In this document: positions 1 to 60,395 of the stretch, piece by piece
Numbering within the stretch: the first letter of the stretch is position 1
Layout of the letters: each line of letters opens with the position of its first letter
Source: a virus
IMG/VR virus record: IMGVR_UViG_3300046820_000327
Span: 1 to 60,395 of that record
DNA length: 60,395 nt
Strand: one strand, 5' to 3'
Notes under the pieces: model-generated
What the model was told of the DNA's origin: nothing
The model's database searches: none
What the model saw: the letters and a program-made list of their open reading frames with translations, nothing else
Made by a program: the position numbers and the translations under genes

Positions 1-991
1 CTACTAATGTGCCATCTACCAAGCGTCTGCGTATCACAGCATATAAATCATCACCCAGCAGTTCATAGAATATGCCATTAAAAACAGTGAACATGCCCAA
101 GCGTTTGGCAGTATTGGTCTGGCGACCGCACCAGTTGGCCACAGCATACCATTGATGTGCTGTGCCTGGACGCATCTTGTGTCTGCGTCTGCTGGCACGA
201 ATGGCATAACCGTTGGAGTCAGTGCCTGCGGTAAGGTCTATAGAGGCCAAATACTGAATCCATATGACCGCGGCACTGGTGCCTGATGTTTTTTCGTGAT
301 AGCGTAGGTCACCGTCCTTGTCCACTGCGGGCACATACCACCAGTTCTGTCCCTGTGTGCTGACACGCAGGCGTCCCGATGTGTCCAGTTGATTATTAGT
401 GCTACTGGGCCAAAAATGAACTTCATTGTAACTGCCGTTGGGTGGAGTTACCGTGACATTGCCAGTTATGGCCGGCATAGTGCCGATGTTTACATTACCA
501 GTGACGCCAACGTTGCCTGTAATGCTGGGCATTGATGTTATACTTACGTTGCTGGGGAAGTTGTCTACGCTAACATTTCCTGATACGGAAACATTACCAC
601 GAATAGCAGGTAGTGTTGCAATACCAGCAATGTTGCCTATAACTGTAACATTGGCATTGCCGGTTGTGACCCAAGGTGTTGTACCTTGCTGAACCGTAAG
701 GTTGCCACCGCTTACTACAACGTTGCCTTGTATGGGAACAAAGGTTGTCAAGTTACCAAAGGTGCCTAGTTCAGTTAAGTGTACGTGTACAGGATTTTCA
801 GGAGTAGAACTTACAGTAACTTCACCGGGGATATTAACGTTACCTGAGATTACAATATTACCTTCAAATGTGCTGTTAACACGCAACTCGGGAGTGCCGT
901 CGTTGCGATACTGCATGGCCTTGTGAATGTTCAGCAGGTTGGGTTCGTCTGAGTGAACGTAGTCTGTTGAGTTAGGATTTTGAACGCCCAT
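1..991 (-). CDS. Fibre-like structural protein with GNV repeats, partial
   Basis: I translated this gene by hand. It starts at ATG 991 (MGVQNPNSTDYVHSDEPN) and stays open for 330 codons to the window edge, so the C-terminus is missing. The start overlaps the stop of the upstream gene (TAATG). Residues about 45-190 are built from short GNVxVSGNVxV-type repeats, as expected of a beta-solenoid or phage surface protein. The later part is richer in Trp, Tyr and Arg and looks globular. Coupling to the ILEI-domain protein upstream and a late-type promoter at 2099 point to a virion or fibre accessory protein. No enzymatic motif is seen. The exact role is unknown. Confidence 0.75.
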   Translation of the reverse strand, partial: MGVQNPNSTDYVHSDEPNLLNIHKAMQYRNDGTPELRVNSTFEGNIVISGNVNIPGEVTVSSTPENPVHVHLTELGTFGNLTTFVPIQGNVVVSGGNLTVQQGTTPWVTTGNANVTVIGNIAGIATLPAIRGNVSVSGNVSVDNFPSNVSITSMPSITGNVGVTGNVNIGTMPAITGNVTVTPPNGSYNEVHFWPSSTNNQLDTSGRLRVSTQGQNWWYVPAVDKDGDLRYHEKTSGTSAAVIWIQYLASIDLTAGTDSNGYAIRASRRRHKMRPGTAHQWYAVANWCGRQTNTAKRLGMFTVFNGIFYELLGDDLYAVIRRRLVDGTLV

Positions 992-1851
992 TACTGCTTA
1001 ACACCGATAAAAATGTGATCGTAACGACCGGCAGTCCAAGTATTGCTGTTGGTATTGCCGTATCCTGAGGTTAAAGCACTACGACAAGCGGAATTAAATG
1101 CCGACGCATCGTATACAACCAATACCACAATGTTACCAGCGGCCACGGCACCAAGGGCGGTAGCCATTGCGGTTACGTTTGCTGGATCGATGTATGTATC
1201 AAATCGATACGAGGCTTCAACATCTCCATCGTTATTCAACACAACCATAGTATGTCCACGAAGTTCAGTGTTTAAAACTTCGACGCCGTTAACAACTACT
1301 CGGGCCGGTTGAAACCCAGGCACATCATAGCTGGATGAATAAGCATAAATTTTATTGCCCTTTACGTATTGCGTAGTTGATAATGCTGTGGTAGTGTTAA
1401 TTGCTTCATAGAATGTAAATGTGCTGACTGTTTCTATCCAAGGACGTCCTGCAACTAGTCCGCCAATGTTAGGATTGTCTACAATATCATCATCGTCGAA
1501 CAATGTCGGTAGTGTGGTTAGGTCAACTGTGGATCTTGGGTTACTAGAATATGCTCTGTCAATTTGTGCCAGATCCAATTTGGCTTTTTGTCTTTGTTCG
1601 CGAGTGTCTAAGTGTGCAATTTTGTTGTGAGTGCGTACCGCCGATCCAGCAACAATACCAGATGCGGCAAGTGTGGCAGAGCCAGACAATATTGCATCGC
1701 CAAACACAATATCGTACCAGGCACTATCGTAACCGCGAGCCGTATTAATGGCAGTTTTCAGCTGATCAACTGTTTGACCATTGTCAATGGTATAGCTGTC
1801 ATAAACGGCTGTGTTAACTAAACTCTGTACAGTAAATGTAATGTTGGCCAT
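991..1851 (-). CDS. Ubiquitin-like plus ILEI-domain virion protein
   Basis: 286 aa. Residues about 183-286 match the interleukin-like EMT inducer (ILEI/FAM3) domain: RGHTMVVLNNDGDV, then FDTY, then AAGNIVVLVVYDAS, ending in YDHIFIGVK. ILEI domains are known in tail-fibre proteins of T4-like marine phages, where they probably bind glycans. Residues 1-75 follow a beta-grasp/ubiquitin pattern: a TVDQLKTAI helix and GDAILSGSATLAASGI, which lines up with ubiquitin's GKQLEDGRTLSDYNI. The fold assignment is my inference. The start and stop codons overlap those of both neighbours, and a late-type motif precedes the unit. A structural or adsorption role is likely. Confidence 0.75.
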   Translation of the reverse strand: MANITFTVQSLVNTAVYDSYTIDNGQTVDQLKTAINTARGYDSAWYDIVFGDAILSGSATLAASGIVAGSAVRTHNKIAHLDTREQRQKAKLDLAQIDRAYSSNPRSTVDLTTLPTLFDDDDIVDNPNIGGLVAGRPWIETVSTFTFYEAINTTTALSTTQYVKGNKIYAYSSSYDVPGFQPARVVVNGVEVLNTELRGHTMVVLNNDGDVEASYRFDTYIDPANVTAMATALGAVAAGNIVVLVVYDASAFNSACRSALTSGYGNTNSNTWTAGRYDHIFIGVKQ

Positions 1852-2078
1852 TAGTTACCTGCCTTGTGCTGATGATTGGGATACATGCTGATGCTGTCTG
1901 CACGAATGTCTGCAGGATTCTTGGGTGCATTTAAATCTGTACCACCTGCAACAATAGTGGCTACTGGTACAGTCAACTCATTGGGTTGATTTGCATATTC
2001 TGGTTCTTTTGCGGGTTCATGTTCTACACCGTCAATAAAGTCCAACAAGTGTCTAAATGTAATTTCTTTGGCTAGCAT
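1851..2078 (-). CDS. Small conserved phage protein, probably virion-associated
   Basis: 75 aa with no recognised domain. It is acidic and proline-rich in the middle and ends in DSISMYPNHQHKAGN. It is the first gene of the leftmost unit: the late-type motif CATAAATA lies about 20 nt upstream, and its stop codon overlaps the start of the ILEI-domain gene. Expression together with structural genes suggests a late, virion-related role. Nothing in the sequence shows a catalytic function. Confidence 0.6.
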   Translation of the reverse strand: MLAKEITFRHLLDFIDGVEHEPAKEPEYANQPNELTVPVATIVAGGTDLNAPKNPADIRADSISMYPNHQHKAGN

Positions 2079-2098
2079 AATTGTAATCCTGTATAGTG

Positions 2099-2106
2099 TA
2101 TTTATG
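2099..2106 (-). promoter_or_regulatory. Late-type promoter motif CATAAATA
   Basis: The minus strand reads CATAAATA about 20 nt before ATG 2078. T4-like phages use a single -10-like late motif (TATAAATA in T4, NATAAATA in cyanophages). The motif lies between a terminator and a block of structural genes, as expected of a late start point. Confidence 0.5.
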
Positions 2107-2129
2107 GGCTCATTACTTAACCCTGGGTC

Positions 2130-2154
2130 AAAAAAATACCCGCCGAAGCGGGTA
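2130..2154 (-). terminator. Rho-independent terminator
   Basis: On the minus strand a 7-bp stem (TACCCGC/GCGGGTA) with a TTCG loop is followed by seven T. It ends the early unit that runs from 3853 to 2182. The same TTCG-loop style recurs near 53280 and 58770. Confidence 0.9.
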
Positions 2155-2181
2155 AAAATTCACAGGAGATTTACAACAAAA

Positions 2182-2361
2182 TCATTGAACAGTATGCGAC
2201 AAGTAGTCAGCACCTGCTATTTTAACCATTGCGGCATGCATCACACAACGATGAAATTCTTCGAGCTCTTGCTCACTGGCGGCTGTTTCGGGAAGATTGC
2301 CTTGGCATACGTCCCAAAGGCGTTGCATATCTTCTTCCTTTAACCAAGTTTCAAAAGTCAT
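2182..2361 (-). CDS. Small hypothetical protein (59 aa)
   Basis: A short gene read by hand: MTFETWLKEEDMQRLWDV at the start, SHTVQ at the end. Its ATG overlaps the stop of the upstream gene (TAATG), and the terminator at 2154 follows after about 28 nt, so it is the last gene of the early unit. The protein is acidic and probably helical, with two cysteines and no known motif. I do not recognise it. Confidence 0.65.
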   Translation of the reverse strand: MTFETWLKEEDMQRLWDVCQGNLPETAASEQELEEFHRCVMHAAMVKIAGADYLSHTVQ

Positions 2362-2546
2362 TACAGGCCCTTAATGTGATTAATTACCGCGGTTGCTTCA
2401 GGAAAGCCCTCACGCTCTTTTTGAGCAACCACTTGCTCAATCATGTCTGCTTGTATATCGTGTAGTCCACTAACAAACGTCATAATGTCCTTTTTAGGCA
2501 TAGTATAACGAATACTATATAACAGTTGATTCTTTTTGTCGTTCAT
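2361..2546 (-). CDS. Small hypothetical phage protein (61 aa)
   Basis: 61 aa, charged, probably all helical, with no recognisable motif or membrane segment. It overlaps the 129-aa gene upstream by 4 nt and the 59-aa gene downstream by 1 nt, so translation is probably coupled along the early operon that starts at the promoter near 3900. Confidence 0.7.
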   Translation of the reverse strand: MNDKKNQLLYSIRYTMPKKDIMTFVSGLHDIQADMIEQVVAQKEREGFPEATAVINHIKGL

Positions 2547-2932
2547 GATATTACCCTTTTGGTTGTACTACGATCACTGTACAATTTTGTACCTTGTACT
2601 CTAATCAAATCTGCAGATCCCTGCGGGTTGTCGTTGAACATTTCCGTTAGATCCTGCTCAGTAATGCTGTCCACAGTATGCACCATGTAAATTTCATAGT
2701 TACGCTGTGGATTGAATCTTGCTCGCATCTGCAGGTAATGCAAAAACTTACTAACTTCTTTTAGTGGCTCGTTGGCTGGTTCTTGATCAGGATTTTTAAT
2801 ACGCTCAAACAGGCTATCTTTTTCAAAACGATTGGCGTCACTTACCAACTGTGTAATATCACGACAGCACTCAATACCGTTGCAGTCCCAGCTGAGAATA
2901 AAAATGTTTTGCTTGCTCATTTGTTCTTCCAT
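2543..2932 (-). CDS. Conserved phage hypothetical protein (129 aa)
   Basis: The N-terminus reads MEEQMSKQNIFILSWDCNGIE. Both M1 and M5 are usable starts, and M5 would shorten the 16-nt overlap with the gene upstream. The segment SWDCNGIECCRDI carries three cysteines and resembles the start of a conserved hypothetical protein of T4-like cyanophages, by memory only. No catalytic motif is visible. It is part of the early operon. Confidence 0.65.
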   Translation of the reverse strand: MEEQMSKQNIFILSWDCNGIECCRDITQLVSDANRFEKDSLFERIKNPDQEPANEPLKEVSKFLHYLQMRARFNPQRNYEIYMVHTVDSITEQDLTEMFNDNPQGSADLIRVQGTKLYSDRSTTKRVIS

Positions 2933-3333
2933 GCATTATTAGCTTCTTCCAGCAACGACTCTAAATCTATTAGGCATTCTTCGGTGGGCACAAACTTGCC
3001 CACACGTTTCTTTTTTGTTCCTGTCTTAGAATCAAGTCCAAGCAATTCACGTTCCTCACTAGACAGTTTAGACAGTGCTTCGGCCTTGACACGCTCGCGA
3101 CGTTCTTTTTCTATCAAGCGAGCTTGTTCCTTGCGATCAGCTTCTTTATGTTCTTTCCACCAACTTGCTACTTCGTCGTCTTTAAGCACTAGAAAGTCTT
3201 CAAGTCCATTTTCTTCTAAGGCCGTCATGGCCTTGCATGCAATACGGGCCAACTTGTCGACCTTGGCTTTTAATTTTGTGTTTTCTGCTGATCCAGAACC
3301 CCAGCTATCGCTTTCATAATCCCTGCAAGGCAT
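2917..3333 (-). CDS. Coiled-coil conserved phage protein (MPCRDYE family)
   Basis: 138 aa. It begins MPCRDYESDSWGSGS, an N-terminus I recognise from small conserved hypothetical proteins of many tailed phages. Residues about 20-110 are highly charged (Lys/Glu/Arg) with a helical, coiled-coil character. A good Shine-Dalgarno AAGGAGC precedes the ATG. Function is unknown; it is co-transcribed with the small early genes on both sides. Confidence 0.7.
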   Translation of the reverse strand: MPCRDYESDSWGSGSAENTKLKAKVDKLARIACKAMTALEENGLEDFLVLKDDEVASWWKEHKEADRKEQARLIEKERRERVKAEALSKLSSEERELLGLDSKTGTKKKRVGKFVPTEECLIDLESLLEEANNAWKNK

Positions 3334-3342
3334 AGATGCTCC

Positions 3343-3570
3343 TTAACAATAAAATACCTCATTACGCTTACCTGCACCGATAGCACTATAAACATATTCA
3401 CGAACTACGGTGTCTGTGGCTTCGCCGTACAACTGTGCATCACTATCGGCTAGCACATACAGTTCACTTTGTGTACGAGCCCAGTCCCACCCATTCTTCT
3501 TTGCTCGCTCAACAATACGAGCCACTTGATAATTACCTTCGCTTGTAAACATTCCGTATTCGGGCGTCAT
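3343..3570 (-). CDS. Small hypothetical protein (75 aa)
   Basis: 75 aa, starting MTPEYGMFTSEGNYQV, with Shine-Dalgarno AAGGAG upstream of ATG 3570. No domain is recognised. Spacing of about 10 nt to both neighbours fits membership of the early operon. Confidence 0.65.
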   Translation of the reverse strand: MTPEYGMFTSEGNYQVARIVERAKKNGWDWARTQSELYVLADSDAQLYGEATDTVVREYVYSAIGAGKRNEVFYC

Positions 3571-3580
3571 TGACGACTCC

Positions 3581-3853
3581 TTATCTAGACAAATTAATTA
3601 CACGACCTTGGTATTCCATAAAACTAACTCTCCAAGGAACAAATACAGTTTGACCAACCCGGCAACCATTGCGACGTTCTGTAAATTCCTTACCATCAAA
3701 CACGTCTTTGGTAACACGAATTTTGTAAGCATTGTAACCACATTCAGCTACTGCGTTACGCTCTAAAACTTCACCTTCAACAAAACAGTCCTCACGACCA
3801 ACCATTGGTTTAAAGTCATATGAACGAATAATGTCTTTTACTTGAACTTCCAT
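3581..3853 (-). CDS. Conserved early phage protein (90 aa)
   Basis: 90 aa: MEVQVKDIIRSYDFKPMVGR at the start and VFVPWRVSFMEYQGRVINLSR at the end. It resembles a small beta-rich conserved protein of T4-like marine phages, by memory. It is the first gene behind the early promoter at 3885-3913, with an AAGGAG ribosome-binding site 6 nt before the ATG. No catalytic residues are evident, and the role is unknown. Confidence 0.7.
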   Translation of the reverse strand: MEVQVKDIIRSYDFKPMVGREDCFVEGEVLERNAVAECGYNAYKIRVTKDVFDGKEFTERRNGCRVGQTVFVPWRVSFMEYQGRVINLSR

Positions 3854-3884
3854 TTTATAGCTCCTTAATTAACTGTATATGTAT

Positions 3885-3913
3885 ATTATACATTTAACCG
3901 AATTATGGGTCAA
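3885..3913 (-). promoter_or_regulatory. Early sigma70-type promoter, TTGACC-17-TATAAT
   Basis: On the minus strand TTGACC (3908-3913) and TATAAT (3885-3890) are separated by 17 bp. The spacer shares the core AATTCGGTT with other copies in the window. It lies about 30 nt before ATG 3853. Confidence 0.85.
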
Positions 3914-3918
3914 CCGTT

Positions 3919-4044
3919 TTACTTGCGGTAAATTTCACGGGCCATATCAGCACCCTTGCTGTAGCCGCGGGCACGACCAAAACAGTAGCCCAAAAAGATA
4001 CCATATGCTAGAACTGCTAAAATTACTATTGTATTTGTTTCCAT
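3919..4044 (-). CDS. 41-aa single-TM protein
   Basis: A short gene read by hand: METNTIVILAVLAYGIFLGY followed by CFGRARGYSKGADMAREIYRK. Residues about 5-22 form one transmembrane segment, followed by a basic tail that would face the cytoplasm. The ribosome-binding site AAGGAAG precedes the ATG. It is a single-gene unit behind its own early promoter (4077-4105), and the next early promoter starts at its 3' end. Early single-TM phage peptides often act on the host envelope; that role is inference only. Confidence 0.75.
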   Translation of the reverse strand: METNTIVILAVLAYGIFLGYCFGRARGYSKGADMAREIYRK

Positions 4045-4076
4045 TTAAAACTTCCTTTTTCTTAACTATTTGTAAT

Positions 4077-4105
4077 ATTATACAATTAATTGAATTTTGG
4101 GTCAA
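4077..4105 (-). promoter_or_regulatory. Early sigma70-type promoter, TTGACC-17-TATAAT
   Basis: TTGACC (4100-4105), 17-bp spacer, TATAAT (4077-4082) on the minus strand. The spacer reads CAAAATTCAATTAATTG, closely matching the copies at 4450 and 46413. It drives the 41-aa membrane protein. Confidence 0.85.
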
Positions 4106-4110
4106 CCATT

Positions 4111-4437
4111 TTAGTGGCTGTTTAATGCTGGGGCAAATTCACGGATCAATTCACGCTCACGGGCATGGGCTGGTTTACGGCCACGCACAAATTCCATAAC
4201 ACCGTAGGTGTGATTTTCCACACCGTATTCGCGGATGCTGTTGCAAAGTGCCCAATCTTTGTTTTCTGTAACTGCACGGCGAACGTGCTTTTGCATACGA
4301 ACACGCAGAGCTTTTTTAACTTGCTGTCCGCATACTGTGATACCAATATACTGCTGTTGCGTTACTGTATTAGTAATCACATAAACCGCATGCTTGGTAT
4401 CTTGGCGTCTTTTACGGGTTGCTTTTTTAATTTCCAT
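4111..4437 (-). CDS. GIY-YIG domain protein (108 aa)
   Basis: Starting at ATG 4437 the protein is 108 aa. Residues 18-20 (VYV) and 30-32 (YIG) form the GIY-YIG strand pair, followed by a basic helix (residues 41-54) and a helix with Glu94 and Glu96 before FAPALN. This is the layout of the GIY-YIG nuclease superfamily, as in T4 Seg-type endonucleases. It has no separate DNA-binding module, so it may be a free-standing nuclease, active or not. I choose ATG 4437 rather than an earlier in-frame ATG at 4452, because that one lies within the promoter. The -10 box ends 6 nt before 4437, so the mRNA would be leaderless. Confidence 0.8.
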   Translation of the reverse strand: MEIKKATRKRRQDTKHAVYVITNTVTQQQYIGITVCGQQVKKALRVRMQKHVRRAVTENKDWALCNSIREYGVENHTYGVMEFVRGRKPAHARERELIREFAPALNSH

Positions 4438-4443
4438 ACTAGT

Positions 4444-4472
4444 ATTATACAATTAATGGATTTTTGGGTCAA
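4444..4472 (-). promoter_or_regulatory. Early promoter giving a leaderless mRNA
   Basis: TTGACC (4467-4472), 17 bp, TATAAT (4444-4449) on the minus strand, then ACTAGT and ATG. Transcription is expected to start 6-7 nt past the -10 box, at the A of the start codon. Confidence 0.8.
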
Positions 4473-4474
4473 CC

Positions 4475-4517
4475 AAAAGAAAAGGTTAGTAAACACTAAC
4501 GTAAGTGCTTGCTAACC
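4475..4517 (-). terminator. Rho-independent terminator
   Basis: On the minus strand GGTTAG pairs with CTAACC, and inside that AGCACT pairs with AGTGTT; TTTTCTTTT follows. It closes the unit 6271-4542 just upstream of the GIY-YIG promoter. Confidence 0.75.
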
Positions 4518-4541
4518 TGTGGCTTTTTTACAACGAAATTA

Positions 4542-4772
4542 TTAATGTAAAGTTTGGGTATTATCGATATTATCTAAATCATTAATACCGAATATCTTTA
4601 GAATTTTAGCGATATTCTTAGGAGTTTTAAATGGTACATTATCGGGTAAAAATACTGATTTTAATTCGCCGTCGGGACCGAATATAAATCCATAATCATC
4701 ATCAGTGATTTCTTGATCGTAAACATCGTCAACATTATATTCTTGTTCACTGCTTTGGTTCATTTTGCTCAT
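4542..4772 (-). CDS. Small acidic phage protein (76 aa)
   Basis: 76 aa with a very acidic first half and a conserved-looking core: DDDYGFIFGPDGELKSVFLP, then DNVPFKTPKNIAKILKIFGI. The start overlaps the metallopeptidase gene by 26 nt; an internal Met (position 4) would reduce this. It is last in its unit, just before a terminator. Its acidity and small size would fit a modifier or inhibitor protein, but I do not recognise the family. Confidence 0.65.
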   Translation of the reverse strand: MSKMNQSSEQEYNVDDVYDQEITDDDYGFIFGPDGELKSVFLPDNVPFKTPKNIAKILKIFGINDLDNIDNTQTLH

Positions 4773-5373
4773 TATTCAGCTCCAATAGGTTAAGATATTT
4801 TTGTATTTCTTGTTCTAATTTTACAATAACTGACTTGTCGTTGTCAAATGTAGTTTGATATACTCCGTACATTACGCACTCTTGAGGTATGCAACCACGC
4901 ACAATTGATTCTGCGGCAATACTAAATCCGTAAGCATCCAGTTCTGCACCATCACCTAGATATTCTTGCTCACTGATCAGTGGATTGCCTTCGGGTAACT
5001 TGCTTTCATATGCTTTGAACTTTTGTCTACTGCGATGTTGTTGTCTGTGCACCAGTTCGTGACAGATACATTCAGCTAGATCGAATGCCAAGGTTTCCCA
5101 ATCAATTAAATCTGTAAAGAAATACTTTTGATCGGGATGATAACATAGTGTGATTTCTACACTAGGTAAATCCTGGCTGTCGTTAAAACAATCATATATT
5201 CCAGCCACAACAATCATGTCTGGATCTACTGCTGGATCACGATGTGTACGAAATAAAAAATCCGTAGCCGGAAACTGTCTACGGATTAATTTAGTAACTT
5301 CGCTAGCAGTATATCGGCGACCTTTAAAAGTATCGCCGATGTCTAGTATGCGTGAGTGTATTTCAAAAAACAT
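4747..5373 (-). CDS. Zincin-type metallopeptidase
   Basis: 208 aa. The helix CICHELVHRQQH at residues 102-113 holds an HExxH zinc site (His105, Glu106, His109), and YLGDGAELDAYGF about 30 residues later offers a third ligand (Glu144 or Asp146). This is the gluzincin/metzincin-like layout of putative phage peptidases. No signal peptide is seen, so a cytoplasmic or virion location is likely. It overlaps both neighbours and shares a transcript with the SleB hydrolase and the 3-TM protein. The substrate is unknown. Confidence 0.7.
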   Translation of the reverse strand: MFFEIHSRILDIGDTFKGRRYTASEVTKLIRRQFPATDFLFRTHRDPAVDPDMIVVAGIYDCFNDSQDLPSVEITLCYHPDQKYFFTDLIDWETLAFDLAECICHELVHRQQHRSRQKFKAYESKLPEGNPLISEQEYLGDGAELDAYGFSIAAESIVRGCIPQECVMYGVYQTTFDNDKSVIVKLEQEIQKYLNLLELNNEQNEPKQ

Positions 5374-5690
5374 TATCTAAATAATATCATCGCCATAATA
5401 ACAGCTTGAGTAATAAACCCTGCACCGTTGGTAATAATATTTATAGAGTTTTTCAGGATGATGGCTCGGATAAACAACAGTACCAATCCTGCCCAAGCAA
5501 ATAACACCACGTCCAAGCTAGGTGTGCGATCACTGAGTGCTGTAAGCAAGGCCAACAAAGTTGGGATAGTTGCACAATGCACAACTACAATGGCTAGCCA
5601 CTCTAGGGTGTCTGCCGAGATCTTGCTAAAGTGATCTGCGAAGAATTTGGTAATAGCCGCACGAATGCTATCTACGGTAAATTTTTGCAT
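5373..5690 (-). CDS. Three-TM membrane protein, holin candidate
   Basis: 105 aa. Hydrophobic segments lie at about 28-46, 58-78 and 85-104, with the loop SDRTPSLDV between the first two. Three TM segments with about 100 residues fit a class I holin, and the gene lies 3 nt downstream of a cell-wall hydrolase gene. The holin role is inferred from size, topology and neighbour; no family signature is recognised. It could be another inner-membrane protein. Confidence 0.6.
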   Translation of the reverse strand: MQKFTVDSIRAAITKFFADHFSKISADTLEWLAIVVVHCATIPTLLALLTALSDRTPSLDVVLFAWAGLVLLFIRAIILKNSINIITNGAGFITQAVIMAMILFR

Positions 5691-5692
5691 GA

Positions 5693-6271
5693 TTAGTCCT
5701 TATAGAAAATATGTGCACCGATTTTGCCAACCTTGGGTTTTTTCCAACCCGGGCTAACATAGTCTGCGTGATAGTAAAGAGCGTCTTTCATTGACGGCAA
5801 ACGGAAATTTTCAAGTAACACCTTTTTAGCTACTTCTTCGCTTTCTTTGTAAAGTGCTGGATGCACTGGGCGAACTTTATGTGTGTTTTCACAGAACCAT
5901 GAGAACTGGCAAATCACTCGATCGTACACTACATTCTTTTGGTGTACAACTCCGCATACGTCTTTGGCAAAGCGTCCGCTTTCTAAACGATTCATTGTAA
6001 CTTGTGCTACTGCTACTTTACCTTCAAACGGCTCTGATGCCGCTTCCCAGTAAATATTTTTAGCCAAGCAATCTAATTGCTTGGTACGATCCGCTACACT
6101 AGTAAATCCTTGGCGAAGCTCTTCGCCGGTACTGCGTAGCGTAGTTAATTTTGTGTTTGTAACTGTAACTAGTACAGCCATGACTAAAATAAAACCTAAA
6201 AACTTAAATAGGTTCCTTGAAAGTCTCACCAAGCGGTCTTGGTCACTATGCGACAGGGTTAATGTCTTCAT
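5693..6271 (-). CDS. SleB-type cell-wall hydrolase
   Basis: 192 aa. Residues about 20-39 form an N-terminal membrane anchor. The rest matches the SleB/Hydrolase_2 family: CLAKNIYWEAASEP with the expected catalytic Glu76, then GKVAVAQVTMNRLESGRFAKDV, then CQFSWFCE and a C-terminal YYHADYVSPGW. The family cleaves peptidoglycan as a lytic transglycosylase. The anchor suggests a signal-anchor endolysin or an envelope-attached enzyme in the periplasm. AAAGGAGG is a strong ribosome-binding site, and the gene heads a unit with its own promoter. Confidence 0.85.
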   Translation of the reverse strand: MKTLTLSHSDQDRLVRLSRNLFKFLGFILVMAVLVTVTNTKLTTLRSTGEELRQGFTSVADRTKQLDCLAKNIYWEAASEPFEGKVAVAQVTMNRLESGRFAKDVCGVVHQKNVVYDRVICQFSWFCENTHKVRPVHPALYKESEEVAKKVLLENFRLPSMKDALYYHADYVSPGWKKPKVGKIGAHIFYKD

Positions 6272-6357
6272 TTTGGCTTTCCTCCTTTTAAGGGTTGTTA
6301 GTTATATAAGCTAGTAAAATCTGAGATAAAGACTACTATAACTAGATAACTAGGTAC

Positions 6358-6387
6358 ATTATAGCATATTTTTTGATATTTTTGCAA
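6358..6387 (-). promoter_or_regulatory. Sigma70-type promoter TTGCAA-18-TATAAT
   Basis: TTGCAA (6382-6387), 18 bp, TATAAT (6358-6363) on the minus strand, with an extended -10 (TGC). It precedes the SleB/3-TM/peptidase unit by about 85 nt. The spacer is unlike that of the TTGACC family. Confidence 0.75.
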
Positions 6388-6418
6388 GTAAAAACGGGTT
6401 ATAAAGAAGCCAAACCGT

Positions 6419-8332
6419 TTATATGAATTTTGATACGTCTACTTTGATGGTAGTGGATTTACCTTCAATGGCATCCAATTTTTCGGTGATTGTAACCAGT
6501 TGCTCTTCAGATGGATTTGGGTTAGCATCTAACCAATTGGTAACATCATTTCTCATGTTATCAATTTTACTCAAGGCCGACTGGGTGTCTTGGAGATTAT
6601 CCGAATCCCAGTCCACTGCGTCTGGATCAATTTTTGGCAATTCTGCGGCTAGGGTTTTAGCTGGATCAGCTTTAGTCGGTAAAGGTATATTTAAACTAGT
6701 CTGACGTGCAATATTACGCCCTTCCATTAGACTGGATTTAATAGCATCGCCATATAAGTCGTTGGACGCCATTCCCTCAAACATTTCGCTGAATCCTAAT
6801 TTTTGTTTGTCTACACCAAACGAGTGTAACTTGCTGGCCATACCAAGTAAACTACCAGGGCCTGCTGGCACTAGAGCAGATGTTGGATCAATGCCTGCCA
6901 ACGATAAATTGCTTTGTTCTTTAGATAACTGTGCAGTTGTTGATGCCAGGGCACCATTGGCTTTGTCTACTACCGCCTTGAGATCTGCATTGCCTGCTGC
7001 CTGGGTAGTAAATGCGTTAACCGCGGTAGTTACATCTGCTTTGGCACTAACTACATCTGGGTAAGAATTTATATATGCTTGTAAATCTTCGCCAGTTAGG
7101 CCAATTTCTGTTCCAGCGGCGGTAGCGGCTTGTGTTGCCGAACTAAGAGCATTGGCTTTATTAATCATATCCTTGCCAACTACGCTTTCAGCAATTTTTT
7201 CCATGCTCTTACTAATATCACGGAAACTATCCATGTGTGCTTTTCCGCTGACACTACCTAGCATATCACTCATGGTAGGTAAGCCTAATGGACTATCTCC
7301 TGAACCTAGCATACCCTTAAATGCACTGGCTATGTCGTCGGGCAATGGATTTTTTAATCCTTCGAGATTAGGCAAACCAGGCACTTCTATTTTCTTTAGC
7401 ATGTCTCCAACTTTACTAAAGTCAGTAAAGTTTCCACCCAAATTACTAAAGGCATTTCCTAGTCCTGCTAAATTACCACCGGGTATAGCTTTCATAATAT
7501 CAGGGCTAACAATATTTTTAACATCAAGTACACTGGCTAGACTACTTAAATTTGCAGTAGCAGGAAGTTGCAGTCCTGTTTGCTTGATAATTTTTTGCAA
7601 GTCGTTACCTTGTACTTCTCCTAAAATTTGCTGTAGTTGGGCTGGCGGAATGTTGTCTATGTTTCTTGGGTCAAATCCCGCTTGAGCAATCATATCATTG
7701 ATACCAACGCTGTCGGCAAGACCTTGATTTTGTAAATTCTTGATAAGGCTGGCAGGATTTCCCAAATTAGCCATGTCCTTGGCATCAAACATAGTCCCAA
7801 ATCCGCCAAGGCTTTTTCCTAATGCACCAATGTTATCTTTTGCAGACATTGCTAAAGACGTAATTGCGCCAGCACCGGGTAAACTTGACATACTAGGTAG
7901 TGCAGGTAATCCACCAAATACGTTACTCATGCCATTGCTGGCCATACTGGCAAATCCTGAAAATCCTACACCTAAGTCACTAAATGATTTACCACCGAAT
8001 TCTTTTAGTGCGGCTCCCCATTCAGCGGCCGCGGCGCCAAAGCCTGCACTTTGATTCATAATGCTGGTAAACTTTTTAAGTCCTTCTACACCCGGCTGTA
8101 TGATACTACTGGCCTGTGTTTGAATAGCCGATAGCTGTGTGCCTGAGTTACGCATGAAATCAGGCAGACCTGTGATTGAACTAGGCATTAATGTACTTAA
8201 ACTGTTTAGAGAGCCAGTAACTGGACTAGAGTTAAAATTATTAAAATAACTGGTCATGTTTGAGCTTACGCCCAGACCTTGACCGTCCATGAATCCTTTT
8301 GCCGCTATTAATACGCTTGGTGTAATTGCCAT
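6419..8332 (-). CDS. Large low-complexity phage protein, probably virion
   Basis: 637 aa rich in Ala, Ser, Gly, Leu and Asn, with many short amphipathic helices (MASNGMSNVFGG, GLPDFMRN) and no enzymatic motif. The Ala/Gln-rich region at about 390-480 is probably coiled coil. It lies 54 nt downstream of the PAAR gene and has a late-like TTAAATA motif 22 nt upstream, so a tail or baseplate component is most likely. It might be a tape-measure or hub-type protein, but no family is recognised. Confidence 0.6.
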   Translation of the reverse strand: MAITPSVLIAAKGFMDGQGLGVSSNMTSYFNNFNSSPVTGSLNSLSTLMPSSITGLPDFMRNSGTQLSAIQTQASSIIQPGVEGLKKFTSIMNQSAGFGAAAAEWGAALKEFGGKSFSDLGVGFSGFASMASNGMSNVFGGLPALPSMSSLPGAGAITSLAMSAKDNIGALGKSLGGFGTMFDAKDMANLGNPASLIKNLQNQGLADSVGINDMIAQAGFDPRNIDNIPPAQLQQILGEVQGNDLQKIIKQTGLQLPATANLSSLASVLDVKNIVSPDIMKAIPGGNLAGLGNAFSNLGGNFTDFSKVGDMLKKIEVPGLPNLEGLKNPLPDDIASAFKGMLGSGDSPLGLPTMSDMLGSVSGKAHMDSFRDISKSMEKIAESVVGKDMINKANALSSATQAATAAGTEIGLTGEDLQAYINSYPDVVSAKADVTTAVNAFTTQAAGNADLKAVVDKANGALASTTAQLSKEQSNLSLAGIDPTSALVPAGPGSLLGMASKLHSFGVDKQKLGFSEMFEGMASNDLYGDAIKSSLMEGRNIARQTSLNIPLPTKADPAKTLAAELPKIDPDAVDWDSDNLQDTQSALSKIDNMRNDVTNWLDANPNPSEEQLVTITEKLDAIEGKSTTIKVDVSKFI

Positions 8333-8353
8333 AGAAAAATTTACCTTATACTG

Positions 8354-8360
8354 TATTTAA
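8354..8360 (-). promoter_or_regulatory. Late-like motif TTAAATA
   Basis: One mismatch from ATAAATA, 22 nt before ATG 8332 on the minus strand, in the 53-bp gap after the PAAR gene. It is weaker than the exact copies elsewhere. Confidence 0.3.
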
Positions 8361-8385
8361 GGCTATTTTTAATGCTGGGTTTTAA

Positions 8386-8676
8386 TTATTCGCCGATATC
8401 AACATCCGAGCTACCGCTGGCTACTATATGACCACACTCAAATGGGTCATCTTTACGAGCCGCGGCACGACCATTGATAAACACAGTTCCACTACCAACT
8501 TTTACAGGGTTAGGTACATGCGGTGCATGCGGGGGACCATAGGGACTGTGATCACTGCTCATTGAACCTACTGTGGCCGCAGGCTTTCCGTTAATAAAAA
8601 CATCGCTACTGCAATCGCTTTCAATAATACCGTCACAGTCTGCTAACGGATCGTCTTTACGTGCGGCCTGTGGCAT
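8386..8676 (-). CDS. PAAR-domain spike tip protein
   Basis: 96 aa: MPQAARKDDPLADCDGIIES, VFINGKPAATVGSMSSDH, a His/Pro-rich loop, VFINGRAAARKDDPFECGH, then GSSDVDIG. The repeated VFINGxxAA turns and the metal-binding His/Cys are typical of PAAR proteins, which cap the baseplate or VgrG spike and help pierce the outer membrane. Its start overlaps the stop of the Lsm-like gene upstream. Late expression is expected. Confidence 0.9.
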   Translation of the reverse strand: MPQAARKDDPLADCDGIIESDCSSDVFINGKPAATVGSMSSDHSPYGPPHAPHVPNPVKVGSGTVFINGRAAARKDDPFECGHIVASGSSDVDIGE

Positions 8677-8990
8677 TAGGTAATGATTCCTTGTTTAGGA
8701 ATAATATCAATTCCTGTGGTGGTTTTTAAGTAGTGGCTTTTCATTTGTTCCAAACTTTCAGCACAGAACATAACATGGCTTTTACTTAGTGTTACAGTGG
8801 CTTTTTCGTTGGCGCTGAATAAGCTCTGAATTAAACCTAGTCCTTGTGGGCTCGGAACCACGGTGCAAGGACTGGAAATCCTATAGAAACCGTCGGTTTC
8901 TTCAATGATTTTAGCCACAATTTCGTCGCCATTAACTAACTTGAATGATACAATATCGCCATCTGCGAATTTTTGATTTGAAATTAACAT
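8676..8990 (-). CDS. Lsm-like beta-barrel phage protein
   Basis: 104 aa. GDIVSFKLVNGDEIVAKIIE followed by GFYRISSPCTVV has the strand pattern of an Lsm/Hfq-like small barrel, and a helix (ESLEQMKSHYLKTTTGI) follows. It resembles a conserved small protein of T4-like cyanophages, by memory. RNA binding is only one possibility; the barrel could instead bind a partner protein. It sits between the glutaredoxin and PAAR genes. Confidence 0.6.
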   Translation of the reverse strand: MLISNQKFADGDIVSFKLVNGDEIVAKIIEETDGFYRISSPCTVVPSPQGLGLIQSLFSANEKATVTLSKSHVMFCAESLEQMKSHYLKTTTGIDIIPKQGIIT

Positions 8991-8991
8991 A

Positions 8992-9234
8992 TTATCCTTT
9001 TAGAGTTGTCCAAAATTCTTCTGGGCGGCCTGCTAGGCCTTGGTACCCACCTGCTAGCAATACACCATCGTTAAATATCTGTGGTACACTACGTAAACCT
9101 TGGTCAACAAGTAACTCACGTGCATCCGGTGTTTCTTCGATATTTACTACTGTGTATTCTATGCCCTTGCTTTCCAGTAGGGCCTTGGCTCTATCGCAAA
9201 ACGGGCAATTATTTTTACTGTAAACTGTTATCAT
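8992..9234 (-). CDS. nrdC: Glutaredoxin for the ribonucleotide reductase
   Basis: 80 aa with the CPFC active site at residues 10-13, the cis-Pro in SVPQIF (about 50-55) and the glutathione-binding GGYQGL. The length is typical of a monothiol-exchange glutaredoxin, as in T4 NrdC. It overlaps nrdB by 4 nt, so the electron donor and the reductase are made together. Confidence 0.9.
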   Translation of the reverse strand: MITVYSKNNCPFCDRAKALLESKGIEYTVVNIEETPDARELLVDQGLRSVPQIFNDGVLLAGGYQGLAGRPEEFWTTLKG

Positions 9235-10358
9235 AAACTAAATCCCTTGAATGTATTGTTATCGACGTCTTGTTTTGTTCCACCAATGACGTAAGTGGTG
9301 ATTTCAGTTTCTTGTGGTGCTACTTGTACATCACTGCCAGCAATCCATTTAGCAGTCCATGGTAACGGATTTGACCCCGGTTTAACACCACAATCTAATC
9401 CAATTGCTGTCATACGCTTGCAAGCAATCCAATCAACATATTGAGCTAATAATTGTTCATTTAAACCAATCATTGATCCATCTTTAAACAAGTACTTGGC
9501 CCAAGACTTTTCCTGTTCAACTGCTTGCTTGAACATAGCTTCGCACTCTGCACGAGTTTCCTCTTTGATCTTGGCAAAGTCTGGATCGTCACCAGGTAAA
9601 ATCTTAATTAATGTTTGTGTAAATGCCAAGTGCAAGTTTTCGTCACGACAGATTAACTTGATAATTTTAGCATTACCTTCCATCTTCTTAAGTTCAGCAA
9701 ATGCCCAACTGCAAGCAAAGGATACATAAAATCTTATACCTTCTAGTGCGTTAACAGAATTTATTGCCAACCACAGCTTTTTCTTAAGATCGTATAAGTC
9801 TACTGAGATTTCCTTACCATTGACTGTATGCTTGCCTGGTCCTAGAGTTTGGTACCAACGACTAGCATTAATGCAGTCATCGTAATATCTGCTGATGTCT
9901 GACGCACAGGTTACAATTTCTTCAATGTCTGTTAATTCGTCAAATACTTGGCTAGGATCACTGTACACGTTACGAATAATATGCGTGTAACTGCGTGAGT
10001 GAATAGTTTCGTTAAATGCCCAAGTTTCAATCCATGTTTCTAACTCAGGAATACTTGCCAGGGGCAAAAAGGCAAGATTAGGGCTACGTCCTTGTACGCT
10101 ATCTAATAGGATCTGACGCTTAAGGTTGCTGGTAAAGATATGCTTTTCGTAGTCAGTGAGTTCTTTAAAATCCTTGGCATCACGCAGAACATCGACTTCC
10201 TCAGGGCGCCAAAAGAATCCCAACTGTTTGTCTGTTAGTTTGTCAAACTGTCTATACTTTAATGTTTCGTATCGCTGAATGCTAACTCCGCCCTCAGGAT
10301 CTAAAAATGCCAACGCTTGTGTGTGATTTTTTTTATTATTGATGTTAAAAACTGACAT
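9231..10358 (-). CDS. nrdB: Class Ia ribonucleotide reductase beta subunit
   Basis: 375 aa. All diiron ligands are visible: Asp86 (LLDSVQG), Glu117 and His120 (NETIH), Glu206 (NALEGIRF), Glu240 and His243 (RDENLH). The radical-bearing Tyr124 lies in SRSYTH. The protein makes the tyrosyl radical needed by NrdA to reduce NDPs to dNDPs. It is separated from nrdA by a GCSF/SGNH gene but is co-directional and tightly packed. Confidence 0.96.
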   Translation of the reverse strand: MSVFNINNKKNHTQALAFLDPEGGVSIQRYETLKYRQFDKLTDKQLGFFWRPEEVDVLRDAKDFKELTDYEKHIFTSNLKRQILLDSVQGRSPNLAFLPLASIPELETWIETWAFNETIHSRSYTHIIRNVYSDPSQVFDELTDIEEIVTCASDISRYYDDCINASRWYQTLGPGKHTVNGKEISVDLYDLKKKLWLAINSVNALEGIRFYVSFACSWAFAELKKMEGNAKIIKLICRDENLHLAFTQTLIKILPGDDPDFAKIKEETRAECEAMFKQAVEQEKSWAKYLFKDGSMIGLNEQLLAQYVDWIACKRMTAIGLDCGVKPGSNPLPWTAKWIAGSDVQVAPQETEITTYVIGGTKQDVDNNTFKGFSL

Positions 10359-10359
10359 T

Positions 10360-11100
10360 TTATTTTTTCTCCAATTTACTGTCTATGTGCTTTTGTACAA
10401 TTTCTGCCCAGGCTTTCATGGCTTCCCACGCAGGGTGAAACCCGTCAGGGCAAAAACTATTTAATTCTTTGGCTAACTCAAAGTAGCCATCTTTGTGATC
10501 ATTATAAAATACCCAGTTACTGAAGTCAATGTGTTTGACCAATTCAGCGAGTGTATGATATTTATAAACACCGAAATTACTATTAACTATGTAGTCTTGA
10601 TTTGTCCAATAATTGATATAGCTCATAAACAAGTATGGTATACCACGTGCTTTCAAGAAGTGCTCTAACTTAATTATCTCCATTAGCCCACGGTAAGCAA
10701 ATACCAGTTCATTTCCAATTGTAAACATCTCTTTTTTGGCACGGGCTGTTGCGGCACTGGGAAAGTCTTGCATGCCGCCTGCAGGACTAAATCTTATGTC
10801 TTCTCGCACAGTCAGCATAGGCATTTTGTGATCATCCTGCACCGCTGGGTCTATTAAAAAGTCTTGGCGCTGTAGTCCAGACCACATCACTAAAACCATG
10901 TCAACAGATTTGCCCGACAGCACGTAATTAATCACGCTGTCTGCAATATATTCGTTGCCTGCTCCGGGAACTGCTAGATTAGTGATATTGCCCAGATGGT
11001 TTAGAGGTAAACTCCAAGTGCCATCTGGTATATCATAGAATCCTGGTCCAGTAAAACTACAACCAGATACCAGTAGATTTAAATTACGCACGATTCGCAA
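10360..11100 (-). CDS. SGNH-hydrolase-like protein (GCSF type), copy 1
   Basis: 246 aa. Residues 13-16 are GCSF, which replaces the GDSL block with Ser15 as the likely nucleophile. VPGAGNEY supplies the Gly/Asn oxyanion blocks, and CPDGFHPAW near the C-terminus gives the Asp/His pair. Such proteins are esterases or acetyl-hydrolases, often acting on sugars. The gene lies between nrdA and nrdB and overlaps nrdA by 22 nt. The substrate is unknown. Two more GCSF proteins occur in the window. Confidence 0.7.
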   Translation of the reverse strand: MRIVRNLNLLVSGCSFTGPGFYDIPDGTWSLPLNHLGNITNLAVPGAGNEYIADSVINYVLSGKSVDMVLVMWSGLQRQDFLIDPAVQDDHKMPMLTVREDIRFSPAGGMQDFPSAATARAKKEMFTIGNELVFAYRGLMEIIKLEHFLKARGIPYLFMSYINYWTNQDYIVNSNFGVYKYHTLAELVKHIDFSNWVFYNDHKDGYFELAKELNSFCPDGFHPAWEAMKAWAEIVQKHIDSKLEKK

Positions 11101-13391
11101 GCGTCCTGTCCGTCATCTGGCAGTGGGTCGTTTGCTGGTGCTTCGGCCTGTTTAGATAGTTTATCTACGTCAATTTCGCCTTGACCATCGTTGGTGTTAA
11201 AATAATACAGTTGTTTTGTTCCGTACTTGTAGCACATGATTAAGTGCTTGAGCATCTCACTCATTGGAATCTTTTCATCTTCGTAGAAACGAGGATTGTA
11301 CGAAGTATTGATACTAATGCCTTGGTCAATGTATTTCTGCAATACTGCACAAAGTTTTAGGTAGCCTTCTGGTGATTGTTGATCCCATAATAGTTCGTAT
11401 TTGTTTTTTAGTTTTCTAAATTCTGGAACTACTTGTTTTAATACGCCATGTTTGCTTTGTTTAATACTAACATAACTACGTGGAGGTTCAATGCCGTTGG
11501 TAGCATTAGAGATCTGAGCACTTGTTTCTGCTGGCATTAATGCCATTAGTGTTGCATTACGGATGCCATATTGTTTAATTTGTTCACGTAACTGTCCCCA
11601 AGGCATACGCTCTTGGTGTGGTACTAGTTCGTCAACGTCTTTCTTGTATGTGTCGATAGGCAATAGGCCTTGAGCATATTTTAGTTCTTGCCACTTGATG
11701 CAAGGTCCTTGCTCAATGGCCAAGTCAGCCGATGCTTTGATCAAGTAGTACGACCATGCTTCTGCATATTCATCTACTAATGCCAATGCACGTGGATCGC
11801 TGTAGCTTACATCATTCTTAGCCAAGAAGTATGCAAAGTTAATGATGCCGATACCTAGTGGACGGAATTCCATTGTTGCTAATTCTGCGGCTTTAACTGG
11901 ATATCCTTGGTATGATAGTAAAGCATCTAATCCACGTACCGCTAGTGTTGCCATCTTCTCAAAGTCTTGAGGTTGTTTTACATTACCCCAGTTTGCGGCA
12001 CTTAATGTACAAAGAGCAATACGACCTAGTTCATCGTTAATGTCAGTTAAAGGAACTGTTGGCAAGTCAATTTCGCAACATAGATTACTTTGTTTAACTG
12101 GGTGTAGCTTTTCGTTGAACGGACTGTGTGTATTAGCATGATCTACGTTTTGCAAATAGATACGACCTGTGTCTTTGCGTTCTTGCATAAACTTGGCAAA
12201 CAAGTCAATGGCTTTGATAGTTTTCTTGCGTAGTTTAGTGTTGCGTTCAGAGCGTTCATATAGTTCTTTGAACTTGTCTTGATCGTTAAAAAACGCTTCG
12301 TACATCTCAGGAACATCGTGTGGGCTAAACAATGTAATGTCGCCACCTGTGATTAAACGTTCGTACATCAATTTGTTGAACTGTACACCATAGTCCATTT
12401 GACGCACACGATTGTCTTCTGTGCCTTTGTTGTTCTTTAGTACCAGTAGGTCTTCTACTTCATAGTGCCAAATTGGATAGTAAAGTGTTGCGGCGCCGTT
12501 GCGTACACCACCTTGACTACAACTGCGTGTTGCTGATTGGAATAACTTGTAAAAAGGAATTACACCCGTATGGTAGGCGTCGCCGCTACGGATAGGCGAA
12601 CCCAAAGCCCTAATTCGTCCTGCACCAATACCAATTCCGGCTTTTTGGCTGACATACTTAACGATACTACTAGTAGTGGCATTGATACTATCAAGACTGT
12701 CATCAGTCTCAATGAGAACGCAACTACTGAATTGTTTTTGCGGAGTGCGTACACCGGCCATAACAGGAGTAGGCAAGCTGATATCAAAATTACTAATTGC
12801 ATCATAGTAGTCCTTAACCCACTGCAGGCGTGTTTCTTTAGGATAGCTTTGGAATAGTGTTGCTGAAATCAACATGTAAGCCACTTGAGGGGTTTCGTAG
12901 ATTTCTTTGGTCACACGATTTTGAACCAAATACTTGCCTCTCCACTGCTCCATGGCCACATAAGTAAACTGCTCATCACGATCGTGACGTATATAGGAAT
13001 TTAATTGATCCCACTCGGCGTCCGAGTAGGCTGTTAGTAAATCTTTGTCATAGTAGCCAATTTCAACATTACGCTTGACCAGCTGGATTAGTGGCCAAGG
13101 CTGATAGTTGCCATATACTTGTTTACGCAAGTGATAGCCCACAAGACGACCTGCAACATATTGATAGTTAGGAGCTTCCTCGCTGATTAAGTCTGCGGCG
13201 CTCTTAATTAAAGTTTCTTGTATGTCTGCTGTTTTAATACCAGTATAGAATTGCACATGACTATTGATTTCTACTTCGCTAGCACTGACTCCTGTGATTC
13301 CTTCTGTGGCCCAAAATACAACTTTGTGTAGCTTTTCAATATCTAGCGGCTCTCGACGTCCGTCTCGTTTTGTGACTAATATTTGACTCAT
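11079..13391 (-). CDS. nrdA: Class Ia ribonucleotide reductase alpha subunit
   Basis: 770 aa, the usual length. An N-terminal ATP-cone (residues about 1-95) suggests dATP/ATP activity control. Key residues are visible: SSCVLIETDDSLDS with the first redox Cys (about 224), NLCCEIDLP with the Asn, radical Cys and Glu, and the C-terminal CESCVI pair that exchanges electrons with glutaredoxin. The enzyme supplies dNDPs for phage replication together with NrdB and the glutaredoxin downstream. Confidence 0.96.
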   Translation of the reverse strand: MSQILVTKRDGRREPLDIEKLHKVVFWATEGITGVSASEVEINSHVQFYTGIKTADIQETLIKSAADLISEEAPNYQYVAGRLVGYHLRKQVYGNYQPWPLIQLVKRNVEIGYYDKDLLTAYSDAEWDQLNSYIRHDRDEQFTYVAMEQWRGKYLVQNRVTKEIYETPQVAYMLISATLFQSYPKETRLQWVKDYYDAISNFDISLPTPVMAGVRTPQKQFSSCVLIETDDSLDSINATTSSIVKYVSQKAGIGIGAGRIRALGSPIRSGDAYHTGVIPFYKLFQSATRSCSQGGVRNGAATLYYPIWHYEVEDLLVLKNNKGTEDNRVRQMDYGVQFNKLMYERLITGGDITLFSPHDVPEMYEAFFNDQDKFKELYERSERNTKLRKKTIKAIDLFAKFMQERKDTGRIYLQNVDHANTHSPFNEKLHPVKQSNLCCEIDLPTVPLTDINDELGRIALCTLSAANWGNVKQPQDFEKMATLAVRGLDALLSYQGYPVKAAELATMEFRPLGIGIINFAYFLAKNDVSYSDPRALALVDEYAEAWSYYLIKASADLAIEQGPCIKWQELKYAQGLLPIDTYKKDVDELVPHQERMPWGQLREQIKQYGIRNATLMALMPAETSAQISNATNGIEPPRSYVSIKQSKHGVLKQVVPEFRKLKNKYELLWDQQSPEGYLKLCAVLQKYIDQGISINTSYNPRFYEDEKIPMSEMLKHLIMCYKYGTKQLYYFNTNDGQGEIDVDKLSKQAEAPANDPLPDDGQDACESCVI

Positions 13392-13400
13392 TGATTCCTC

Positions 13401-13844
13401 TTAATAATCTTTTAATTTTAGATCTGCACTTGTGTAGATTCTTTTTAATTTTAATTTTTTGTTGACGTGTTCTTTATTTACAATCTTATCTTCAATCAAA
13501 TTAAGAATATATTTTCCTTGCTCGACCCATACTAAATTGTATGTATACCTAGTATCAGGGTCAACATAAACTCTTAATTCAATATCTGGCTTGTGCTGAG
13601 TAAAGTATATAGTGTACAACATTCCAAGAGCTTTTGCAAGATCACAATACCAATTTTCCTCAATTAATTGCCAGGGATCTGGCCAACTATCAGGACGATC
13701 TGGATCTAAGTAATAAGGGTCAAAAGGACAGCTTTGCCAAAACTCTTGTGTTTGGCAAAGACTTTCTTCTATTGGTAAACTATCTAAAGTTTTTCGAAAA
13801 GCACGCCAGCGAACCAGACGTTCGTCAGCTTTGAGTTTCCACAT
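13401..13844 (-). CDS. Conserved T4-like phage protein (147 aa)
   Basis: 147 aa. The first half is rich in Trp and Pro: WRAFRKTLDSLP, CPFDPYYLDPDRPDSWPDPW, then ENWYCDLAKALGMLYT. I recognise this pattern from conserved hypothetical proteins of T4-like marine phages. The C-terminal part is basic and strand-rich. It is 10 nt upstream of nrdA. No clear ribosome-binding site precedes the ATG; a TAAACT box 8 nt upstream may be a -10 element, with low confidence. Confidence 0.65.
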   Translation of the reverse strand: MWKLKADERLVRWRAFRKTLDSLPIEESLCQTQEFWQSCPFDPYYLDPDRPDSWPDPWQLIEENWYCDLAKALGMLYTIYFTQHKPDIELRVYVDPDTRYTYNLVWVEQGKYILNLIEDKIVNKEHVNKKLKLKRIYTSADLKLKDY

Positions 13845-13850
13845 ATTTTT

Positions 13851-15515
13851 TTAGTTTAAATATTCGATATTCGATGTTAACAAAATAGGATCCGACACTA
13901 CAGATGAAGTATATGTAATATCCCCGGTAACACCGTTGACATTAAAATCAAAGCCTACGTCCCCGGTTTCTGTATAATCTTCGTCAAAGTAATATGCACC
14001 ACTTCGTCTAACAATTTTCATCTCTCCGGTTCGTGTGGCACCATCGTGTGTGATAACATAATTTAATTTAAGATTATTATACCCAGATGGAATATACTTA
14101 AGGCCAACACTGGTTGTTGTTGCAGATTCTTCTAGCTCAAGGGTATTACCTCTACCAGTGGTCAATCGACCGTTGACAATTCCTAGATCCTGTCCTACTA
14201 TGTAGCAATTATAAGATCCGTAGTCAATGTTAGGGAACAAAGCATAGTCTGTATCGTTGCGATCAAAACTGTCAGCAATACTGAAGTTGTTATTGTCTTC
14301 AAATTTAATAGCGGCACTGGTTGCTAAACCGGCTGCATTGTTGATCGGTGTGTCGCTTTCGTGGTCGTCAAGGCCAGCGGCAGTAACAATGTTACCAAGG
14401 CTCATTACATTATTAACATAAGGATAGCAACGTAGACTTTCCTTGGCGCTGTAACGATAATAGTTATCATATACGCTGATACCATAAGGAATATATGCAT
14501 TTGGATCAACACTATTGTTACCGGCCACAATGTGATGGTAACAATGATCAAAGAAGCAACTGGTTACACTAACACCAACTACACCGTTGTTAAGTTCTAT
14601 ACCATAGTTCTGGTCCATGAAGTCGCATTGTGTAAACACTAAATTTCTAACTATCTCATGTTCTGAATTGTTATTCACACATACAGCGGCAATGCCACTG
14701 GCACGTTCAACGTTATACACAGGATGATTAAGACTAGTAGATCCTGCATAGTCAGCTGTGGTTTTATCCAACATACCGCGGAACATAACTCTGTTAAAAG
14801 TAGCAGTAAATCCTCCGTCAATGACTAAACAGCTTTGATCGTAGTCCAGTGACTTTTGTATAAAGCTCATGTCGCTGAAATGGTATTCAGCAATTTCAGG
14901 TTGTACACTTCCCACTGGCGCACCAAAATCAACACCAACTTGTCCGGCACTGTCTGCGAATTGTGCTATAGGGCCGTCAAAACTTCCTTCGAGACTTGTG
15001 CTACGTTTTCCTTCGCCTTGTAGACGAGAATAAGGGGGAATATCGATTGTACTGGTAACTCTGTACGTGCCTGCTGGGAAATAAATTGTTCTGTGTTTGC
15101 CGCTGGCAATTTGACTTTGACTAGATCCGTATGTACGCTCTAGTGCTCGCTGAATAGCGGCTGTGTCATCGGCTACACCGTTACCAATGGCGCCAAAGTC
15201 TTTTACGGAAACATAATCATCTAACTTATCTTGTAGTGTACGTACAATAGGATGTAGTGCATCTACACCAGTAACCACTTGGAAACCTGCAGCCAACCCT
15301 TTAAATGTATAGCTGTTGGCTAATGCTAAAATATCTGCGTGTTCTGTTAGAATTTCTGTGCGTCCTTCTACAGGAGCACCTTCGGCTGTTGTACCGTTAC
15401 CAATATATAGACGACGCTCATCTACACTCCAGCCCAGCTCAGCTGATGATAAGTTAGGTAAATCTTGTTGTAAACCTCTGCGATGTTGAATTCGGCTTAT
15501 TTGCACTACTGCCAT
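13851..15515 (-). CDS. Tailspike with pectate-lyase-like beta-helix
   Basis: 554 aa. Residues 1-50 form the phage fibre adaptor (ISRIQHRRGLQQDLPNL, then AELGWSVDERRLYIGNG). From about 105 it matches the Pectate_lyase_3 fold: VKDFGAIGNGVADDTAAIQ, then RTIYFPAGTYRVTSTIDIP, then right-handed helix coils to about 450. Such tailspikes bind or degrade capsule or LPS glycans. The catalytic residues are not clear. A CTAAATA late-like motif lies 31 nt upstream. Confidence 0.8.
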   Translation of the reverse strand: MAVVQISRIQHRRGLQQDLPNLSSAELGWSVDERRLYIGNGTTAEGAPVEGRTEILTEHADILALANSYTFKGLAAGFQVVTGVDALHPIVRTLQDKLDDYVSVKDFGAIGNGVADDTAAIQRALERTYGSSQSQIASGKHRTIYFPAGTYRVTSTIDIPPYSRLQGEGKRSTSLEGSFDGPIAQFADSAGQVGVDFGAPVGSVQPEIAEYHFSDMSFIQKSLDYDQSCLVIDGGFTATFNRVMFRGMLDKTTADYAGSTSLNHPVYNVERASGIAAVCVNNNSEHEIVRNLVFTQCDFMDQNYGIELNNGVVGVSVTSCFFDHCYHHIVAGNNSVDPNAYIPYGISVYDNYYRYSAKESLRCYPYVNNVMSLGNIVTAAGLDDHESDTPINNAAGLATSAAIKFEDNNNFSIADSFDRNDTDYALFPNIDYGSYNCYIVGQDLGIVNGRLTTGRGNTLELEESATTTSVGLKYIPSGYNNLKLNYVITHDGATRTGEMKIVRRSGAYYFDEDYTETGDVGFDFNVNGVTGDITYTSSVVSDPILLTSNIEYLN

Positions 15516-15548
15516 GGCTTAACCCTCAAATAATGTTATATCTAGTAT

Positions 15549-16259
15549 TTAGCAGGTTAGGTAATAGAGCTCTACTCGTTTGTTCCACTCATTTTTCCAG
15601 TGTTCAAATTCAGCACCTTCTACAGTAAATTCCAAGTATTCTGGCTTAGAATAGGTGTTATCTTCCAACATTTTAGGCTGGCAAGCCATCAAAATTACAC
15701 CTTGATCTATGCTAGTACCATGCATGTGATCGTGTGCTTGTGCATAGGCCGCTAATTGCAAAAAGTAATCTTCAATCCACTCACGCTTCTTGGGCTTGTT
15801 GGTTTGTTTAAAGTCCATGATTGCTGGCTTGCCTTTCCATAGCCCCAGGCAGTCTGTGGTACCTGCATATAACCCACTATAATACAGCGGTACTTCTACA
15901 CCCCAGAACTCATCTACATTGCCCAGGCCTTGTAGAATAATTTCCGCGGCCATAAACCAGCTGGGATGAGCATAAGGGTTAGTGGGCAAGGGTTTCATAT
16001 CTCCGCTTTGCACATAAGTCTCTAAGTAGGCATGCATACGTGTTCCGCGGTTAGCGGCTTCTGTAGTGATCTGTTGAGCACGTTCTTCGCCTACAGCTTT
16101 ACGCCAATTGGCTAATGCTTCACGTTTTTCCTGCGGTTTGGTCTTATCTAAAATAGTAGTAACACTCGGTACTTTAGATCCATTGGGTAAGCAATAATGA
16201 CGTTTGCCGTCAACGGTTGTGCGATCGCACGGCGTGTAATTATATCTTTGAATTATCAT
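15549..16259 (-). CDS. PD-(D/E)XK family exonuclease
   Basis: 236 aa. The nuclease motif GTTDCLGLWKGKPAIMDFKQT provides the Asp and the D-x-K pair, and QLAAYA further on is the helix typical of RecB/Cas4-type nucleases. It resembles the exonuclease of cyanophage T4-like genomes. The Cys residues (12, 23 and scattered later ones) do not form the Cas4/AddB Fe-S pattern, so a cluster is not indicated. It overlaps the upstream SGNH gene and is last in the Fe-S cassette transcript. Confidence 0.8.
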   Translation of the reverse strand: MIIQRYNYTPCDRTTVDGKRHYCLPNGSKVPSVTTILDKTKPQEKREALANWRKAVGEERAQQITTEAANRGTRMHAYLETYVQSGDMKPLPTNPYAHPSWFMAAEIILQGLGNVDEFWGVEVPLYYSGLYAGTTDCLGLWKGKPAIMDFKQTNKPKKREWIEDYFLQLAAYAQAHDHMHGTSIDQGVILMACQPKMLEDNTYSKPEYLEFTVEGAEFEHWKNEWNKRVELYYLTC

Positions 16260-16995
16260 TGTATCTCTTTATAAAAAGTTGTGCCATAGCATTGTGCCAT
16301 TGTGGTCCAGGATGATTATCTCTTCCTGTGTCTAATAATTTTAAATTATTGCCGTGCTGGTGTATTATGTTATCAACAAATTCTTGCTCAACGTGAAAAT
16401 TATAAGTACGGCTTAATAATTTAACTATGGCTTTATTTTTTTCTCGTAAATTAAATGCATGTGTGTCTGACGCCAAATCTCTGTTAAAAGAAAATTTGCT
16501 ATTTGCTGATTCGTTAGTCGGTGCACCTGGATTATATAATTCATATCTAGTAATGTGCGGCCAAAGTATAAAAACTATTTTTGTATCTAGCATATTACCA
16601 ATTGAATATAATGTTCTTGCAACTGTATCCCCCGAACTGCCACCAACACCTAGATTGTAAGTATTATATTCAGGAAAATAATCGGCTATTTTACTTACCC
16701 ACGTTTCATTGTAGTTCACACCAACTCCCTCAGTGAAACTGCATCCTAGGCACAGAATAGATGATTTTGAGTTTGTTAAATCAAACTCCATTGATCTATA
16801 GCCATTGGAATTATATTGATACACAATACTGTTTTTAGTATACCCAGGCTTTGGGTTTAGATTAAAATTTTCTTCGCTATCAGTGCCAGACCAATTGGTT
16901 TTTGTATTTGCTCTGTGCGATATATACGGAATTTTTTGTTCTTGCCAATAATTATCTAACCCTTGATAAAAAGGGCATGTTTCTGTGCTAATCAT
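16240..16995 (-). CDS. SGNH-hydrolase-like protein (GCSF type), copy 2
   Basis: 251 aa. LCLGCSFTEGVGVNY carries the Ser block, GVGGSSGDTVART the Gly block, ILWPHITRYELYN a core strand, and RDNHPGPQWHNAMA the C-terminal Asp/His. The family hydrolyses esters; phage members of this GCSF type have no known substrate. Its start overlaps the stop of iscA, so it is coupled to the Fe-S assembly genes. It differs strongly from copies 1 and 3, so these are old relatives rather than a recent duplication. Confidence 0.65.
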   Translation of the reverse strand: MISTETCPFYQGLDNYWQEQKIPYISHRANTKTNWSGTDSEENFNLNPKPGYTKNSIVYQYNSNGYRSMEFDLTNSKSSILCLGCSFTEGVGVNYNETWVSKIADYFPEYNTYNLGVGGSSGDTVARTLYSIGNMLDTKIVFILWPHITRYELYNPGAPTNESANSKFSFNRDLASDTHAFNLREKNKAIVKLLSRTYNFHVEQEFVDNIIHQHGNNLKLLDTGRDNHPGPQWHNAMAQLFIKRYNDNSKI

Positions 16996-17321
16996 TAAAC
17001 TCTAAAACTTTCTCCGCATCCACAGCGGTCTCGTTCGTTGGGATTACGAAACTCAAAACCTTCATTGAGCCCTTGCCGAACATAATCGACTGTTAGCCCA
17101 CTCATGTATGCCAAGGATTTCTGATCTACCAGCACTACAAATTCGTCCTGTGCAAAGTTTGTAACACCAGGTTCTGCTTCATATGAATCTATATACTCTA
17201 ATGTGTATGCTAATCCGCTACATCCTGTGGTTCTAACGCCCAATCGAATACCAACACCCTTGCCACGTTTAGTCAGCAGTCGTTTAACTTGTGCTACTGC
17301 GGCCGGTGTTAGTGTGATCAT
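16995..17321 (-). CDS. iscA: A-type Fe-S carrier, IscA-like
   Basis: 108 aa of the HesB/IscA family. The three cluster-binding cysteines are present: Cys34 in TTGCSGLAY, and Cys100 and Cys102 in CGCGESF. The segments [12 protein letters not shown] and GFEFRNPNE are typical of IscA rather than ErpA. It carries Fe-S clusters or iron from the scaffold to client proteins. It overlaps the erpA-like gene by 4 nt. Confidence 0.92.
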
Positions 17322-17629
17322 ACGCTGAAGCTACTGCCGCATCCGCAGGTAGTTTGTGCATTGGGGTTACTGATAACAAATTGACTGCCGTGTATTTCAT
17401 CCCGATAGTCGATAGTGGCACCAGTCAAGTACTGCATGCTCATTGAATCAATTAGCACTCCGCCAAATTCAAAGTCATCTTCGTTTTGTTCTTCGTCAAA
17501 GGTAAAGCCGTATTGAAAACCTGAACAGCCACCACCTTGTACAAATGCACGAACTTTAAGGCCGGGCTTGTTTTCTTCGATTAATAGATCTTGTATTTTT
17601 TCTTTAGCAGATTCAGTTATTGTAATCAT
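17318..17629 (-). CDS. erpA: A-type Fe-S carrier, ErpA-like
   Basis: 103 aa. [15 protein letters not shown] with Cys35 and the C-terminal [16 protein letters not shown] with Cys95 and Cys97 are diagnostic of ErpA. ErpA delivers clusters to essential host proteins in proteobacteria. Two different A-type carriers with a scaffold in one phage operon is unusual. It overlaps both neighbours by 4 nt. Confidence 0.92.
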
Positions 17630-17835
17630 ATAATTCTTTTAACTACTCCTTTGTAACAAAGTGGCACATACCACCAAGGTCGACGTTTAGGTTTTGCTAA
17701 GGTGTATTCCCATTGACTGCCATTGGGACTGGTCCATACAACATGAAATCCTGCCCAAGTTCGACTTTTGTGAAAGTGTATTTTACCACCCCAACGAAAA
17801 CGCATCCACAACACATAAAACAAGCAATTACACAT
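17626..17835 (-). CDS. Small Trp-rich protein inside the Fe-S cassette
   Basis: 69 aa, basic and rich in Trp ([17 protein letters not shown], then [18 protein letters not shown]). It overlaps iscU by 8 nt and the erpA-like gene by 4 nt, so it is translated with them. It has two N-terminal cysteines (Cys2, Cys4) but no metal-site pattern. I do not recognise the family; its place inside the cassette may be incidental. Confidence 0.6.
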
Positions 17836-18208
17836 CGTGCTTCTTCTTATAATCTTCTACTGCGGCTTTTACTGCGTCTTCTGCGAGGATACTGCAATGG
17901 ATTTTAACAGGTGGAAGAGCCAACTCCTCGGCGATGTCGCTGTTTTTAATAGCTGACGCCTGGTCAAGAGTTTGTCCTTTGAGCCATTCAGTAACGAGAC
18001 TTGAACTTGCGATTGCTGAACCGCATCCATATGTTTTGAATTTTGCATCTGTGATGATTCCATTTTCTACTTTAATTTGCAGTTTCATTACGTCACCGCA
18101 AGCAGGGGCACCAACCATACCAGTGCCTACATCTGGATCGTCTTTAGCGAAGGAACCCACATTACGTGGGTTCTCATAGTGATCAATTACTTTGTCGGAA
18201 TAAGCCAT
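17828..18208 (-). CDS. iscU: Fe-S cluster scaffold IscU
   Basis: 126 aa. All scaffold ligands are present: Cys37 and Asp39 in GAPACGDV, Cys62 in YGCGSA, and Cys105 after Lys102 and His104 in LPPVKIHCSILAEDA. LPPVK is the HscA-binding motif, so the protein should work with the host HscA/HscB and IscS. No phage IscS, HscA/B or ferredoxin is in the window. It is the first gene of the cassette, just behind its own promoter. Confidence 0.96.
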   Translation of the reverse strand: MAYSDKVIDHYENPRNVGSFAKDDPDVGTGMVGAPACGDVMKLQIKVENGIITDAKFKTYGCGSAIASSSLVTEWLKGQTLDQASAIKNSDIAEELALPPVKIHCSILAEDAVKAAVEDYKKKHDV

Positions 18209-18227
18209 AATATGCCCCTTTTGGGTT

Positions 18228-18256
18228 ATTATAACTTCTTTAACTACGTTTGTCTA
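18228..18256 (-). promoter_or_regulatory. Sigma70-type promoter of the Fe-S cassette
   Basis: TAGACA (18251-18256), 17 bp, TATAAT (18228-18233) on the minus strand, 20-25 nt before ATG 18208; AAGGGG serves as ribosome-binding site. It overlaps the end of the upstream gene, so the cassette can be transcribed alone. Confidence 0.75.
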
Positions 18257-18641
18257 GTGCTCGATTTGCCATTCCGGCTACAGTTTTTTCTGGTGCGGAT
18301 TTCGGTGCATCAGTCCCTAGTGCTTCATCTTCGCTATCATCAAATCCAGTCAAGTACACGTACTTAACTCCATTGGTATCATCTTTGATATCCTTGATCA
18401 AGCCTTTAACTGTATCGTTGGTTTTAAAAGCACCCTGTAGTGCTTCGAAGTTAAATTCTTTATGTCCAGTGTTTTGTACCATTTGTATTAGGCTGTCGAC
18501 ACGGACTTTTGGTACTAGGTGTTTTTGCTGACCACGACTACGTAGAAACTCTAATGCGGTGATTAAATTAGCATCGCCGCGTGAGTCTGCATCATCTTCA
18601 ATGATGTCTTCGTAAGTGCCGCTAAACTCATTAAGTCGCAT
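18240..18641 (-). CDS. Conserved T4-like phage protein (133 aa)
   Basis: 133 aa. It has an acidic N-terminus (MRLNEFSGTYEDIIEDDADS), a middle section HLVPKVRVDSLIQMVQNTG and then VKYVYLTGFDD. The pattern resembles a conserved hypothetical protein of marine T4-like phages. The start overlaps the stop of the next gene upstream (TAATG). The N-terminal LNE could be a prohead-protease type site (L-x-E), weaker than in the 21238-24876 genes. Function is unknown. Confidence 0.65.
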   Translation of the reverse strand: MRLNEFSGTYEDIIEDDADSRGDANLITALEFLRSRGQQKHLVPKVRVDSLIQMVQNTGHKEFNFEALQGAFKTNDTVKGLIKDIKDDTNGVKYVYLTGFDDSEDEALGTDAPKSAPEKTVAGMANRALDKRS

Positions 18642-19321
18642 TAACGCTTCTCTCGACCTAGTTCTTCTTCGCCACCTGCGGCAGCATCTGTACCAGCAAA
18701 TTCATCAGCAGCCATTTCTGGAGCTGGTGCTTCAGCGCCTAGATCAGCACCTAAATCTGTGCCTAGGTCACTACCCATGCTCATATCACTGCCACCTTCG
18801 CCAGCTAGTGTGCGAGCGGCATTGTCTGCTGTCTCACGGCCTTGCTGTAGTGTTTGTGCTAATTGCTGTAGCAACGGACTTACTGAACCTTTAAATCCTT
18901 CAGCTTGTTCTGTGCCAACTTGATCACGGATCGTATCTAGTAACGCAGGCAACTGTTCGTTTTGCATTTTGCTGATTTTTTCTAGCATGTCTTGAATGCT
19001 GTCAACCATGTCCTTGGCGGCAAGAATAGCTTCTGATTTGGCCATTTCGCTTTCAGCTAAGAAACGTCCTTGGTTTTCAACCATCCAACGGTGTAGGCTT
19101 TCACGAACCATAAACATTTCCATGTACTTAGGGTTCTTTTCAGCAACGTGAATACCGTGTGTGCGTTTAATGCTAGACAAACTCTCTGTAATAGAAGTTG
19201 CTAGTTTATATGCTTTAGGCATTGTTAGGTTTTCATAGTCAACGGCAAAACCAAAACGGCTTTCCATAACTTTGTTTAGTTTTGTGCTTGTTGGCTTAGA
19301 GTTCATTTCTGTTAATTTCAT
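18641..19321 (-). CDS. Conserved phage protein with Gly/Asp/Ala-rich tail
   Basis: 226 aa. Residues about 15-110 (RFGFAVDYENLTMPKAYKLA, then NPKYMEMFMVRESLHRWM) are helical and resemble a conserved T4-like protein. Residues about 165-226 are a low-complexity, very acidic Gly/Ala/Asp tail. This could suit a scaffold or core protein of the prohead, but that is a guess. It overlaps both neighbours. Confidence 0.6.
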   Translation of the reverse strand: MKLTEMNSKPTSTKLNKVMESRFGFAVDYENLTMPKAYKLATSITESLSSIKRTHGIHVAEKNPKYMEMFMVRESLHRWMVENQGRFLAESEMAKSEAILAAKDMVDSIQDMLEKISKMQNEQLPALLDTIRDQVGTEQAEGFKGSVSPLLQQLAQTLQQGRETADNAARTLAGEGGSDMSMGSDLGTDLGADLGAEAPAPEMAADEFAGTDAAAGGEEELGREKR

Positions 19322-19869
19322 AATAGGTTGTCCCAGATTTTAATATATTTAGCCTGATTTAAAGTTTTTTGTAAATCATTTTTAGCTAGTTCTAATTTGT
19401 GCTTGGTATCGTCACTACGTGCTCTTAATGCATCTACTGTAAACATGTCGTTTCGCTTTACAGCACGTCTAATACAGTGCTCGTAGTATATGTGATCTGT
19501 GTGTAGTTTAGCATATTGTTGATCTTTAAGCAAGACATCGTGTGCTAAACTGTACCTGCGAGTTTGGTGACTTATACAGTATAGTATAGCACTACGTTTT
19601 TCTGCAAAATCTAGGGGATTTTCTTTGTTAGAATCAACCACAGTCCAGTAGCCCTGTGATTGTGTGATTATTTCATACCGACCAACTTTCCATCCAGTTT
19701 TAGTTGGTACAATTAATGGCGTATTTTCTGTCTTTAATAAACGATCGGCTTCTTGGCGTGTCCAATGTTTAATATAACCACTTACTAAGTCTGCGGCTGT
19801 TTCTAATTGAGACTTAATAACTGCTTTATTTTTATTCGGGTATTTTCTTTTTGTACGTGATCCGGCCAT
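19318..19869 (-). CDS. Hypothetical basic phage protein (183 aa)
   Basis: 183 aa, basic at the N-terminus (MAGSRTKRKYPNKNK) and helical at the C-terminus. GWKVGRYEIITQSQGYWTVV in the middle forms a probable beta hairpin. A good ribosome-binding site (GAAGGAATC) supports ATG 19869. No catalytic or membrane motif is visible. It overlaps its neighbours, within the operon 20301-18240. Confidence 0.65.
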   Translation of the reverse strand: MAGSRTKRKYPNKNKAVIKSQLETAADLVSGYIKHWTRQEADRLLKTENTPLIVPTKTGWKVGRYEIITQSQGYWTVVDSNKENPLDFAEKRSAILYCISHQTRRYSLAHDVLLKDQQYAKLHTDHIYYEHCIRRAVKRNDMFTVDALRARSDDTKHKLELAKNDLQKTLNQAKYIKIWDNLL

Positions 19870-20044
19870 TTTGATTCCTTCTCAACAAAACATCTTTGTT
19901 GACTAATTGATTTGCCACATGTAACTCCCGTGGCGTGAAGTCGGCCCTGTGCAATTCTGAGCTTTCGTTAAATTTGCCCAGAATATCAGCTTCTTCATTG
20001 CTGATAGATAATTGCACTCTATTAAGTAGTTCTACTATTTTCAT
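19832..20044 (-). CDS. Small phage protein (70 aa)
   Basis: 70 aa, starting MKIVELLNRVQLSISNEEAD. DFTPRELHVANQLVNKDVLL followed by a short basic hairpin (RRNQNGRITYKKK) is suggestive of a winged-helix fold. DNA binding is possible but unproven. It overlaps the downstream gene by 38 nt and the upstream one by 4 nt. Confidence 0.6.
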   Translation of the reverse strand: MKIVELLNRVQLSISNEEADILGKFNESSELHRADFTPRELHVANQLVNKDVLLRRNQNGRITYKKKIPE

Positions 20045-20301
20045 TTTAAAATTAAGTGAGTAATTAGACCAATAACTGCTGTAAGTAATACGCCAATGAC
20101 TGTAGTACCAACGGTGATTAATTGTTTGCTTTGGCCATGCGATGATTCGGAAATTGTTTCCTTAATCTCCATAACCAGCTCTTCAATTTTGGCAGTTCTT
20201 TCTTCTAATTGCCCCAATCGTTTATCCAACTGTCCATACCTTTCCGCACATAATTCTACGTGGGCATCAAGACTAGTCTTTTCAAATTCTTTAGTGGACA
20301 T
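20041..20301 (-). CDS. XhlA-like coiled-coil single-TM protein
   Basis: Starting at the Met at 20301 (MSTKEFEKTSLDAHVEL) the protein is 86 aa. An earlier in-frame Met at 20325 is less likely because GCGGAGA sits at a good distance from 20301. A coiled coil (RLGQLEERTAKIEELVMEIK) is followed by one TM segment (about 63-84). This is the layout of haemolysin XhlA and related phage lysis accessories at the inner membrane. A role in lysis or as a membrane anchor is inferred. Confidence 0.6.
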   Translation of the reverse strand: MSTKEFEKTSLDAHVELCAERYGQLDKRLGQLEERTAKIEELVMEIKETISESSHGQSKQLITVGTTVIGVLLTAVIGLITHLILK

Positions 20302-20349
20302 GATATTGTCTCCGCTTTCTCTCATTAATAAGCGATGCGTTGATACTGT

Positions 20350-20386
20350 TGCCTATGGGTGCCTGTGTTATGCCTATGTGTGCCTG
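20350..20386. repeat. 21-bp-period imperfect direct repeat
   Basis: Two 16-bp units, tgcctatgggtgcctg and tgcctatgtgtgcctg (15 of 16 identical), start 21 bp apart in the 91-bp gap between the 151-aa gene and the XhlA-like gene. Each unit itself holds two tgcct/tgcctg parts. It may bind a protein or be slippage. Confidence 0.6.
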
Positions 20387-20392
20387 ATAGCA

Positions 20393-20848
20393 TCATATAC
20401 TATTTACATCAATTTGCCCCGGTTTAAAGTATATGTTTTTTATACTACCGTGGGTGTAAAAGATTGGCAACATAAAACGTGCAGTCTCAGATAATCCTGT
20501 AACTACTGGCACCTGAGCAAAATCTGTTTTTAACTTTGCAACAGGATCGTCATCTTCTAAATATACATCAGCATGTTCAACACCTATACAAGCTACCCAT
20601 ACTTTATGATGACCTTCAAACATGTCACCAAAGTTTAAATACCCTACATCTAGTTCTGTACAAACAGGGCCTTCTATGTGTACAGGTTGTGCTTTCATAC
20701 TGAATACTTGCAACACAGTTTCCCAATTACGCTGTTGATTTCTAACATGTTCGTTGTCCACTGTGAGTCTAGTAACCCCAGTGGCAGTAATATCAACTAA
20801 ACTATATACGGTAAAAAACTCTGTTGCCATACTATTACTTATGGCCAT
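20393..20848 (-). CDS. Conserved phage protein (151 aa)
   Basis: 151 aa, reading VYSLVDITATGVTRLTVDNE, then RNQQRNWETVLQVFSM, then GPVCTELD. The DITxTGV and RNQQRN motifs recur in a conserved protein of T4-like phages, by memory; the function is unknown. The first ATG (20848) lies directly after the T-tract of a terminator, with no ribosome-binding site. Met7 (20830) is an alternative start. Confidence 0.6.
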   Translation of the reverse strand: MAISNSMATEFFTVYSLVDITATGVTRLTVDNEHVRNQQRNWETVLQVFSMKAQPVHIEGPVCTELDVGYLNFGDMFEGHHKVWVACIGVEHADVYLEDDDPVAKLKTDFAQVPVVTGLSETARFMLPIFYTHGSIKNIYFKPGQIDVNSI

Positions 20849-20874
20849 AAAAAAAGCCCTAGATAAACTAGGGC
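20849..20874 (-). terminator. Rho-independent terminator
   Basis: Stem GCCCTAG/CTAGGGC with an ATAAA loop, then seven T on the minus strand. It ends the single-gene unit 21173-20898. The plus side has only four T. The T-tract touches the start codon of the next gene. Confidence 0.88.
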
Positions 20875-20897
20875 CTTTTGTGCATCTAAATAACTAA

Positions 20898-21173
20898 TTA
20901 CTTAGTTACAAATGTCATTGCTGTTGTAACTGTGAATGCACCAATTGTAGCGTCAGCTACTGTTGGGCCTTCAACTGCAACGTACAAAGTGTCTGTTGTG
21001 CCAGCTGTGAATTCGCTGATACCAGATACTGAGTTAGTTACTTGTAATGCCTGGATCAATGTGTCGATCTGAGCTTGTGTCATGTTTGTTGCGGCACAAG
21101 ATAAAACTTGTACTGTGCGACCAAATGCACCAAAATTTTCTGATGCGCCGTTTGTGCGTACTACTGTTGCCAT
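20898..21173 (-). CDS. Small late virion-type protein (91 aa)
   Basis: 91 aa, beta-rich and without Trp: MATVVRTNGASENFGAFGRT, then VAVEGPTVADATIGAFTVTT. It is a single-gene unit with a late motif (GATAAATA, 21218-21225), an AAGGAG ribosome-binding site and a strong terminator right behind it. This arrangement suits an abundant structural protein, such as a head decoration or fibre-attached protein. No family is recognised. Confidence 0.65.
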   Translation of the reverse strand: MATVVRTNGASENFGAFGRTVQVLSCAATNMTQAQIDTLIQALQVTNSVSGISEFTAGTTDTLYVAVEGPTVADATIGAFTVTTAMTFVTK

Positions 21174-21217
21174 TTTAAATCTCCTTAATTTAATGAGCTA
21201 TATAAGCTTCATGTAAA

Positions 21218-21225
21218 TATTTATC
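21218..21225 (-). promoter_or_regulatory. Late promoter motif GATAAATA
   Basis: An exact NATAAATA match on the minus strand, extended as GATAAATATT, 45 nt before ATG 21173. It lies in the gap after gene 22350-21238. Confidence 0.6.
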
Positions 21226-21237
21226 TTTTTCTAAAAA

Positions 21238-22350
21238 TTACGGGTTTTTTGCGAAGTTTGCGGCGCTAAATTCTGCACGGTCAACTAGCTTGATAAGTCC
21301 TTGGCTAGTTGGGAAAACATAACCCTCACCGCCCTGTTTGCCGTTGATACTGCTTTGTACTGCACCCTGTTGATTATCCAGCTGTTCAATTAAACTACGC
21401 TTGATAGCAGTAATATCATCAAACAACTGAAAGGCACCGTTTAACCCGCCGGCATATTGATACAAGTAGCCGTCTTGGTTATCACCTAGCAAGTTTTTAG
21501 CTTTGGCGCTAGTAACTACTGTGGGTACCCATTCTGCAAATGTGCGTGATTCGCCACGTACTCTTGCATTGACAAATTTCTGCATCAGTGCCGGCAAATC
21601 TTTACATTTAATTTCTGCAAGACTTACTGGATCTAACAACTTATCAATGGCCACACTATACTTTTTAAGATTGCTTTGTGCTTGTTTAATTAATCGCACT
21701 GGCTGGCCAATTTTAGGAGTAACATCCATGCGTGGTGTAAAAATGCACACAGGACTATTTAAGTTTAAATTGCCTGTACCATTTAGTACTACCGGTTCTT
21801 GATCAAAGTCTGGAAAGAATTGATGAATTACAATGCCGCCCACGCTGTTAGCAATACGCTGACCTAAACTGCTCTTGGCATCGACACTATATGTAACTGT
21901 GTTTGGCTTAAACACAAAACGATTATTTTGTACAGGAGGAACGCCTACCCACAACAAGTCGCCCCAATAATAGCCACGATCGTTTGCAGGCACTGCTTGC
22001 TCTAACGCTGGCCATAGAACACGCATCTTTTCGTATAGATCGCCACGGTTAGCACCACGGTTAGCATCGTACTGTATAAACTGTTCTAAACTGGTAACAC
22101 GACCTGTGCCGTCTTTCTTGGTAAACATGTGCTTGTCTGCAACAACTAGTACACCGTCCACGTTACGACCAAACACTACGGCAGGAAACCCGTCCCATTT
22201 AACTGTTACAGTTTCTGGGTTATTGGCAATATCTGTTAGGGCTTGTATAGCACGGGCCGCACCTGTACTGCCCTCGCCGAAGATTAAATCCTCGGGATGG
22301 TCGATGCGGGTACCTTCCGTTAAGGTGCGTATGAATTCTAAAAGTATCAT
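21238..22350 (-). CDS. Ligase-like nucleotidyltransferase, putative injected protein
   Basis: 370 aa. VTVKWDGFPAVVFGRN holds a KWDG motif (Lys51) like motif I of DNA/RNA ligases, which carries the covalent nucleotide. Near the C-terminus GGEGYVF (Glu342) and LIKLVDR (Lys354) match motifs IV and V. I place it with the phage DUF6267-type ligase-like proteins, by memory. The N-terminus MILLEFIRTLTE-G ends in L-T-E, as in T4 capsid-targeting sequences cut by the prohead protease, so it may be packaged and injected. DNA or RNA as substrate is open. Confidence 0.65.
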   Translation of the reverse strand: MILLEFIRTLTEGTRIDHPEDLIFGEGSTGAARAIQALTDIANNPETVTVKWDGFPAVVFGRNVDGVLVVADKHMFTKKDGTGRVTSLEQFIQYDANRGANRGDLYEKMRVLWPALEQAVPANDRGYYWGDLLWVGVPPVQNNRFVFKPNTVTYSVDAKSSLGQRIANSVGGIVIHQFFPDFDQEPVVLNGTGNLNLNSPVCIFTPRMDVTPKIGQPVRLIKQAQSNLKKYSVAIDKLLDPVSLAEIKCKDLPALMQKFVNARVRGESRTFAEWVPTVVTSAKAKNLLGDNQDGYLYQYAGGLNGAFQLFDDITAIKRSLIEQLDNQQGAVQSSINGKQGGEGYVFPTSQGLIKLVDRAEFSAANFAKNP

Positions 22351-22788
22351 TTACCACTTACGGCAAGACCAATATCTTGCTTTTGTTCTTGGACCAGGGT
22401 TAGCACAATTGTGACGAGCACGGAAGCTCTTACGACGTGCTGGATTTGATTTCTTGATCTTCATGTTAGGATCACCAAAGTTAACTTTTTTAACGTTACC
22501 TGTTGATGGATCTTTTACATAAACTTTAAACTTTTTAACATCGCCACGCATGGGTTTGCCTAGCGGAACTTTGCGACCACGGTATTCTGCTTCTTCTAGT
22601 GTTTCTTCAATTTCGCCGTAGGCTTCATAAAAAGCATCGCCGTCGTAGGTTTCTTCTAACTGTTCTTTAACACAGTTATTGACTCTAACGCCACCTTTGA
22701 TCTTAGTACCTTGTTTCTTGTAGCCAGTCCAGCACTTAGGATCTAAGCGTTGCTTGACTGCTTCTGTGATAATTTCTGTAATTTTCAT
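22351..22788 (-). CDS. DUF5872-like basic protein with capsid-targeting N-terminus
   Basis: 145 aa. The C-terminal half (FGDPNMKIKKSNPARRKSF, then RARHNCANPGPRTKARYWSC) is strongly basic with conserved Cys and matches a common phage protein family (DUF5872 in my memory). The N-terminus MKITEIITE-A fits the T4 internal-protein signal (compare MKTYQEFIAE-A), with the cut after I-T-E. A DNA- or RNA-binding protein packed in the head is plausible. It abuts both neighbours by one base. Confidence 0.65.
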   Translation of the reverse strand: MKITEIITEAVKQRLDPKCWTGYKKQGTKIKGGVRVNNCVKEQLEETYDGDAFYEAYGEIEETLEEAEYRGRKVPLGKPMRGDVKKFKVYVKDPSTGNVKKVNFGDPNMKIKKSNPARRKSFRARHNCANPGPRTKARYWSCRKW

Positions 22789-23543
22789 TATAGTTGTCCT
22801 GTAATGTTTCTAAACCAAGCGGCTGTGCCCGGTTGTACATCTTCTGGTAAACTGATAACGCCTTTAGCGGCATCCTGTCTAGCTTGTGCTAGTTTACCAT
22901 CCCTGTCGGGGTCGTTCTTCAATGCGGCCATTACTGTAGCTACACTATTTAAATCATCCGGTTTTGCTTTAGGATTCAATAAAATCTTTGCGGCGTCTTT
23001 GCGATTGTTGGCAACAACTTCATTGTTGTCACGACGCATAACTGTACCACCAAATGCATCTACTTTTAGTCCAAGGTGTTTGGCGATGCTGTTTAAGAGT
23101 ATATATAGGTGTGCGGCCTTAAAGTTAGGATCATCATACATACCACGTGGGCCGTGTTGATGCCAGTCTGCTACACGCTCTGCATCTTTGATAACCATTA
23201 GGTCAACTTGTGCAGTACGTGGACCTTTTTCTGTTTTGTATGCTACTTCAATGTGTACATTACGACCACTGATCTTTGTAGGATAGCCTTTAGCATTAAA
23301 GAATTCTGCTAATGCTACTTTGGCGGCTTTTTCATCTTCGGCTTGAAACTTTTGCATTACTGCATCAGCATCAACAAACAAATCCATGTCGCCAGACTCT
23401 ACTTTAAATCCAGCTGACCCAATGTTGGGTATAGCTTTGATACCACTGGGCATATCTAATTGAACGTGATTTACAATACCCTGTACATACTGCTTGGGTA
23501 TTGCTCCGTCTCCAAATATGTTTCCGCCTTCGTATAAAAACAT
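22788..23543 (-). CDS. Pol-beta-type nucleotidyltransferase
   Basis: Starting at Met 23543 (MFLYEGGNIFGDGAIPKQ) the protein is 251 aa; this start overlaps the upstream stop (TAATG) and is preferred over an earlier Met at 23615. GS at 42-43, Asp52 and Asp54 (GDMDLFVDAD) and Asp114 (AQVDLMV) form the metal triad of the polymerase-beta nucleotidyltransferase fold. It could add nucleotides to RNA, DNA, protein or an antibiotic-like molecule. MFLYE-GG could be a short prohead-protease site (L-Y-E). Confidence 0.75.
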   Translation of the reverse strand: MFLYEGGNIFGDGAIPKQYVQGIVNHVQLDMPSGIKAIPNIGSAGFKVESGDMDLFVDADAVMQKFQAEDEKAAKVALAEFFNAKGYPTKISGRNVHIEVAYKTEKGPRTAQVDLMVIKDAERVADWHQHGPRGMYDDPNFKAAHLYILLNSIAKHLGLKVDAFGGTVMRRDNNEVVANNRKDAAKILLNPKAKPDDLNSVATVMAALKNDPDRDGKLAQARQDAAKGVISLPEDVQPGTAAWFRNITGQL

Positions 23544-24184
23544 TATGCTGCCTTTGCGGTTAGTGCTTGTAATAAATTTTTGTCTTGTACTATTGCACCA
23601 GTATTGTCGTACCAATCTTTACCCTTGCGATTATAAGTCGTTGCAGGTGCATCAGCATATGATGGCAAACTAATTTGATCTTTGTTGGCGCTAACTTTAG
23701 CGTTTTTCCAAATCTGCTGATTAAGTTCATATCCAGTGCTATGATCTTTCTTGTCAAGACTGTACTGGCCAACTGCATAGTTGCTCTTTAATCCAGCATG
23801 ATTAACAATGTTTGTTAATTTTTGTATGTAGCTATCGGTGTCTTGTTGTTTAACTTTTGGAGTAGCAACACTATCCGGGGCATCAAGTAAATCGTCAATT
23901 GGCGAACGAGTTGGCTTAGACGCTTTTGCAGGCTTGCTTGCCGTTTGATCGCCTTGTGTGTCAGCCGCTGGTACAGCATCAATTGATGCAGGTTGTGCTT
24001 GTACCGGTTCTGCGGCAGGTGTGGTCGCTGGTTGTTGAGTTTTTTGTGCTCGTGCTAGGCGTCGTGACTTTAGGTTGCCAACTGCTTGTGGTACACCGCC
24101 AGCAATCTTTGGATCGCTAGAGTCGTTGGGATTATTACCGTACTCGTCTAGCCGACTCTCAACAATAATTTCTGTTATTTTCAT
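23543..24184 (-). CDS. Low-complexity putative internal head protein A
   Basis: 213 aa. The N-terminus MKITEIIVE-S matches the capsid-targeting pattern, with a cut after I-V-E. Residues about 45-110 are a Pro/Ala/Gln/Thr-rich disordered stretch, followed by a small folded domain (DSYIQKLTNIVNHAGLKSNY to the end). No catalytic motif is seen. Its place in a series of five genes with the same N-terminal signal suggests a processed protein packed with the DNA. Confidence 0.6.
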   Translation of the reverse strand: MKITEIIVESRLDEYGNNPNDSSDPKIAGGVPQAVGNLKSRRLARAQKTQQPATTPAAEPVQAQPASIDAVPAADTQGDQTASKPAKASKPTRSPIDDLLDAPDSVATPKVKQQDTDSYIQKLTNIVNHAGLKSNYAVGQYSLDKKDHSTGYELNQQIWKNAKVSANKDQISLPSYADAPATTYNRKGKDWYDNTGAIVQDKNLLQALTAKAA

Positions 24185-24876
24185 ACAGGCTTTTTAGTAT
24201 TCTTTTTGCTTTCAGCTTTAGTACCGCCGGTCTGCATCCACATACTCTTAATTGCTTGTCTAACAGCCGGAGCACCTGTGCTACCACCTGCATTAACAAA
24301 CGCTTCAAAGTCTGCTTGTAACTTTTGAGCAAATTCATTTGCACCAGGCTTAGCAGGTGCCGCAGGAGCAGCCGGCTCGACAGCGGCAGGCTCTTGTGCT
24401 GTTGCTTGTGCAGGTTCTGCGGCAGGTGCTGTCTGTGCTTGTGCAGGTTCTGCGGCAGCTTGTGCTGGTGCTGGTTCAGCGGCAGGAGCGGCTGTTTGAC
24501 CTAGACCTTGTGCGGCACGGTCTGCAACATACTTTTGAATTTCTTGTGTAATGAACTGACTGATCTGAGCAGGGTTGGCACCAGCTGGTTTACCTGCAGG
24601 AGCTTTACCTAAGAATTTTGTTAACCAAGCGGTTGCTTGTTCTGGAGTAGCTTGTTGGCCACCTTGTGCCATTTGTGCGGCAGTTGCATTCCACTGATCA
24701 ATTGCTTTTTTAACAATTGTACCAGTTTTATCTGCTTGCTTGTTTGCGGCGTCTTGTGCACCGTAAGCGGCTTTAGCACCTGCTAAACCACCTTGTCCTA
24801 AACCTTTAAAGCCTGCGGCTACATTTTTAGCAAAATCTAGTGGGCCTTCATTGATGATAATTTCGTTAGTTTTCAT
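24181..24876 (-). CDS. Ala/Gln/Pro-rich putative internal head protein B
   Basis: 231 aa. MKTNEIIINE-G gives a capsid-targeting style N-terminus with an I-N-E cut. Residues 12-110 are glycine- and alanine-rich helices, about 125-175 an (A/P/E/Q)-rich disordered linker, and the last 60 a small helical domain (EFAQKLQADFEAFVNAGG). It shares the architecture of its neighbour (signal, linker, C-terminal domain) but not the domain. Packaging in the capsid is inferred. Confidence 0.6.
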   Translation of the reverse strand: MKTNEIIINEGPLDFAKNVAAGFKGLGQGGLAGAKAAYGAQDAANKQADKTGTIVKKAIDQWNATAAQMAQGGQQATPEQATAWLTKFLGKAPAGKPAGANPAQISQFITQEIQKYVADRAAQGLGQTAAPAAEPAPAQAAAEPAQAQTAPAAEPAQATAQEPAAVEPAAPAAPAKPGANEFAQKLQADFEAFVNAGGSTGAPAVRQAIKSMWMQTGGTKAESKKNTKKPV

Positions 24877-25117
24877 TGCTTCGCATTCTCCTAATTCCGC
24901 GTGTGAACTTGGTAGGATCTTGCGAACGAATACTGTTGAGTAAACGGCGTTCTAACTCATCGGCTTGTTCAGCGTCAAAGTTCTCTTTAATGTAGTTTAT
25001 TAGATTTATAGCACCGGCGATAACATTACTGGCACGTGATTCCACAAGATTTCCCTTGTCTTTGTGCTGTAATAACCCGTCTAGCTCGTCTAAAATACTG
25101 CGAGTACGCTTTTGCAA
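24866..25117 (-). CDS. Small conserved helical phage protein (83 aa), TTG start
   Basis: 83 aa. The start codon is TTG at 25117, supported by GGAG 8 nt upstream. The sequence SILDELDGLLQHKDKGNLVE, then ERRLLNSIRSQDPTKF is helical and resembles a conserved cyanophage protein. A late-like CTAAATA motif lies 22 nt upstream, making it the first gene of the capsid-protein unit. Function is unknown. Confidence 0.65.
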   Translation of the reverse strand: MQKRTRSILDELDGLLQHKDKGNLVESRASNVIAGAINLINYIKENFDAEQADELERRLLNSIRSQDPTKFTRGIRRMRSNEN

Positions 25118-25138
25118 GATTCTACTCCAATTTAGTTA

Positions 25139-25145
25139 TATTTAG
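25139..25145 (-). promoter_or_regulatory. Late-like motif CTAAATA
   Basis: CTAAATA on the minus strand, in the 36-bp gap behind the helicase gene and 22 nt before the TTG start. It is one base off ATAAATA, but the same variant occurs before the tailspike and gene 36051. Confidence 0.4.
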
Positions 25146-25153
25146 TTGAAATA

Positions 25154-26572
25154 TTATTCTTTGGCTTTCAAACCTGCAAGCATCTGTTTGAGCTTGTTGC
25201 TTTGTGCTTCGCCCGTAACTTTGGGCATGATTTCGCCTGTGTCTTGATCTACTGAATTTGTAGACGCAGATACTGTAGTGCTGGTTTTAATTTTACTTAA
25301 AATACTGCTGGCTTGTACGGGACCACCTGAATGTTCTTGTGCATCTGGGCCCGGATCTGTAATACGCATGGTTTCAATGTTGTATTCTAAGTCAACTTTC
25401 ATGCCCACGCCATTACTACTACGAGTTTTCATTAACTGAATTTGATAACGTCCACGCTCTTTCATAGCACGACTTGTAAAAATACCAAACACGTTATCAG
25501 CTGTGTTGATCTTACTAATACCACCGGAAATATGACTATGGTCAAATTCGATTTCTTCCACGGCACTACGATTTAACTGCGATGCTGTTACTAGTAGCAC
25601 ACCTAATTCTTTAGATAAGTTACGCAATTCTTCTGACACATACTTGTCCTTAACAAACAAGTCGTTGGGACTAACTTTTGCACTTACTGGCATCAGCAAG
25701 TCCAAATAGTCAACCATCATAAAGTCAACTTTGTTGCCTGTTTGAATTTGATATTCTTTAACAAAACTGCGAATGTCGTTGATGTTACTTTGTGCTGGTA
25801 AGGACTTGATACGATATGTACCGGACTTTTTACCCACCATTCTAATTTTTAGTTCTGTGCTGTCAATGTCCTTGCGAATATCTTTTGTGCTGGTATTGGC
25901 CAACATAGCGGCTGTACGCAATGCACACAATTCTTCACTAAGTTCTAGGGAAATATAAACACCGCTAAGTCCTTGTTGTAACCAGCTGAGTGCAATATTC
26001 ATCATAACCAAGGATTTACCTGATCCAGATCCACCTGCAAAAATGTTTAGTTCGCCACGGCTAAATCCACCGTATAAAATCTTGTCCAAAGTAGGCCAAC
26101 CTGTGCTAACCTGTCCACCTTGATTAAAGTATCTGTTAAGAGCATCACCGGCTGTGTTAAAGAAGTCTGTGCCAAGATCTTTGGTTAAACTAATCTGTAC
26201 TGCGTCTTTGATTAGTTTTTCCACAGGATCATACTCGCCCTTTTCCAACAAGTCTGCGGATTTAAGAATAGCACGTTCTAGTTCTTGTCTGCGAGTAAAC
26301 TGTTCGAACTCGCTCATGAACCATTCGTTATGCTCAGACATTTCGCCAGCAGGTTTTAGTTCAACACCTGTGGTTGCACGAATTTGTTCTATAGTGGGAA
26401 GAGTGCTGTATTGAGCACTATAGTCTGTGATAAATTTTGCAGTTTCACGCAAACTGCGATCAAAGTTTTCAGCATTGTAGATGTTCTGCACACGCACAAA
26501 GTTCTGTGCGTCATTCAACATCATTTCTAAAAATAGTTTTTGTAATTCTGGACTGTATTCTTTAGTTGACAT
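25154..26572 (-). CDS. 41: Replicative DNA helicase (gp41/DnaB-like)
   Basis: 472 aa. The RecA-type motor has Walker A GGSGSGKS (about residues 180-187) and Walker B VDFMMVDYLDLL, followed by VLLVTASQLNRSA and the arginine-finger region. It unwinds DNA at the phage fork on the lagging strand and works with the primase encoded just upstream. A C-terminal tail rich in Ser/Thr may hold the primase or loader contact. Length and order match T4-like phages. Confidence 0.92.
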   Translation of the reverse strand: MSTKEYSPELQKLFLEMMLNDAQNFVRVQNIYNAENFDRSLRETAKFITDYSAQYSTLPTIEQIRATTGVELKPAGEMSEHNEWFMSEFEQFTRRQELERAILKSADLLEKGEYDPVEKLIKDAVQISLTKDLGTDFFNTAGDALNRYFNQGGQVSTGWPTLDKILYGGFSRGELNIFAGGSGSGKSLVMMNIALSWLQQGLSGVYISLELSEELCALRTAAMLANTSTKDIRKDIDSTELKIRMVGKKSGTYRIKSLPAQSNINDIRSFVKEYQIQTGNKVDFMMVDYLDLLMPVSAKVSPNDLFVKDKYVSEELRNLSKELGVLLVTASQLNRSAVEEIEFDHSHISGGISKINTADNVFGIFTSRAMKERGRYQIQLMKTRSSNGVGMKVDLEYNIETMRITDPGPDAQEHSGGPVQASSILSKIKTSTTVSASTNSVDQDTGEIMPKVTGEAQSNKLKQMLAGLKAKE

Positions 26573-26578
26573 ATATTA

Positions 26579-27610
26579 TTAATTATACAATTTTTTCTTG
26601 AGTAACTCAATTTTAAGTTTGCCAGTTTCTTTTGCGGCTAGTATGCTTTTCAAAACAAACAATTTACCCAGTGCCTCTACTGCACTACCAACGTCTTTGT
26701 AATCTTTTTGCCAAACGGGATAGCTGACATGCCAACCATATTCTATAGCCGCATCAACTAACTTAGTGCCTGCACGATCAGCATCGGGTACAACAATAAC
26801 TTCCTTGCCTAAACTATCAATGATGTCTGCTTGTACTTCACTACATTCGTTGCTTAGTACTGCAATACCATCAATGGCCATAGCATCAAACGGGCCTTCT
26901 ACTACAATAACAAACTTTGAATCTTTCGATTGTTTGTCAATGTTGAATACATAGTTGGGTTCGTAGTTGGAATGATACTTAGGTTTTACGCCTTCGTCAA
27001 ATGTTCTGGCTGTGTATCCAATAATTTGATTCTTCCAAGTAAACGGAATAATTACACGCTTGTGCAAATTATACTGTGCTTCTGGTGTCCAGTAAAAGTC
27101 GTACTTGGTTAAGTCTACGCATCTATCTGCTAGATAGCACACACTCTTATGAAATCCTTCTGGTACATCTTGATCTCCGTTAAGAGTATAGAATGTGTTC
27201 AACGCTAGTAGTGTTTGTGCCTGATCGGGCAAGGTTCTTACTTTAAATGTAACCTCTTCCCGTTCAACTTTTTCTAATTGTTCAGGGGCAACTAATTCCT
27301 TAACACGAATAGCATCAATGACTAGACGTTTAACTTCATTTTCACTGGCACCAAGCCAGCTTAATAGTTTACGGAACTTGTAGGTTAAGTGACGACCAGG
27401 AACATAGCTAGCCTTGAAGTTACAATTAAAACAATGATAACTGATACCGCCGTCTGGGTTAGCAACCAGTCCGCCACGCCCACGTGTGTCTGCTGACTCA
27501 CCATTGTGATGACAACAAGGCGCATTGAAACTAATCCAACCTGAAGTTGCATTAGTTTTCTTTTTAGAAGGAAGTAGTAGCTTTACGGCGTCTTGAATAG
27601 AGTTCAACAT
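26579..27610 (-). CDS. 61: DNA primase (gp61/DnaG-like)
   Basis: 343 aa. An N-terminal zinc-binding module has APCCHHN and YHCFNCNFKA (about residues 28-65). The TOPRIM core has FVIVVEGPFDAMAID and VVPDADRAG, giving the Glu and the DxD metal site. It makes RNA primers on the lagging strand with the gp41-like helicase encoded 7 nt downstream. The promoter's -10 box is only 7 nt from the ATG. Confidence 0.9.
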   Translation of the reverse strand: MLNSIQDAVKLLLPSKKKTNATSGWISFNAPCCHHNGESADTRGRGGLVANPDGGISYHCFNCNFKASYVPGRHLTYKFRKLLSWLGASENEVKRLVIDAIRVKELVAPEQLEKVEREEVTFKVRTLPDQAQTLLALNTFYTLNGDQDVPEGFHKSVCYLADRCVDLTKYDFYWTPEAQYNLHKRVIIPFTWKNQIIGYTARTFDEGVKPKYHSNYEPNYVFNIDKQSKDSKFVIVVEGPFDAMAIDGIAVLSNECSEVQADIIDSLGKEVIVVPDADRAGTKLVDAAIEYGWHVSYPVWQKDYKDVGSAVEALGKLFVLKSILAAKETGKLKIELLKKKLYN

Positions 27611-27617
27611 TCCAGTT

Positions 27618-27646
27618 AGTATACACTAAAATAATACTAATTGCAA
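27618..27646 (-). promoter_or_regulatory. Primase promoter TTGCAA-17-TATACT
   Basis: TTGCAA (27641-27646), 17 bp, TATACT (27618-27623) on the minus strand, then 7 nt to ATG 27610. The mRNA would have no leader or one base. It overlaps the end of the desaturase gene region. Confidence 0.7.
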
Positions 27647-27648
27647 GA

Positions 27649-28353
27649 TTAAACTGTTCGAATTTTAGCCAGTTTTAAAAATTCAAATAATTTGATATAC
27701 ATCCAGCCAATATCAAATTCCCAAGATCGACGACTGAATTTTGGATTTGCAGGATCTAGATGATGATTGTTATGCAGTTCTTCGCCGCCGATCAGAACGC
27801 CCACCGGCATTATATTTCGACTGTGATCATCAGTTTTACCATTACGGTAACCCCACCAATGTCCTATACCGTTGATGAACCCTGCGGCCCAGAATGGAAT
27901 CCAAATCATCTGTATGCCCCAAACCAATAATCCCCAGGCGCCAAACAAGGCCAAATCTATCAATAACATCAGTATAAATCCATGGCGGTGATATCTAGTA
28001 TAGAAACGTTCCGCACGATCTTTGGGTGTGCCCATGCCGTACTTGATTACCATTTGCGGATCTTTAGTGGATTCATGATATAAACTCCAACCGCCCAACA
28101 ACAATCGTTTGATACCAAAGATATGCGGGCTGTGTGGATCTCCTGCCACGTCTGTGTTTTGATGATGTTTGCGATGTACTGCTACCCAGGCCTTTGTGGT
28201 CATTCCAGTGGTAAGCCACAACCAAAAACGAAAGAAATGTGCCAGAGCAGGATGAAATTCAACCCCACGATGTGCTTGGCAGCGATGCAAGTATAGTGTG
28301 ACCGACACAATGGTAATGTGCGTCATTATTAAAGTTGCTAGAATTAGTTCCAT
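27649..28353 (-). CDS. Membrane fatty-acid desaturase
   Basis: 234 aa. Three histidine boxes bind the diiron centre: HRCQAH (residues 23-28), HRKHH and HNNHH. Hydrophobic segments at the N-terminus and at about 130-160 place it in the inner membrane. The family resembles acyl-CoA or acyl-lipid delta-9 desaturases, so it may make membrane lipids more fluid during infection. It is slightly shorter than bacterial relatives but keeps all boxes. It follows the oxygenase gene in one transcript. Confidence 0.9.
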   Translation of the reverse strand: MELILATLIMTHITIVSVTLYLHRCQAHRGVEFHPALAHFFRFWLWLTTGMTTKAWVAVHRKHHQNTDVAGDPHSPHIFGIKRLLLGGWSLYHESTKDPQMVIKYGMGTPKDRAERFYTRYHRHGFILMLLIDLALFGAWGLLVWGIQMIWIPFWAAGFINGIGHWWGYRNGKTDDHSRNIMPVGVLIGGEELHNNHHLDPANPKFSRRSWEFDIGWMYIKLFEFLKLAKIRTV

Positions 28354-28380
28354 TTGATTTCCTAGTAAGTTGTATATTTA

Positions 28381-28821
28381 CTATTTAAAGTTGAATGCTA
28401 TGCTTATTCTCACCTGCTCACTGGTATTAGGCAATACTCTATGCTCCAATGTTCCGGCGAATACTAACAAATCTCCCGACTTAGGACTCTCTGTCCAATA
28501 TGCTCCACCCTGCCTAAACTCTATATCGCCCCCGGGTACCTGTACATACAGCACACCAACTTTTGGCCAACGATTGTGAGCATGCCAGTTAGTGTATTCG
28601 CCCTGTGTGTTCGCATTCATCCACCACGAATCTATTGGACCTTCTTGTGCTTCTACAACCTTATATACATCGTCAAACCATGGAAAAGGCTGGTCAGTAT
28701 ATGTTCTACTCTGCCAGCCTCTGCCCGCACGATCTTGAGGATTTAACTCACGCTGTAGTAAAATCTGCTCCGCGAGTAGATCAATATCCATTGGTGCCGG
28801 TGTTCCAACCCAGTGCGTCAT
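28381..28821 (-). CDS. 2-oxoglutarate/Fe(II) oxygenase
   Basis: About 146 aa from Met 28821 (MTHWVGTPAPMDID); Met 28791 is also possible, and an earlier Met at 28902 would overlap the PA14 gene by over 120 nt. NWHAHNRWPKVGVLYVQVP gives the first Fe ligands, EHRVLP the last His, and RISIAFNF the 2OG-binding Arg. The double-stranded beta-helix core is complete. Such phage enzymes hydroxylate proteins, nucleic acids or small molecules; the substrate is unknown. It is next to the desaturase, another iron enzyme. Confidence 0.75.
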   Translation of the reverse strand: MTHWVGTPAPMDIDLLAEQILLQRELNPQDRAGRGWQSRTYTDQPFPWFDDVYKVVEAQEGPIDSWWMNANTQGEYTNWHAHNRWPKVGVLYVQVPGGDIEFRQGGAYWTESPKSGDLLVFAGTLEHRVLPNTSEQVRISIAFNFK

Positions 28822-29464
28822 AGTTGTTATGCCAGTAGTATACAGAAAACAACGGATTAGATGTGCCTGCGGGTCCAAAAAATACCTGACAGCGTTCAGC
28901 ACCTGACCATTCTTGGAAACGCATTCTAATAGGATACCAAGTATCTGCTGTCAACAACACGCTGTTGCTGTTGAGTTGATTGCTGTTGTTACTGGTAATT
29001 AATGGAAAGTTTGAATCAGGATCCAGTGCCGCAGATCCGATCCAGAACATGGCCACATCGTCACTGTCTATTAAAAAGTTATATGCTGATGTAGTAGTTG
29101 CTTTGATGTAGCCTTTCCATTCCATGGCATAGTTGTCGCTTTGACCAGTGGTACCAAAACTGCCATAGGCATCATAGGTGGCATCTGTTTCACTGCCGCT
29201 GAACAGGCTGGGGTTGTCGTTACCTTGACTAAAAGTATTAGACCATATGCCTGGATAGGTTACGCGACGCCATCCCCAAGTACGGTTAGGTATACTGGAT
29301 ATGCCGCCACCTGGATCAGATGGACTACCTTGAACACTCCAACCTTCTGAACCGGGCCACGAATTTAGATAAGATCCTGTGCCAGGGCCTGGAGAGCCAT
29401 TAAAGCCACCGCTACCGCCGCCGCCAGCGGATCCTCTTGCCATTATGATTTGTGATATAGGCAT
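28781..29464 (-). CDS. PA14-domain fibre-associated protein
   Basis: 227 aa. The N-terminus is Gly/Ser/Pro-rich (MARGSAGGGGSGG region). Residues about 110-220 match PA14/GLEYA sugar-binding domains: YAMEWKGYIKATTTSAYNFL, SDDVAMFWIG, and TADTWYPIRMRFQEWSGAE. These domains bind carbohydrates on cell surfaces, which suits a receptor-binding accessory next to the giant fibre gene. The start at 29464 has a good AAGGAAC ribosome-binding site. Confidence 0.75.
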   Translation of the reverse strand: MPISQIIMARGSAGGGGSGGFNGSPGPGTGSYLNSWPGSEGWSVQGSPSDPGGGISSIPNRTWGWRRVTYPGIWSNTFSQGNDNPSLFSGSETDATYDAYGSFGTTGQSDNYAMEWKGYIKATTTSAYNFLIDSDDVAMFWIGSAALDPDSNFPLITSNNSNQLNSNSVLLTADTWYPIRMRFQEWSGAERCQVFFGPAGTSNPLFSVYYWHNNYDALGWNTGTNGY

Positions 29465-29473
29465 ACTAGTTCC

Positions 29474-32400
29474 TTAGTTAGATTGAACATTACCAGAGAT
29501 TGCCCACTGGTCACGACCAACTTTTAACAGAGTAGCAATACCATACTGTGTCAATTCTACATAGTCATAGTAGCCTTCGCCTACAATCATTAGACCCATG
29601 CTGCCGCCTTCTTTGTTAATGTAAACACTACTTGAATCCATGTTAACAATGGTGATCACTGTGCCTACGGGAAACTCTACGCGAGCATTGTAAGGAATCA
29701 GGATTTCATCATTTTCATTTAAACACAAGATGTGATGTCCGCGATCCTTCATGCCCAGGGTATAACGTTGTCCCCAATATCTGCGTTGTGGAATATCTGT
29801 TGCTGAAGTGTTTTGTGTAGTGCCGTCGGCAAACACAATGCGTCCACCATCTGTGTCACGCACAGTTTCAACACTATAGTCGGGATAGAAAGTGTCAACA
29901 TAGAGATCGCCCGAGGCTACGGTAAATGTACTGGTAGTCTTGACTGTGACAGTTTCACCGTCGGCCAATGGACCGGCATAGTTGTTTTCATCTCCCAAGT
30001 TGACGGGATCAACATCATAGTTGACACCAGTTATTCCAGGATCACTAAAACTGCCGGTCATAGCATTGACATCTGTGTAGCGGAATGAACCGTGCTCACC
30101 TGTGCCTGTGCCGTCAATGGGTAGTCTCGCAGCCATACTTGAGTTGTAGTCATTGGCATAGAAGTAGGCTGTGATGTAATAACTGTTGGCATCTACTGCC
30201 AAGCAACGACCATTCTTGAATCGTGTGTCGCTGTCTGTTGTAGCCATTAGCCAACGCTTGTAAACAGTTTCTCCGCTAGGTGTTAACAAGAACACTTTAA
30301 GAGCATCATCGCCGATGTCATCGTTGTAGGCTTCACAGGTCACTAATAAGTTGCCAGAGGCTGTACGAGCAATCACTGAATCATCACCACTGTCTGTGAC
30401 TCGCTGCCACTTGACTGTGCCTGCGGTGTCAAGTTTAGTGATCACAGTTTCGCCATTGTCATTGCTGTCGTGTGTGACATAGATGTCTGTGCCAATGGTC
30501 GTAACACTCTTGGCATAGCAGTCATAGTCTCGTTCATTTAGTTTACGGCTCCACTGTAGTGCTCCTGCTGAATTAAACTTGTAGACCATGGCAAGGTCAT
30601 CGTCGTTGCCTACACCTAACAGGCCATAACCTTGACCTACTGCGATAATGTTGTTACTGCTGTCCACTGCCACAGCATAGAGTCTATCTGTGCTGTCGGC
30701 TCGTGTACCAAATGTGCGAGTCCAGTCTTCGGTGATCAGCAAGTTTTCTCTGCTCAATGGATATGTAATGCTCCACGAACCTGAACCACCAAAGTTGGCC
30801 TGTGTAGTTGTTTCCAACTTCCAAGTGGTGCTTTGGCTGGTACCTGCTAGAGTATAACTACTCGAAACAGTACCGCCTGGAGCATACGCTGTCCAAGTTA
30901 GGTCATTGGCCGGGCTTGTGCCGCCAAGACTTGTACCTGGGATAACAATAATATCACCGTCCGCATAGTTTGAGCCACCGTTGGTAATGTTGTAGTTGTT
31001 GTAGTTGGCGTAGTCGTTATTGAATCTTGAACTTTCAAATGTCACTGTAAATCCTGAACCTACATCTGTGTTGGTTCCTGATAAACCTGTATAGGTAGCA
31101 GTCACACTACCAGCGGCTGTTCCTGAGTTGCCTACACCAGTAATAGCACCACTGCCATCTACAGCCTGTACTGTGATGATAATATCGTTAGTAACATCTA
31201 CTCCGCCGATTGCTGAACCCAAAATCTTGATCTTGTGTCCTGCTCGATAGTTTGTACCACCATTGACAACACCAGCACTATAACTGCCATTGCCATTGTC
31301 AATAATGTCAAATGTAGCACCCAAGCCTTGACGAACTGTACCAGTTACACCCACATAGCGTTCTATATAGAGAATATTTTCAAACACACTAAAGCCTGTG
31401 CCACCAATCTGCCAACCGCTTGGGTTACCTGGTACATCACTTCTTGAGATGTAAAGTGTACCTGTGGTACTGCCTTGTAAAGGAGTGACTGGAGTTTCAG
31501 GACTGAATTCACCGTTCTTGCTGCCGGCCAACACATAATCACCTGTGCTGTTGTAGGCAATGTCATTTAAGTAGACATCACTGTCACTGTCGCTGAATGT
31601 TTGATTGTTAAGAATACGACCGGTATCTTGATCTATAGTGATTAGAGCACTATATGTATAGTTGTCATAGAACTCACAGACCAACATAACATTGCCTGTG
31701 GTTGGGTGTATGGCTATACCGTTACTGCGGCCGCTGTTGCCGTTGTTGTCTTCTTGAACACGCACACTCCACAGCATCGCACCTTCTGGACCGATCTTCA
31801 TCACCCAAGGCTGATTGTCATCATCTTCTTCACCAACCACATACATATTTCCCTGACTGTCTACAGTAATAGCACGAGTGTTAATATCGTCGTTATAGTT
31901 TTGAGGACTGCCAATGGCTGCTAGATAACCTACCTGTGTTTGTGTTAGCCGTAGATCGCCGTCGTTGGGAATATTCAATGTGCCATCGGCACCAAATGTG
32001 TATTGATATACATCGCTCTTGACAATGTTGTTGGCAACACGAGCCTCTGGGTCAACCTCTGTTGAGTAGTTGGTAACTACCAAAGTGGTAGTGTCTGTGG
32101 CTAATACCATATCACTGCTGACATCAACCGTAGCGTGTGTGACAAAGCGTCCTGGTACACGACTTTCTGTAAAATCTAAATCACCAATGGTCAACTCTGT
32201 GCCATCTGTGGGCAGTTGTGCCACAAAGTAATCATACTCGTTGTCATCAGTGCCGCTGAAGTTCCACGGACGGGTGTTACTGCTGTTCCCATAACCGTCT
32301 ACGGCAAACTTGTTGTCGTAGACTGCTAGGGCCTGTCCACGCACACTTTCGTTGTCGTAGTTTTCGTATAAGTTCACAACATCCACATAGCGTTGCCAAA

Positions 32401-33595
32401 TCACAGCACCCTGTGCGTCATAGCGAGCCACGATTAACTTATTGTCGCCGTAGGCAGTTTGTAAAAACTCTGGAGCCTCAAGATACTCACCATCAGTTCT
32501 TTTAGTAAATGTTATAGCACTTAAATAAACTTCCCCTGTGGCTGTGGCTGTTAGACCTGTGGCAAATCCGCCGCAAGGTCCAGGACCAATTCTGCGTGTC
32601 CACTGTACCTCACCGCTACTATTCAGTTTTGTTAATATACCCGCGGACTGAGAATTATTACCATTAGCGTTAGTTGTGTTAACTTGATATGTGCCCACAG
32701 CATAGATGTTGCCCAGTGCGTCACTGGCACAGTCACCGCCATACATATTGTAGTCTGTGCCACTGTCCAAACTCTTGCTCCAGACTCTGACTAAACTTGA
32801 GGTCATCTTTTCAATAAACATCTTGTTCTTGCTGGCAACACCGTCATAGTACCAACCAGTAATATAGACTGTGGCTCCATTGTCAGTGACATCAATACCT
32901 GTAGGGTATACATTTTGTCCGTCTCGCTCCAGTGTTTTCTGTGTGTTCACACTACCATTGACAGTACTAATGTCTAGCAATAACGCATAGTTAGGACTAG
33001 TGGTTACGGCCACAGCCACTACTAGACTGGTTGAATTCTTTTCTTCAATAACTGCGTCTTCTAGGTTAGTTCCTTCATCGTAGTTGTAATTCTTGTCCCA
33101 TAGTACTGAACCTGTAGTGCTGAACTTAATGATCTGTAGTTCAGGACCAAACTGAGTCACCACATAGGCCTGGTCACTTGAGTCAATGGCCAGGTTCAAT
33201 GCTCCTCTGTCAGTCAGAGTCTTTTGCCAAGCAATGCTGCCAGCGGCTGTGTATTTGGTCACAATGACTACATTACCTTGACCACTGTTGCTTTCAGTTA
33301 GAGCATACAGGTTGCCGGCACTGTCATAGCGTAGGGCTCTTGGATAGGTATCGTCTTGATCTCTACGCTGTGTAGCGATCCAGTGTGCTGTGCTACCTGC
33401 TTGGACTACTACTGAACCATCATCTGCCAATGTATCTCCACCTGCGTGTGGCAGACTGGCCCAGGCTGTTTCACCATCACCATATTTGACTTTGCCAGTG
33501 TCTGTTTCTAAGCCTGGCTCACCTGCGGATAAGATTGGATTTGCTTCAAGCCAGTTAGCGGCTGTATCTCTGCGTAGTTTGATTCTTGTTGTCAT
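29474..33595 (-). CDS. Giant tail fibre with beta-propeller-like repeats (1373 aa)
   Basis: 1373 aa. Residues 1-55 are a fibre adaptor (IKLRRDTAANWLEANPILSA, then ETDTGKVKYGDGETAW). Large parts consist of SBBP/NHL-like repeats: DSAGNLYAL, ITKLDTAGTVKWQR and AVDSSNNIIAVG. These suggest two or more beta-propellers separated by Gly/Thr-rich sections. The last 120 residues (RYWGQRYTLGMKDRGHHILC onward) resemble the conserved C-terminal part of T4-like marine phage fibres. It is probably a host-recognition fibre. Confidence 0.8.
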   Translation of the reverse strand: MTTRIKLRRDTAANWLEANPILSAGEPGLETDTGKVKYGDGETAWASLPHAGGDTLADDGSVVVQAGSTAHWIATQRRDQDDTYPRALRYDSAGNLYALTESNSGQGNVVIVTKYTAAGSIAWQKTLTDRGALNLAIDSSDQAYVVTQFGPELQIIKFSTTGSVLWDKNYNYDEGTNLEDAVIEEKNSTSLVVAVAVTTSPNYALLLDISTVNGSVNTQKTLERDGQNVYPTGIDVTDNGATVYITGWYYDGVASKNKMFIEKMTSSLVRVWSKSLDSGTDYNMYGGDCASDALGNIYAVGTYQVNTTNANGNNSQSAGILTKLNSSGEVQWTRRIGPGPCGGFATGLTATATGEVYLSAITFTKRTDGEYLEAPEFLQTAYGDNKLIVARYDAQGAVIWQRYVDVVNLYENYDNESVRGQALAVYDNKFAVDGYGNSSNTRPWNFSGTDDNEYDYFVAQLPTDGTELTIGDLDFTESRVPGRFVTHATVDVSSDMVLATDTTTLVVTNYSTEVDPEARVANNIVKSDVYQYTFGADGTLNIPNDGDLRLTQTQVGYLAAIGSPQNYNDDINTRAITVDSQGNMYVVGEEDDDNQPWVMKIGPEGAMLWSVRVQEDNNGNSGRSNGIAIHPTTGNVMLVCEFYDNYTYSALITIDQDTGRILNNQTFSDSDSDVYLNDIAYNSTGDYVLAGSKNGEFSPETPVTPLQGSTTGTLYISRSDVPGNPSGWQIGGTGFSVFENILYIERYVGVTGTVRQGLGATFDIIDNGNGSYSAGVVNGGTNYRAGHKIKILGSAIGGVDVTNDIIITVQAVDGSGAITGVGNSGTAAGSVTATYTGLSGTNTDVGSGFTVTFESSRFNNDYANYNNYNITNGGSNYADGDIIVIPGTSLGGTSPANDLTWTAYAPGGTVSSSYTLAGTSQSTTWKLETTTQANFGGSGSWSITYPLSRENLLITEDWTRTFGTRADSTDRLYAVAVDSSNNIIAVGQGYGLLGVGNDDDLAMVYKFNSAGALQWSRKLNERDYDCYAKSVTTIGTDIYVTHDSNDNGETVITKLDTAGTVKWQRVTDSGDDSVIARTASGNLLVTCEAYNDDIGDDALKVFLLTPSGETVYKRWLMATTDSDTRFKNGRCLAVDANSYYITAYFYANDYNSSMAARLPIDGTGTGEHGSFRYTDVNAMTGSFSDPGITGVNYDVDPVNLGDENNYAGPLADGETVTVKTTSTFTVASGDLYVDTFYPDYSVETVRDTDGGRIVFADGTTQNTSATDIPQRRYWGQRYTLGMKDRGHHILCLNENDEILIPYNARVEFPVGTVITIVNMDSSSVYINKEGGSMGLMIVGEGYYDYVELTQYGIATLLKVGRDQWAISGNVQSN

Positions 33596-33600
33596 TTAGT

Positions 33601-33804
33601 TTATGCTCCGTTGCCACCGTCTATGGTGTTGTTAAAAGTTTCTGTGTTGGCCAACCCGCCAACTGCTGTATAAAACGCTCGGCCTGCCGCTGTGGGAACA
33701 GCGTTTGACCAGTGTGTGCCCTGCCATTCGTAGGTCACACCGTTGTCTGCTAAGTATTCCTGTCCTATTGTGGGATTTTGTGGAAATGTTATTACCATAG
33801 TCAT
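33601..33804 (-). CDS. Small fibre-linked protein (67 aa)
   Basis: 67 aa: ITFPQNPTIGQEYLADNGVT followed by YEWQGTHWSNA. This Trp-rich module (carbohydrate-binding style) recurs as a stand-alone unit or domain in T4-like cyanophage fibre loci. AAGGT before ATG 33804 is the ribosome-binding site. It is placed 5 nt ahead of the giant fibre and is probably a virion component. Confidence 0.65.
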   Translation of the reverse strand: MTMVITFPQNPTIGQEYLADNGVTYEWQGTHWSNAVPTAAGRAFYTAVGGLANTETFNNTIDGGNGA

Positions 33805-33811
33805 ATTTACC

Positions 33812-35557
33812 TTAATTTGGGGTTAGCCAAGTGCCAGCACCACCACCGCCCACAAACGCAGGAGTCACTGGCTTATCAGTTAAGTCATTGTAACTAACTG
33901 TGCCTGTCCACGCTGTAGTCTGTACAGTAGCATCGTTGAATGTCACTGATTCCAATGTTGGATTAGTGTCTGGCGGTGCTAGTACTGTTGGACTAGCATC
34001 AACCCATTGCTCATTGTATTTGACATACACACGAGCTTCTTCTGTATTAAACCAAAGGGTGTCTGTGTTGGGTGCTGTTTCACTGGCTGTAACTATATCG
34101 GAAAATGTTATTCCAGTAAATGCTGTTGTTTGTAAAGTACCGTCACCAAACACAATACCAGTAGATTGAACTGCTGGACTTGCACTAAAATATAAATTAG
34201 TTGGTAATGTTATGTTACCAACAGCATCAAATAACCATTGTTGGCCGTCCTCTGATGTGTTGATTACAACACAGTTGCCGCCACTAACTCGTAAAGCATT
34301 GCCATCCTGGTCAGTGTCTTGGTCAATGTAACCGTAGTTTAACCAGATTGCGCCACCAGTGGGTAGATACAGCGAGCCATCTGAATCTAGTGTTACTGTG
34401 ACGTTACCGTTGACTAATACGTTAGTGTTTCCGCTGTTGTTTAGTTGATCAACCCATTCAGTATGATAATCATCGCCGTCAACTTTAGCCAACACTTGTC
34501 CGGTGGTGCCGCCTATAGGAACTCCTACCCCAGCAGGACCTTCTACGCCTTGTTCACCTTGTGGTCCTTGATCTCCCTGTGGGCCAACATCTCCCTGGGG
34601 CCCTTGATCTCCTTGTGGGCCTGGATCGCCTTGTGGACCTGGATCGCCTTGTGGCCCAGTTGGTCCTGTTTCGCCTTGTAAGCCAACATTTCCTTGAATA
34701 CCTTGCTCGCCTGTATCGCCTTTGTCTCCGCGTGGTCCAACAATAGGTCCAATATCTGCCCAACTACTAATAGTCGTGTTCCAAAAGAACAAGTTGCCTG
34801 TGCTGGTAACAATATATGCTTCACCTGCATTGCCACTAAATGTTAAATCTTCAGGTAATGCTACATTACCTACCAGTGTAACGCTAATACCCTGATCGCC
34901 GCGATCACCTTTGATGCCTTGTATGCCCTGTGGACCAGTAGCTCCAACGTTGCCTTGGATACCTTGTGTGCCGGTAGGACCTGTGTTGCCTTGTATTCCT
35001 CGTGGACCCACATTACCCTGAAGACCTTGTTCTCCACGCGGGCCTGTATTACCTTGTATACCCTGTATACCCTGTTCTCCACGCGGGCCTGTATTACCTT
35101 GTATACCCTGAAGACCTTGTTCTCCACGCGGGCCTGTATTACCTTGTATACCCTGAAGACCTTGTTCTCCACGCGGGCCTGTATTACCTTGTATACCCTG
35201 TATACCCTGTTCTCCACGCGGGCCTGTATTACCTTGTATACCCTGTATACCCTGTATACCTTGGTTTCCCTGTGGTCCTTGAGGGCCAACTACTCTACCT
35301 GTATTAATTACAGCACTATTGCTTAATGTAAGTATTAAGTTACCATTAGTAACTGTTGCTGAGGAAATTGTAGTAGCGTTTCCACTACCGCCGGCGCCTT
35401 GTACAATATGTCCGCCAGCAGTTACGCCGTCTTGTATACGCAAAGTGCGTAATCCGGTATCAATAATTACTTCGCCAATTGGTCCAGTATAATTGCTTGC
35501 CGCGGTAGTATTACCGCGTTTTAACAAGATTTGTGAAATTTTTACATTTGCAGTCAT
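33812..35557 (-). CDS. Collagen-like tail fibre (581 aa)
   Basis: 581 aa. The N-terminal adaptor is KISQILLKRGNTTAASNYTG and TGLRTLRIQDG. Residues about 90-225 and 272-350 are uninterrupted Gly-X-Y collagen repeats (GNTGPRGEQGLQGIQ, GPQGDPGPQGDQ), which would form a trimeric triple helix. They flank and follow a small globular section at about 225-270. The C-terminal part repeats a fibre motif twice (VFGDGTLQTTAFTG, VTFNDATVQTTAWTG). The repeats are tandem at DNA level (35031-35255), so length variants are expected. Confidence 0.85.
   Translation of the reverse strand: MTANVKISQILLKRGNTTAASNYTGPIGEVIIDTGLRTLRIQDGVTAGGHIVQGAGGSGNATTISSATVTNGNLILTLSNSAVINTGRVVGPQGPQGNQGIQGIQGIQGNTGPRGEQGIQGIQGNTGPRGEQGLQGIQGNTGPRGEQGLQGIQGNTGPRGEQGIQGIQGNTGPRGEQGLQGNVGPRGIQGNTGPTGTQGIQGNVGATGPQGIQGIKGDRGDQGISVTLVGNVALPEDLTFSGNAGEAYIVTSTGNLFFWNTTISSWADIGPIVGPRGDKGDTGEQGIQGNVGLQGETGPTGPQGDPGPQGDPGPQGDQGPQGDVGPQGDQGPQGEQGVEGPAGVGVPIGGTTGQVLAKVDGDDYHTEWVDQLNNSGNTNVLVNGNVTVTLDSDGSLYLPTGGAIWLNYGYIDQDTDQDGNALRVSGGNCVVINTSEDGQQWLFDAVGNITLPTNLYFSASPAVQSTGIVFGDGTLQTTAFTGITFSDIVTASETAPNTDTLWFNTEEARVYVKYNEQWVDASPTVLAPPDTNPTLESVTFNDATVQTTAWTGTVSYNDLTDKPVTPAFVGGGGAGTWLTPN
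35031..35255. repeat. Five tandem 45-bp collagen-coding repeats
   Basis: The phrase tctccacgcgggcctgtatt starts at 35031, 35076, 35121, 35166 and 35211, exactly 45 bp apart. Each unit encodes 15 residues of Gly-X-Y sequence. Copies differ mainly in the LQ/IQ codons. Confidence 0.95.
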
Positions 35558-36051
35558 TATAGAGTACCACCATCAACAACAATATCATCACTTAAAGGTG
35601 CGGCTTCTGTAGTTGAGTAATATGCAGGCAGCACTTGCAAGTCTAATGGAACACCATAATTGTCGTCGATATACAGTGGTTTTTCGCTGTTGTCAGAATT
35701 TTTAATTGTTCTAAAAGTTAATTTGTAGAATCGTTGCTCAAGACTATTTACTGTAGTGCTGTCAATTGTAAACTGTCCTTGACCTAGCTGTATGTTTGCC
35801 CAGGTTACAGCGTAACTACTTACTGTAACTTGATTCACAGGATCCTGTATATCCGCTTGCATGGCATAGCCTGTTAGATTAACTGCCTTTTGATCTTGAT
35901 TACGAATAATGACTTGTATAGGGTTATCAATACCCTGATAAATTTTAATTAGTCGGCTATACACTTGACGATTCCTTGTTGTAAATATCGTAGGATCAAA
36001 AACTTGAACCTCGGCTGTATTGGGATATAAATATGTTTTGACAGTTATCAT
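35557..36051 (-). CDS. Tail-fibre or baseplate-type structural protein (164 aa)
   Basis: 164 aa, beta-rich. It includes IYQGIDNPIQVIIRNQDQKAV and AVNLTGYAMQADIQDPVN, a pattern like the N-terminal domain of baseplate/fibre proteins such as BppU. The C-terminal part mentions no enzyme motif. Its stop overlaps the start of the collagen fibre, and a late-like CTAAATA motif lies about 20 nt upstream. It is the first gene of the fibre operon. Confidence 0.6.
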   Translation of the reverse strand: MITVKTYLYPNTAEVQVFDPTIFTTRNRQVYSRLIKIYQGIDNPIQVIIRNQDQKAVNLTGYAMQADIQDPVNQVTVSSYAVTWANIQLGQGQFTIDSTTVNSLEQRFYKLTFRTIKNSDNSEKPLYIDDNYGVPLDLQVLPAYYSTTEAAPLSDDIVVDGGTL

Positions 36052-36069
36052 TTTGATTGTCTTTTTACA

Positions 36070-36076
36070 TATTTAG
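36070..36076 (-). promoter_or_regulatory. Late-like motif CTAAATA before the fibre operon
   Basis: CTAAATA on the minus strand about 20 nt before ATG 36051, in the 34-bp divergent gap. The same variant occurs at 25139 and 15546. Confidence 0.4.
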
Positions 36077-36085
36077 CACAGAACA

Positions 36086-36454
36086 GTGGAAGAAATTAAA
36101 CAGCTTTTAGCCAAGTACCCATTCATTACATACCTAGTGTACGGTGGCAACGATTATATAGGTATTGTACAAAACGCAGATGAGCAAATCACAACCATCT
36201 ACGACTTTGGTAGTTTAAAGCACCCAGAACAAAAGATGCGATTCTTGGAGCTAGGGGAACAATGGTGGTGGGAAAGCAATCGCTTGATACCCATTAACGT
36301 GTTCTTAAAAGCAGACTGGGCAGAGTTCAAGTTTTGTGTTAAAACCATGAACAGCAAAGACGTGGATATAAAATTAGGCCCACATACGAGCCTAAAAGAA
36401 ATGGCAATGAAGCGTAGTAAACGCCGTAGTATTACGCTGGTTCGTAAAGTTTAA
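36086..36454 (+). CDS. Conserved T4-like phage protein, only plus-strand gene
   Basis: 122 aa, starting at GTG 36086 (EEIKQLLAKYPFITYLVYGG). WWWESNRLIPINVFLKADW and KTMNSKDVDIKLGP are clearly conserved-looking, and I recall similar hypothetical proteins in cyanophages. The C-terminus is very basic (KRSKRRS). It is transcribed away from the fibre operon and ends 4 bp into the convergent DnaE-like gene. No promoter of good quality is visible on the plus strand. Function is unknown. Confidence 0.75.
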   Translation: MEEIKQLLAKYPFITYLVYGGNDYIGIVQNADEQITTIYDFGSLKHPEQKMRFLELGEQWWWESNRLIPINVFLKADWAEFKFCVKTMNSKDVDIKLGPHTSLKEMAMKRSKRRSITLVRKV

Positions 36455-37053
36455 GCGTAGCCATAGCTGATTTTTTCACAGAATAAATTTAAATTAACTG
36501 CCACTAAATGAGCATACGCTACAGCGTGTGACTTTTTAAATGTGTAACCTTCTTCTGTGGCGTCCCAGATAGTTTCAGCAACTTCCTTCCAAGTTTTTCC
36601 AATCAAGTGTCGCTTACCCGGACGAATAATAGCCAAGAACATGGCCATGCGTGGAATGCTATCCACAGGTTCGGGCATTTTCATAAGCGTGTCGTAGTGA
36701 TTGCCTATGTGAATCATTTGCTCACATACTGTACGTTCTTTAAGCAAGTCCCACAGTGGCTCTTGTGACATCAAATACTGCAAATGTTCTTCATTCTTTA
36801 TCTGGGTATATAACGAAACATTCAACAAATCCAGCTTCATGTATCCACGATCCTCAGCGGCCTTGTGATCTATACTAGCCACTCCTGTAAAAGGATCTAC
36901 TGGAATGTCTGTGATATAAACTCCAGTGTTGTGTTTGATTAAATTGCCGTCTCTGATAATACCCGCAGGGGTATGTTTGAGCAACGCCAATGCTTGCTCT
37001 CTATTACCAAAATCTATGTCAATGTCACTAGAGAACTTAATTGTTTGTGTCAT
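36451..37053 (-). CDS. Miniature DNA polymerase III alpha (DnaE)-like protein
   Basis: 200 aa. SSDIDIDFGNRE (Asp12, Asp14) parallels the PDxDxDF catalytic motif of C-family polymerases, YMKLDLLNVS (Asp75) parallels KFDFLGL, and FKKSHAVAYAHL near the C-terminus parallels FNKSHSAAYA. The order is as in DnaE, but the PHP domain, most of the palm and the fingers are missing (DnaE is about 1160 aa). It may be a remnant, a regulator, or a new type of enzyme. It lies last in the UvsW-region operon. Confidence 0.6.
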   Translation of the reverse strand: MTQTIKFSSDIDIDFGNREQALALLKHTPAGIIRDGNLIKHNTGVYITDIPVDPFTGVASIDHKAAEDRGYMKLDLLNVSLYTQIKNEEHLQYLMSQEPLWDLLKERTVCEQMIHIGNHYDTLMKMPEPVDSIPRMAMFLAIIRPGKRHLIGKTWKEVAETIWDATEEGYTFKKSHAVAYAHLVAVNLNLFCEKISYGYA

Positions 37054-37245
37054 TTCTTCTCTCTGCTTTTCTTTTTGCCCAACCTTCTCTCATTTTTTGT
37101 TTTTCTTGTTCTGTTCGTTCTTTACCTTTGTTCCATGCAGTTCTACCTTTATTAGCTTTACTAACTGCATCCTTAACTGTATCATCTCTCGGAATGCCTT
37201 TGTTCAAAGTCAATATCTATGTGGGTCGTTGGTGTTAAATTTCAT
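37037..37245 (-). pseudogene. NUMOD-like DNA-binding fragment with a frameshift
   Basis: ATG 37245 overlaps the upstream stop (ATGA) and gives MKFNTNDPHRY before TGA. One base back, the -1 frame continues as LTLNKGIPRDDTVKDAVSKA, then NKGRTAWNKGKERTEQEKQK and on to a stop at 37037. The second part resembles NUMOD3-type modules of homing endonucleases (KxKxxTxEHK-style). The join needs a -1 shift near 37213: a mutation, an assembly error or programmed slippage. A TTG start at 37213 would give 58 aa. Confidence 0.5.
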
Positions 37246-37481
37246 CGCAAAATATAGTTAATTAAACCTAGGGCCCAGGTTGTGGACATTACAATAAAAA
37301 CACTTGCGGCTGCATATTCACGCATACGCAATAGTATAACTGCCCATGCACCATTGCCCACAGTTAAAAACACAAAATTCATCCACGGATGTAGTGCTAA
37401 ACTAGTTGATACTGCACCACAAAACATCAGTAGTGTACAAAACCATTTAACCTTGGCTAGGTGTTGCTTTAAAAATTCCAT
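37242..37481 (-). CDS. Small three-TM membrane protein (79 aa)
   Basis: I start at Met 37481 (MEFLKQHLAKVKWFCTLLMF), which lies inside the tail of the small gene upstream; an earlier in-frame Met at 37577 would overlap that gene entirely. Three hydrophobic segments (about 12-28, 34-48, 55-77) are joined by short loops, with the motif FLTVGNGAWAVILLRMREYA. The layout recalls half-transporters such as SemiSWEET, but the match is weak. Function is unknown. Confidence 0.6.
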   Translation of the reverse strand: MEFLKQHLAKVKWFCTLLMFCGAVSTSLALHPWMNFVFLTVGNGAWAVILLRMREYAAASVFIVMSTTWALGLINYILR

Positions 37482-37591
37482 TCTCGTAATGCTTGAAAAT
37501 ATGATTCGCTGGGAAAAACAAACGGCAATGCCGATACTGCAATTATAGCAACAATTACCCAGGCTGTCAAATACCAATCTTTCTTGCTCAT
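37469..37591 (-). CDS. 40-aa single-TM protein
   Basis: A short gene read by hand: MSKKDWYLTAWVIVAIIAVS, ending in SYFQALREWNF. Residues 6-26 form one TM segment. Its ATG overlaps the stop of the zinc-finger gene (ATGA), and it overlaps the start of the next membrane-protein gene by 13 nt. It and its neighbour may act together at the membrane. Confidence 0.65.
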   Translation of the reverse strand: MSKKDWYLTAWVIVAIIAVSALPFVFPSESYFQALREWNF

Positions 37592-38289
37592 AGGCCTGCC
37601 TTTTCTAATATGTCCTTGACCCATTCAGTATCGGCCAAGTAATCTTTAAACTTGCGTTGCCAATGGTCGGGATCTATCCATAGTAAAATAATACCCACTT
37701 GTTCTTCAGTAAGTGTTTCTAAAAACTCCACGCCCGTGGCACAGTTATACACTACCCACGGACTAATACGGCCAGTTGCAATATGATGGCAAATGCGATT
37801 ACTATTACCGTAGCGAAAGTAATCTGTAAAACCGTTTTTAAGCTCAGGGTGCGTGTCTGCATAGTCTTGCATTTCCTTTAGTGCTCGTTCTAGTGCGTCT
37901 TGTACTGCTTCACGTTTTAAGTATTCTGGTAACCATTCTGTATACATACTGTCCTTGCACCAATAGTCTAGCTTTTTATTGTTCTTCAACAACCAATCTA
38001 AAAAGTTAGGGTAATTGATACAGCGTATGTCTTGGCAATAACGACCAAACTTAACAAAAGCATTGTAATAAGGGCTAGTTACAAAATCCTCATATGATTT
38101 TAGTTTAGCTGATCCTTGGCTGTATTCATAAAAACGCAAGTATGCTTTAAGTCCCAACTGCACACCTGTTTCTTTTTCTTGTTGCCAACGACGCTTAGGC
38201 TCACATTGATGCACCGTAAGAGTTGATTCCTTACGAAATGCCTTGTCACAGTACCGACATTTATAGGTCGGACTTGATACGCTTGTCAT
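37588..38289 (-). CDS. Zinc-finger phage protein (233 aa)
   Basis: From Met 38289 (MTSVSSPTYKCRYCDKAF). A C2H2-like finger is at residues about 9-29: CRYC, 12 residues, then HxC rather than HxxxH. The rest is helical, with GLKAYLRFYEYSQGSAKLKS, and resembles a conserved protein of T4-like marine phages by memory. Finger plus helical body suggests nucleic-acid binding. It overlaps the gp62-like gene by 29 nt; earlier Mets at 38298 and 38334 are alternatives. Confidence 0.6.
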   Translation of the reverse strand: MTSVSSPTYKCRYCDKAFRKESTLTVHQCEPKRRWQQEKETGVQLGLKAYLRFYEYSQGSAKLKSYEDFVTSPYYNAFVKFGRYCQDIRCINYPNFLDWLLKNNKKLDYWCKDSMYTEWLPEYLKREAVQDALERALKEMQDYADTHPELKNGFTDYFRYGNSNRICHHIATGRISPWVVYNCATGVEFLETLTEEQVGIILLWIDPDHWQRKFKDYLADTEWVKDILEKAGL

Positions 38290-38731
38290 CCCATCCATGT
38301 TCTCTTGCCAGGCGCTTAAGATCGTCTTTATCATTGATTTGTGCTAATAGTTTAATTTCGTCGGGCTTTAATGCTGGATAAATTTCAGCAAGAAACTTTT
38401 CTGCTTTGTTGTTGGCTGTTTCTTTTTTCTTGGCCGCAAGCCATTTGTGATACTGTTTGCCCATACCTGGGCTTACTGTTGTGGCCAATAACCACTGTAG
38501 CTTTTTATGTTGGCTGGTGCTGATGTCAAAGAAGTTCTTGTTTAGTCTTTCATTACAACTAACAAGATAATAACTTTGTAACTCACTAGATCCTTCTACT
38601 GCCGCACCCCAACGGATCATTAGAAAAGGACTAAACTTTTTCTTTTCATCATCATCAAGGTTGTCAAAGAAGTTTCGATCCTTGAGATCAAATTTAAGCA
38701 TTTCATTACTGATGTGTAGTTTATCTGTCAT
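38261..38731 (-). CDS. 62: gp62-like clamp-loader small subunit (tentative)
   Basis: 156 aa from Met 38731 (MTDKLHISNEMLKFDLKDRN), whose ATG overlaps the upstream stop. The segment WLLATTVSPGMGKQYHKWLA is similar in position and pattern to T4 gp62 (AVPRGKRYGKWAK), and the protein resembles cyanophage proteins annotated as gp62. In T4, gp62 joins gp44 to load the sliding clamp. No gp44 gene is in the window, so the call rests on weak similarity. Confidence 0.5.
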   Translation of the reverse strand: MTDKLHISNEMLKFDLKDRNFFDNLDDDEKKKFSPFLMIRWGAAVEGSSELQSYYLVSCNERLNKNFFDISTSQHKKLQWLLATTVSPGMGKQYHKWLAAKKKETANNKAEKFLAEIYPALKPDEIKLLAQINDKDDLKRLAREHGWDDKRIKSDL

Positions 38732-39003
38732 ACTGGATGCCACCCTGGTGGATCTTCCTTTTTATTAAGTTCATATATGATTATAACACGATCTATAGCT
38801 TCTTGTAAAGCAGGATTTGTTTCGGCGGCATAGAGTATGTCTACCCATTGCTTGGTACGTTTAGCAAGCTCGTCTCTTTGTAATCGATCGTAAGTCCAAC
38901 CAATAGCTACTCTGTCACCCGGATGGGCGCCTGCTTCTCTAGCATAAGTTACGCCATCCGCATGTTCATAAATGTAGGTAGCACCAGGCTTAAGTTTGCC
39001 CAT
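38728..39003 (-). CDS. Small phage protein (91 aa)
   Basis: 91 aa, starting MGKLKPGATYIYEHADGVTY, with a long helix (LAKRTKQWVDILYAAETNPA, then LQEAIDRVIIIYELNK). The pattern is known to me from T4-like hypothetical proteins; no function. It overlaps the cupin gene by one base and the gp62-like gene by four, so translation is probably coupled. Confidence 0.65.
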   Translation of the reverse strand: MGKLKPGATYIYEHADGVTYAREAGAHPGDRVAIGWTYDRLQRDELAKRTKQWVDILYAAETNPALQEAIDRVIIIYELNKKEDPPGWHPV

Positions 39004-39344
39004 TAATGATTACGCTTTCCTTGAAATACACAGTTAAAGATCATGTGCATTTCTCCATCATTAATTACACGATGAAATGCTCCGTCGGGCACAAGAACAA
39101 TGTCTCCTGCACCTACATCAAATGGCTCGTCTGTTTCGTTGCCCACAATCATTTTGCCGTAGCCTTGCACAAAGAAATAAACTTCTTCTTGTCCTGCATG
39201 TCTATGTCCGCGTGTTTGCTGTCCGCGGTATAGCTTTGTGCTACTTAGCACAAGATTATTTAGATATTTGTTGTCTTTAAGTAGATAAGTTTCATTGTCT
39301 TTAACTACTTCGCCGCCAACGTTAAACTCAGATACTTGTTGCAT
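39003..39344 (-). CDS. Cupin-domain protein
   Basis: 113 aa. HRHAGQEEVYFFVQGYGKMIV is cupin motif 1 with the His-His-Glu metal ligands, and GAGDIVLVPDGAFHRVIN is motif 2 with the final His. A single small beta-barrel that binds a metal ion; relatives are isomerases, dioxygenases or sugar-binding proteins. In a phage with a sugar cluster, a role in sugar metabolism is possible. It is part of the UvsW-region operon. Confidence 0.85.
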   Translation of the reverse strand: MQQVSEFNVGGEVVKDNETYLLKDNKYLNNLVLSSTKLYRGQQTRGHRHAGQEEVYFFVQGYGKMIVGNETDEPFDVGAGDIVLVPDGAFHRVINDGEMHMIFNCVFQGKRNH

Positions 39345-39345
39345 A

Positions 39346-39849
39346 TTACCATACCTTACCGTAATCTACTACCTCGCTTTGTCTGCTGATGTCTTTAACA
39401 AAAAACGCACACAAAGGCTTTTCTTTACCTTCTTCTAGTGGCACTGCTAGCATTTGACCGGGCTTGAGCTTGGGGAAATACCATTTGACGTCTTGATAGA
39501 TGTCTACAATCTCCACAGGATAAAATTCTGGCTTGAAACTACTCAATGGATTGAATGTAAACACACTAAATCCTCGGTCGTTAATGCTGGTCAATGGCAC
39601 TACTTCTAGGTCCCCCAGGTCCGGCTCACCGATTAGTATTTGCCAGTCTACTGGCATCTTAACAGTCCATTGACCGATTTTCAATACCAAGGCCGGGCTG
39701 TTAAACGATTCTAAAAAGATCAAAGGAATGTAAAAGTAGTCAGGGTCTTTTGGGTCGCTATTGTCTAGCACACAAAAACGCAGGTCCTCTACTTCATCGG
39801 GTATTTCGTTCATCTCATAACTTTTGTTGTCTAATGTTAATATTCTCAT
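39346..39849 (-). CDS. Conserved phage protein (167 aa)
   Basis: 167 aa, beta-rich: DEVEDLRFCVLDNSDPKDPD, then LKIGQWTVKMPVDWQILIGE and VKWYFPKLKPGQMLAVPLEE. It resembles a conserved hypothetical protein of marine T4-like phages, by memory. It lies 1-12 nt from its neighbours. No catalytic motif is evident. Confidence 0.65.
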   Translation of the reverse strand: MRILTLDNKSYEMNEIPDEVEDLRFCVLDNSDPKDPDYFYIPLIFLESFNSPALVLKIGQWTVKMPVDWQILIGEPDLGDLEVVPLTSINDRGFSVFTFNPLSSFKPEFYPVEIVDIYQDVKWYFPKLKPGQMLAVPLEEGKEKPLCAFFVKDISRQSEVVDYGKVW

Positions 39850-39861
39850 ATTTTCTTTCTT

Positions 39862-40596
39862 TTAATTCCAATGCGGTGTCATATCTAGTAATACTTTTAC
39901 AAAATCGTCGTGTGCTTGTTGTGGGTTATGATTGATAGCACGTTCATGTAACCCATATGGCATGTCCCAGGGTTGAGGCCTTGTCCACAGTCTATCGCCA
40001 ACAAATGCCCAGTCACAGTAGAACATAGGTCCGCCCATAAACACAAATTCTTTCTTTAGTGCAATCAGCTTACGCAGGCCTTCAGCAATAATGAAGTAGT
40101 CTTTCATCTGATCCAGCTGGAAACTATGCAGGTATGCTACATAGTGCTTCATTGCATCAATTACTTCAGGAGTAATTTCTTTGCGTTTGAAGTTATCGTG
40201 TGGTACAAAGTCGTAGAAATCTGTGGTCCAGTTGTTGATACTGTCGCTGATAATTTTGGGATTACGTGTGTCTACATTGTGCTCGCTGGTACTGCGATAG
40301 CCACGATACTCAATATCCTTGATTGTAACTGGCCATTGTATGTCATTTTCTTTACCCGGGATAGGTATCTCCATACGATCGCTGGTAGTTGTTCCTATTA
40401 CTACGAAGTCGGCATTGCGTCTAATAGCTTCTTCAATTTGTAAACGTATCAAGAAGTTTGTAGCACCACTACGCCCAAGACTAACGTGATCAAATCCTTT
40501 TTGGTCTGCATACAAATCTAAAAAACTTGTAATGCCATGATTCTCTGTATCAATGGCCATAAAACTACAGCCACAACTAAACAATTTCTTTTTCAT
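39862..40596 (-). CDS. SGNH-hydrolase-like protein (GCSF type), copy 3
   Basis: 244 aa. FSCGCSFMAIDTENH carries the Ser block, SLGRSGATNFLIR the Gly/Asn blocks, and DFVVIGTTTSDRMEIP a core strand. The C-terminal NHNPQQAHDDF offers His and Asp. The same GCSF signature occurs in copies at 10360 and 16240, otherwise with low identity. The gene overlaps uvsW by 4 nt. The substrate is unknown. Confidence 0.6.
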   Translation of the reverse strand: MKKKLFSCGCSFMAIDTENHGITSFLDLYADQKGFDHVSLGRSGATNFLIRLQIEEAIRRNADFVVIGTTTSDRMEIPIPGKENDIQWPVTIKDIEYRGYRSTSEHNVDTRNPKIISDSINNWTTDFYDFVPHDNFKRKEITPEVIDAMKHYVAYLHSFQLDQMKDYFIIAEGLRKLIALKKEFVFMGGPMFYCDWAFVGDRLWTRPQPWDMPYGLHERAINHNPQQAHDDFVKVLLDMTPHWN

Positions 40597-42050
40597 TTCC
40601 AGTCTGCTTTCTCTACAGTAAACGGGTAATTCGCTTCTTTGTAAAACGCTTTGCGTTTAGTGAGGTGGCGTTTAGCGAACTTGCAGGTACTCGTGATGTC
40701 CCAAATTTGGACAAAGTCTTTGTCTTCTGCTTTCCTAATACCTCGTCCAATAGACTGGATAACGCGGACAAAGCTCTTTCCGGGTTCCACAAGAACCAGA
40801 TTAAAGATCCTAGGAATATTAATACCCACAGCGGCCACACCATAAGTCGCCACAATAATTTTCCCATCACTAACAGCCACTTCATCATATTCTTCCTTCC
40901 GATCCTTTGCCTTGGTTGCACCCGACACGAATACTGCACGGTCTTTTAATTTTTGCTCTAGCATTTTACCTGTGTTAACACGATCCACCAACACCAATGT
41001 ATTACCTGTTTCGTTTACACTACGAACTAGATTACTAATATAGTCAAGACGTTCGTCGTTTTCAACTAGATACTTTAGCTCGCTTTGATAGTTATTGTAT
41101 TCACTGTGATCAATTAACTGTACAATGTTTACATGACAGTTAGCAAGGTGACCGGCTTCTTGTAGCTCTGCGGCACTTAGCTTGCCTACTACATGCCCTA
41201 GGCTAACATAGATACTAACTGCGGCATAGTCTTCCTTGGGAATCGTGCCTGTCAATCCCCAACGAATAGGTATATGACTCATTACACCTGTTAATAATGT
41301 CTTAAGAGCATCTGCTTTGGCCATGTGTACTTCGTCAACAATAACGCACACAACATCTTCAATAAATTCGCCAATGGTACAGTCTGTTTCTCCCGACTTG
41401 GTATTCTTTAACAATATGTTTAGACTTTGCCAAGTACAGATGGTATGCGTTTTGCCCCACTCTTTACGATCACCAAAGTAAACACCTACATCAAGTCCTA
41501 GATTACGATAGTCATCTTCAGTTTGCGACACTAGACTTTTGTTAGGCACAATAACAATCGAACGGCCGTATGCTTCTACACTCTTGCTCAATGCGGCAGT
41601 CATAATTGTTTTGCCGGCACCTGTAGCAACTTCTTGCACACTCTGCGGATTCTGCAAAAAGTTATTGATAATTTCTACTTGATAGTCGCGGAATGTGATA
41701 GGTTGCCCTGCGGCAGGATGGCCCGCTGGCCAAACGCTGTCGGCAAAAGTATCTTCTGCAAACTCACTGAACTCATACTTGGTACTGTAAGTACGCAGAT
41801 CCTCAATTTCAATGTCATAGCCCTCACTGTCAATGAAAGGGATAATCTCGGGCAGTAGGTTAATATAAGTACTACCACCTAATTGAAAGTAGCTTACTTT
41901 TCCATCCCAACGTCCCAAACGAACAGCCGGCAGATATCTAGCACCCGGCACTTCATACTTGAACTTGTCTACCAGCTTCTTACGAGTACCTAGTTCTAGT
42001 CCTTCTACTTTGACGTTTACTTCGTCTTTGATAATTAATTTAGCTTGCAA
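40593..42050 (-). CDS. uvsW: UvsW-like SF2 helicase
   Basis: 485 aa. Walker A VATGAGKTIMTAAL, DEVH-type Walker B (CVIVDEVHMAKAD), motif III (WGLTGTIP), motif V and motif VI (QSIGRGIRKAED) are all present, preceded by an N-terminal DNA-binding domain (residues 1-100). UvsW remodels forks and R-loops and switches T4 to recombination-dependent replication. It follows a gene that may supply an extra substrate-recognition domain. Confidence 0.92.
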   Translation of the reverse strand: MQAKLIIKDEVNVKVEGLELGTRKKLVDKFKYEVPGARYLPAVRLGRWDGKVSYFQLGGSTYINLLPEIIPFIDSEGYDIEIEDLRTYSTKYEFSEFAEDTFADSVWPAGHPAAGQPITFRDYQVEIINNFLQNPQSVQEVATGAGKTIMTAALSKSVEAYGRSIVIVPNKSLVSQTEDDYRNLGLDVGVYFGDRKEWGKTHTICTWQSLNILLKNTKSGETDCTIGEFIEDVVCVIVDEVHMAKADALKTLLTGVMSHIPIRWGLTGTIPKEDYAAVSIYVSLGHVVGKLSAAELQEAGHLANCHVNIVQLIDHSEYNNYQSELKYLVENDERLDYISNLVRSVNETGNTLVLVDRVNTGKMLEQKLKDRAVFVSGATKAKDRKEEYDEVAVSDGKIIVATYGVAAVGINIPRIFNLVLVEPGKSFVRVIQSIGRGIRKAEDKDFVQIWDITSTCKFAKRHLTKRKAFYKEANYPFTVEKADWK

Positions 42051-43224
42051 TATCTGCTACCTTTCGTCCCACAGTTTTCTTATTGTACACTTCTGCGGCA
42101 CAATATACAATCTTTTTGGCACGTTGAATCATTAGTTGTTTATCTCCTCCGAACACCATACCAGCACTGGTAATCACTAGATTAATAGTGTCCATGTTGC
42201 GTATGGGTTTATAGGTGTGAATGTATTTGGTTTGTTCTGTAATTACAGGATTCTTAGAATTGCCAGCCATGGTAATCTCATGTTCGGCATATCTGGATTG
42301 CAATCTATTTAGCATGCGGTTGCTTAGGTCTGGCTCATAAACTACCACTGGCCATAACTGACATAGATCTGCATAATCTAGCACACTTGAAAAATCATCA
42401 TCAACACCTATGCCATTGGGATTAATTTTAACTTCTCTGTTGATTGCCAAATTATAAAATCTATGTCCGTAACTGATCCTAATAGCTTTGGCAAGATCCT
42501 CATTGATTGTATAGCCTAGGTTACTGCTGGCGTTTACTAGCGTTAAAAGATTATCCAGTTCCCATCCGCCTAGATGTTGTTCTACATAAGCATTTAGGCT
42601 GTTGTGTGCATTTGTAATAGACAAACGTCCGTTATCAACAGTCAGTTCAATGGCATAAGGTTCAAGTTCGCAGTCTGTGATCAACTTCATTAGTGCGTCA
42701 ATTTCGGGACCTACTTCAAAGTTGTGAGACTTGCACCAAGCATATACCCAACTGAGATTATACTCTGTAAGTGAAACTTCCCAGACCTTGAGATCTCGAT
42801 TCCACTTAACTTCACCCTGACTGGACTTTTGAAACTCTCGGATATTTTCAATCAGCTGATTTTGAAAAGGAAAGCGTAGGTGCAATCTATCTTCGTGTAG
42901 TGTTAAACTACGACTATAGTCCATTTTGCGTAAAGGTATACGCCACTTGGGATCTTCGACGGGAGTTACGTCAATGGCTTTTGCGGCCAACTGTCGTTTG
43001 TACTTTAGCACAATCTTACAGGCAAGATCGCCTTGCTTTTCCGTCAAAGCAACATTACGCATAACAGCATCAGTCATTGACTCTAGCACACTTACATCGT
43101 ACCTGGCTAGATTAACAATGGGATTGATGCCAAAATAAAATACCGAGGTTGGCTTGTTGGTTACAATATCCAAATAACCGGTAATAGCCAGTAAGTAATC
43201 TTCAACGTGGTCAAACTTTTTCAT
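42040..43224 (-). CDS. UvsW-associated phage protein (394 aa)
   Basis: 394 aa. Residues about 110-170 (LHLRFPFQNQLIENIREFQK, then WNRDLKVWEVSLTEYNLSWV) match the pattern found in front of SNF2/SMARCAL1-type helicases (a HARP-like wrist: predict, bind and compare the DNA path). The remaining part is unfamiliar. It overlaps uvsW by 11 nt, so the two proteins are probably partners in fork remodelling. The -10 box lies 6 nt before the ATG. Confidence 0.6.
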   Translation of the reverse strand: MKKFDHVEDYLLAITGYLDIVTNKPTSVFYFGINPIVNLARYDVSVLESMTDAVMRNVALTEKQGDLACKIVLKYKRQLAAKAIDVTPVEDPKWRIPLRKMDYSRSLTLHEDRLHLRFPFQNQLIENIREFQKSSQGEVKWNRDLKVWEVSLTEYNLSWVYAWCKSHNFEVGPEIDALMKLITDCELEPYAIELTVDNGRLSITNAHNSLNAYVEQHLGGWELDNLLTLVNASSNLGYTINEDLAKAIRISYGHRFYNLAINREVKINPNGIGVDDDFSSVLDYADLCQLWPVVVYEPDLSNRMLNRLQSRYAEHEITMAGNSKNPVITEQTKYIHTYKPIRNMDTINLVITSAGMVFGGDKQLMIQRAKKIVYCAAEVYNKKTVGRKVADIAS

Positions 43225-43230
43225 AATGAT

Positions 43231-43259
43231 AGTATAGCAGGGTAGTCAACAAAAAGCAA
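43231..43259 (-). promoter_or_regulatory. Promoter of the UvsW operon, leaderless type
   Basis: TTGCTT (43254-43259), 17 bp, TATACT (43231-43236), extended -10 (TGC), then ATCATT and ATG on the minus strand. Transcription would begin at or next to the start codon. Confidence 0.65.
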
Positions 43260-43261
43260 AT

Positions 43262-43292
43262 AAAAAAAGCCCCAAATGTTTCCACTTGGGGC
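43262..43292 (-). terminator. Rho-independent terminator, second of a pair
   Basis: Stem GCCCCAA/TTGGGGC followed by seven T on the minus strand. It lies directly before the UvsW-operon promoter. Confidence 0.92.
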
Positions 43293-43293
43293 A

Positions 43294-43334
43294 TAAAAAT
43301 TACGGCCTAGGAGCTAGATCTGGAATGGCCGTAA
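43294..43334 (-). terminator. Rho-independent terminator, first of a pair
   Basis: Perfect 8-bp stem TTACGGCC/GGCCGTAA with a 19-nt loop, then TTTTT on the minus strand. It starts 11 nt after the stop of gene 43518-43345 and is backed up by the next hairpin. Confidence 0.75.
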
Positions 43335-43344
43335 CTATTCAGGT

Positions 43345-43518
43345 TTAACGCCTCGAAACAAATGCGTAGTTTGCCGCAATAATAAATGCGTCAAATGCTA
43401 CCAATAACCAATTACCTCGACTAATATTGTTAAGTAGGTCCAGTGTTATAAATCCAATTAGAAACCAAGTAATGGCTTCGTAGTTACGCAAATACCAACG
43501 TCTAAAATTATCAAACAT
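43345..43518 (-). CDS. Small two-TM membrane protein (57 aa)
   Basis: Start chosen at Met 43518 (MFDNFRRWYLRNYEAITWFL), because the earlier Met at 43635 would overlap the upstream gene by 116 nt. Two hydrophobic stretches (about 13-28 and 35-53) are separated by a polar turn. It ends a series of membrane-protein genes before two terminators. Function is unknown. Confidence 0.65.
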   Translation of the reverse strand: MFDNFRRWYLRNYEAITWFLIGFITLDLLNNISRGNWLLVAFDAFIIAANYAFVSRR

Positions 43519-43519
43519 G

Positions 43520-44080
43520 TTATGCCGCCTTTCTATCTTGTTCAGCTGGCAGTGGCAAGCCACCATCTGGGTCATTGTCTGGACTGTTACCATCTTCATC
43601 GCGTAGTTGGCTTTGAAAGAATGTAATTTGATCAATCATCTGTTGACAGCCTTCCCAGTTCATAGTGATTTCACTATAGCCCATGCTAAAAGCAACACGA
43701 TTGTTGTCGGTTAGTCCTAGCCTGTAAAAAATCTTAGCAGGCTCTTCCTGCTTGGGAGGCTCTACCTGAGGTACTGCTTTAGGAGCAGGAAGATTATAGA
43801 CATTGTCTTTGGCTTCTTCACTGCGTTTGTTTTTAAACCAATTAAACATTTTTATATCCCAATCAACTGACATGTTAAGCCATCTGCCCAATGGCGGGAA
43901 AAGCAACGGTCCACTAATTGCAAATAACCAAGGAAGTTGAACTGCCGCGGCAGGAATATCCTTATAATAAATTGCACAGTACAACCCTACAGTAAGATAC
44001 ACAGCACTGGACCAAAACAGCCAGTAGCCGCCGTTCCGTTGCCAAAGTATCTGACCAATCACTTTTGTACTTCCATACAA
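43520..44080 (-). CDS. Membrane protein with soluble C-terminal domain (186 aa)
   Basis: 186 aa. Two hydrophobic segments (about 18-40 and 45-65) come first. From residue 78 (MFNWFKNKRSEEAKDN) there is a Pro-rich linker and a domain with LGLTDNNRVAFSMGYSEITM, then NWEGCQQMIDQITFF; I recall this domain as a free-standing conserved protein in cyanophages. The gene could therefore be a fusion, or two genes with an internal start. It overlaps the small secreted protein by 22 nt. Confidence 0.6.
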   Translation of the reverse strand: MYGSTKVIGQILWQRNGGYWLFWSSAVYLTVGLYCAIYYKDIPAAAVQLPWLFAISGPLLFPPLGRWLNMSVDWDIKMFNWFKNKRSEEAKDNVYNLPAPKAVPQVEPPKQEEPAKIFYRLGLTDNNRVAFSMGYSEITMNWEGCQQMIDQITFFQSQLRDEDGNSPDNDPDGGLPLPAEQDRKAA

Positions 44081-44244
44081 GTGTATTTGATTACCTTGGT
44101 AGTAGCCGAAGCCATCTTTTTAGCTTCTTCGCCTGCGGCGCGGCACTCTGCCTGAGTCCGGAATCCAGGCACCGTAGTCAGTGCCATGGAATCCTTGTCA
44201 CTCATCATACCAGCGTGTGCAAATAGTACTAGAGCCCAAAACAT
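44059..44244 (-). CDS. Small exported protein (61 aa)
   Basis: 61 aa. MFWALVLFAHAGMM is a short hydrophobic leader. The rest has two Cys (Cys34, Cys56) that could form a disulphide in the periplasm, and the sequence FRTQAECRAAGEEAKKM. It lies 1 nt behind the SPFH lipoprotein gene and overlaps the next gene. It could be a periplasmic partner of the membrane module. Confidence 0.55.
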   Translation of the reverse strand: MFWALVLFAHAGMMSDKDSMALTTVPGFRTQAECRAAGEEAKKMASATTKVIKYTCMEVQK

Positions 44245-44245
44245 A

Positions 44246-45037
44246 TTACTTGTTCACCATCAACGATGTCATGTTGCTAGGGATAATAATAGTCTGCACT
44301 TTACCGTCCTTGACCGCTTCGGAAATGTTCAGCTGAGCCTTGGCCTGCATGTACTGGATACTAGCGTTACCTTGATTAGCCAAGGCGGCCATGCGTTCAG
44401 CTTCAAGTCGGGCAGTTTTAACTTCAACTTCTTTTTGCTTTTGTTCGTTTTTAGCACGAACTAATTCGTTAGCACTAGCAACAACACTATCAGCTGGTAC
44501 AATGTTACGAATCAACACTTGACCAATAACCAAACTACCGTCTAGCTTTTCATCGGCTAGAGTCTTTTGGATTTGCTCTTTAATTGCCTGTTCCATTTGC
44601 TGGCGATTGTCAGCCATATCCAGTGCTTCGTACTTACGTGCTTCTTTGTAGACAGCGTTACGAGTAGTTTGGACAATGTAGTTATACATCAAGTAGATGT
44701 CACCGTTGTGGCGAGCATGGAATGCCTGGCTCTTTTGGCTATACAACTCAGCGACTTGAGCTTGATTGATGTTATAGATAACCACTGCATCAAAGTCTTT
44801 CATGGTGCTGTTGTCTTTGGCAACAGGAGTCATGTCCTCAAGTTTAACATTAACATCTTTGATTGGGAATGTAAGCACATCACCAATAATAGTTTGATTA
44901 AATGAACCAGGTAGCAGTTCGCCTTGCTGGACTTGTTTGTCGAAGCCTACTCGAACACCAACTTCACCTGTCTCAATACGGGTACAGCCAGTTGCAAAAA
45001 TAGACAACATAGCAATAGCAATAACACTCTTTTTCAT
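44246..45037 (-). CDS. SPFH/prohibitin-like lipoprotein
   Basis: 263 aa. A signal peptide with a lipobox-like FATGC site (Cys18) is followed by the SPFH domain: GEVGVRVGFDKQVQQGELLP, FPIKDVNVKLEDM and VIYNINQ. A long charged helix (about 195-235: NELVRAKNEQKQKEVEVKTA) is typical of prohibitins, which oligomerise into ring scaffolds on membranes and guard FtsH-type proteases. Carrying it as a lipoprotein rather than with a TM anchor is unusual. Neighbours are small membrane proteins. Confidence 0.85.
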   Translation of the reverse strand: MKKSVIAIAMLSIFATGCTRIETGEVGVRVGFDKQVQQGELLPGSFNQTIIGDVLTFPIKDVNVKLEDMTPVAKDNSTMKDFDAVVIYNINQAQVAELYSQKSQAFHARHNGDIYLMYNYIVQTTRNAVYKEARKYEALDMADNRQQMEQAIKEQIQKTLADEKLDGSLVIGQVLIRNIVPADSVVASANELVRAKNEQKQKEVEVKTARLEAERMAALANQGNASIQYMQAKAQLNISEAVKDGKVQTIIIPSNMTSLMVNK

Positions 45038-45048
45038 CTTAAGTTCCT

Positions 45049-45225
45049 TTAAAAAATGATGACAATAAAACTCAGCACAACGATACTAAGTATAGCACAG
45101 ATTGTACTATAAACTACCAGCTTGGTCAAGTCCCATTTGTCTTTACCTGACAAATTACGAAAGGCCGGTATGCCATAGTACATCACAAAAAACACAATAA
45201 AAAATGCCAGAAACATTCTAATCAT
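45049..45225 (-). CDS. Small two-TM protein (58 aa)
   Basis: A short gene read by hand: MIRMFLAFFIVFFVMYYGIP at the start and IVVLSFIVIIF at the end. Two TM segments flank a charged loop (RNLSGKDKWDLTK). The ATG overlaps the stop of the 34-aa gene (TAAATG), and the SPFH gene follows 11 nt later, so the three are a unit. It may be a membrane partner of the SPFH protein. Confidence 0.65.
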   Translation of the reverse strand: MIRMFLAFFIVFFVMYYGIPAFRNLSGKDKWDLTKLVVYSTICAILSIVVLSFIVIIF

Positions 45226-45330
45226 TTACATCACCGCAATTAAAAAAATAAAAAATGCTGTAACAGGATATCCAAACAACAAGGCCATCATTGCTAAGAT
45301 GGTACCAAAGAAAGCCTTGTCGTTGTCCAT
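45226..45330 (-). CDS. 34-aa membrane peptide
   Basis: A short gene read by hand: MDNDKAFFGTILAMMALLFG followed by YPVTAFFIFLIAVM. It is almost entirely hydrophobic after residue 6. It starts 1 nt after the AAA ATPase stop and runs into the 58-aa membrane protein, with matching strand and spacing. The gene is supported by context rather than by similarity. Confidence 0.55.
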   Translation of the reverse strand: MDNDKAFFGTILAMMALLFGYPVTAFFIFLIAVM

Positions 45331-45331
45331 A

Positions 45332-46375
45332 TTAGGCGTGTTTCATACAAGTTACACGAGCCATTTCTTTCCAGCGAAGTGGGAAAGATTTACGCAAGTC
45401 AGCAATCTTAATTGCCATACGCAAGCTCATCTCACGCATATTGTTCTTGTTATCGCTCAAGAAGTTGATGATCTCATCTTGTGCGATTTGATCAAAATCG
45501 TATGCTTCAAACAATGCACCATCTGCGGCAATCTGTTTGATACGCAAGATCTTGTCACGCATGGTGTCCAGTGTCAGGTCAAGATAGTGACAGCGTGATT
45601 GCAGAGCATCCAAGTGATCGCGGAGCTTCTGCGATTTCATTTGATCAAACTTAAGATTGGTAATAAAGATAATGCTACCATCAAAGTTGAAGCTGTTAGG
45701 CACACCTTCACGACGCAACATATGGCTATCACCCAACCAGCTAATCTTACGCTTCTTGCCAGAGTCTAGGGCACCTTTCAGCAAGTTCAAAGCAGTATCG
45801 TCAAGCAGAACGCTGTCACAGTCGTCAAACACTAGAACACAGTTAGGGTCACTGTACTTGAACAGAGTGCAGTACAAACCAAGAGCTGAAGTGCTACCTT
45901 TAACAACTTCGGCACGGAGACGCTTGCCAGCAATCTGGTCAAACAAACATGCTTTTTCAACAATCTGCTCAACACCGTAGCTCTTACCAACACCAGGAGG
46001 ACCCGATACAATCATAGCACGGATGTCGCCGTTTGTAGCGGCTTTAGTCATTTCGTCAAGAATTTCAAAACGCTCACGAATACGAGCCATTACTTGCTCG
46101 TCAGTTTCGCCAGAAGCTTCAACAGCCTGGGCTTCTGCTACAGGCGTATTACCTGCTTCAACAAATTCGGTTTCGCTTACAAAATCGTATGCAGTCATGC
46201 CATCAACTTTGACACGGATGTCTTCTGGGAACCCAGGAAACTTGCCACCGTTCTTAACCGTCACGTAACCACCTTTAGCGGTTTGTTTGAACTGATCAAC
46301 CAATTGGAAAATCTGTCCAGACACGTCTGTTGTACGATATGCACCTGCTTTAATTTTAATAAATGCGTTCGTCAT
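45332..46375 (-). CDS. AAA+ ATPase, early gene
   Basis: 347 aa from Met 46375 (MTNAFIKIKAGAYRTTD), which has GGAG upstream; an earlier in-frame Met at 46435 lies in the promoter. Walker A GPPGVGKS, Walker B CVLVFDDCDSV and sensor 1 SIIFITN are clear, with arginines in LQSRCHYLDL. The N-terminal 90 residues are a separate, unknown domain. The fold is like single-ring AAA+ remodelers of T4-like phages. It sits behind an early promoter, so it acts early; the target is unknown. Confidence 0.85.
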   Translation of the reverse strand: MTNAFIKIKAGAYRTTDVSGQIFQLVDQFKQTAKGGYVTVKNGGKFPGFPEDIRVKVDGMTAYDFVSETEFVEAGNTPVAEAQAVEASGETDEQVMARIRERFEILDEMTKAATNGDIRAMIVSGPPGVGKSYGVEQIVEKACLFDQIAGKRLRAEVVKGSTSALGLYCTLFKYSDPNCVLVFDDCDSVLLDDTALNLLKGALDSGKKRKISWLGDSHMLRREGVPNSFNFDGSIIFITNLKFDQMKSQKLRDHLDALQSRCHYLDLTLDTMRDKILRIKQIAADGALFEAYDFDQIAQDEIINFLSDNKNNMREMSLRMAIKIADLRKSFPLRWKEMARVTCMKHA

Positions 46376-46406
46376 TCTAGCTCCGTTTTTTAGTTTCAAT
46401 ACAAGT

Positions 46407-46435
46407 ATTATACAATTAATTGAATTATTGGGCAA
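46407..46435 (-). promoter_or_regulatory. Early promoter TTGCCC-17-TATAAT
   Basis: TTGCCC (46430-46435), 17 bp, TATAAT (46407-46412) on the minus strand. The spacer is nearly the same as at 4083-4099. It lies about 32 nt before the AAA ATPase start. Confidence 0.8.
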
Positions 46436-46634
46436 CCGCTTTAAAACGCTGGTAAAATGCTTGATTTATAGCGTCCATTTCAGCTTGCTCAACATAGAAA
46501 TCTGTAAGCGGATCGTAGTACTGGCCTTGTTTGTTGTCATAATACAACACTCTGCCCGAAAAGTTAAAAGGACCTTCTAGTCCCGTACGGGGACCAAATT
46601 TACCGGTAACGCTGGGAAGAGTGATGTAAGCCAT
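46425..46634 (-). CDS. Small early phage protein (69 aa)
   Basis: 69 aa: MAYITLPSVTGKFGPRTGLE, then VLYYDNKQGQYYDPLTDFYV and a helical end. It is a single-gene unit behind its own early promoter (46664-46692). Its last codons carry the -35 box of the next promoter. A ribosome-binding site (ACGGAGC) precedes the ATG. I do not recognise the family. Confidence 0.7.
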   Translation of the reverse strand: MAYITLPSVTGKFGPRTGLEGPFNFSGRVLYYDNKQGQYYDPLTDFYVEQAEMDAINQAFYQRFKAVAQ

Positions 46635-46663
46635 TTTTGCTCCGTTTTGTTACTATATGTTAT

Positions 46664-46692
46664 ATTATAGATTAAACGGAATTATTGGTCAA
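46664..46692 (-). promoter_or_regulatory. Early promoter TTGACC-17-TATAAT
   Basis: TTGACC (46687-46692), 17 bp with core AATTCCGTTTAAT, TATAAT (46664-46669) on the minus strand, about 30 nt before ATG 46634. Confidence 0.85.
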
Positions 46693-46693
46693 A

Positions 46694-46903
46694 TCAGCTG
46701 TTTACAGTGGCGAACGGGCTTAGATCTTCGGTGTTGTTTTTATGCAACAGAATGTTAGTACGGCTAGTAACCACTAACTTAGCCCTGTGCTCTAGTTCGT
46801 CCTGAAAGTCCCGTTCCACCCCGGCCATCCAAGCCTCATATTCCTGCTCATAAGGAAATGCTGTTTCATATTCTTCAATTAACAAATCTTTAATTTTAGA
46901 CAT
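46694..46903 (-). CDS. Small acidic phage protein (69 aa)
   Basis: From Met 46903 (MSKIKDLLIEEYETAFPYEQ), 10 nt after AAGGAG; an upstream Met at 46912 is only 1 nt from that site. It is helical and acidic (EYEAWMAGVERDFQDELEHR). It overlaps the cyclotransferase-like gene by 8 nt and ends where the next promoter begins. Function is unknown. Confidence 0.65.
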   Translation of the reverse strand: MSKIKDLLIEEYETAFPYEQEYEAWMAGVERDFQDELEHRAKLVVTSRTNILLHKNNTEDLSPFATVNS

Positions 46904-47345
46904 AATACTCATACTCCTTGTGTTGTTGATAATGTTTAACGAAATTAACGGCTTCTTTTATTTGTGCCACAGGAACTGCATTTTCTTTATAACCTTCATA
47001 TAGCATATCTAAATAACCTTGACTAGGCATAGAATCTATATTATCAGGTAACATAAAATAAGTAATTGCTTTAATGGATTTATTATTATGGATAACAGTT
47101 ACTTCTTTACGATCATAATAAAATGGATAACCTTCTAGTGCATCTAAGGATTTTAAACAATCGTCAGTAATGTCCCATAATACTCCGTCAACATAATATT
47201 CATCATTTTCCAGAATATCTGCGTGACGAGCAAAACGGAATTCGTAGTTAGGAAGTACAGCATGACCCAATGATTGGGCTTTAGGGCATCTAACTGCCAT
47301 CTGTCCCAAATTGGTGTTCATGCCATAGGCAAAATATTTTATCAT
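46896..47345 (-). CDS. Gamma-glutamylcyclotransferase-like protein
   Basis: 149 aa. YFAYGMNTNLGQMAVRCPKA is the N-terminal YGxNxx motif of the GGCT/AIG2 fold, and LDALEGYPFYYDRKEVTVIH supplies the catalytic-type Glu (in LEGYP). Family enzymes cleave gamma-glutamyl peptides into 5-oxoproline; some break glutathione or reverse gamma-glutamylamines. In a phage it could alter glutathione or nitrogen pools. The ATG lies 6 nt after the -10 box, so the mRNA is leaderless. Confidence 0.8.
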   Translation of the reverse strand: MIKYFAYGMNTNLGQMAVRCPKAQSLGHAVLPNYEFRFARHADILENDEYYVDGVLWDITDDCLKSLDALEGYPFYYDRKEVTVIHNNKSIKAITYFMLPDNIDSMPSQGYLDMLYEGYKENAVPVAQIKEAVNFVKHYQQHKEYEYYV

Positions 47346-47351
47346 ACCTAT

Positions 47352-47380
47352 AGTTTATATTAAACGGAATTATTAGTCAA
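47352..47380 (-). promoter_or_regulatory. Early promoter TTGACT-17-TAAACT, leaderless type
   Basis: TTGACT (47375-47380), 17 bp with core AATTCCGTTTAAT, TAAACT (47352-47357), then ATAGGT and ATG on the minus strand. Confidence 0.7.
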
Positions 47381-47538
47381 GTACGACGAGTATGGCGGTA
47401 TTCGCGACGTAGCCACCATTTGTACTTTTGGAAGTATTCGCTAAGAGTATAGCGTTCAAGGTTAAACATTTCGTGCTCGTTGCAGTTTTCGTAATACATG
47501 TCCTGCAACCATTTTCTAAAGGATGATTCTTTGCTCAT
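47377..47538 (-). CDS. Small phage protein (53 aa)
   Basis: A short gene read by hand: MSKESSFRKWLQDMYYENCN, then YTLSEYFQKYKWWLRREYRH and TRRT. It is basic and aromatic. It begins inside the end of the DUF5672 gene (23-nt overlap), and its stop falls inside the -35 box of the next promoter. I recall similar short proteins in T4-like marine phages. Function is unknown. Confidence 0.7.
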   Translation of the reverse strand: MSKESSFRKWLQDMYYENCNEHEMFNLERYTLSEYFQKYKWWLRREYRHTRRT

Positions 47539-48322
47539 TGTTGCCCTCACGTTCTAGCCAAGTGGCTACAGGTTGTAATAACTCTGGATTGTTAGCAGTC
47601 AATTGCTCTAGTAAGTAAGTATATAGATTTGTGTTTTGTCTGTCAATAGCCGCACGTAACACATGATGCCATTTGTAGACATTCCAACCTTTGTAACTCA
47701 TGCGTGGTATGATGTAGTCTAAATCAGTATCAGACATATAGGTAATAAAGTTCCAGGCACCATGGAATCCAAAACTGTCTCTAACCTGACCTAGTTCAAA
47801 ACTAAACTGTTCAGCCAGTGCTGTAGGAGCAAAACTAAAGCCATGCTGTTCAAGATGTTGTTTATGTCCAGCAATAACAGCATCTTCGGCCACAGGTTCC
47901 TCTGGTGTTAAACTAACTGTGCTACTATTGGCAATAAAGTCCAGTAGTCGCCTACTGCGTAAACTAAATCCACCATTGCCCACATTCTCGCCCTCGAGTT
48001 TCCACGGCCACGGTGCACCAATGTAATCGTAGTTTAGAAAATCATCAGTCCACATGTCTTGATTGTTGGCCATACCGTCCCACTGTACGTATAGTGCATG
48101 GTCAGTGTTGATATGTTCTGCTACACCCTTTAGCATTAGATTGGCATATTCTGCCATGCTATTAACCGGGGGCATTATAACATGGCGGGCACCGGGCAGT
48201 ATTTCTCTGTCAGAAATGATCAGCACTTCAGATGGGTTAATGTGATTAAGACTATGCTCGATTGCATACTTGGTTAAATCATACCACTGCCATTCAATGG
48301 CAACCATTGTTATGTTTTTCAT
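47516..48322 (-). CDS. DUF5672 glycosyltransferase-like protein
   Basis: 268 aa. Residues about 75-130 match DUF5672: LYVQWDGMANNQDMW, DDFLNYDYIGAPWPW and VGNGGFSLRSRRLLDF. The family lies in the nucleotide-sugar-dependent transferase group and is common in surface-glycan clusters. It overlaps the next gene by 4 nt. It is last of six genes with sugar-related signatures, and its acceptor is unknown. Confidence 0.75.
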   Translation of the reverse strand: MKNITMVAIEWQWYDLTKYAIEHSLNHINPSEVLIISDREILPGARHVIMPPVNSMAEYANLMLKGVAEHINTDHALYVQWDGMANNQDMWTDDFLNYDYIGAPWPWKLEGENVGNGGFSLRSRRLLDFIANSSTVSLTPEEPVAEDAVIAGHKQHLEQHGFSFAPTALAEQFSFELGQVRDSFGFHGAWNFITYMSDTDLDYIIPRMSYKGWNVYKWHHVLRAAIDRQNTNLYTYLLEQLTANNPELLQPVATWLEREGNNEQRIIL

Positions 48323-49215
48323 TTAACGTGATTTAAAATTACTTGTACAATAGCATCCACGTCCCAATCGGTATTGCATGGATAAGTTTGATTTTGTTCG
48401 CAGATTAGTTGACTTACTGGTCTAACTTGTCTTTCATGGCAACCGACACATGAAACACTGGCTTGTATAGTTGTACAGTTTTTACCAAGCTCGCCGTCCC
48501 TGTAAGGCAGAATATATTCTGGCCGTACATGACTTAGCAATGCTAGGATAGGACAAGCAGATGTTCCAGCAATGTGGAATGGGCCGGAGTCTACACCAAT
48601 AAACAATCGAGCATGGCTCATGAGCACATGTTCTTCTTGTAAGTTGTAGGCGCCTAGTCTGTTGACAATCAGTGGATGGTCGTTGATGCTAATGTCATTT
48701 GGGCCACCTACCAGCACAACTTTAGTATCAACAGTCTGTGTAAATACGCCTTCGAGGATTTGAAACCATGTTTGTGGTTGTATGTTTTTATTGGCCCAAT
48801 ACCAGTTACGCATGTGAATAACAATAAAATTGTCGCCGATGTTTTCTGCAATATCCTGTTCTACCCTTGCACGATCTTCGGGAGTAGGAAACAGTTCCAT
48901 ACTTTGATCGCGACCGTGGTCTAAACCAAATACTCTGTGAAAGTATGTATCAACGAAATGGTTCCTGGGATTAAACTCGTAACTGTTGTCCAAGTCGTAG
49001 ATCACATCATAATGCTTGCCAATGGGCATATCTTTATATACATTATCCACGTGTGGATTACGTCTGTAGACATCAATAAAGTCTGTACAGATATCAATAG
49101 TGGCTGTTGTGCCGTGAGCTTTTCTAAGTTCGCGGACAACACCTGTGGTCATAACAACATCGCCTAATGCGGCACGGCGTTTTACTAAAATTTTAATTGG
49201 GTTTTCAATTTTCAT
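48319..49215 (-). CDS. GT9-family (heptosyltransferase-like) glycosyltransferase
   Basis: 298 aa. KILVKRRAALGDVVMTTGVV is the N-terminal GT9 motif and LFIGVDSGPFHIAGTSACPI is the donor-site motif. GT9 enzymes add heptose or related sugars from ADP-sugars to LPS. A CxxC pair (CVGCHERQ) near the C-terminus is an extra feature. It overlaps genes on both sides by 4 nt. The target may be host LPS or a virion glycan. Confidence 0.85.
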   Translation of the reverse strand: MKIENPIKILVKRRAALGDVVMTTGVVRELRKAHGTTATIDICTDFIDVYRRNPHVDNVYKDMPIGKHYDVIYDLDNSYEFNPRNHFVDTYFHRVFGLDHGRDQSMELFPTPEDRARVEQDIAENIGDNFIVIHMRNWYWANKNIQPQTWFQILEGVFTQTVDTKVVLVGGPNDISINDHPLIVNRLGAYNLQEEHVLMSHARLFIGVDSGPFHIAGTSACPILALLSHVRPEYILPYRDGELGKNCTTIQASVSCVGCHERQVRPVSQLICEQNQTYPCNTDWDVDAIVQVILNHVK

Positions 49216-50429
49216 AATGATTCTACACGATATTCTGGAAAGTAACGCACAAACTTATCATGTTCGTTGTATCTGCGTAATAGTATTTTACTCTTTATCT
49301 CATCGTAAAAATTCCAAGCCAATGGAACAAATACAATTTTATCTTTGCTGGTATAATTACCTAGGTAGCTTGCTGGTACCACAGGAACATGACTTCCGGG
49401 TGTGTACTTGTCTTGTTTGAGTGGGTTATCATCAATGACAAAATCCATGTATAACTTACTATAGTTCAACAAAGTGTTGCCTTTGGCGGCGGCACCATAG
49501 CCAGCAATAATATATCCCAGCCTTGCATACGTGTCGATCTGCTCTTTAAGACGTTCTACTAAAAAGTATGCGTTGCCTGCCCAACTAACGTATGTTGTTT
49601 CATTTAGTAAACCTTGCTGTGCTTCTAGTGCAATTAAGTTGTCGACGTGTCGCGGACGACTTTGTGTTTTTGCAATTACAAAAATATAACTAGTACCATG
49701 CACTGGTGCCTTAACTACATCAATTAAATTTAACCCAGCACGTTTGCATAATTCGTTCATGCTGTTGACATTATAGAAATTAATGTGCTCGTGATATATA
49801 GTATCAAACTCGCCGTTAACAACCATATCGCATTGACTGGTTTGGATATATAGCCTACTGCTTTCGCTCATTACACGTTTAGCACGTTGTAAAAATGCCA
49901 CTGGATCAGGATTGTGTGCAAAGCTATTTTGTGCAGTAATAACATCAAATGTTTGATTAAAATGTTCTAGTGCGGCATCATCCCAAAATCCACAATAGAC
50001 ATTATGTTGTTGACTACTAATAGGATATAAGTTTTCTGCAGGGTCAACTCCGTAGGTAGTGTAGCCAGCCGATTTAAACGCATTCAACTGTGTACCATCG
50101 TTGCATCCAATGTCTAGCACAGAGCTTGGCCAAAAAGGCACAGTCTCTCTAACCCAACGTGCAAACCACGCAGAATGATCCTTTAATGTTTGACTTGTAC
50201 CCGACACATACAAATAGTTCTTGTAAATTAATTCTGGGTTTACTGCATGAGTTAATTGCAAGTGATAGCAATTGTTACACAAATTAACTGCCAGCGGATA
50301 TTTTGCTTCTGGTGTCGCAACATCATCAACAAAACTGTTGGCTAATGGTTGTTCGCCAAGGTCCAATGTTTTAGTTAAATGCTCGCCACCACAGGCAAGA
50401 CATTGAGTTAAGTGTTTTACGTTTTCCAT
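49212..50429 (-). CDS. Sugar C-methyltransferase (TylC3-like)
   Basis: 405 aa. An N-terminal zinc site (CLACGG ... CNNC, residues about 10-55) is followed by a SAM-binding domain (SVLDIGCNDGTQL) and a C-terminal domain (IAGYGAAAKGNTLL) as in NDP-sugar C-methyltransferases. Length, order and Cys pattern fit the Methyltransf_13/_23/_14 trio. It would make a branched deoxysugar together with the dehydratase encoded two genes upstream. Confidence 0.85.
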   Translation of the reverse strand: MENVKHLTQCLACGGEHLTKTLDLGEQPLANSFVDDVATPEAKYPLAVNLCNNCYHLQLTHAVNPELIYKNYLYVSGTSQTLKDHSAWFARWVRETVPFWPSSVLDIGCNDGTQLNAFKSAGYTTYGVDPAENLYPISSQQHNVYCGFWDDAALEHFNQTFDVITAQNSFAHNPDPVAFLQRAKRVMSESSRLYIQTSQCDMVVNGEFDTIYHEHINFYNVNSMNELCKRAGLNLIDVVKAPVHGTSYIFVIAKTQSRPRHVDNLIALEAQQGLLNETTYVSWAGNAYFLVERLKEQIDTYARLGYIIAGYGAAAKGNTLLNYSKLYMDFVIDDNPLKQDKYTPGSHVPVVPASYLGNYTSKDKIVFVPLAWNFYDEIKSKILLRRYNEHDKFVRYFPEYRVESL

Positions 50430-51145
50430 TAATTTTTAATTGGATGTCCATTGGGTGCAATATTACCTTCTACACCCACTGCATCTACTTCATAGACAGT
50501 TTCTTGATCTAAGAATTTAGCCAGTACATGCTCAATGTCAATGTACCCACCGTTGTTTACACGCTCAACAAAGCAAGCAAAACTACGTTCATATACATTA
50601 ATAATGTTGTCATTGAGTGCCCGCGGCCAAGACCACAAGCGAGCCATATACTGCCAAGGCTGTGTGGTTAGTTCTACTGGAAACTGACTTTTGTGTTTGC
50701 GACCAATAACAACCTTGTCTACTACATCTGGTGCTTGATATAAAGATAGGTCAAATTGATCATTAATAATGTATCTGCCAGACATCTTGTGGATACGATC
50801 GTATGTATCTAAATCGCCGGAGTCTTTAAGCAATTTTAATGCACGACCAAAGCACATGATTTCTGTTCCATTTTTTACAATGTCCCAATTGTCTGTGCTG
50901 TTGTACATACTGCGTACATCTGGTTCGTCAGTTAAATCAATAAAGATATCGCAGGCATCTTCAAGTGCTTGTGCTTGTTCGGGTTTTAGATCCTCGCCAG
51001 TTACTTCCATAATAACTACTTCAGCACCTGGCACATGGCGACGAATACTGGCCACAGTATCTAATGTTTGCTGTAATCTATCCGCAGGGTTGAATACACC
51101 AAAGCGGCTGTTAATAGCACTAGTTACAATAAAACAATGCTTCAT
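50429..51145 (-). CDS. Putative glycosyltransferase-like phage protein (238 aa)
   Basis: 238 aa: MKHCFIVTSAINSRFGVFNP, RLQQTLDTVASIRRHVPGAE, and DRIHKMSGRYIINDQFDLSL. The motif KMSGRY near a DxD-like DTYDRIH is seen in GT-A-like proteins of glycan clusters. It overlaps its neighbours and lies between the dehydratase and the C-methyltransferase, which supports a sugar-transfer role. The family is not confidently named. Confidence 0.6.
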   Translation of the reverse strand: MKHCFIVTSAINSRFGVFNPADRLQQTLDTVASIRRHVPGAEVVIMEVTGEDLKPEQAQALEDACDIFIDLTDEPDVRSMYNSTDNWDIVKNGTEIMCFGRALKLLKDSGDLDTYDRIHKMSGRYIINDQFDLSLYQAPDVVDKVVIGRKHKSQFPVELTTQPWQYMARLWSWPRALNDNIINVYERSFACFVERVNNGGYIDIEHVLAKFLDQETVYEVDAVGVEGNIAPNGHPIKN

Positions 51146-52173
51146 TTACGCAACCAACGTGTGTTAATTAATGTCCAGTCCACTACTTCTTTAACACGAT
51201 CGCTAAACTTGATCTTTGGCTCCCATCCTAGACTCTTTAGTAGTCCGCCATCCAATGCATAACGCAAATCGTGACCAGGACGTGAGCTGTGGAAGTCAGT
51301 CATTTCGTAAACAAGTTCTTTACCCACTGCACCAGCAATCATTTTGGCTAGTGTTAGGTTGTCAATTTCTTCTGGGCCTACTAAGTTAAACTTAGGACAC
51401 TTAGCACCACCGTAATCACCTGTGTGTTTATAATCTTTTAGTTTATCTAAAATAAACATTAAGCCATCTGCTACGTCCTTAGCGTGAATATAATGTCGTG
51501 ATCCTGCTTTGGTTTTGCTTGGGTCACTGTGTACAGTTACTAACTCGCCGTCACGAGCTTTTTGGATTACCATTGGAATAAACTTCTCTGGGTGTTGACG
51601 TTCACCAAACACGTTCATAGTGTGTGTTACCACAATAGGAAGTTTGTAAGTGTTTTCAAACGCTACACAGATTTCCTCAGCGGCCGCTTTTGATGCTGAG
51701 TATGGATTTGTTGAATTGTAACGATCGTACTCTTTGTAGTTTACACCTTCCGGTGCTGGACCAAATACTTCATCAGTGGAGAAGTAAACAAATCGTTCCA
51801 AGTTCTTTAGTGTGCGAGCATAGTTAAGCAAGTTGGTTGTACCAACTACGTTATCCATAACAAATTCCATCGGGAATTCAATTGAACGGTCAACATGTGA
51901 TCCTGCGGCCAAATGTAGCACAATTTCCACAGGACCAATTTGGTCTTGGATCATTGGATTCAGTTCTGCTTTTAAGTCGTGGAATACAACTTTAAGACGT
52001 TTGCGTTGCTCTGGGTCGATGTCTTGCATCATATCAGCAAGACGATTTAAGTTACCACTAAAGTCCAGGCGATCTAGACTTACAATTTCCCAATCTGTGG
52101 TACGTAGGATTCTTTCAATTACGTGGTGTGCAATGAAACCTGCACCGCCAGTGATTAGCACTCTTTTTGACAT
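51142..52173 (-). CDS. NAD-dependent NDP-sugar dehydratase/epimerase
   Basis: 343 aa. The Rossmann motif GGAGFIAHH (residues 9-17), the STDEVFGP loop and YSASKAAAEE with the Tyr-x3-Lys pair are typical of the extended SDR family, closest to dTDP-glucose 4,6-dehydratase by the STDEV motif. It gives a 4-keto-6-deoxy sugar that the C-methyltransferase could use. A late motif (AATAAATA) lies 29 nt upstream, so the sugar cluster is probably expressed late. Confidence 0.85.
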   Translation of the reverse strand: MSKRVLITGGAGFIAHHVIERILRTTDWEIVSLDRLDFSGNLNRLADMMQDIDPEQRKRLKVVFHDLKAELNPMIQDQIGPVEIVLHLAAGSHVDRSIEFPMEFVMDNVVGTTNLLNYARTLKNLERFVYFSTDEVFGPAPEGVNYKEYDRYNSTNPYSASKAAAEEICVAFENTYKLPIVVTHTMNVFGERQHPEKFIPMVIQKARDGELVTVHSDPSKTKAGSRHYIHAKDVADGLMFILDKLKDYKHTGDYGGAKCPKFNLVGPEEIDNLTLAKMIAGAVGKELVYEMTDFHSSRPGHDLRYALDGGLLKSLGWEPKIKFSDRVKEVVDWTLINTRWLRK

Positions 52174-52201
52174 TTAAACTCCAGTGTGTATTTGATTTTA
52201 A

Positions 52202-52209
52202 TATTTATT
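52202..52209 (-). promoter_or_regulatory. Late promoter motif AATAAATA
   Basis: Exact NATAAATA on the minus strand, extended as AATAAATATT, 29 nt before the dehydratase ATG (52173); it overlaps the stop of the GT17 gene. Confidence 0.55.
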
Positions 52210-53053
52210 TAGGCAGGAAGTTCCTGGCCGAATCATCTGAACCAAAAATAATGTAATCTCGATATTGGTCCACACGTTCTCTTAATTCTAATGGAAAGTA
52301 ATCGTCTAAATTGACCATTACAAATTGTTTTGCTACACGAGGATTAAATCCACGCTGTTGAGCGATACTGGACTTAACATCAATACTGCCCAATACATCT
52401 GCGGTGTTTAATTCGCTGTGTGCAAAACTTTTAATTTTATTTTTAATAAACTCGTCGTCGCCGATATAGGTAAAATGCCAGCCAGCATGTTCTAGCATAG
52501 CTACAGTACCATCGTCAAAATTATATGGTAACTCGTGTAATACCCAACGACTACGTCTTAGATCCTCGGGACTGGTTAACGCACCTACTTGTCCGGCTGT
52601 GGCCCAGACGCAATAACTTTCATTGTCATTTATCAACATGTAGTTAAACTTAAAGTTGAAATAGGGCATACGCAAACCGTAGGCTTGTCTAGGATTTTTT
52701 CTAATGTAGTCAACAGTCTCGGGACGAATGAATTCGTCTACGTCACTGATGATAGCAACGTCTGTTGCATCAGCGTTAACCAAACCACGTAAGATAGCAT
52801 CACGCTGGAAACGTTCATTCTGCCAAGGGTCAGAACTCATGGGCATGTTATCTACTACCACATGAATGATCTTGTCACTGTACTTTTGATAACGATGTTC
52901 GTTGTCTTTGTAGTAAAGATCTTTGGGTTGATTTTGAAATGTAGTAGTTGCTTCCACTAAAACAAAATAATCAACCTTGGCGTATAGTTCTGCTAATCGT
53001 AGATCCAGTAATTCTAGTTCGTTGTAAAATGTAAAACAGTCATAGATTTTCAT
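52205..53053 (-). CDS. GT17-family glycosyltransferase
   Basis: 282 aa. MKIYDCFTFYNELELLDLRL and YFVLVEATTTFQNQPKDLYY with IISDVDEFIRPETV match family 17, named after beta-1,4-N-acetylglucosaminyltransferase. The DVDE acid cluster binds metal and nucleotide sugar. Related genes occur in T4-like marine phages and cyanobacterial or proteobacterial glycan islands. It lies upstream of the late motif of the sugar cluster, so its own start point may be the promoter at 53246. Confidence 0.85.
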   Translation of the reverse strand: MKIYDCFTFYNELELLDLRLAELYAKVDYFVLVEATTTFQNQPKDLYYKDNEHRYQKYSDKIIHVVVDNMPMSSDPWQNERFQRDAILRGLVNADATDVAIISDVDEFIRPETVDYIRKNPRQAYGLRMPYFNFKFNYMLINDNESYCVWATAGQVGALTSPEDLRRSRWVLHELPYNFDDGTVAMLEHAGWHFTYIGDDEFIKNKIKSFAHSELNTADVLGSIDVKSSIAQQRGFNPRVAKQFVMVNLDDYFPLELRERVDQYRDYIIFGSDDSARNFLPK

Positions 53054-53061
53054 ATAACTAT

Positions 53062-53217
53062 TTACTCATCAGATTTAGCGTCGGCTTCCAAATATTGTTT
53101 GATTACACGTATAGCTTTACGGCTAGTATCATAGACAAATTCTTTGGTGTCATCTTCTGTGGTCACAGCCAAAATAAAACCGTTCGCTACTTTTCGAACT
53201 TCAATTGATTCAAACAT
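53062..53217 (-). CDS. 51-aa phage protein with its own promoter
   Basis: A short gene read by hand: MFESIEVRKVANGFILAVTT, then EFVYDTSRKAIRVIKQYLEA and a short acidic tail. GAGGT is the ribosome-binding site and the start codon is 24-29 nt past a strong promoter. It looks like a small alpha/beta fold. The type occurs in T4-like marine phages as an unnamed protein. The GT17 gene follows after 8 nt. Confidence 0.7.
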   Translation of the reverse strand: MFESIEVRKVANGFILAVTTEDDTKEFVYDTSRKAIRVIKQYLEADAKSDE

Positions 53218-53245
53218 AATTACCTCTAGAGTTAGTTGAACTACT

Positions 53246-53274
53246 ATAATAACATAGCTAGAAATTTAAGTCAA
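53246..53274 (-). promoter_or_regulatory. Sigma70-type promoter TTGACT-17-TATTAT
   Basis: TTGACT (53269-53274), 17 bp, TATTAT (53246-53251) with extended -10 TGT on the minus strand, directly behind the porin terminator. Confidence 0.75.
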
Positions 53275-53275
53275 C

Positions 53276-53297
53276 AAAAAGCCCACCGAAGTGGGCT
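53276..53297 (-). terminator. Rho-independent terminator of the porin gene
   Basis: Stem AGCCCAC/GTGGGCT with a TTCG loop, followed by TTTTT on the minus strand, 25 nt after the porin stop codon. Confidence 0.92.
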
Positions 53298-53321
53298 GAT
53301 TGATTTGCTCTAAATTTTGGT

Positions 53322-54260
53322 TTAGAAACGATGTGTTAAACCAACACCATACCGCTGTGCTTGGTTAGCTCTTGCTGGAGCATCTTGATTTTGGTAAGCA
53401 ATATCAACTGCTGTACGCTTGCTGAAGTTATAAGCAAAACCCACTGTGGATGTTTTTTGATCCACAACATCTTTTACACCATAACCAATTTTAAAATCAA
53501 CTTTGGTTGTGACTGGGTGCAACGCACTCAATGACCATGCTTTGTAATCAACATTAGAGATTTTGTCTTGGCTGTAGCCAGCAAATACTCGTGTTTTAGT
53601 TGGCAATGTGTATGCCGCATTTAACAATGTTGTTTCATCTGTGCCAGCTGTAGTGTAACGGAAAGCACCAAGGTGTAGGTCTTTTACTGGATTCAACACA
53701 GTATAAAATACTTGTGTATCTTCTACAGTTGCACTTTCACTTTGGCCGTTTTGGTAACCAACGATTACGCCTGCAATTGGGGTGGCTTCAATGAAAATAC
53801 CATTACCGATACGGTTGTTACGATAAGAGTGAGTTTTGTTTGCGGCACTGAACAATGGCAATACTGCAAATGCATCAAAGCGTGATTTACCGTACTGGAA
53901 CATGGCATTGTCCTTACGGCCCATATCAATGCTACCAAATTTATTTGATAGACCTACTGTACTTTGACGATCACCAAATTTACTGGCATCAGCCGATGCT
54001 GGGTTATCTGCGGCAATGCTGGTATCAATCATGAAGTTTGCACGTATACCGTCGCCTAAATCTTCAGAACCTCTGAAGAAGATGTTGCTGGTGTTGCTGT
54101 CAATTTGTGTTGCCTTGGCACTACCTGCACTGGTATTATTTGTAAAATACTGACTGATACGACCACCAATTTGCACATTTGACGAAGCAAGTACATTTGT
54201 CTGTGCTTGAGCGCCAACTGCTGTGGCCAAAAGACCAACTGCTAATAGTTTCTTAAACAT
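53322..54260 (-). CDS. Outer-membrane porin (betaproteobacterial type)
   Basis: 312 aa. MFKKLLAVGLLATAVGAQA is a signal peptide (cut before QT). The mature protein is a general porin: GGRISQYFTN, FRGSEDLGDGIRANFMIDTS, and DRQSTVGLSNKFGSIDMGRK. It ends in YGVGLTHRF with the terminal Phe that BamA recognises. It is a bit shorter than Burkholderiales porins (340-400 aa). It has a strong ribosome-binding site (AAAGGAG), its own promoter and its own terminator, so it can be expressed independently. It would change outer-membrane permeability or replace a receptor. Confidence 0.93.
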   Translation of the reverse strand: MFKKLLAVGLLATAVGAQAQTNVLASSNVQIGGRISQYFTNNTSAGSAKATQIDSNTSNIFFRGSEDLGDGIRANFMIDTSIAADNPASADASKFGDRQSTVGLSNKFGSIDMGRKDNAMFQYGKSRFDAFAVLPLFSAANKTHSYRNNRIGNGIFIEATPIAGVIVGYQNGQSESATVEDTQVFYTVLNPVKDLHLGAFRYTTAGTDETTLLNAAYTLPTKTRVFAGYSQDKISNVDYKAWSLSALHPVTTKVDFKIGYGVKDVVDQKTSTVGFAYNFSKRTAVDIAYQNQDAPARANQAQRYGVGLTHRF

Positions 54261-54293
54261 TCTAGTTTTCTCCTTTAGTTGAAACTTGATAAA

Positions 54294-54323
54294 ATTTTAC
54301 ACAACAGGACACTACGGTGTCAA
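54294..54323 (-). promoter_or_regulatory. Porin promoter TTGACA-18-TAAAAT
   Basis: TTGACA (54318-54323), 18 bp, TAAAAT (54294-54299) preceded by TGTG on the minus strand, giving a leader of about 27 nt. The layout equals the promoter at 58623-58652. Confidence 0.8.
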
Positions 54324-54477
54324 GTTATTTGTGTATCAATTTTTGATTTTATGCTAGCGAAGTATTCGCATACGGAAGGGCCCACGCATTTAAGACATAG
54401 AGGTCCTATATTGGTCCGACGTCAGTGTAACTGGCGTTGCTTTGTAAAAATATTTATTTACAACAAATTTATTTAGT
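54324..54477 (-). other. Long porin leader, shared with the Bug leader
   Basis: The 217-bp gap before the porin holds a late motif, then GCAACGCCA (rc of 54432-54440) and TGACGTCGG (rc of 54416-54424), then TCCGTATG near 54369-54377 and CTAGCA near 54352. The same elements in the same order occur at 58653-58792. GGACC is repeated directly (GGACCaatataGGACC). No short gene of the usual type is apparent in it. Confidence 0.7.
54451..54458 (-). promoter_or_regulatory. Late promoter motif AATAAATA
   Basis: AATAAATATT on the minus strand about 20 nt after the HNH stop. It sits in the loop of a possible TTGTAAA/TTTACAA stem. The porin start is about 190 nt further on. Confidence 0.5.
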
Positions 54478-54942
54478 TTATTTTTTGTTCAAATACTCAT
54501 CTATATGACTTTGTATTTGTGGCCTACGTTTTCCGTTATAATATGCTTGATGTGTTGGGCACAACGGCACAATATTATGGTCCGATGCGTCAGTTTCGTC
54601 ACCGTTGACAGCAACAATGTTCACCAATTTTTCTTCCCCGCATACACAGCAACGTTTTTCAATCTTAGTTAAATCTGGTAGCTGTATGTCGCGTTTTTGT
54701 TCATGACTCCAACGCTCAAGATACTGTTTGATTGCTGGTAATACATCCTCGGGCCAGTGACTGTGCAAATACCTGTGGTGTGTTGGGCACAATGGCAATA
54801 CATTTTCTGGGCGTTGATCCGTTTCTACTTCGTTCATGTGATGCACGTCTAGTACGCCATCCTCTCCGCATACTACGCATTTACGCTCATGGTGCTGAAA
54901 ACACACCCATCTAAATCCATTTTGAAAGTCTGTAATTTCCAT
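54478..54942 (-). CDS. Tandem HNH-type nuclease domain protein
   Basis: 154 aa with two similar halves. The first (residues about 22-60) has CVVCGEDGVLDVHHMNEV and NVLPLCPTHHRYLHSH, a complete HNH zinc-bound nuclease site. The second (about 97-140) has CCVCGEEKLVNIVAVNGDET and NIVPLCPTHQAYYN: the Cys pairs remain, but the catalytic HH is lost. It may be active only through the first half. The start overlaps the halogenase stop by one base. It could be a homing-type or packaging-type nuclease. Confidence 0.75.
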   Translation of the reverse strand: MEITDFQNGFRWVCFQHHERKCVVCGEDGVLDVHHMNEVETDQRPENVLPLCPTHHRYLHSHWPEDVLPAIKQYLERWSHEQKRDIQLPDLTKIEKRCCVCGEEKLVNIVAVNGDETDASDHNIVPLCPTHQAYYNGKRRPQIQSHIDEYLNKK

Positions 54943-56600
54943 TATTTTCTACTCCTAAATTCGTCAAAAATTTCTCTACTGCTTTTGCCATCAAACCTAT
55001 TAGCTCGTAACCACTCGTACGCATTAGGCCACTTTAGTGATCTTATGTACTTGTTGCGAGCACGGTTAAATGCAAAATAGGCTTGTGCCATTTCAATATC
55101 TTCTTTGGTCGGAACTGCAAACGGCCAGTTTTTAACTTCTGTCTTGGTCTGGATAGCCATTTTAACATAGATATGTTCCCAATAGTTCAAGTAACGTTTG
55201 CTGATATCTGTTTTTTGTTCAGTTAAAATTTGTTCAAAGTCTTCAATTAAGTTAAACTTCCTAGCCGCTTCTCTACGCTTTTCCCAATACAATCCAGACC
55301 GATTACTGAATCCGTGATGTGTGCGTACACGAAGATCTCTCTCGGCCGTAATACGACAACGATTTTCGTTAAACAAATCTCTGCCAGCCTCAATAGTTGT
55401 TTCGCCAGACTGCAATTGCTTGCGTACTTTAATCAGATCCTCGAGTCCCTTAGTGTGCTCGCTAAAGGTAGGTGCGTCCCAAGGATCGCTTAGGCCCGAA
55501 CTAACTCCAAGTTGAATACAGTTATGATTCCATGTCTTGCTGTAAAAGCCCGGCTTCCATTGAATAAGTCTAGGTTCTACTATGCGAGTACCATCAGTAA
55601 CTTTTTTGATACGCTCGAGGGTCACTTCTGGATCTACCCAGTTGCTGTTAAACACATATCCGTTGCCGCGGCGATGATATAGATTTAATTGAAAACGCCA
55701 CCCGTGGTCCTCACCATGAATGTTAGTAGCACAAATCATTTCTTTATGTGGATCTGTGTAATGGCTGGGACATACCCACGCACTGTTATTAGTGTATTCT
55801 GCTCTATCCTGCCAACTGGTGTTGCCAATTTTGTTAGTTAATACGCGACCAAAACCTGTACAGTCAATGTACAAGTCTGCTTGAAGTTTTTCTAAGTTGT
55901 CATCACGAACAATATAGTCAATACTGCCACTGTTGGTTAACCCAACGTCTTTTACGTTGGTCAAAATATGTGTTAAGTTGCCAGTGTTGCGTTGATAGCA
56001 CTGGCTTTTTAATAAGCTGACCATTTGTTCAGCGTCCATGTGGAAGCTGGTGCCACCATAGTGACGTATAATCTTTTTATTATTTTCGTCATAGGGCACA
56101 CATGGATTTTGCACAAAGTATTGAGTATCCTGCAGTTCTACCAAGAAGTCGTCCATGGTTTTACCACCGGGCTTGTTTAACAAGTCCTTGTTTAAGTACA
56201 ACCAAACATTGGCCACACCCATGTCGCCATCTTGTTTGTTCCAATGCTCATAGACATCATTATAGTCAATTCCATTAAAGTAATTGACCAGGCCCTTGAT
56301 TTTTACGTTGGTTAACTGGCCGTTGCCTATGTCTTCTCCGTCGTTCAGGAAACCAAAGTTGCGAACACCAAACTTGTATATGCTACCGGTTTCCCTCATG
56401 ATCAACTGATCGTTATCAATTCCCAGCAAATCTCTCCAAACATAAGGACTTTCAAACCCCAATGTTTCGCCAACTCCTAGTCTAGGAATAGTTGGAGACT
56501 CTAGTACTGTTATACGCAGGTCAGGGCAATGGTTCTGTAGTGCCAGTGCCGTAAACCATCCTGCAAAACCTCCACCTACTATAGCTACGTGATTGATCAT
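54942..56600 (-). CDS. Flavin-dependent tryptophan-halogenase-like enzyme
   Basis: 552 aa, the family's normal length. GGGFAGWFTALAL (residues 9-21) binds FAD, LGVGETLGFE (41-50) is the GVGE motif, and GSIYKFGVRNF places the catalytic Lys at 76 (Lys79 in PrnA/RebH). The GWxWxIP motif is changed to GWRFQLNLYHRRGNGYVFNS, so it lacks the second Trp and the Ile-Pro. Such enzymes chlorinate or brominate indole rings with FADH2 from a separate reductase. Related genes occur in cyanophages. The substrate and even the reaction are open. Confidence 0.8.
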   Translation of the reverse strand: MINHVAIVGGGFAGWFTALALQNHCPDLRITVLESPTIPRLGVGETLGFESPYVWRDLLGIDNDQLIMRETGSIYKFGVRNFGFLNDGEDIGNGQLTNVKIKGLVNYFNGIDYNDVYEHWNKQDGDMGVANVWLYLNKDLLNKPGGKTMDDFLVELQDTQYFVQNPCVPYDENNKKIIRHYGGTSFHMDAEQMVSLLKSQCYQRNTGNLTHILTNVKDVGLTNSGSIDYIVRDDNLEKLQADLYIDCTGFGRVLTNKIGNTSWQDRAEYTNNSAWVCPSHYTDPHKEMICATNIHGEDHGWRFQLNLYHRRGNGYVFNSNWVDPEVTLERIKKVTDGTRIVEPRLIQWKPGFYSKTWNHNCIQLGVSSGLSDPWDAPTFSEHTKGLEDLIKVRKQLQSGETTIEAGRDLFNENRCRITAERDLRVRTHHGFSNRSGLYWEKRREAARKFNLIEDFEQILTEQKTDISKRYLNYWEHIYVKMAIQTKTEVKNWPFAVPTKEDIEMAQAYFAFNRARNKYIRSLKWPNAYEWLRANRFDGKSSREIFDEFRSRK

Positions 56601-56603
56601 ATA

Positions 56604-57698
56604 TTATATCTCATAAAAAGGCGTTATCATGCCATGAAAGTTATTACTGGCAGCATTAAAGTATTGGCTGTCTACTAGACTTTTAATTAGTTCGAGGCCT
56701 TGACTATGTTGAGTTTTTAAAACATCGTCGCTGTTTAGTATGCCTTTGTCTGAACTAACTGTTGTGTCTGTGCTTTTTCTTAACTGAAACCAATTTGGGT
56801 TCCAGGTTGGATAAACTTGCTCTCTAACCACCGACTGATAATAGTCAATGGGTATACCTGGTGTAGGTGGCCAAGAAATCAAGGAATGCAGTTCTGGGCG
56901 AGCCTGGAAATATCGTTTTAGCATGTGTGCTTGTTTTCTTAATATAGGCTCAGCTTCAGGTGCCCAATAAAACCATTCAGTTTCTGCATTGCCTACTTGT
57001 GCTTGATCGGGAGTCATACTATATCCCACTACATCAAGAAAGTAAATGTAGTACTTACCGTCTTTGATTACTATTCTAGGCTTATCAACTCCCATTATGT
57101 AACCAACACGATTCTTTGTGTGTACGCTATCAATATGCTGTAGTGATCTGCGTTGCTCAATAAAAGGATTAAGCATGACGTTACGATTGTCCCAGAAATC
57201 TTCTGGCAGTGACAGGTCTCGGTGTTCCCACCAATCGTACAAGGTTAACTTAATGTCAGGGTATTGCTGTGAGATCCATTGAAAATCTATCTTGGCTCTA
57301 AATTCCCACTCGGCAGTTACGTTGTTGCTGTAGTGCCATTCCGTGGTTGTGGCTTCGTAATTGTTGCCCATGCCCTTGTAGCTGTATCTACTTACTATTT
57401 CATCTAGCTTGATATTGTTTTGTAAAAATACATCTAGTATATTTCTACTGTCCGATCCACCACTGTAACCTAGTATCAGATAGTCGTAAGTATCACGTAA
57501 TTGTTGAGCACGTTGTCGGTACAGTTCCCACAAACTTTCTGTGGGTTCTTGTTTCCACTTAACTTGATCAAAAAACTCGCGATGAAACACCCACTCAGGG
57601 TGGGTGTTTGTTTCTGTTCCTTTAAGTAGAGCAGGTATCTTGTGCTGATATTCCTGTGCGCCTACTCGATAAAAACCTAATCGCTTGTTAATTTGCAC
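56604..57698 (-). CDS. PP-loop (asparagine-synthase-like) ATP-pyrophosphatase
   Basis: 364 aa. LILGYSGGSDSRNILDVF (about residues 73-90) is the SGGxDS PP-loop that binds ATP and adenylates a substrate. The rest is unlike asparagine synthetase or QueC: no glutaminase domain is present, and Trp-rich helices follow (WPPTPGIPIDYYQSVV). Adenylation of a carboxylate or a nucleobase and then amide or other bond formation is expected. The gene lies 3 nt before the halogenase gene and overlaps the Bug gene by 11 nt, so a joint pathway is likely. Confidence 0.75.
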   Translation of the reverse strand: MQINKRLGFYRVGAQEYQHKIPALLKGTETNTHPEWVFHREFFDQVKWKQEPTESLWELYRQRAQQLRDTYDYLILGYSGGSDSRNILDVFLQNNIKLDEIVSRYSYKGMGNNYEATTTEWHYSNNVTAEWEFRAKIDFQWISQQYPDIKLTLYDWWEHRDLSLPEDFWDNRNVMLNPFIEQRRSLQHIDSVHTKNRVGYIMGVDKPRIVIKDGKYYIYFLDVVGYSMTPDQAQVGNAETEWFYWAPEAEPILRKQAHMLKRYFQARPELHSLISWPPTPGIPIDYYQSVVREQVYPTWNPNWFQLRKSTDTTVSSDKGILNSDDVLKTQHSQGLELIKSLVDSQYFNAASNNFHGMITPFYEI

Positions 57699-58602
57699 GT
57701 AAAAACTTTGCTAGTTGTTCAATTTTGGCTTGGCTTTGTTGCGGTGTACCATCCACTACATTGTGATAAGGTGCTGTACGCTTAAGGAAACTCTGCACGT
57801 CGTCGCTGTGTATAGCTTTACGCAATCTTTTGTTTAATTCAAGCACGTCTGCATCCGAGGCATCAGTTCTAGCAAAAAGAATAACCATGCTGGTGATATT
57901 CTCAATGTCTGGCCAACGCTTGATTAAATTTTCTGTTGTGCTTCTATCTCCAGTAACACTGGCATGTGCAATTTCTTTAATACCAGTTACACCCGACATC
58001 ATTCTAATACTACCACCATCAACGTATGTCTCAAGAGAACCGTCTTTAAGATTAACAAGTGCGTCAGTTGGCTTTCTATAAAGAACCAACTCGTACTTAG
58101 CACCAACATGATCTAGTGCATGAGTTAAAACCTTGCTACTGGTTAATGCAGGTGCACCAACTAAAATTGGCTTTCCTGTTTGACGACTACGTGCTATTAC
58201 TGCATCCAATGTTGCTGGACCACCTTCTGGTGTTAAGATAAACTGCGTGAATTTCAAATAATCCACTATAGGTTTAAGTGTATTAACAGCCGGGGATTGT
58301 GCATTGGCTTTTTGATTAAATCCAGCTACACCGTTACCAGCACAGAAGATTGCCGGCTCAGTGCTTTTAATAAACTCACGATGTGCAATAATTTGATCTG
58401 CACCAGTCATATTTTTATGAATTACATTGACATTGTTTTGTTTTGCGTAAGTATCCATTAGATTTCTACACATAACATCCACAACGCTACCAACTGCAAA
58501 AGGTGTATATACTGCTAATGTTTCAGTTTTTATAATTGAGCCGGGCTGTGCAAATGCTGTAGTTGATACAACAGCCAAGGCTAAAAGGATCTTTTTGATC
58601 AT
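57688..58602 (-). CDS. Bug/TctC periplasmic solute-binding protein 1
   Basis: 304 aa from Met 58602 (MIKKILLALAVVSTTAFAQP), which is 7 nt behind AGGAG; an earlier Met at 58632 lies upstream of that site. The signal peptide is cut after AFA. The mature part follows the TctC/Bug fold: ETLAVYTPFAVGSVVDVMCR, the NMTGADQIIAHREF segment (usually GAGGxIAA) and a long C-terminal helix. Bug proteins bind carboxylates or amino acids and hand them to TTT transporters. They are abundant in Burkholderiales. It heads the halogenase operon. Confidence 0.85.
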   Translation of the reverse strand: MIKKILLALAVVSTTAFAQPGSIIKTETLAVYTPFAVGSVVDVMCRNLMDTYAKQNNVNVIHKNMTGADQIIAHREFIKSTEPAIFCAGNGVAGFNQKANAQSPAVNTLKPIVDYLKFTQFILTPEGGPATLDAVIARSRQTGKPILVGAPALTSSKVLTHALDHVGAKYELVLYRKPTDALVNLKDGSLETYVDGGSIRMMSGVTGIKEIAHASVTGDRSTTENLIKRWPDIENITSMVILFARTDASDADVLELNKRLRKAIHSDDVQSFLKRTAPYHNVVDGTPQQSQAKIEQLAKFLRAN

Positions 58603-58622
58603 AGATATTCTCCTAGTAAGTA

Positions 58623-58652
58623 AGTTTAACATATTGCTAGTAGGATTGTCTA
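58623..58652 (-). promoter_or_regulatory. Promoter of the Bug/halogenase operon
   Basis: TAGACA (58647-58652), 18 bp, TAAACT (58623-58628) with TGT before it on the minus strand. The leader to ATG 58602 is about 14 nt and contains the AGGAG site. Confidence 0.65.
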
Positions 58653-58756
58653 CATACGGAGCGGCGTTCTGGGCATATCATGCCAGTAAAAGAGTTTTAC
58701 TACTCTTAGCGTCACTATTGTAACCGACGTCAACAGAATGTTGGCGTTGCTTTAAA

Positions 58757-58764
58757 TATTTATC
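58757..58764 (-). promoter_or_regulatory. Late promoter motif GATAAATA
   Basis: GATAAATATT on the minus strand overlaps the end of the hairpin that follows the second Bug gene. ATG 58602 is about 155 nt downstream. Confidence 0.55.
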
Positions 58765-58782
58765 TCCCCGAAGGGAGATAAA
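58759..58782 (-). terminator. Terminator-like hairpin after Bug gene 2
   Basis: Perfect 10-bp stem TTTATCTCCC/GGGAGATAAA with a TTCG loop on the minus strand, but no long T-tract after it (TATTTAAAG). It probably gives partial termination or protects the 3' end. Confidence 0.65.
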
Positions 58783-58792
58783 CTTGATTTAA

Positions 58793-59707
58793 TTAATTTG
58801 ATACTTTAACGTTTTGAGTTAAACGTTTCCATTGAGAAATTTGTCCACTAAACCATGCATCCAATTGATTGTCTGCCATTTGATTATTAGGAGTACAATT
58901 GTCAGCGGCATTTGCGTCTTTTACGCTCTGTGCTCTGCTGGCTTCTACTAAAATCTTTCGGATACTAGCAAATTTTTCTGCAGGCATCTTTTGAGATGCA
59001 AAGATCTGTTGAGGTGTGCTCATGTCTAGTAATTCTTTGCTGAATCCTTGATTGGCCAATAGCTCTGTGCCTTTGACACTAACTTTACCAGTCTGGCCTA
59101 ACCAGTAAATTCTTTTTACCGATGTTGCATCTGTGTACTGCTCGCTGTCACCATGAAATCCCACGCTAAAATCAACTGCTCCACTTAAAACACCTAACAG
59201 GGCTTCGCTGGTACTCTTAAATGGTACAATGGTTAGGTTAGGATAGTTTTTAGCAATCTGGATGGATACTAAGTGTGTGGTTGTCCCCATACCGCTCATA
59301 CCAATTGATAGTTGTGCATTGGGTGGAACTTCTTTCCATGACTTGTACTTTGCACTAGAAATAACAAAAGGTGAAATGCACATTGGCAAAATACTACGGA
59401 AATCTTCCATACGGTGGCTGTCGGCAGGGAATAGGTTAGGACGAATAAAACCAGCCGAACTATTAATCCACAGGGTATTTGTTGGGTTGTTGTTTGTATA
59501 ATTGGCCGCAATAGTACCACCAGCACCGGGCTTTGTATCGAACACAAAATTGTATTGTGTTTGCAATTTGTTTGATTCTTCGGCTAATGCTCGATAATAA
59601 TTTGATGCTTTATCGGCTGCTGTCCACGAGTAGGCCAGTGTAATAGTCTCACGTGCTGTGGCTGTAAAACTGAGGGTTGCTAAAATAATAGCTATTAATT
59701 TTTTCAT
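58793..59707 (-). CDS. Bug/TctC periplasmic solute-binding protein 2
   Basis: 304 aa. MKKLIAIILATLSFTATA is the signal peptide. KPGAGGTIAANYTNNNPT matches the GAGGxIAA ligand loop better than copy 1, and SIGMSGMGTTTHLVSIQIAK and GAVDFSVGFHGDSEQY fit the domain-2 pattern. It delivers a carboxylate-type ligand to a host tripartite transporter. The two Bug proteins share low identity and are not a recent duplicate. It has an AAAGGAG site and lies 23 nt after dCMP deaminase. Confidence 0.88.
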   Translation of the reverse strand: MKKLIAIILATLSFTATARETITLAYSWTAADKASNYYRALAEESNKLQTQYNFVFDTKPGAGGTIAANYTNNNPTNTLWINSSAGFIRPNLFPADSHRMEDFRSILPMCISPFVISSAKYKSWKEVPPNAQLSIGMSGMGTTTHLVSIQIAKNYPNLTIVPFKSTSEALLGVLSGAVDFSVGFHGDSEQYTDATSVKRIYWLGQTGKVSVKGTELLANQGFSKELLDMSTPQQIFASQKMPAEKFASIRKILVEASRAQSVKDANAADNCTPNNQMADNQLDAWFSGQISQWKRLTQNVKVSN

Positions 59708-59730
59708 TGATTAATCTCCTTTATGTTAAA

Positions 59731-60264
59731 TTAATTTTTAGTTTGGGTTACTGTTACCCCGGACTGTGCAAGAAACTTAATTCCATCATCGCTTCGATAA
59801 GAGCTACGATAGAACACACTGTTAATGCCAGACTGATAGATAAGTTTGGCGCAGTCTAAACAAGGGGCATGAGTGATAAAGATAGTAGCACCATCGCCAG
59901 ATTCGCTACTTTTTGCCAGTTTAGATATTGCATTCGTTTCGGCATGCAATACCTCGGGTTTGGTTTTAAGACTATAGCGATTCATACGTGCATTACACGT
60001 ATCGTCGCTGTGATATGTAATCATTTCACCTTCGTAGGGCCAGCGTTCTTCGATTTCTTCGGGACTTAACCAGCCGCCAGTATCGCCCATCCATTCTACA
60101 TCTTCGCAGTTGTTATCCCAACCTGCGGGCATACCATTGTAGCCGATAGAGATAATACGATCCTCTTTGACGATAATGGCTCCTACATGCAATCTCTGAG
60201 CATGGCTCAACTCAGCAAATACTTCTGCTGTTTTCATGTAGGCGTTAATTAGTTTGGGTTTCAT
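59731..60264 (-). CDS. cd: dCMP/deoxycytidylate deaminase
   Basis: 177 aa. The zinc site is HAETNAI (His-Ala-Glu) and APCLDCAKLI (PCxxC). GAIIVKEDRIISIGYNGMP is the N-terminal substrate strand. It turns dCMP into dUMP for dTMP synthesis and pairs with ribonucleotide reductase in making dNTPs. T4-like length. An insert (about 60-95) with Cys and His (NNCEDVEWMGD, HSDDTCNARM) may bind a second zinc, as in T4 dCMP deaminase. Its start overlaps the gene upstream (ATGA). Confidence 0.93.
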   Translation of the reverse strand: MKPKLINAYMKTAEVFAELSHAQRLHVGAIIVKEDRIISIGYNGMPAGWDNNCEDVEWMGDTGGWLSPEEIEERWPYEGEMITYHSDDTCNARMNRYSLKTKPEVLHAETNAISKLAKSSESGDGATIFITHAPCLDCAKLIYQSGINSVFYRSSYRSDDGIKFLAQSGVTVTQTKN

Positions 60265-60395
60265 CTTCCTCGGCCTGCTGATTTCTTAGCGGGTTTGTTG
60301 GAACCAACTGGGTTCTTAAACTTGGCTTGCTGTACCTGTTGTTGTTTCTCTAGCGGTACACGAGGATTATCTACCACTGCCTTTGCGGCATTGGC
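60261..60395 (-). CDS. C-terminal end of an unknown gene, partial
   Basis: The last 44 codons of a gene entering from the right edge: ANAAKAVVDNPRVPLEKQQQ, then FKNPVGSNKPAKKSAGRGR and TGA. The stop overlaps the dCMP deaminase ATG. The tail is basic and probably disordered. Nothing can be said about the function. Confidence 0.6.
   Translation of the reverse strand, partial: ANAAKAVVDNPRVPLEKQQQVQQAKFKNPVGSNKPAKKSAGRGR

Follow-up and report, generated by a model that had tools for sequence, protein, structure and literature searches.

Why should a virus carry a gene for an outer-membrane porin? The 60,395-base IMG/VR virus record analysed here, to which we refer at its full length as the window, encodes such a protein, and the initial annotation of this DNA proposed that it might raise nutrient uptake, replace a lost receptor or block superinfection by competing phages. 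The product of the gene is a complete Gram-negative porin ending in phenylalanine, just as had been claimed, with a Pfam Porin_4 match at an E-value of 2.3e-28 (100.3 bits against a curated cut-off of 27) and a Porin_1 match at 4.4e-11. Its N-terminus, MFKKLLAVGLLATAVGAQAQ, resembles a signal peptide (judged visually and with a rough script), and the terminal residue F312 is present. The gene and the features surrounding it are given in Table 1.

Table 1. Positions of the porin gene, its signals and the neighbouring genes in the window
Feature	Position	Strand	Details
Intrinsic terminator	53275-53297	minus	Stem 53297-53280, AGCCCAC-TTCG-GTGGGCT then TTTTTG
Porin gene, 312 aa	53322-54260	minus	ATG start; C-terminus ...THRF
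Ribosome-binding site AAGGAG	54270-54275	minus	Sequence
Sigma-70-type promoter TTGACA-18-TAAAAT	54294-54323	minus	TTGACA 54323-54318, TAAAAT 54299-54294
Porin 5' leader RNA element	54329-54450	minus	Covariance model 75.3 bits, E 8e-16; training-set copy
Leader hairpin P1, conserved	54440-54416	minus	Within the porin leader element
HNH gene	54478-54942	minus	Between porin and halogenase-like gene
Tryptophan-halogenase-like gene	54942-56600	minus	phrog_2928 3e-58; two genes upstream of porin
PP-loop (SGGSDS)-like protein	56604-57698	minus	No Pfam match; relatives beside TctC/TctA genes in other phages
Secreted TctC-like protein	57688-58632	minus	No Pfam match; 17-23% identity to phage TctC
Second leader RNA copy, upstream of TctC-like gene	58613-58760	minus	100.5 bits; training-set copy
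TctC-family periplasmic solute-binding protein	58793-59707	minus	PF03401 2.4e-7; phage relatives 72-80% identical

The porin gene is phage DNA: by codon usage it is among the most typical of the 48 window genes longer than 450 bases (rank 46), and relatives are encoded in a further 64 IMG/VR records. Its GC content of 0.414 compares with a gene mean of 0.415, and the tetranucleotide composition of the region is unremarkable for the window. Phage genes are found on both sides; to the left of the porin lie, in order, glycosyltransferase family 17, epimerase, C-methyltransferase-like and heptosyltransferase-family genes, and farther left phage helicase, tail and ribonucleotide reductase genes. 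Phage carriage, which the initial annotation had asserted, is supported. An assembly chimera or bacterial contamination at 53200-54500 is extremely improbable: no second assembly of the exact junction was found and the relatives are just 29-37% identical to the window porin, but the composition of the gene, the presence of the same family in the 64 other viral records, some of them of 200-525 kb, and the lack of a closer bacterial gene in the bacterial genomes searched all speak against it.

The window's UvsW-like helicase is a replication gene of the jumbo T4-like phage lineage and displays 57% identity to that of Sinorhizobium phage Phosso (469 kb) and 53% to that of Atu_ph07 (490 kb). A T4-type Gp23 major capsid gene is absent from the 60-kb fragment; of the 27 records searched for it, 17 have the gene, among them all ten related ones larger than 280 kb. 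Nine of those ten large records also carry a porin, and in the tenth, G113, the Porin_4 match fell below the cut-off. In addition, the window contains an SPFH/Band 7 lipoprotein-like gene (44246-45037), the N-terminus of which is shared with a group of porin-bearing phages (L268-L272:4000-4794).

The initial annotation described the gene as a self-contained cassette, giving neither its strand nor the leader RNA element. The cassette description is borne out by a promoter of its own, which matches the consensus at 11 of 12 positions and is joint best among 53 sites in 46500-60395, and by a terminator 24 nt beyond the stop codon. Because shuffled sequence is expected to contain 38.6 ± 6.4 such sites against the 53 observed, a lone sigma-70 site is weak evidence. 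The pattern is nevertheless repeated among the family members: of 63 family porin genes (the 64 relatives, less two that are cut off at the 5' end, plus the window porin), 53 are followed by a terminator within 45 nt, compared with 30 of 604 other ORFs at the same loci, and a promoter with at least 10 of 12 consensus positions is located at -40 to -130 in 34/63 and 96/604 respectively. The association of the family porins with promoters and terminators is beyond chance.

The relatives were not readily detected. Peptide-pattern scans with the window porin alone revealed none in viral contigs or genome contigs, tblastn of the window porin against 50,697 phage records gave no match, and tblastn of a porin from a second phage clade (clade II, see below) against phage records gave one weak match, in an unannotated 9.9-kb record. 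The family containing the window porin (clade I) was reached only because an alignment with the porin of record G106 was used as query; this alignment retrieved four viral loci, and a five-row alignment 64, in records of up to 524,565 bases. This search of related phage contigs, which the initial annotation had suggested, indicates that the gene is not the isolated oddity that it first seemed, but part of a widespread phage porin clade. When records were selected by other genes, Porin_4 was present in 2/80 records of UvsW relatives and in 9/41 TctC-bearing records, seven of the latter over the cut-off; enrichment of porins in TctC-bearing phages at the level of records was discarded as a line of evidence, as porin density was not significantly above that in UvsW relatives (p 0.69). 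Two further loci, L156 (in G113) and L157 (in G107), encode small secreted proteins of 183-195 aa that resemble outer-membrane barrels and whose match to Porin_4 is restricted to the end of the profile.

The designation 'betaproteobacterial porin' was roughly right, although the closest relatives of the window porin are in fact phage porins. In the same search these scored 105-129 bits (best 128.8) and the best Herbaspirillum porin 51.7, and the best bacterial score among 399 Burkholderiales genomes was 62.6 bits; with a profile built without the window, the window porin scored 209.6 bits and the best bacterial protein 126.5. A tree with bacterial porins had also been proposed, and both our first tree (11 phage and 36 bacterial porins) and a 41-locus clade-I tree contained two phage-only clades. 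Clade I (42 rows) was phage-only with a support of 99/95, the rows having been deduplicated at 90% identity and those below 240 aa dropped (64 to 41 loci, with ba_L207 also dropped). When the best profile hits from 392 family-level genomes were added, and 12 bacterial rows on long branches and 13 redundant phage ones removed, clade I (29 rows) remained phage-only with a support of 100/100, and clade II (six rows) had 99/95. The window porin was placed inside clade I, apart from the closest bacterial porins. Because both bacterial sets are samples from larger groups, a closer host gene may exist outside them. The dN/dS values of 0.11-0.33 across 15 close pairs indicate that the phage porin family is under purifying selection, and the window porin gene can be regarded as an intact, cellular-type uptake gene of a selected family in a viral genome.

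To what kind of channel does the sequence correspond? An AlphaFold model built from a 47-row alignment (pLDDT 86.5, pTM 0.79; an earlier model from five rows, with a pLDDT of 46.7, was unusable) predicts 16 strands spanning residues 28-311, with a constriction loop L3 (118-149) between strands 5 and 6. The best solved structure found by Foldseek was Omp32 with malate (2fgq; E 1e-17, TM 0.76, 22% identity), which phmmer also matched at 7.3e-9. Omp32 of Comamonas (Delftia) acidovorans (2fgq, 1e54) is an anion-selective, 16-stranded barrel with an L3, from which the window porin differs in being phage-encoded and in sharing only ~22% identity in the structural alignment; anion selectivity of the window porin would be a prediction from the fold match. 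This predicted fold, with Omp32-malate as its top match, supports a role in uptake.

The surface loops point in a second direction. Measured between strand midpoints in 41 clade-I and 21 bacterial rows, using one sequence alignment and the strand limits of the window model, loops L4-L8 of clade I are shorter than those of the closest bacterial porins, with medians of 14 against 17 (L4), 14 against 20 (L5), 14 against 16 (L6), 15 against 21 (L7) and 19 against 27 (L8), whereas L1-L3 and all seven periplasmic turns are of near-equal length; the window porin itself has lengths of 17, 15, 15, 16 and 19 for L4-L8. As modelled, the shortened loops would fit receptor avoidance as well as they fit uptake. 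Because of this shortening, the serious rival is receptor replacement or superinfection exclusion, in which the phage porin would displace or dilute the receptor porins of the host while the cell stays permeable, so that competing phages or the phage's own progeny do not adsorb to the infected cell or its debris. A standalone promoter and terminator would suit such a gene, and there is a precedent in the Lc porin of phage PA-2 (NmpC), likewise a phage-borne porin gene, which brings about receptor-type conversion in a temperate lambdoid phage and is not known to belong to an uptake cluster. However, the loops of the clade-II phage porins are long, with a median of 44 for L8.

The genes beside the porin bear on this choice. 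Upstream of it in the window lie genes for a TctC-family solute-binding protein, a TctC-like protein and a protein that we take to be of PP-loop type from its SGGSDS motif. TctC, DctP, SBP family 3, SDF or PstS genes were found within 8 kb of the porin at 19/64 clade-I loci (12/42 groups at 90% identity), compared with 0/80 loci centred on UvsW and similar in total length (Fisher test, 3.6e-8, or 8.5e-7 when groups are counted). The UvsW loci are an imperfect control, because they come from a replication region, and in 30/42 porin groups the flanks lacked every uptake family that was queried. Among the matches listed, the uptake genes sit upstream on the same strand, with the exception of one PstS gene. 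Considering groups with both flanks present, an uptake gene was upstream in eight groups and downstream in one within 3 kb (p 0.016), and upstream in seven and downstream in one within 5 kb (p 0.031).

Gene order is also shared between records. In clade II, G042 and G108 have the common order porin-TctA-TctC-like-PP-loop with porins ~41% identical, and porin and TctA are adjacent in these two large records; in G110/G111 TctA is ~20 kb from the porin. G122 has the order SBP3-SDF symporter-201 aa-Asp/Glu racemase-porin, and L173 has AhpC, AhpD, PP-loop-like, TctC and DctP, followed by the porin. No TctA was found in the 60,395-base window, in a search given 26 of the 88 collected records, and the inner-membrane step would therefore be the host's or be encoded outside the fragment. 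TctA matches in the phage collection were set aside as phage evidence, since they included small unannotated records and one of 691 kb that is filed under Salmonella enterica.

Several other families were observed at these loci. AhpC (peroxiredoxin), AhpD-like (CMD family), PP-loop-like and TctC genes form a recurrent phage block, in several cases also with DctP (L108:11215-14480, L163:9343-13617, L133:2980-10909, L173:1137-6644 and L117:7548-12484). The PP-loop-like family accompanies TctC/TctA at L091:17912-19141 and L162:4624-5835 as well as in the window, and in several records a gene for a ~300-aa protein with a DUF4214 match precedes the porin gene at a distance of 146 nt (L216:6953-7855, from a cluster of 12 loci).

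The porin and the TctC-like gene of the window are, in addition, preceded by the same RNA element. The pattern GCAACGCCA-N-TGACGTCGG occurs twice in the window, with zero copies expected, once in the porin leader and once in front of the TctC-like gene; a fixed-gap search for this repeat gave nothing, and a variable-gap search found both copies. A scan of viral contigs yielded 106 stretches at 80 or more loci. These gave 63 distinct contexts, of which 55 were kept (GC below 0.52, at least one inner pair and a location outside same-strand ORFs of at least 150 aa) and 44 aligned. Among the matches listed, the genes following the 55 kept copies were DctP (14), porin (5), TctC/TctC-like (5) and TctA (3), counts that include the window's own porin and TctC-like gene (one each); a further 26 were unassigned and two copies had no next gene. 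Because many of the 26 belong to one radical-SAM-like family, the leader also precedes genes other than those for uptake. Covariation is seen in two helices of the leader, with a score of 0.388 compared with 0.143 ± 0.015 in shuffles (0/500), and sliding the helix partners lowered the score to 0.029-0.109. No Rfam family matched the element.

The hexamer TAARTA lies within 22 nt before the leader in 53/55 copies, mostly at 5-6 nt, compared with 13/1260 background windows. The T4-type late promoter consensus is TATAAATA, the exact form of which precedes 8 of the 55 copies, and the hexamer is possibly a T4-late-promoter-like motif; in the porin copy of the window the spacing is unusual. A covariance model of the leader gave nine matches in porin neighbourhoods (57/64 clade-I loci, L133 (= L175 record), the window and eight other loci); in the UvsW loci, of which 68 out of 80 were searched, there was a single marginal match (21 bits, E 0.05). 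Both window copies were in the training set, and L258, L259 and L261 are from the same records as training rows; the new matches were those of G106, before TctC, and of G042, G110 and L247, before DctP (the DctP start in G042 being placed by position). In the other clade-I loci searched (57/64 and L133), no leader was found before the porin itself. Leader copies are located at L290-L368 as well as in the window; L314 encodes, behind the leader, a flavoprotein similar to the tryptophan-halogenase-like one of the window. Matches to the betaproteobacterial and permuted tmRNA models were seen in phage records at L296:6161-6488, L361:7064-7380 and L365:3337-3764, that of L296 directly preceding a porin leader.

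The recurrent adjacency to uptake genes and the shared leader, to the extent that sequence can tell, support an uptake role, and of the three functions proposed by the initial annotation nutrient uptake is the one best supported by gene context. Receptor replacement or exclusion does not predict the recurrent linkage to solute-binding proteins and carriers or the shared leader; we consider it the main rival and, although on the unlikely side, one with an appreciable chance of being correct, and it is compatible with uptake, since the two are not exclusive. Alternatively, a large phage with a long latency might replace lost porin for membrane integrity or turgor, with no specific nutrient role. 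The host-type promoter and strong terminator do suggest a standalone, continuously expressed gene, and relatives carry other outer-membrane proteins such as the small barrels of G113 and G107, but envelope maintenance leaves the linkage to TctC, DctP, SDF and TctA unexplained and seems improbable to us.

On balance, we lean towards the view that the window porin is the phage form, resident for a long time, of a betaproteobacterial general porin, and that it carries out the outer-membrane step in a programme of nutrient uptake encoded by a jumbo T4-like phage; it is best read as a putative auxiliary entry channel for anionic nutrients. The host-type promoter, possibly together with a late promoter, would drive its expression, and the Sec and BAM machinery of the host would export it to the outer membrane. 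An Omp32-like pore could then admit small anions, e.g. carboxylates or acidic amino acids, which would pass to phage solute-binding proteins (TctC and DctP, and in relatives SBP family 3 and PstS) and from these to host or phage carriers, in some relatives TctA or the SDF symporter. Intake might in this way continue while synthesis of host envelope proteins fails, feeding the replication of a genome of ~300-500 kb. It is a tentative further proposal, short of probable, that giant T4-like phages possess an uptake regulon, in which a late-type promoter and a covarying leader of ~120 nt precede porin, TctC, DctP and TctA genes and a porin stripped of its outer loops lets nutrients into the cell while presenting no receptor to phages.

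Neither porins nor transporters are new in phages. OmpC-like porins are annotated in uncultured Caudovirales phages (UniProt A0A6J5L4P1 and A0A6J5LP82), to which the window porin had structural matches with E-values of 3e-18 and 1e-9 at 16-17% identity. A parallel in arrangement, a virus porin beside a transporter gene, comes from viruses of ocean oxygen-minimum zones, for which glnK-amtB-ompL modules with predicted promoter and terminator are described and read as uptake genes (PMC8115048). Those porins are of OmpL type and Bacteroidetes origin and occur with an ammonium transporter on short contigs (PMC8115048), whereas the phage porins described here are of Porin_4 type, belong to jumbo T4-like phages, accompany carboxylate-type carriers and form a deep phage-only clade. 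A SUP05 virus contig likewise carries a tripartite tricarboxylate transporter gene, tctA, as a putative auxiliary metabolic gene, recognized from a domain hit only and, in the sections consulted, with no porin (PMC4164917). Elsewhere, nmpC is listed as a DLP prophage porin (PMC5811629) and the KdgM porin is mentioned only within a pathway (PMC12285232). In the open-access PMC literature we found no account of jumbo T4-like phages sharing a large porin clade exclusive to phages, and none that links such a clade to carboxylate-type uptake genes.

Auxiliary genes of phages are mostly discussed as enzymes. The occurrence of virus-borne porins beside uptake genes suggests that the nutrient intake of the infected cell is rebuilt and, if this is true, the import of nutrients through both membranes comes under the control of giant phages. 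A widespread, selected, phage-only porin clade would allow a connection of phage genome size with nutrient limitation of the host to be tested, and further members of the uptake programme could be sought through the sequence of the leader RNA. Should the regulon be real, these phages would possess a coordinated carboxylate route from the outer membrane to the cytoplasm with a cis-acting RNA of their own, possibly a nutrient-sensing riboswitch or a stability element.

Follow-up and report, generated by a model that had tools for sequence, protein, structure and literature searches.

The locus examined here raises the question of why a phage should carry a solute-binding protein of the Bug type, a PP-loop enzyme and a tryptophan-halogenase-like flavoprotein in one operon. 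The window, by which we mean the whole 60,395-nucleotide stretch of viral DNA that was analysed (IMG/VR record IMGVR_UViG_3300046820_000327), comes from a giant-phage relative of T4. The original prediction, made from the letters alone, had proposed a small pathway of uptake, adenylation and halogenation; it knew of no described system with this exact gene set, and none was found in the literature either. Four minus-strand open reading frames were confirmed at 54478-58602 (Table 1), and they overlap or nearly touch as had been claimed: Bug1 and the PP-loop gene (PPL) overlap by 11 bp, PPL and the halogenase gene are 3 bp apart, and the halogenase and HNH genes have one base in common. The start of Bug1 is the ATG at 58602, with AGGAG, within a longer open reading frame that begins at 58632. 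A second Bug gene, the leader RNA (58656-58752) and, upstream of a porin gene, an incomplete copy of this RNA had previously been overlooked.

Table 1. Features of the operon and its surroundings in the window.
Feature	Positions	Strand	Remarks
Bug1, TctC-type solute-binding protein	57688..58602	-	N-terminal signal peptide MIKKILLALAVVSTTAFAQ (predicted); RBS AGGAG
PP-loop protein (PPL), 364 aa, GTG start	56604..57698	-	SGGSDS; founder sequence of the phage PP-loop family
D-type flavin-dependent halogenase-like protein, 552 aa	54942..56600	-	PF04820 E=1.9e-50; K76, D372/D375, F303; PrnA/PyrH/VirX1 fold in model
HNH-type protein, 154 aa, translationally coupled 3' gene	54478..54942	-	PF13391 E=6.7e-5; PHROG HNH families
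Bug2, TctC-type solute-binding protein, upstream of RNA-headed operon	58793..59707	-	PF03401 (TctC) E=2.4e-7
Leader RNA core, 93 model positions, heads Bug1-PPL-halogenase-HNH operon	58656..58752	-	Covariance model and covariation
T4-late-promoter-like octamer GATAAATA	58757..58764	-	12 nt upstream of leader RNA model start; 7/8 match to TATAAATA
Hairpin CUCCCUUCGGGGAG between Bug2 and leader RNA	58759..58782	-	Inverted repeat, detected on + strand; UUCG loop on - strand
Partial leader-element copy (first hairpin and flanks), upstream of porin	54416..54443	-	Exact GCAACGCC...GACGTCGG pattern

The PPL of the window had no match in Pfam, NCBIfam or the PDB sequences, and its PHROG matches were at chance level only. 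The SGGSDS motif was located at residues 79-84 and no glutaminase domain accompanies it, which agrees with the first reading of the sequence. The family invariants are S79, G81 and D83, unchanged over 84 sequences, and K206; R63, R68, Q256, H258 and K308 are near-invariant, and the PP motif with its set of basic and His residues is near-invariant across 105 unique sequences. In the structure model (pLDDT 88.6, pTM 0.90), the SGGxDS loop sits between strand E73-77 and helix H82-93. Weak fold matches included the PP-loop ATPases LarE, MnmA, GMPS, NADS and TtuA, with the alignments to LarE, MnmA and GMPS covering the core only (TM<=0.38). The methyltransferase EgtD, which came first by E-value in Foldseek, was rejected for its rmsd of over 9 A and TM of about 0.2. 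A QueC profile matched 8/84 members (best E=0.0049) and a PAPS-reductase PHROG matched 4/84 (4.7e-5), the PPL of the window being in neither group; PPL exceeded no profile cut-off for QueC, PAPS reductase or asparagine synthetase. PPL shares the SGGxDS strand-loop-helix, along with weak profile likeness and a weak, tentative fold likeness, with the PP-loop ATP pyrophosphatases (QueC, PAPS reductase, LarE, MnmA, NAD and GMP synthetases), but it differs from them in belonging to no curated family, in its best TM of about 0.38, in its distinct N- and C-terminal parts, in the conserved KQAH and R63/R68/K206/K308 set and in its restriction to phages. The fold is without a close solved relative. Judged by its sequence, PPL is an undescribed, phage-restricted PP-loop family, and the PP-loop motif suggests that it adenylates its substrate. 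The motif alone does not specify which bond is formed.

About 240 relatives of PPL were collected in one scan of IMG/VR. Single-sequence IMG/VR scans with PPL and with the halogenase found nothing; relatives of both were detectable only with profiles. No PPL was found by tblastn in 50,697 deposited phages at E up to 10. Since a blank result even at E=10 was suspiciously empty, the search was repeated with a second family member, which also had no match at E=0.01.

The uptake and PP-loop module, often headed by the RNA, recurs in dozens of uncultured phages and was found in none of the deposited phage genomes searched. The 79 PPL loci hold 76 Bug and 70 DctP genes, as against none of either in 80 UvsW loci and one Bug and no DctP in 105 halogenase loci (185 controls in total); these counts are not independent events, because many loci are near-copies. 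A Bug or DctP gene adjoins PPL on the same strand in 62/86 loci. Around one third of the PPL copies have no neighbouring binding protein. The core of the module is PPL with solute-binding proteins, not the halogenase, which is absent from most PPL loci. DctP matches in deposited "phages" were dismissed as probable bacterial DNA on account of low identity, the sole annotated one being a Salmonella TRAP receptor.

Bug1 alone had no Pfam match, and its predicted identity was borne out by a phage Bug HMM built without members from the window (E=5.6e-26). Bug2 is 79% identical to the Bug of another locus (L183), which adjoins a PPL. A signal-peptide-like N-terminus was scored in 75/77 phage Bug proteins by a hydrophobicity heuristic, which suggests that they are secreted, while 38/40 full-length DctP proteins fell below the same threshold. 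The DctP-type genes are often split into two overlapping genes. The textbook binding motif of Bug proteins is PFxxGG; because the motifs of the phage proteins depart from this form, their ligand may not be a carboxylate. Like phage PstS (reviewed in PMC6359870) and other nutrient-capture auxiliary genes, the module supplies a periplasmic binding protein that presumably feeds a host permease. The modules differ from phage PstS in using Bug (TTT) and DctP (TRAP) proteins, of which a genome encodes several, and in their link to an ATP-dependent enzyme and a leader RNA. For TTT components in phages, the one mention that we found in the literature is a tctA domain match in SUP05 virus contigs (PMC4164917).

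The halogenase-like protein scored 172.5 bits against PF04820 (cut-off, 21 bits) and E=3e-58 against PHROG 2928. Aligned with known enzymes, it keeps the FAD motifs GxGxxG and GVGE (G9, G11, G14, G42, G44, E45) and the catalytic Lys at K76 (PrnA K79), and its GWxWxIP motif is altered to GWRFQLN, all as the original prediction had stated. An intact FAD fold is also predicted by the model (pLDDT 90.8; TM to PrnA, 0.82). Together with its relatives, it forms a monophyletic viral clade (support 100/99), here called D-type. The Lys is kept in 10/11 D-type proteins, with Arg in L270; the position of the catalytic Glu346 of PrnA is Asp in 11/11 (D375 in the window), and GWxF replaces GWxW in 11/11. 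Among comparison halogenases outside the clade, 120/122 have Glu and 109/122 have Trp at the corresponding positions. VirX1 and the cyanophage and pelagiphage tryptophan halogenases (PF04820, PHROG 2928) resemble the protein of the window in viral origin, fold, FAD motifs and catalytic Lys, and VirX1 is its best PDB sequence match and among its top fold matches; however, the window halogenase differs from these enzymes in its separate clade, in the Asp and GWxF, and in adjoining PPL and Bug. Tryptophan chlorination by the enzyme of the window is unsure, because Glu346 is replaced, GWxWxIP is altered and halide-loop residues are changed. Since a Glu-to-Asp change in MalA leaves low but observable activity (PMC8407142), activity with Asp at this position may persist. 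In the D-type flavoenzymes, the E346D change of PrnA occurs naturally, and these proteins may reveal what the fold of a halogenase is used for when tryptophan is not chlorinated.

D-type halogenase genes adjoin PPL in seven divergent phages (the window, L276, L407, L234, L269, L196 and L237), and these loci usually also hold Bug or DctP. The gene order is HAL-Bug-PPL in L276, with overlaps, HAL-RNA-Bug-PPL in L407 and Bug-PPL-HAL-PPL-DctP in L234. The discovery of L234, L269, L276 and L407 by profile searches put an end to an earlier idea that only in the window do the two genes lie side by side. Half of the halogenases (6/12) lie within 5 kb of PPL against 1.8 expected (p=0.004), and 5/11 do so against 1.7 expected when the window is left out (p=0.017). 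The anticipated co-occurrence is not general: L006, L277 and L278 have a window-type halogenase with no PPL in the fetched DNA, which for L006 is an 8-kb fragment. Nor does a link to PPL extend to every halogenase of these phages: the canonical ones lie 24-58 kb away, except for one in G104 (3.7 kb). An Fe2OG-like gene (f51) lies near PPL in L276, L187, L203, L205 and L206. Of the proposed pathway, then, the recurrence of the trio in divergent phages stands, and a central role for the halogenase does not. The halogenated indole signal and the modified nucleobase that had been suggested as products are speculative.

At the start of the operon lies a structured leader RNA of about 95 nt. The window copy, which belonged to the training set, scored 86.6 bits (E=3.6e-15) with covariance model R1. 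In the MAFFT alignment, 97.9% of the cells were paired and 12/20 pairs had double changes; covariation was 0.440 versus 0.194 in shuffled alignments, and 0/500 shuffles reached it. Because single-sequence folding gave no gain over shuffles (z between -1.0 and +0.9), it is from covariation alone that the structure is deduced. Conserved, covarying secondary structure in a 5' leader is what a riboswitch would have. Matches numbered 56 in 1.0 Mb (PPL loci, the window and L276) versus 0 in 1.8 Mb of controls, and the RNA was missing from 15/50 PPL records. The first gene after it is DctP in 41 cases and Bug in 13. A DNA-pattern scan that did not start from PPL again placed it ahead of DctP, Bug, PPL, DUF2061-PPL, TctA-Bug-PPL and TauD; overall, the genes that follow it include TctA, TauD and desaturase genes as well. 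A match of at least 7/8 to the late-promoter octamer occurred within 30 nt upstream of 55/72 distinct RNA copies (shuffled control, 20%), and the best match began at -11 or -12 in 59/72, so that a T4-late-like promoter is predicted to precede the RNA. The element resembles riboswitches and candidate structured leaders of Rfam in its 5' position, its junction with invariant bases, its covarying hairpins and its placement before transport genes. It differs from them in being carried by phages, usually as a single copy in each genome and preceded by late promoters of the T4 type, and in matching nothing in Rfam 15 at E<=1, either in the operon region of the window or for the element in five other loci.

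The reading that we favour, and that in our judgement falls just short of probable, is that the locus is a cassette for uptake and activation in large T4-like phages, expressed late and under RNA control, with the D-type flavoenzyme as an optional tailoring step. It draws on gene content, recurrent adjacency, motif conservation, the two model folds, and the covariation and placement of the RNA. A T4-late-like promoter would drive a transcript with the regulatory RNA at its 5' end, and periplasmic Bug proteins would bind a small solute, probably one with a carboxylate group, and pass it to a TctAB tripartite tricarboxylate permease, either that of the host or, in some phages, one with phage TctA. 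In the cytoplasm, PPL would spend ATP to adenylate the solute or a cell target, and in many relatives a cytoplasmic DctP-type binding protein would be added. We propose that in some lineages, including that of the window, the D-type enzyme oxidises or halogenates the same compound, and that a putative Fe(II)/2-oxoglutarate oxygenase stands in its place in others. Neighbourhood is what suggests that Bug, PPL and the tailoring enzymes act on one substrate. The same neighbourhood could also arise if PPL, binding proteins, flavoenzymes and oxygenases were auxiliary genes that gathered independently, downstream of a late promoter, at a few sites where insertion is tolerated, and shared no pathway. 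Cassettes do occur at several distinct places in the genome (behind the UvsX-MT4-CTP7 and f5 blocks and ahead of a lysis-like block), the D-type halogenase of G090 lies in the same hotspot with no adjoining PPL, the window-type halogenase of L006 lies between gp47- and gp46-like genes, and the canonical halogenases of PPL phages are tens of kb off. Nevertheless, the pairing of PPL with Bug or DctP is far too regular for such a hotspot, HAL-Bug-PPL recurs with overlapping genes in differing orders, and halogenases lie closer to PPL than expected, which makes independent neighbours rather unlikely.

It is improbable that PPL instead modifies a macromolecule (tRNA, a DNA base or a protein), as relatives of MnmA, TilS, LarE and QueC do, with the binding proteins only supplying a precursor. 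The weak fold matches to MnmA, LarE and TtuA, the weak QueC and PAPS-reductase profile matches of some members, and the cytoplasmic, multi-copy and phage-restricted nature of the family would suit this role, but the neighbourhoods showed neither a sulfur-transfer cysteine motif nor an RNA-binding domain or a DNA-modification partner, and genes that modify tRNA or DNA are not usually paired again and again with binding proteins for small molecules. We give still less credence to counter-signalling, in which cytoplasmic DctP-type proteins would mop up a signal of the host or of a defence system that PPL or the flavoenzyme inactivates. The lack of a detectable signal peptide in DctP and its often split genes, together with the phage restriction of PPL, fit it; against it, the Bug partners appear to be exported, the RNA before TctA, TauD and desaturase genes points to metabolism, and late promoters would be poorly timed for counter-defence. 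As for the RNA, it is quite possible that it serves as a site for protein binding, or as a leader for the mRNA stability or translation of certain late genes, and is no riboswitch, given that it begins at the predicted late transcription start, matches no Rfam aptamer and, in single-sequence folds, shows no clear alternative pairing that would mask the RBS. A general late leader is argued against by its usual single copy per phage, even in 350-kb contigs; the downstream genes are mostly transport genes and PPL, and invariant unpaired junction bases with covarying stems are typical of ligand-binding RNAs. Ligand control is suggested by this conserved junction and the single-copy placement before transport genes. 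The fullest form of the favoured cassette, in which an undescribed class of phage riboswitch senses a small molecule and controls late capture proteins, a new PP-loop ligase family and interchangeable oxidative enzymes (D-type or Fe2OG) that import and modify this same compound, is a doubtful proposition. Should the RNA prove to be a riboswitch, the compound on which the capture proteins and PPL act could be read directly from its ligand. A PPL family tied to capture proteins and a non-Rfam leader RNA offers a testable handle on a widespread, undescribed part of the metabolism of giant phages.

The HNH gene, which lies within 54478-58602 and had no role in the model proposed at first, is probably incidental to the cassette; no HNH relatives adjoining other PP-loop genes were found. 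Consensus scans for promoters and terminators yielded little. The hairpin between Bug2 and the leader RNA is a possible terminator of the upstream unit, a function made uncertain by its having no T-run on the minus strand. A phage-encoded porin gene lies at 53322-54260, and the host link is based on the resemblance of this porin only. The partial leader copy upstream of the porin was not called by the covariance model at E<=0.05; the exact GCAACGCC...GACGTCGG pattern occurs twice in the window versus 0 expected.

The 60,395-base IMG/VR fragment derives from a T4-like phage, its ORFs including UvsW, NrdA/NrdB, a helicase and a collagen-like fibre. Reading 5' to 3' on the minus strand, a dCMP deaminase, Bug2, a hairpin, a structured leader RNA and Bug1 come first, then the PP-loop protein (PPL) and the halogenase-like and HNH proteins, and finally another, partial leader and a porin. 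The original prediction described the four genes from Bug1 to HNH as overlapping or nearly touching, and the ORF coordinates bear this out. Bug1 is too divergent for Pfam on its own and was recovered (E=5.6e-26) by a Bug HMM made from other phages. Gene calls throughout were simple ORF calls on records that are fragments, and the loci include near-copies (e.g., L234-236, L211/212, L215/216 and L247-249).

The window PPL had no match in Pfam, NCBIfam or PDB sequences and only chance-level matches in PHROG. The first homologs came from neighbouring phages picked by UvsW similarity; a further search with their alignment yielded 240 relatives in IMG/VR, on contigs of up to 374 kb. PPL was found in 0 of 50,697 deposited phages, and 84,980 bacterial and archaeal species genomes gave a single match, a 3.1-kb contig binned as a Methylococcaceae MAG (L251, CAIVYW010000332.1; layout PPL-RNA-DctP-PPL), which is probably phage DNA contaminating the MAG. 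No description of the family was found in the open-access literature. PPL is an undescribed phage family, and two to four copies per phage are common. Across 105 unique full-length members, the loop SGG[GSA]D[SG] was kept with few exceptions and R63, R68, K206, Q256, H258 and K308 (window numbering) were near-invariant, as would be expected of a working nucleotide-binding enzyme. The AlphaFold2 model, built from 84 sequences (pLDDT 88.6, pTM 0.90), gave weak, core-only Foldseek matches to the PP-loop enzymes LarE, MnmA, GMPS, NADS and TtuA (TM ≤0.38), and profile scans of members gave weak QueC and PAPS-reductase matches.

Of 86 PPL loci, 59 contained Bug genes and 54 contained DctP-type genes; 62 had a gene of either type immediately adjoining PPL on the same strand. 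By HMM, 79 PPL loci (887 kb) held 76 Bug and 70 DctP genes; 80 control UvsW loci (895 kb) held neither, and 105 control halogenase loci (1,056 kb) held one Bug and no DctP. The Bug-PPL pairing was not found described in the open-access literature. A hydrophobicity test detected a signal-peptide-like N-terminus in 75 of 77 full-length Bugs and none in 38 of 40 full-length DctP-type proteins. Because this N-terminus is missing and one representative is a true PF03480 member (5.8e-51), the phage DctP-type proteins appear to be related to periplasmic receptors but located in the cytoplasm. About a dozen loci have DctP split into two overlapping ORFs (~157 and ~162 aa, no detectable signal peptide), as if a two-chain receptor or frameshifting were involved. 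In some of these phages a gene for a TctA permease subunit, or for the apparent end of one, also lies beside Bug and PPL, and the uptake system may exceed a lone binding protein.

Both Bug1 and the porin are preceded by a GCAACGCC...GACGTCGG element, with which a structured RNA present in PPL loci proved to begin. The RNA's consensus, from a 31-copy MAFFT alignment, is closed by GC pairs and contains three hairpins that include co-varying pairs, plus a CGUC/GACG helix that is invariant; 97.9% of cells were paired, with double changes in 12 of 20 pairs. The covariation score was 0.440 versus 0.194 when shuffled (0 of 500 shuffles), and shifting the pairing partners by 1-3 columns cut pairing to 28-53%. 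A covariance model found 56 copies in PPL loci, the window and L276, and 0 in 1.79 Mb of controls. The next gene was DctP for 41 and Bug for 13 of the 54 copies with called neighbours, and 50 whole PPL records held 38 copies across 35 records, usually exactly one each. A DNA-pattern scan without PPL seeding gave 29 model-confirmed copies; besides DctP, Bug, PPL, DUF2061-PPL and TctA-Bug-PPL, the genes that follow them include a TauD-type oxygenase and a desaturase. The RNA had no match in Rfam 15, was absent from 184 other Gammaproteobacteria genomes, and was not found described in the open-access literature. Since single-sequence folding energies were unremarkable, the case for it rests on covariation and placement. 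An octamer resembling TATAAATA, the T4 late promoter core, matched at 7 or 8 of 8 positions upstream of 55 of 72 copies, the best match starting at -11 or -12 in 59 of 72. Copies before oxygenase, desaturase and DUF2061 genes hint at a wider regulon. The copy upstream of the phage-encoded Gram-negative porin is degenerate, keeping the first hairpin and a 3' hairpin but not the middle, and is preceded by a strong sigma-70-like site (TTGACA-18-TAAAAT).

The window halogenase was modelled with the full Trp-halogenase fold (pLDDT 90.8; PrnA TM 0.82; also PyrH and VirX1). It belongs to one clade (100/99) of 11 viral proteins, the D-type, all with Asp at D372 and D375 and Phe at 303 of GWxW; from the alignment and PrnA numbering, D375 is the PrnA E346 position. 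Among 122 canonical viral enzymes, 120 had Glu at that position and 109 the Trp of GWxW. The catalytic Lys was retained in 10 of the 11 D-type proteins; the exception is possibly not a halogenase at all. According to a review (PMC8407142), activity is abolished when the Lys is replaced with Ala, falls by two orders of magnitude when Gln replaces Glu in PrnA, and persists at a low level in MalA with Asp for Glu. Given the modelled fold, the kept Lys, Asp for Glu and these mutant data, the window enzyme likely binds FAD, on which the originally predicted shared pathway depended, and halogenation is possible but unsure; monooxygenation is a possible alternative.

That PPL and halogenase genes would be neighbours in related phages held only in part. 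Trp-halogenase genes occurred in 10 of 50 PPL records; the 30 records that were picked by UvsW and had no PPL match, which are smaller, contained none. A copy of PPL was ≤5 kb away for six of 12 halogenases, against 1.8 expected (p=0.004), and for five of 11 with the window left out (p=0.017); in the 12-halogenase set, all D-type genes but one were ≤2.5 kb from PPL and five of six canonical ones ≥23 kb. The operons of L276 and L407 contain the window's trio in a different gene order, and L234 and three looser associations also place the genes together. Window-type halogenases at L006, L277 and L278 had no PPL within the fetched DNA. Because the D-type set was partly gathered via PPL loci, independent support for the link comes only from L276, plus L407 through its RNA. 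It is possible that the halogenase is an unrelated gene sharing a hotspot with PPL, as the record G090 has one at the usual hotspot but no PPL there; the same reading is unlikely for PPL together with its binding proteins. We conclude that halogenase and PPL belong together sometimes, specifically for D-type enzymes.

Positions and gene orders in the window and in loci fetched from other phages (L handles)
Locus	Feature	Position (strand)
Window	Bug2	58793-59707 (-)
Window	Leader RNA	58656-58752 (-)
Window	Bug1	57688-58602 (-)
Window	PPL, 364 aa	56604-57698 (-)
Window	Halogenase-like protein, 552 aa	54942-56600 (-)
Window	HNH protein	54478-54942 (-)
Window	Degenerate leader copy	54260-54443 (-)
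Window	Porin	53322-54260 (-)
L276	Halogenase (41% identical to window's)-Bug-PPL-putative Fe2OG, every gene overlapping	
L407	Halogenase-RNA-Bug-PPL	
L234	Bug-PPL-halogenase-PPL-DctP	
L269, L196, L237	Looser halogenase-PPL associations	
L270	D-type protein, Arg for catalytic Lys (SIFRVGS)	7479-9089
L006	Halogenase beside gp46/gp47-like genes	94-4483
L175; L185; L190; L224; L230	Split DctP	8224-9179; 2742-3700; 7347-8302; 8226-9178; 7330-8285
L173, L176, L179, L180, L204, L228	Split DctP	
L366; L171	TctA subunit (or apparent end of one)	6452-7723; 2-562
L406; L373; L361	Leader RNA before genes for a TauD-type oxygenase, a fatty acid desaturase and a membrane protein with DUF2061	414-1457; 6811-7857; 561-1010
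L166, L173, L175, L176, L218, L220, L225	AhpC and AhpD (peroxidase pair) directly upstream of or near PPL	

We propose that the leader RNA would tune late-stage synthesis of the capture proteins, Bug outside and DctP-type inside, and of PPL, which would use ATP to activate the captured compound. In some lineages, an oxidative step may be supplied by the D-type flavoenzyme or by the enzyme f51, assigned as Fe2OG-like from an HxD...H motif seen by eye, with no Pfam match. AhpC/AhpD adjoining PPL in some loci would, as a guess, fit peroxide-producing flavin chemistry. Two T4-like phages that are not related to each other, L006 and L004 (Synechococcus phage S-B64), also have halogenase genes adjoining those of gp46/gp47-like recombination nucleases, and this neighbourhood is another halogenase insertion hotspot.

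Follow-up and report, generated by a model that had tools for sequence, protein, structure and literature searches.

The window, by which we mean the whole 60,395-nucleotide virus record analysed here, carries two genes for solute-binding proteins, SBP1 and SBP2, one behind the other (Table 1). The preliminary description had put the pair at 57688-59707, and the two open reading frames lie exactly there, at 57688-58632(-) and 58793-59707(-); its statement that they sit among phage genes is borne out by the virus record itself and by the RNR, the DnaB-like helicase, the primase and the tail proteins of the window, which support a phage origin. Gp23, the T4 major capsid protein, was not found in the 60-kb record, which may be a fragment. 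The SBP1 frame is open from 58632, and the ATG at that position overlaps a structured leader RNA; translation probably starts at the ATG at 58602, downstream of an AGGAG sequence. One copy of this RNA (copy 1) heads the genes for SBP1, a PP-loop-like protein, a halogenase relative and an HNH-domain protein, and another (copy 2) lies upstream of a porin gene. SBP2 has no leader RNA in front of it.

Table 1. Features of the cassette, in the order in which they are met on the minus strand
Feature	Coordinates	Strand	Basis or remark
SBP2, TctC/Bug-family periplasmic solute-binding protein, 304 aa, predicted signal peptide	58793..59707	-	PF03401, PDB profile matches, viral orthologs
GATAAATA, 7/8 match to the T4-late-type box TATAAATA, at -14 from the first conserved G of the RNA	58757..58764	-	sequence
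Structured leader RNA copy 1, four modelled helices and a conserved core, between SBP2 and SBP1	58630..58756	-	model R1
SBP1, divergent TctC-like solute-binding protein, 304 aa, predicted signal peptide	57688..58602	-	phmmer, Foldseek
PP-loop-like protein, SGGSDS motif, overlaps the end of SBP1	56604..57698	-	homologs adjoin TctC in L002-L008
Tryptophan-halogenase-family flavoprotein, same operon as SBP1	54942..56600	-	PF04820, 172.5 bits
HNH-domain protein, last in the SBP1 operon	54478..54942	-	PF13391, 23.1 bits, cut-off 21
Structured leader RNA copy 2, upstream of the porin	54347..54446	-	model R1
Sigma-70-like promoter TTGACA-18-TAAAAT, between RNA copy 2 and the porin	54294..54323	-	11/12 consensus matches; consensus only
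Gram-negative porin (Porin_4)	53322..54260	-	PF13609, 100.3 bits

Both binding proteins had been assigned to the TctC/Bug type, and the assignment holds for each. SBP2 passes the gathering cut-off of PF03401 (TctC) with 31.0 bits against 27, and its profile search of the PDB matches TphC, Bug27 and BugD. SBP1 has no match in Pfam (to E 0.1), PHROG or NCBIfam. Its best match to another protein by phmmer is a phage TctC (L139:2660-3565, E 8.1e-10), which itself passes PF03401 at 33.8 bits, and when the AlphaFold model of SBP1 (pLDDT 80.4, from an 18-row alignment) was compared with the PDB using Foldseek, the top 17 entries were all TctC/Bug proteins, the best being TphC (E 4.9e-16). By homology to a phage TctC and by predicted fold, SBP1 is a TctC homolog; since it misses the PF03401 cut-off and its placement rests on homology and fold, we call it "TctC-like". 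The pair was rightly described as divergent: 35 of 274 aligned residues (13%) are identical. Judged by eye, the N-termini of SBP1 and SBP2 resemble Sec signal peptides (MIKKILLALAVVSTTAFA/QP and MKKLIAIILATLSFTATA/RE, respectively). The view of Bug proteins as a hallmark of the Burkholderiales holds in part, expansions of the family being reported from both beta- and alpha-proteobacteria (PMC5994714).

Among the neighboring genes, the PP-loop-like protein had no Pfam match and its fold search returned nothing at E <=0.001 (weak matches to LarE, GMP synthetase and NadE were all at E >0.001). A TctA permease was not found in the 60-kb record, possibly a fragment, nor was a complete TTT transporter. 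Bacterial relatives of the window porin are distant only: 124 of the 200 genomes in our bacterial protein sample, all from one order (that of a Rhodocyclaceae MAG), gave a match, the best at 62.6 bits and 31% identity.

By pattern scan, seven viral contigs proved to carry orthologs of SBP2 at 72-80% identity, and an eighth stands at 66%. A like scan with SBP1, sensitive to close relatives only, came up empty, and neither protein matched GenBank phages (tblastn, E 0.01). In the bacterial sample, SBP2 had a match in 68 of 200 genomes; the highest-scoring one spans residues 42-279 with 29% identity. With eight viral orthologs at 66-80% and a best sampled bacterial match of ~30%, SBP2 is, on these identities, an old phage lineage and not fresh host DNA. 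The dN/dS ratio was 0.095 for the one comparable ortholog pair (L003/L007); dS was saturated in all six comparisons with the window.

The contigs bearing SBP2 share a gene order of PP-loop-like protein, SBP2 and a DctP-family protein (PF03480, 134 bits). Exceptions occur: in one contig (L003) a second TctC gene is interposed. Two contigs (L006 and L008) additionally carry a TorF-type porin. The DctP-like proteins begin at the mature N-terminus and have no signal peptide, and are thus poorly fitted to simple periplasmic capture. Used as a query, a DctP-like protein led to 77 viral loci on contigs of up to 357 kb. Genes were counted in 203 locus windows, made up of the window itself plus L002-L203, with overlaps retained. 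Two or more TctC genes were present in 25 of the 203 (not deduplicated, the window included), and the first half of the refuting condition set in the preliminary description, absence of similar genes from any other phage, is therefore not borne out. A TctA-like gene, detected with a profile of its own and confirmed by Pfam in both representatives tested, was present in 23 of the 203. A PP-loop gene lies within 2.2 kb of 89 of 136 TctC genes, against a background of 156 PP-loop genes among 2731, and operons combining TctA, TctC and PP-loop genes were found in related viral loci.

The leader RNA was first noticed as a conserved stretch after SBP2 that is repeated upstream of the porin and in other contigs. 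It is ~110 nt long. We built a covariance model, R1, from a seed of 32 aligned copies (alignment A4) that excluded the window, with a structure comprising P2, P3 and two inner hairpins. With filters off, R1 recovered copy 1 at 93.8 bits (E 2.4e-26) and copy 2 at 37.0 bits (E 5.6e-9), these E-values being rough owing to a short calibration; the next match in the window (11.4 bits, E 0.36) gave no sign of a third copy. Since both copies had been spotted by eye beforehand, their recovery tests the model and is not a blind discovery. Copy 2 is a reduced form in which a shorter segment replaces the middle hairpins.

The case for a structure rests on covariation, as single-sequence folding energies were unremarkable (z-scores of -1.33 to +0.44 for six elements). 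In the seed, 13 of 20 pairs show compensatory changes and pairing is seen in 93.6% of cells; its covariation score was 0.455 compared with 0.194 in shuffled alignments (none of 500 reached 0.455), and sliding the partners gave at most 0.125. A separate pattern scan yielded 69 distinct sequences with a score of 0.539 against 0.189 (0/500 shuffles) and compensatory changes in 14 of 20 pairs; this alignment shares a few contigs with the seed and, having been fitted to the model, leans towards it. The seed has 26 invariant positions. Among the 124 unique elements, 5 resisted parsing and CCGT is missing from 16, 8 of these having CGG; in the full-length copies the P3 bases CGG and CCGT occur together in 103/103 and a P4 hairpin in 102/103, its stem reaching at least 5 bp in 68 of the 102 compared with about 5 when shuffled. 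P1 is hardly supported beyond GC/GC, flank pairing barely exceeding that of swapped flanks. The manA and wcaG RNA motifs are both in the Rfam 15 library, whereas our RNA matches no family in it: nothing reached the gathering score in the window or 10 loci, and nothing appeared to E 0.5 in 12 loci. A preQ1-II match over copy 2 (21.9 bits, gathering score 47, E 4.6) was taken as chance. What was found, a conserved covarying structure in the 5' UTRs of related genes, is what is expected of a riboswitch.

In viral contigs, a pattern scan for the RNA gave at least 119 stretches. The 118 loci searched with R1 (L086-L203) were drawn from the matches listed and, among these, 80 loci yielded 74 R1 matches and 38 loci yielded 35. 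When whole records were searched, 27 of 29 had an R1 match, mostly a single copy and at most two at convincing scores; RNA-bearing contigs reach 357 kb. Eleven of 28 related records encode Gp23, 10 of them being larger than 200 kb. A pattern scan of 84,980 bacterial genomes gave 19 stretches, the best at 16.6 bits and none convincing. One of 399 order-level bacterial genomes had an R1 hit (28.2 bits, L253), which we judged on inspection to be a chance hairpin. Two of the RNA sequences had no close relative among GenBank phages by blastn, and we found no report of the RNA or the cassette in the open-access literature searched, which did not extend to a 224-RNA survey of 2017.

Just 5' of the RNA there is often a box resembling the late promoter of T4-like phages, which is TATAAAT (PMC9004378). 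Seven or eight of the eight bases of TATAAATA are matched in 76 of 118 elements, compared with about 19.5 after shuffling, and 67 of these 76 boxes lie at -14/-13. The box of copy 2 is off-register, at -18, and perfect TATAAATA sequences are not in excess in the window. From these sequences we infer that transcripts would begin at the leader RNA, from a T4-late-like promoter. The porin need not depend on the RNA, as a sigma-70-like promoter of its own lies 3' of copy 2.

Among the matches listed, 151 R1 matches reduced to 124 unique sequences, 119 of which have an ORF behind them. The ORFs were clustered by BLAST and named from 20 representatives through Pfam, some names falling under the Pfam cut-off (TauD, for example, at 20.2 bits). 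Among these same listed matches the downstream genes are DctP-like (47, a count inflated by the many loci fetched with a DctP-like protein), TctC (27), PP-loop (9), porin (5) and TauD-like (4); SBP_bac_8, DUF2061, hexapeptide transferase and an unassigned secreted protein (3 each); AMP-binding, TctA and fatty-acid desaturase (2 each); and nine singletons that include an NMT1 protein and a tryptophan halogenase, a halogenase relative being directly behind the RNA in L135. Confining the comparison to loci found by the RNA pattern only (82 unique elements, 5 without an ORF), and still among the matches listed, transport genes were downstream in 44 of 77 cases compared with 123 of all 1190 genes in those loci (Fisher p 8.8e-27, a value that is too small because related phages are treated as independent); the other 33 of the 77 are non-transport genes. 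The median gap between the end of R1 and the start codon is 24 nt, which leaves space for a ribosome-binding site and hardly any for a terminator.

We read the locus as a phage-borne solute-uptake cassette with a 5' leader RNA in common, a putative regulator, and put the probability of this reading at roughly 0.68. The porin would admit solutes to the periplasm during infection, TctC proteins would capture organic acids there, a TctA permease, the host's or the phage's, would import them, and the acids would feed phage production. The leader RNA would regulate in cis, perhaps as a metabolite-sensing switch that works at the level of translation, given the little room for a terminator before the start codon. 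That the genes form a coordinated set, as the preliminary description proposed, is supported by the presence of the same RNA before the SBP1 operon and the porin and with the enrichment of transport genes behind it elsewhere. Its appeal to the host's own membrane transporters was conjecture. TctA is lacking in the window, yet stands beside TctC in many related phage loci, and the permease may therefore be phage-encoded elsewhere. Several observations count against the uptake-cassette reading, namely the reduced form of copy 2 with its off-register box, the porin's own promoter, the lack of TctA in the window, the lack of an RNA before SBP2, the 33/77 non-transport genes downstream and the missing signal peptide of the DctP-like proteins.

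The RNA could be real and yet sense nothing, acting on selected transcripts as a 5' cap-like stabilizer, an enhancer of translation, or an element that binds protein or cleaves itself. Such a role would suit an RNA lying at the very start of its mRNA, as would follow from the T4-late-like box at a fixed distance just 5' of it. We nevertheless think it rather unlikely, since 26 invariant seed positions exceed the needs of a protective stem-loop and a general stabilizer would be expected across structural genes, whereas the genes behind this RNA are enriched for transport. A non-transport role of the TctC proteins, as sensors, decoys or receptor blockers in the periplasm, is improbable. Orphan TctC genes are numerous in bacteria, a sensory function has been reported for the Bordetella BctDECBA system (PMC5994714), and the absence of TctA from the window points the same way; but TctA and porins are recurrently linked to TctC in related viral contigs, and the Pfam results for eight window proteins tested include no histidine kinase.

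Still less probable is neutral hitch-hiking of genes behind a generic phage leader. Several non-transport genes do follow the RNA, but both the dN/dS of 0.095 and the downstream enrichment of transport genes argue against neutrality. Recent host DNA, contamination or misassembly deserves hardly any credence. The window rests on one metagenomic record, and the GC content around the cassette (38-41%) is the same as in the remainder, so that composition cannot decide the matter. However, many independent viral contigs carry the same genes and RNA, the best match of SBP2 in the 200 sampled bacterial genomes is only 29% identical, and Gp23 occurs in the 11 of 28 RNA- or cassette-bearing records mentioned above. 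On the strength of the viral orthologs, the recurrence of the RNA and the distance of the bacterial matches, we rejected misassembly and host contamination.

We know of few phage-borne regulatory RNAs, and phage metabolic genes are, to our knowledge, mostly annotated singly. Phage PstS is a phage-carried periplasmic phosphate-binding protein of ABC-type uptake, for which we know of no shared leader RNA. TphC, BugD, Bug27 and MatC, all TTT/Bug proteins, have their fold and family in common with SBP1 and SBP2, which differ from them in being phage-borne, only 13% identical to each other and without a permease in the window. For the RNA, the nearest precedents are two motifs of T4-like cyanophages, manA and wcaG (PMC2864571), together with the glutamine riboswitch predicted beside the tmRNA in methylophage Melnitz, a T4-like phage of aquatic bacteria (PMC9004378). 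The two motifs belong to marine cyanophages and to sugar and photosynthesis genes, whereas our RNA is found in aquatic phages with transport genes. The Melnitz element is of a known class; ours matches none and precedes mostly transport genes. On the transport side, tctA, a TTT component, has been proposed as an auxiliary metabolic gene in putative SUP05 viral contigs (PMC4164917); this is a single, domain-only match, whereas here TctC, TctA and porin genes recur in organized clusters with an RNA.

More tentatively, and at somewhat less than even odds, we suggest that the RNA may be a phage-confined riboswitch class whose metabolite ligand might be a carboxylate or a nitrogen signal and which turns on an uptake regulon, by which the virus would read a starving host and re-open import late. 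Putative members of such a regulon are TctC, TctA, other binding proteins, porins, and the PP-loop and halogenase enzymes. The leader RNA and the two binding proteins make both the transport claim and the identity of the solute testable. A shared leader RNA would give an objective definition of a phage metabolic regulon, and it could reveal members of that regulon in unannotated viromes, as well as what phages sense in their hosts.

The leader RNA is common to the tryptophan-halogenase-family flavoprotein genes of two phages, the window and L135, and it also heads two TctA permease genes on viral contigs. In the window, the hairpin that precedes RNA copy 1 is possibly the end of the upstream transcript.

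No signal peptide was visible in the phage DctP-family (TRAP) proteins of L002, L008 and most other DctP-like loci. The first residues of these proteins are those of the mature N-terminus, and a ribosome-binding site lies immediately 5' of the start. In many contigs the DctP-like gene consists of two ORFs, of about 156-161 aa and 161-165 aa; L006 is one case, and comparable ones are L045, L046, L048, L052, L054-L059, L066, L069, L070, L074 and L075, and an extra (second) C-terminal half of the protein is present in L047 and L082.

Positions of features in the window and on other viral contigs
Feature	Contig	Position	Remarks
DctP-family (TRAP) gene	L002	11058-12011	
DctP-family (TRAP) gene	L008	11055-12011	
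Two-ORF DctP-like gene	L006	11041-11511, 11508-11993	4 bp overlap
TctA permease gene	L118	575-1885	PF01970, 134 bits; immediately 3' of RNA
TctA permease gene	L097	6455-7723	PF01970, 107 bits; immediately 3' of RNA
Halogenase-family gene	window	54942-56600	
Halogenase-family gene	L135	384-2021	
Strong hairpin	window	58759-58782	10-bp stem, TTCG loop; between SBP2 (binding-protein gene) stop and RNA copy 1
tmRNA gene	L112	7699-8108	RF04321/RF01850
tmRNA gene	L149	6168-6505	RF04321/RF01850
tmRNA gene	L094	2511-2902	RF04321/RF01850
tmRNA gene	L131	2260-2666	RF04321/RF01850

The four tmRNA genes, identified by Rfam matches close to the uptake module, are permuted and of betaproteobacterial type, and they hint that the hosts are betaproteobacteria.
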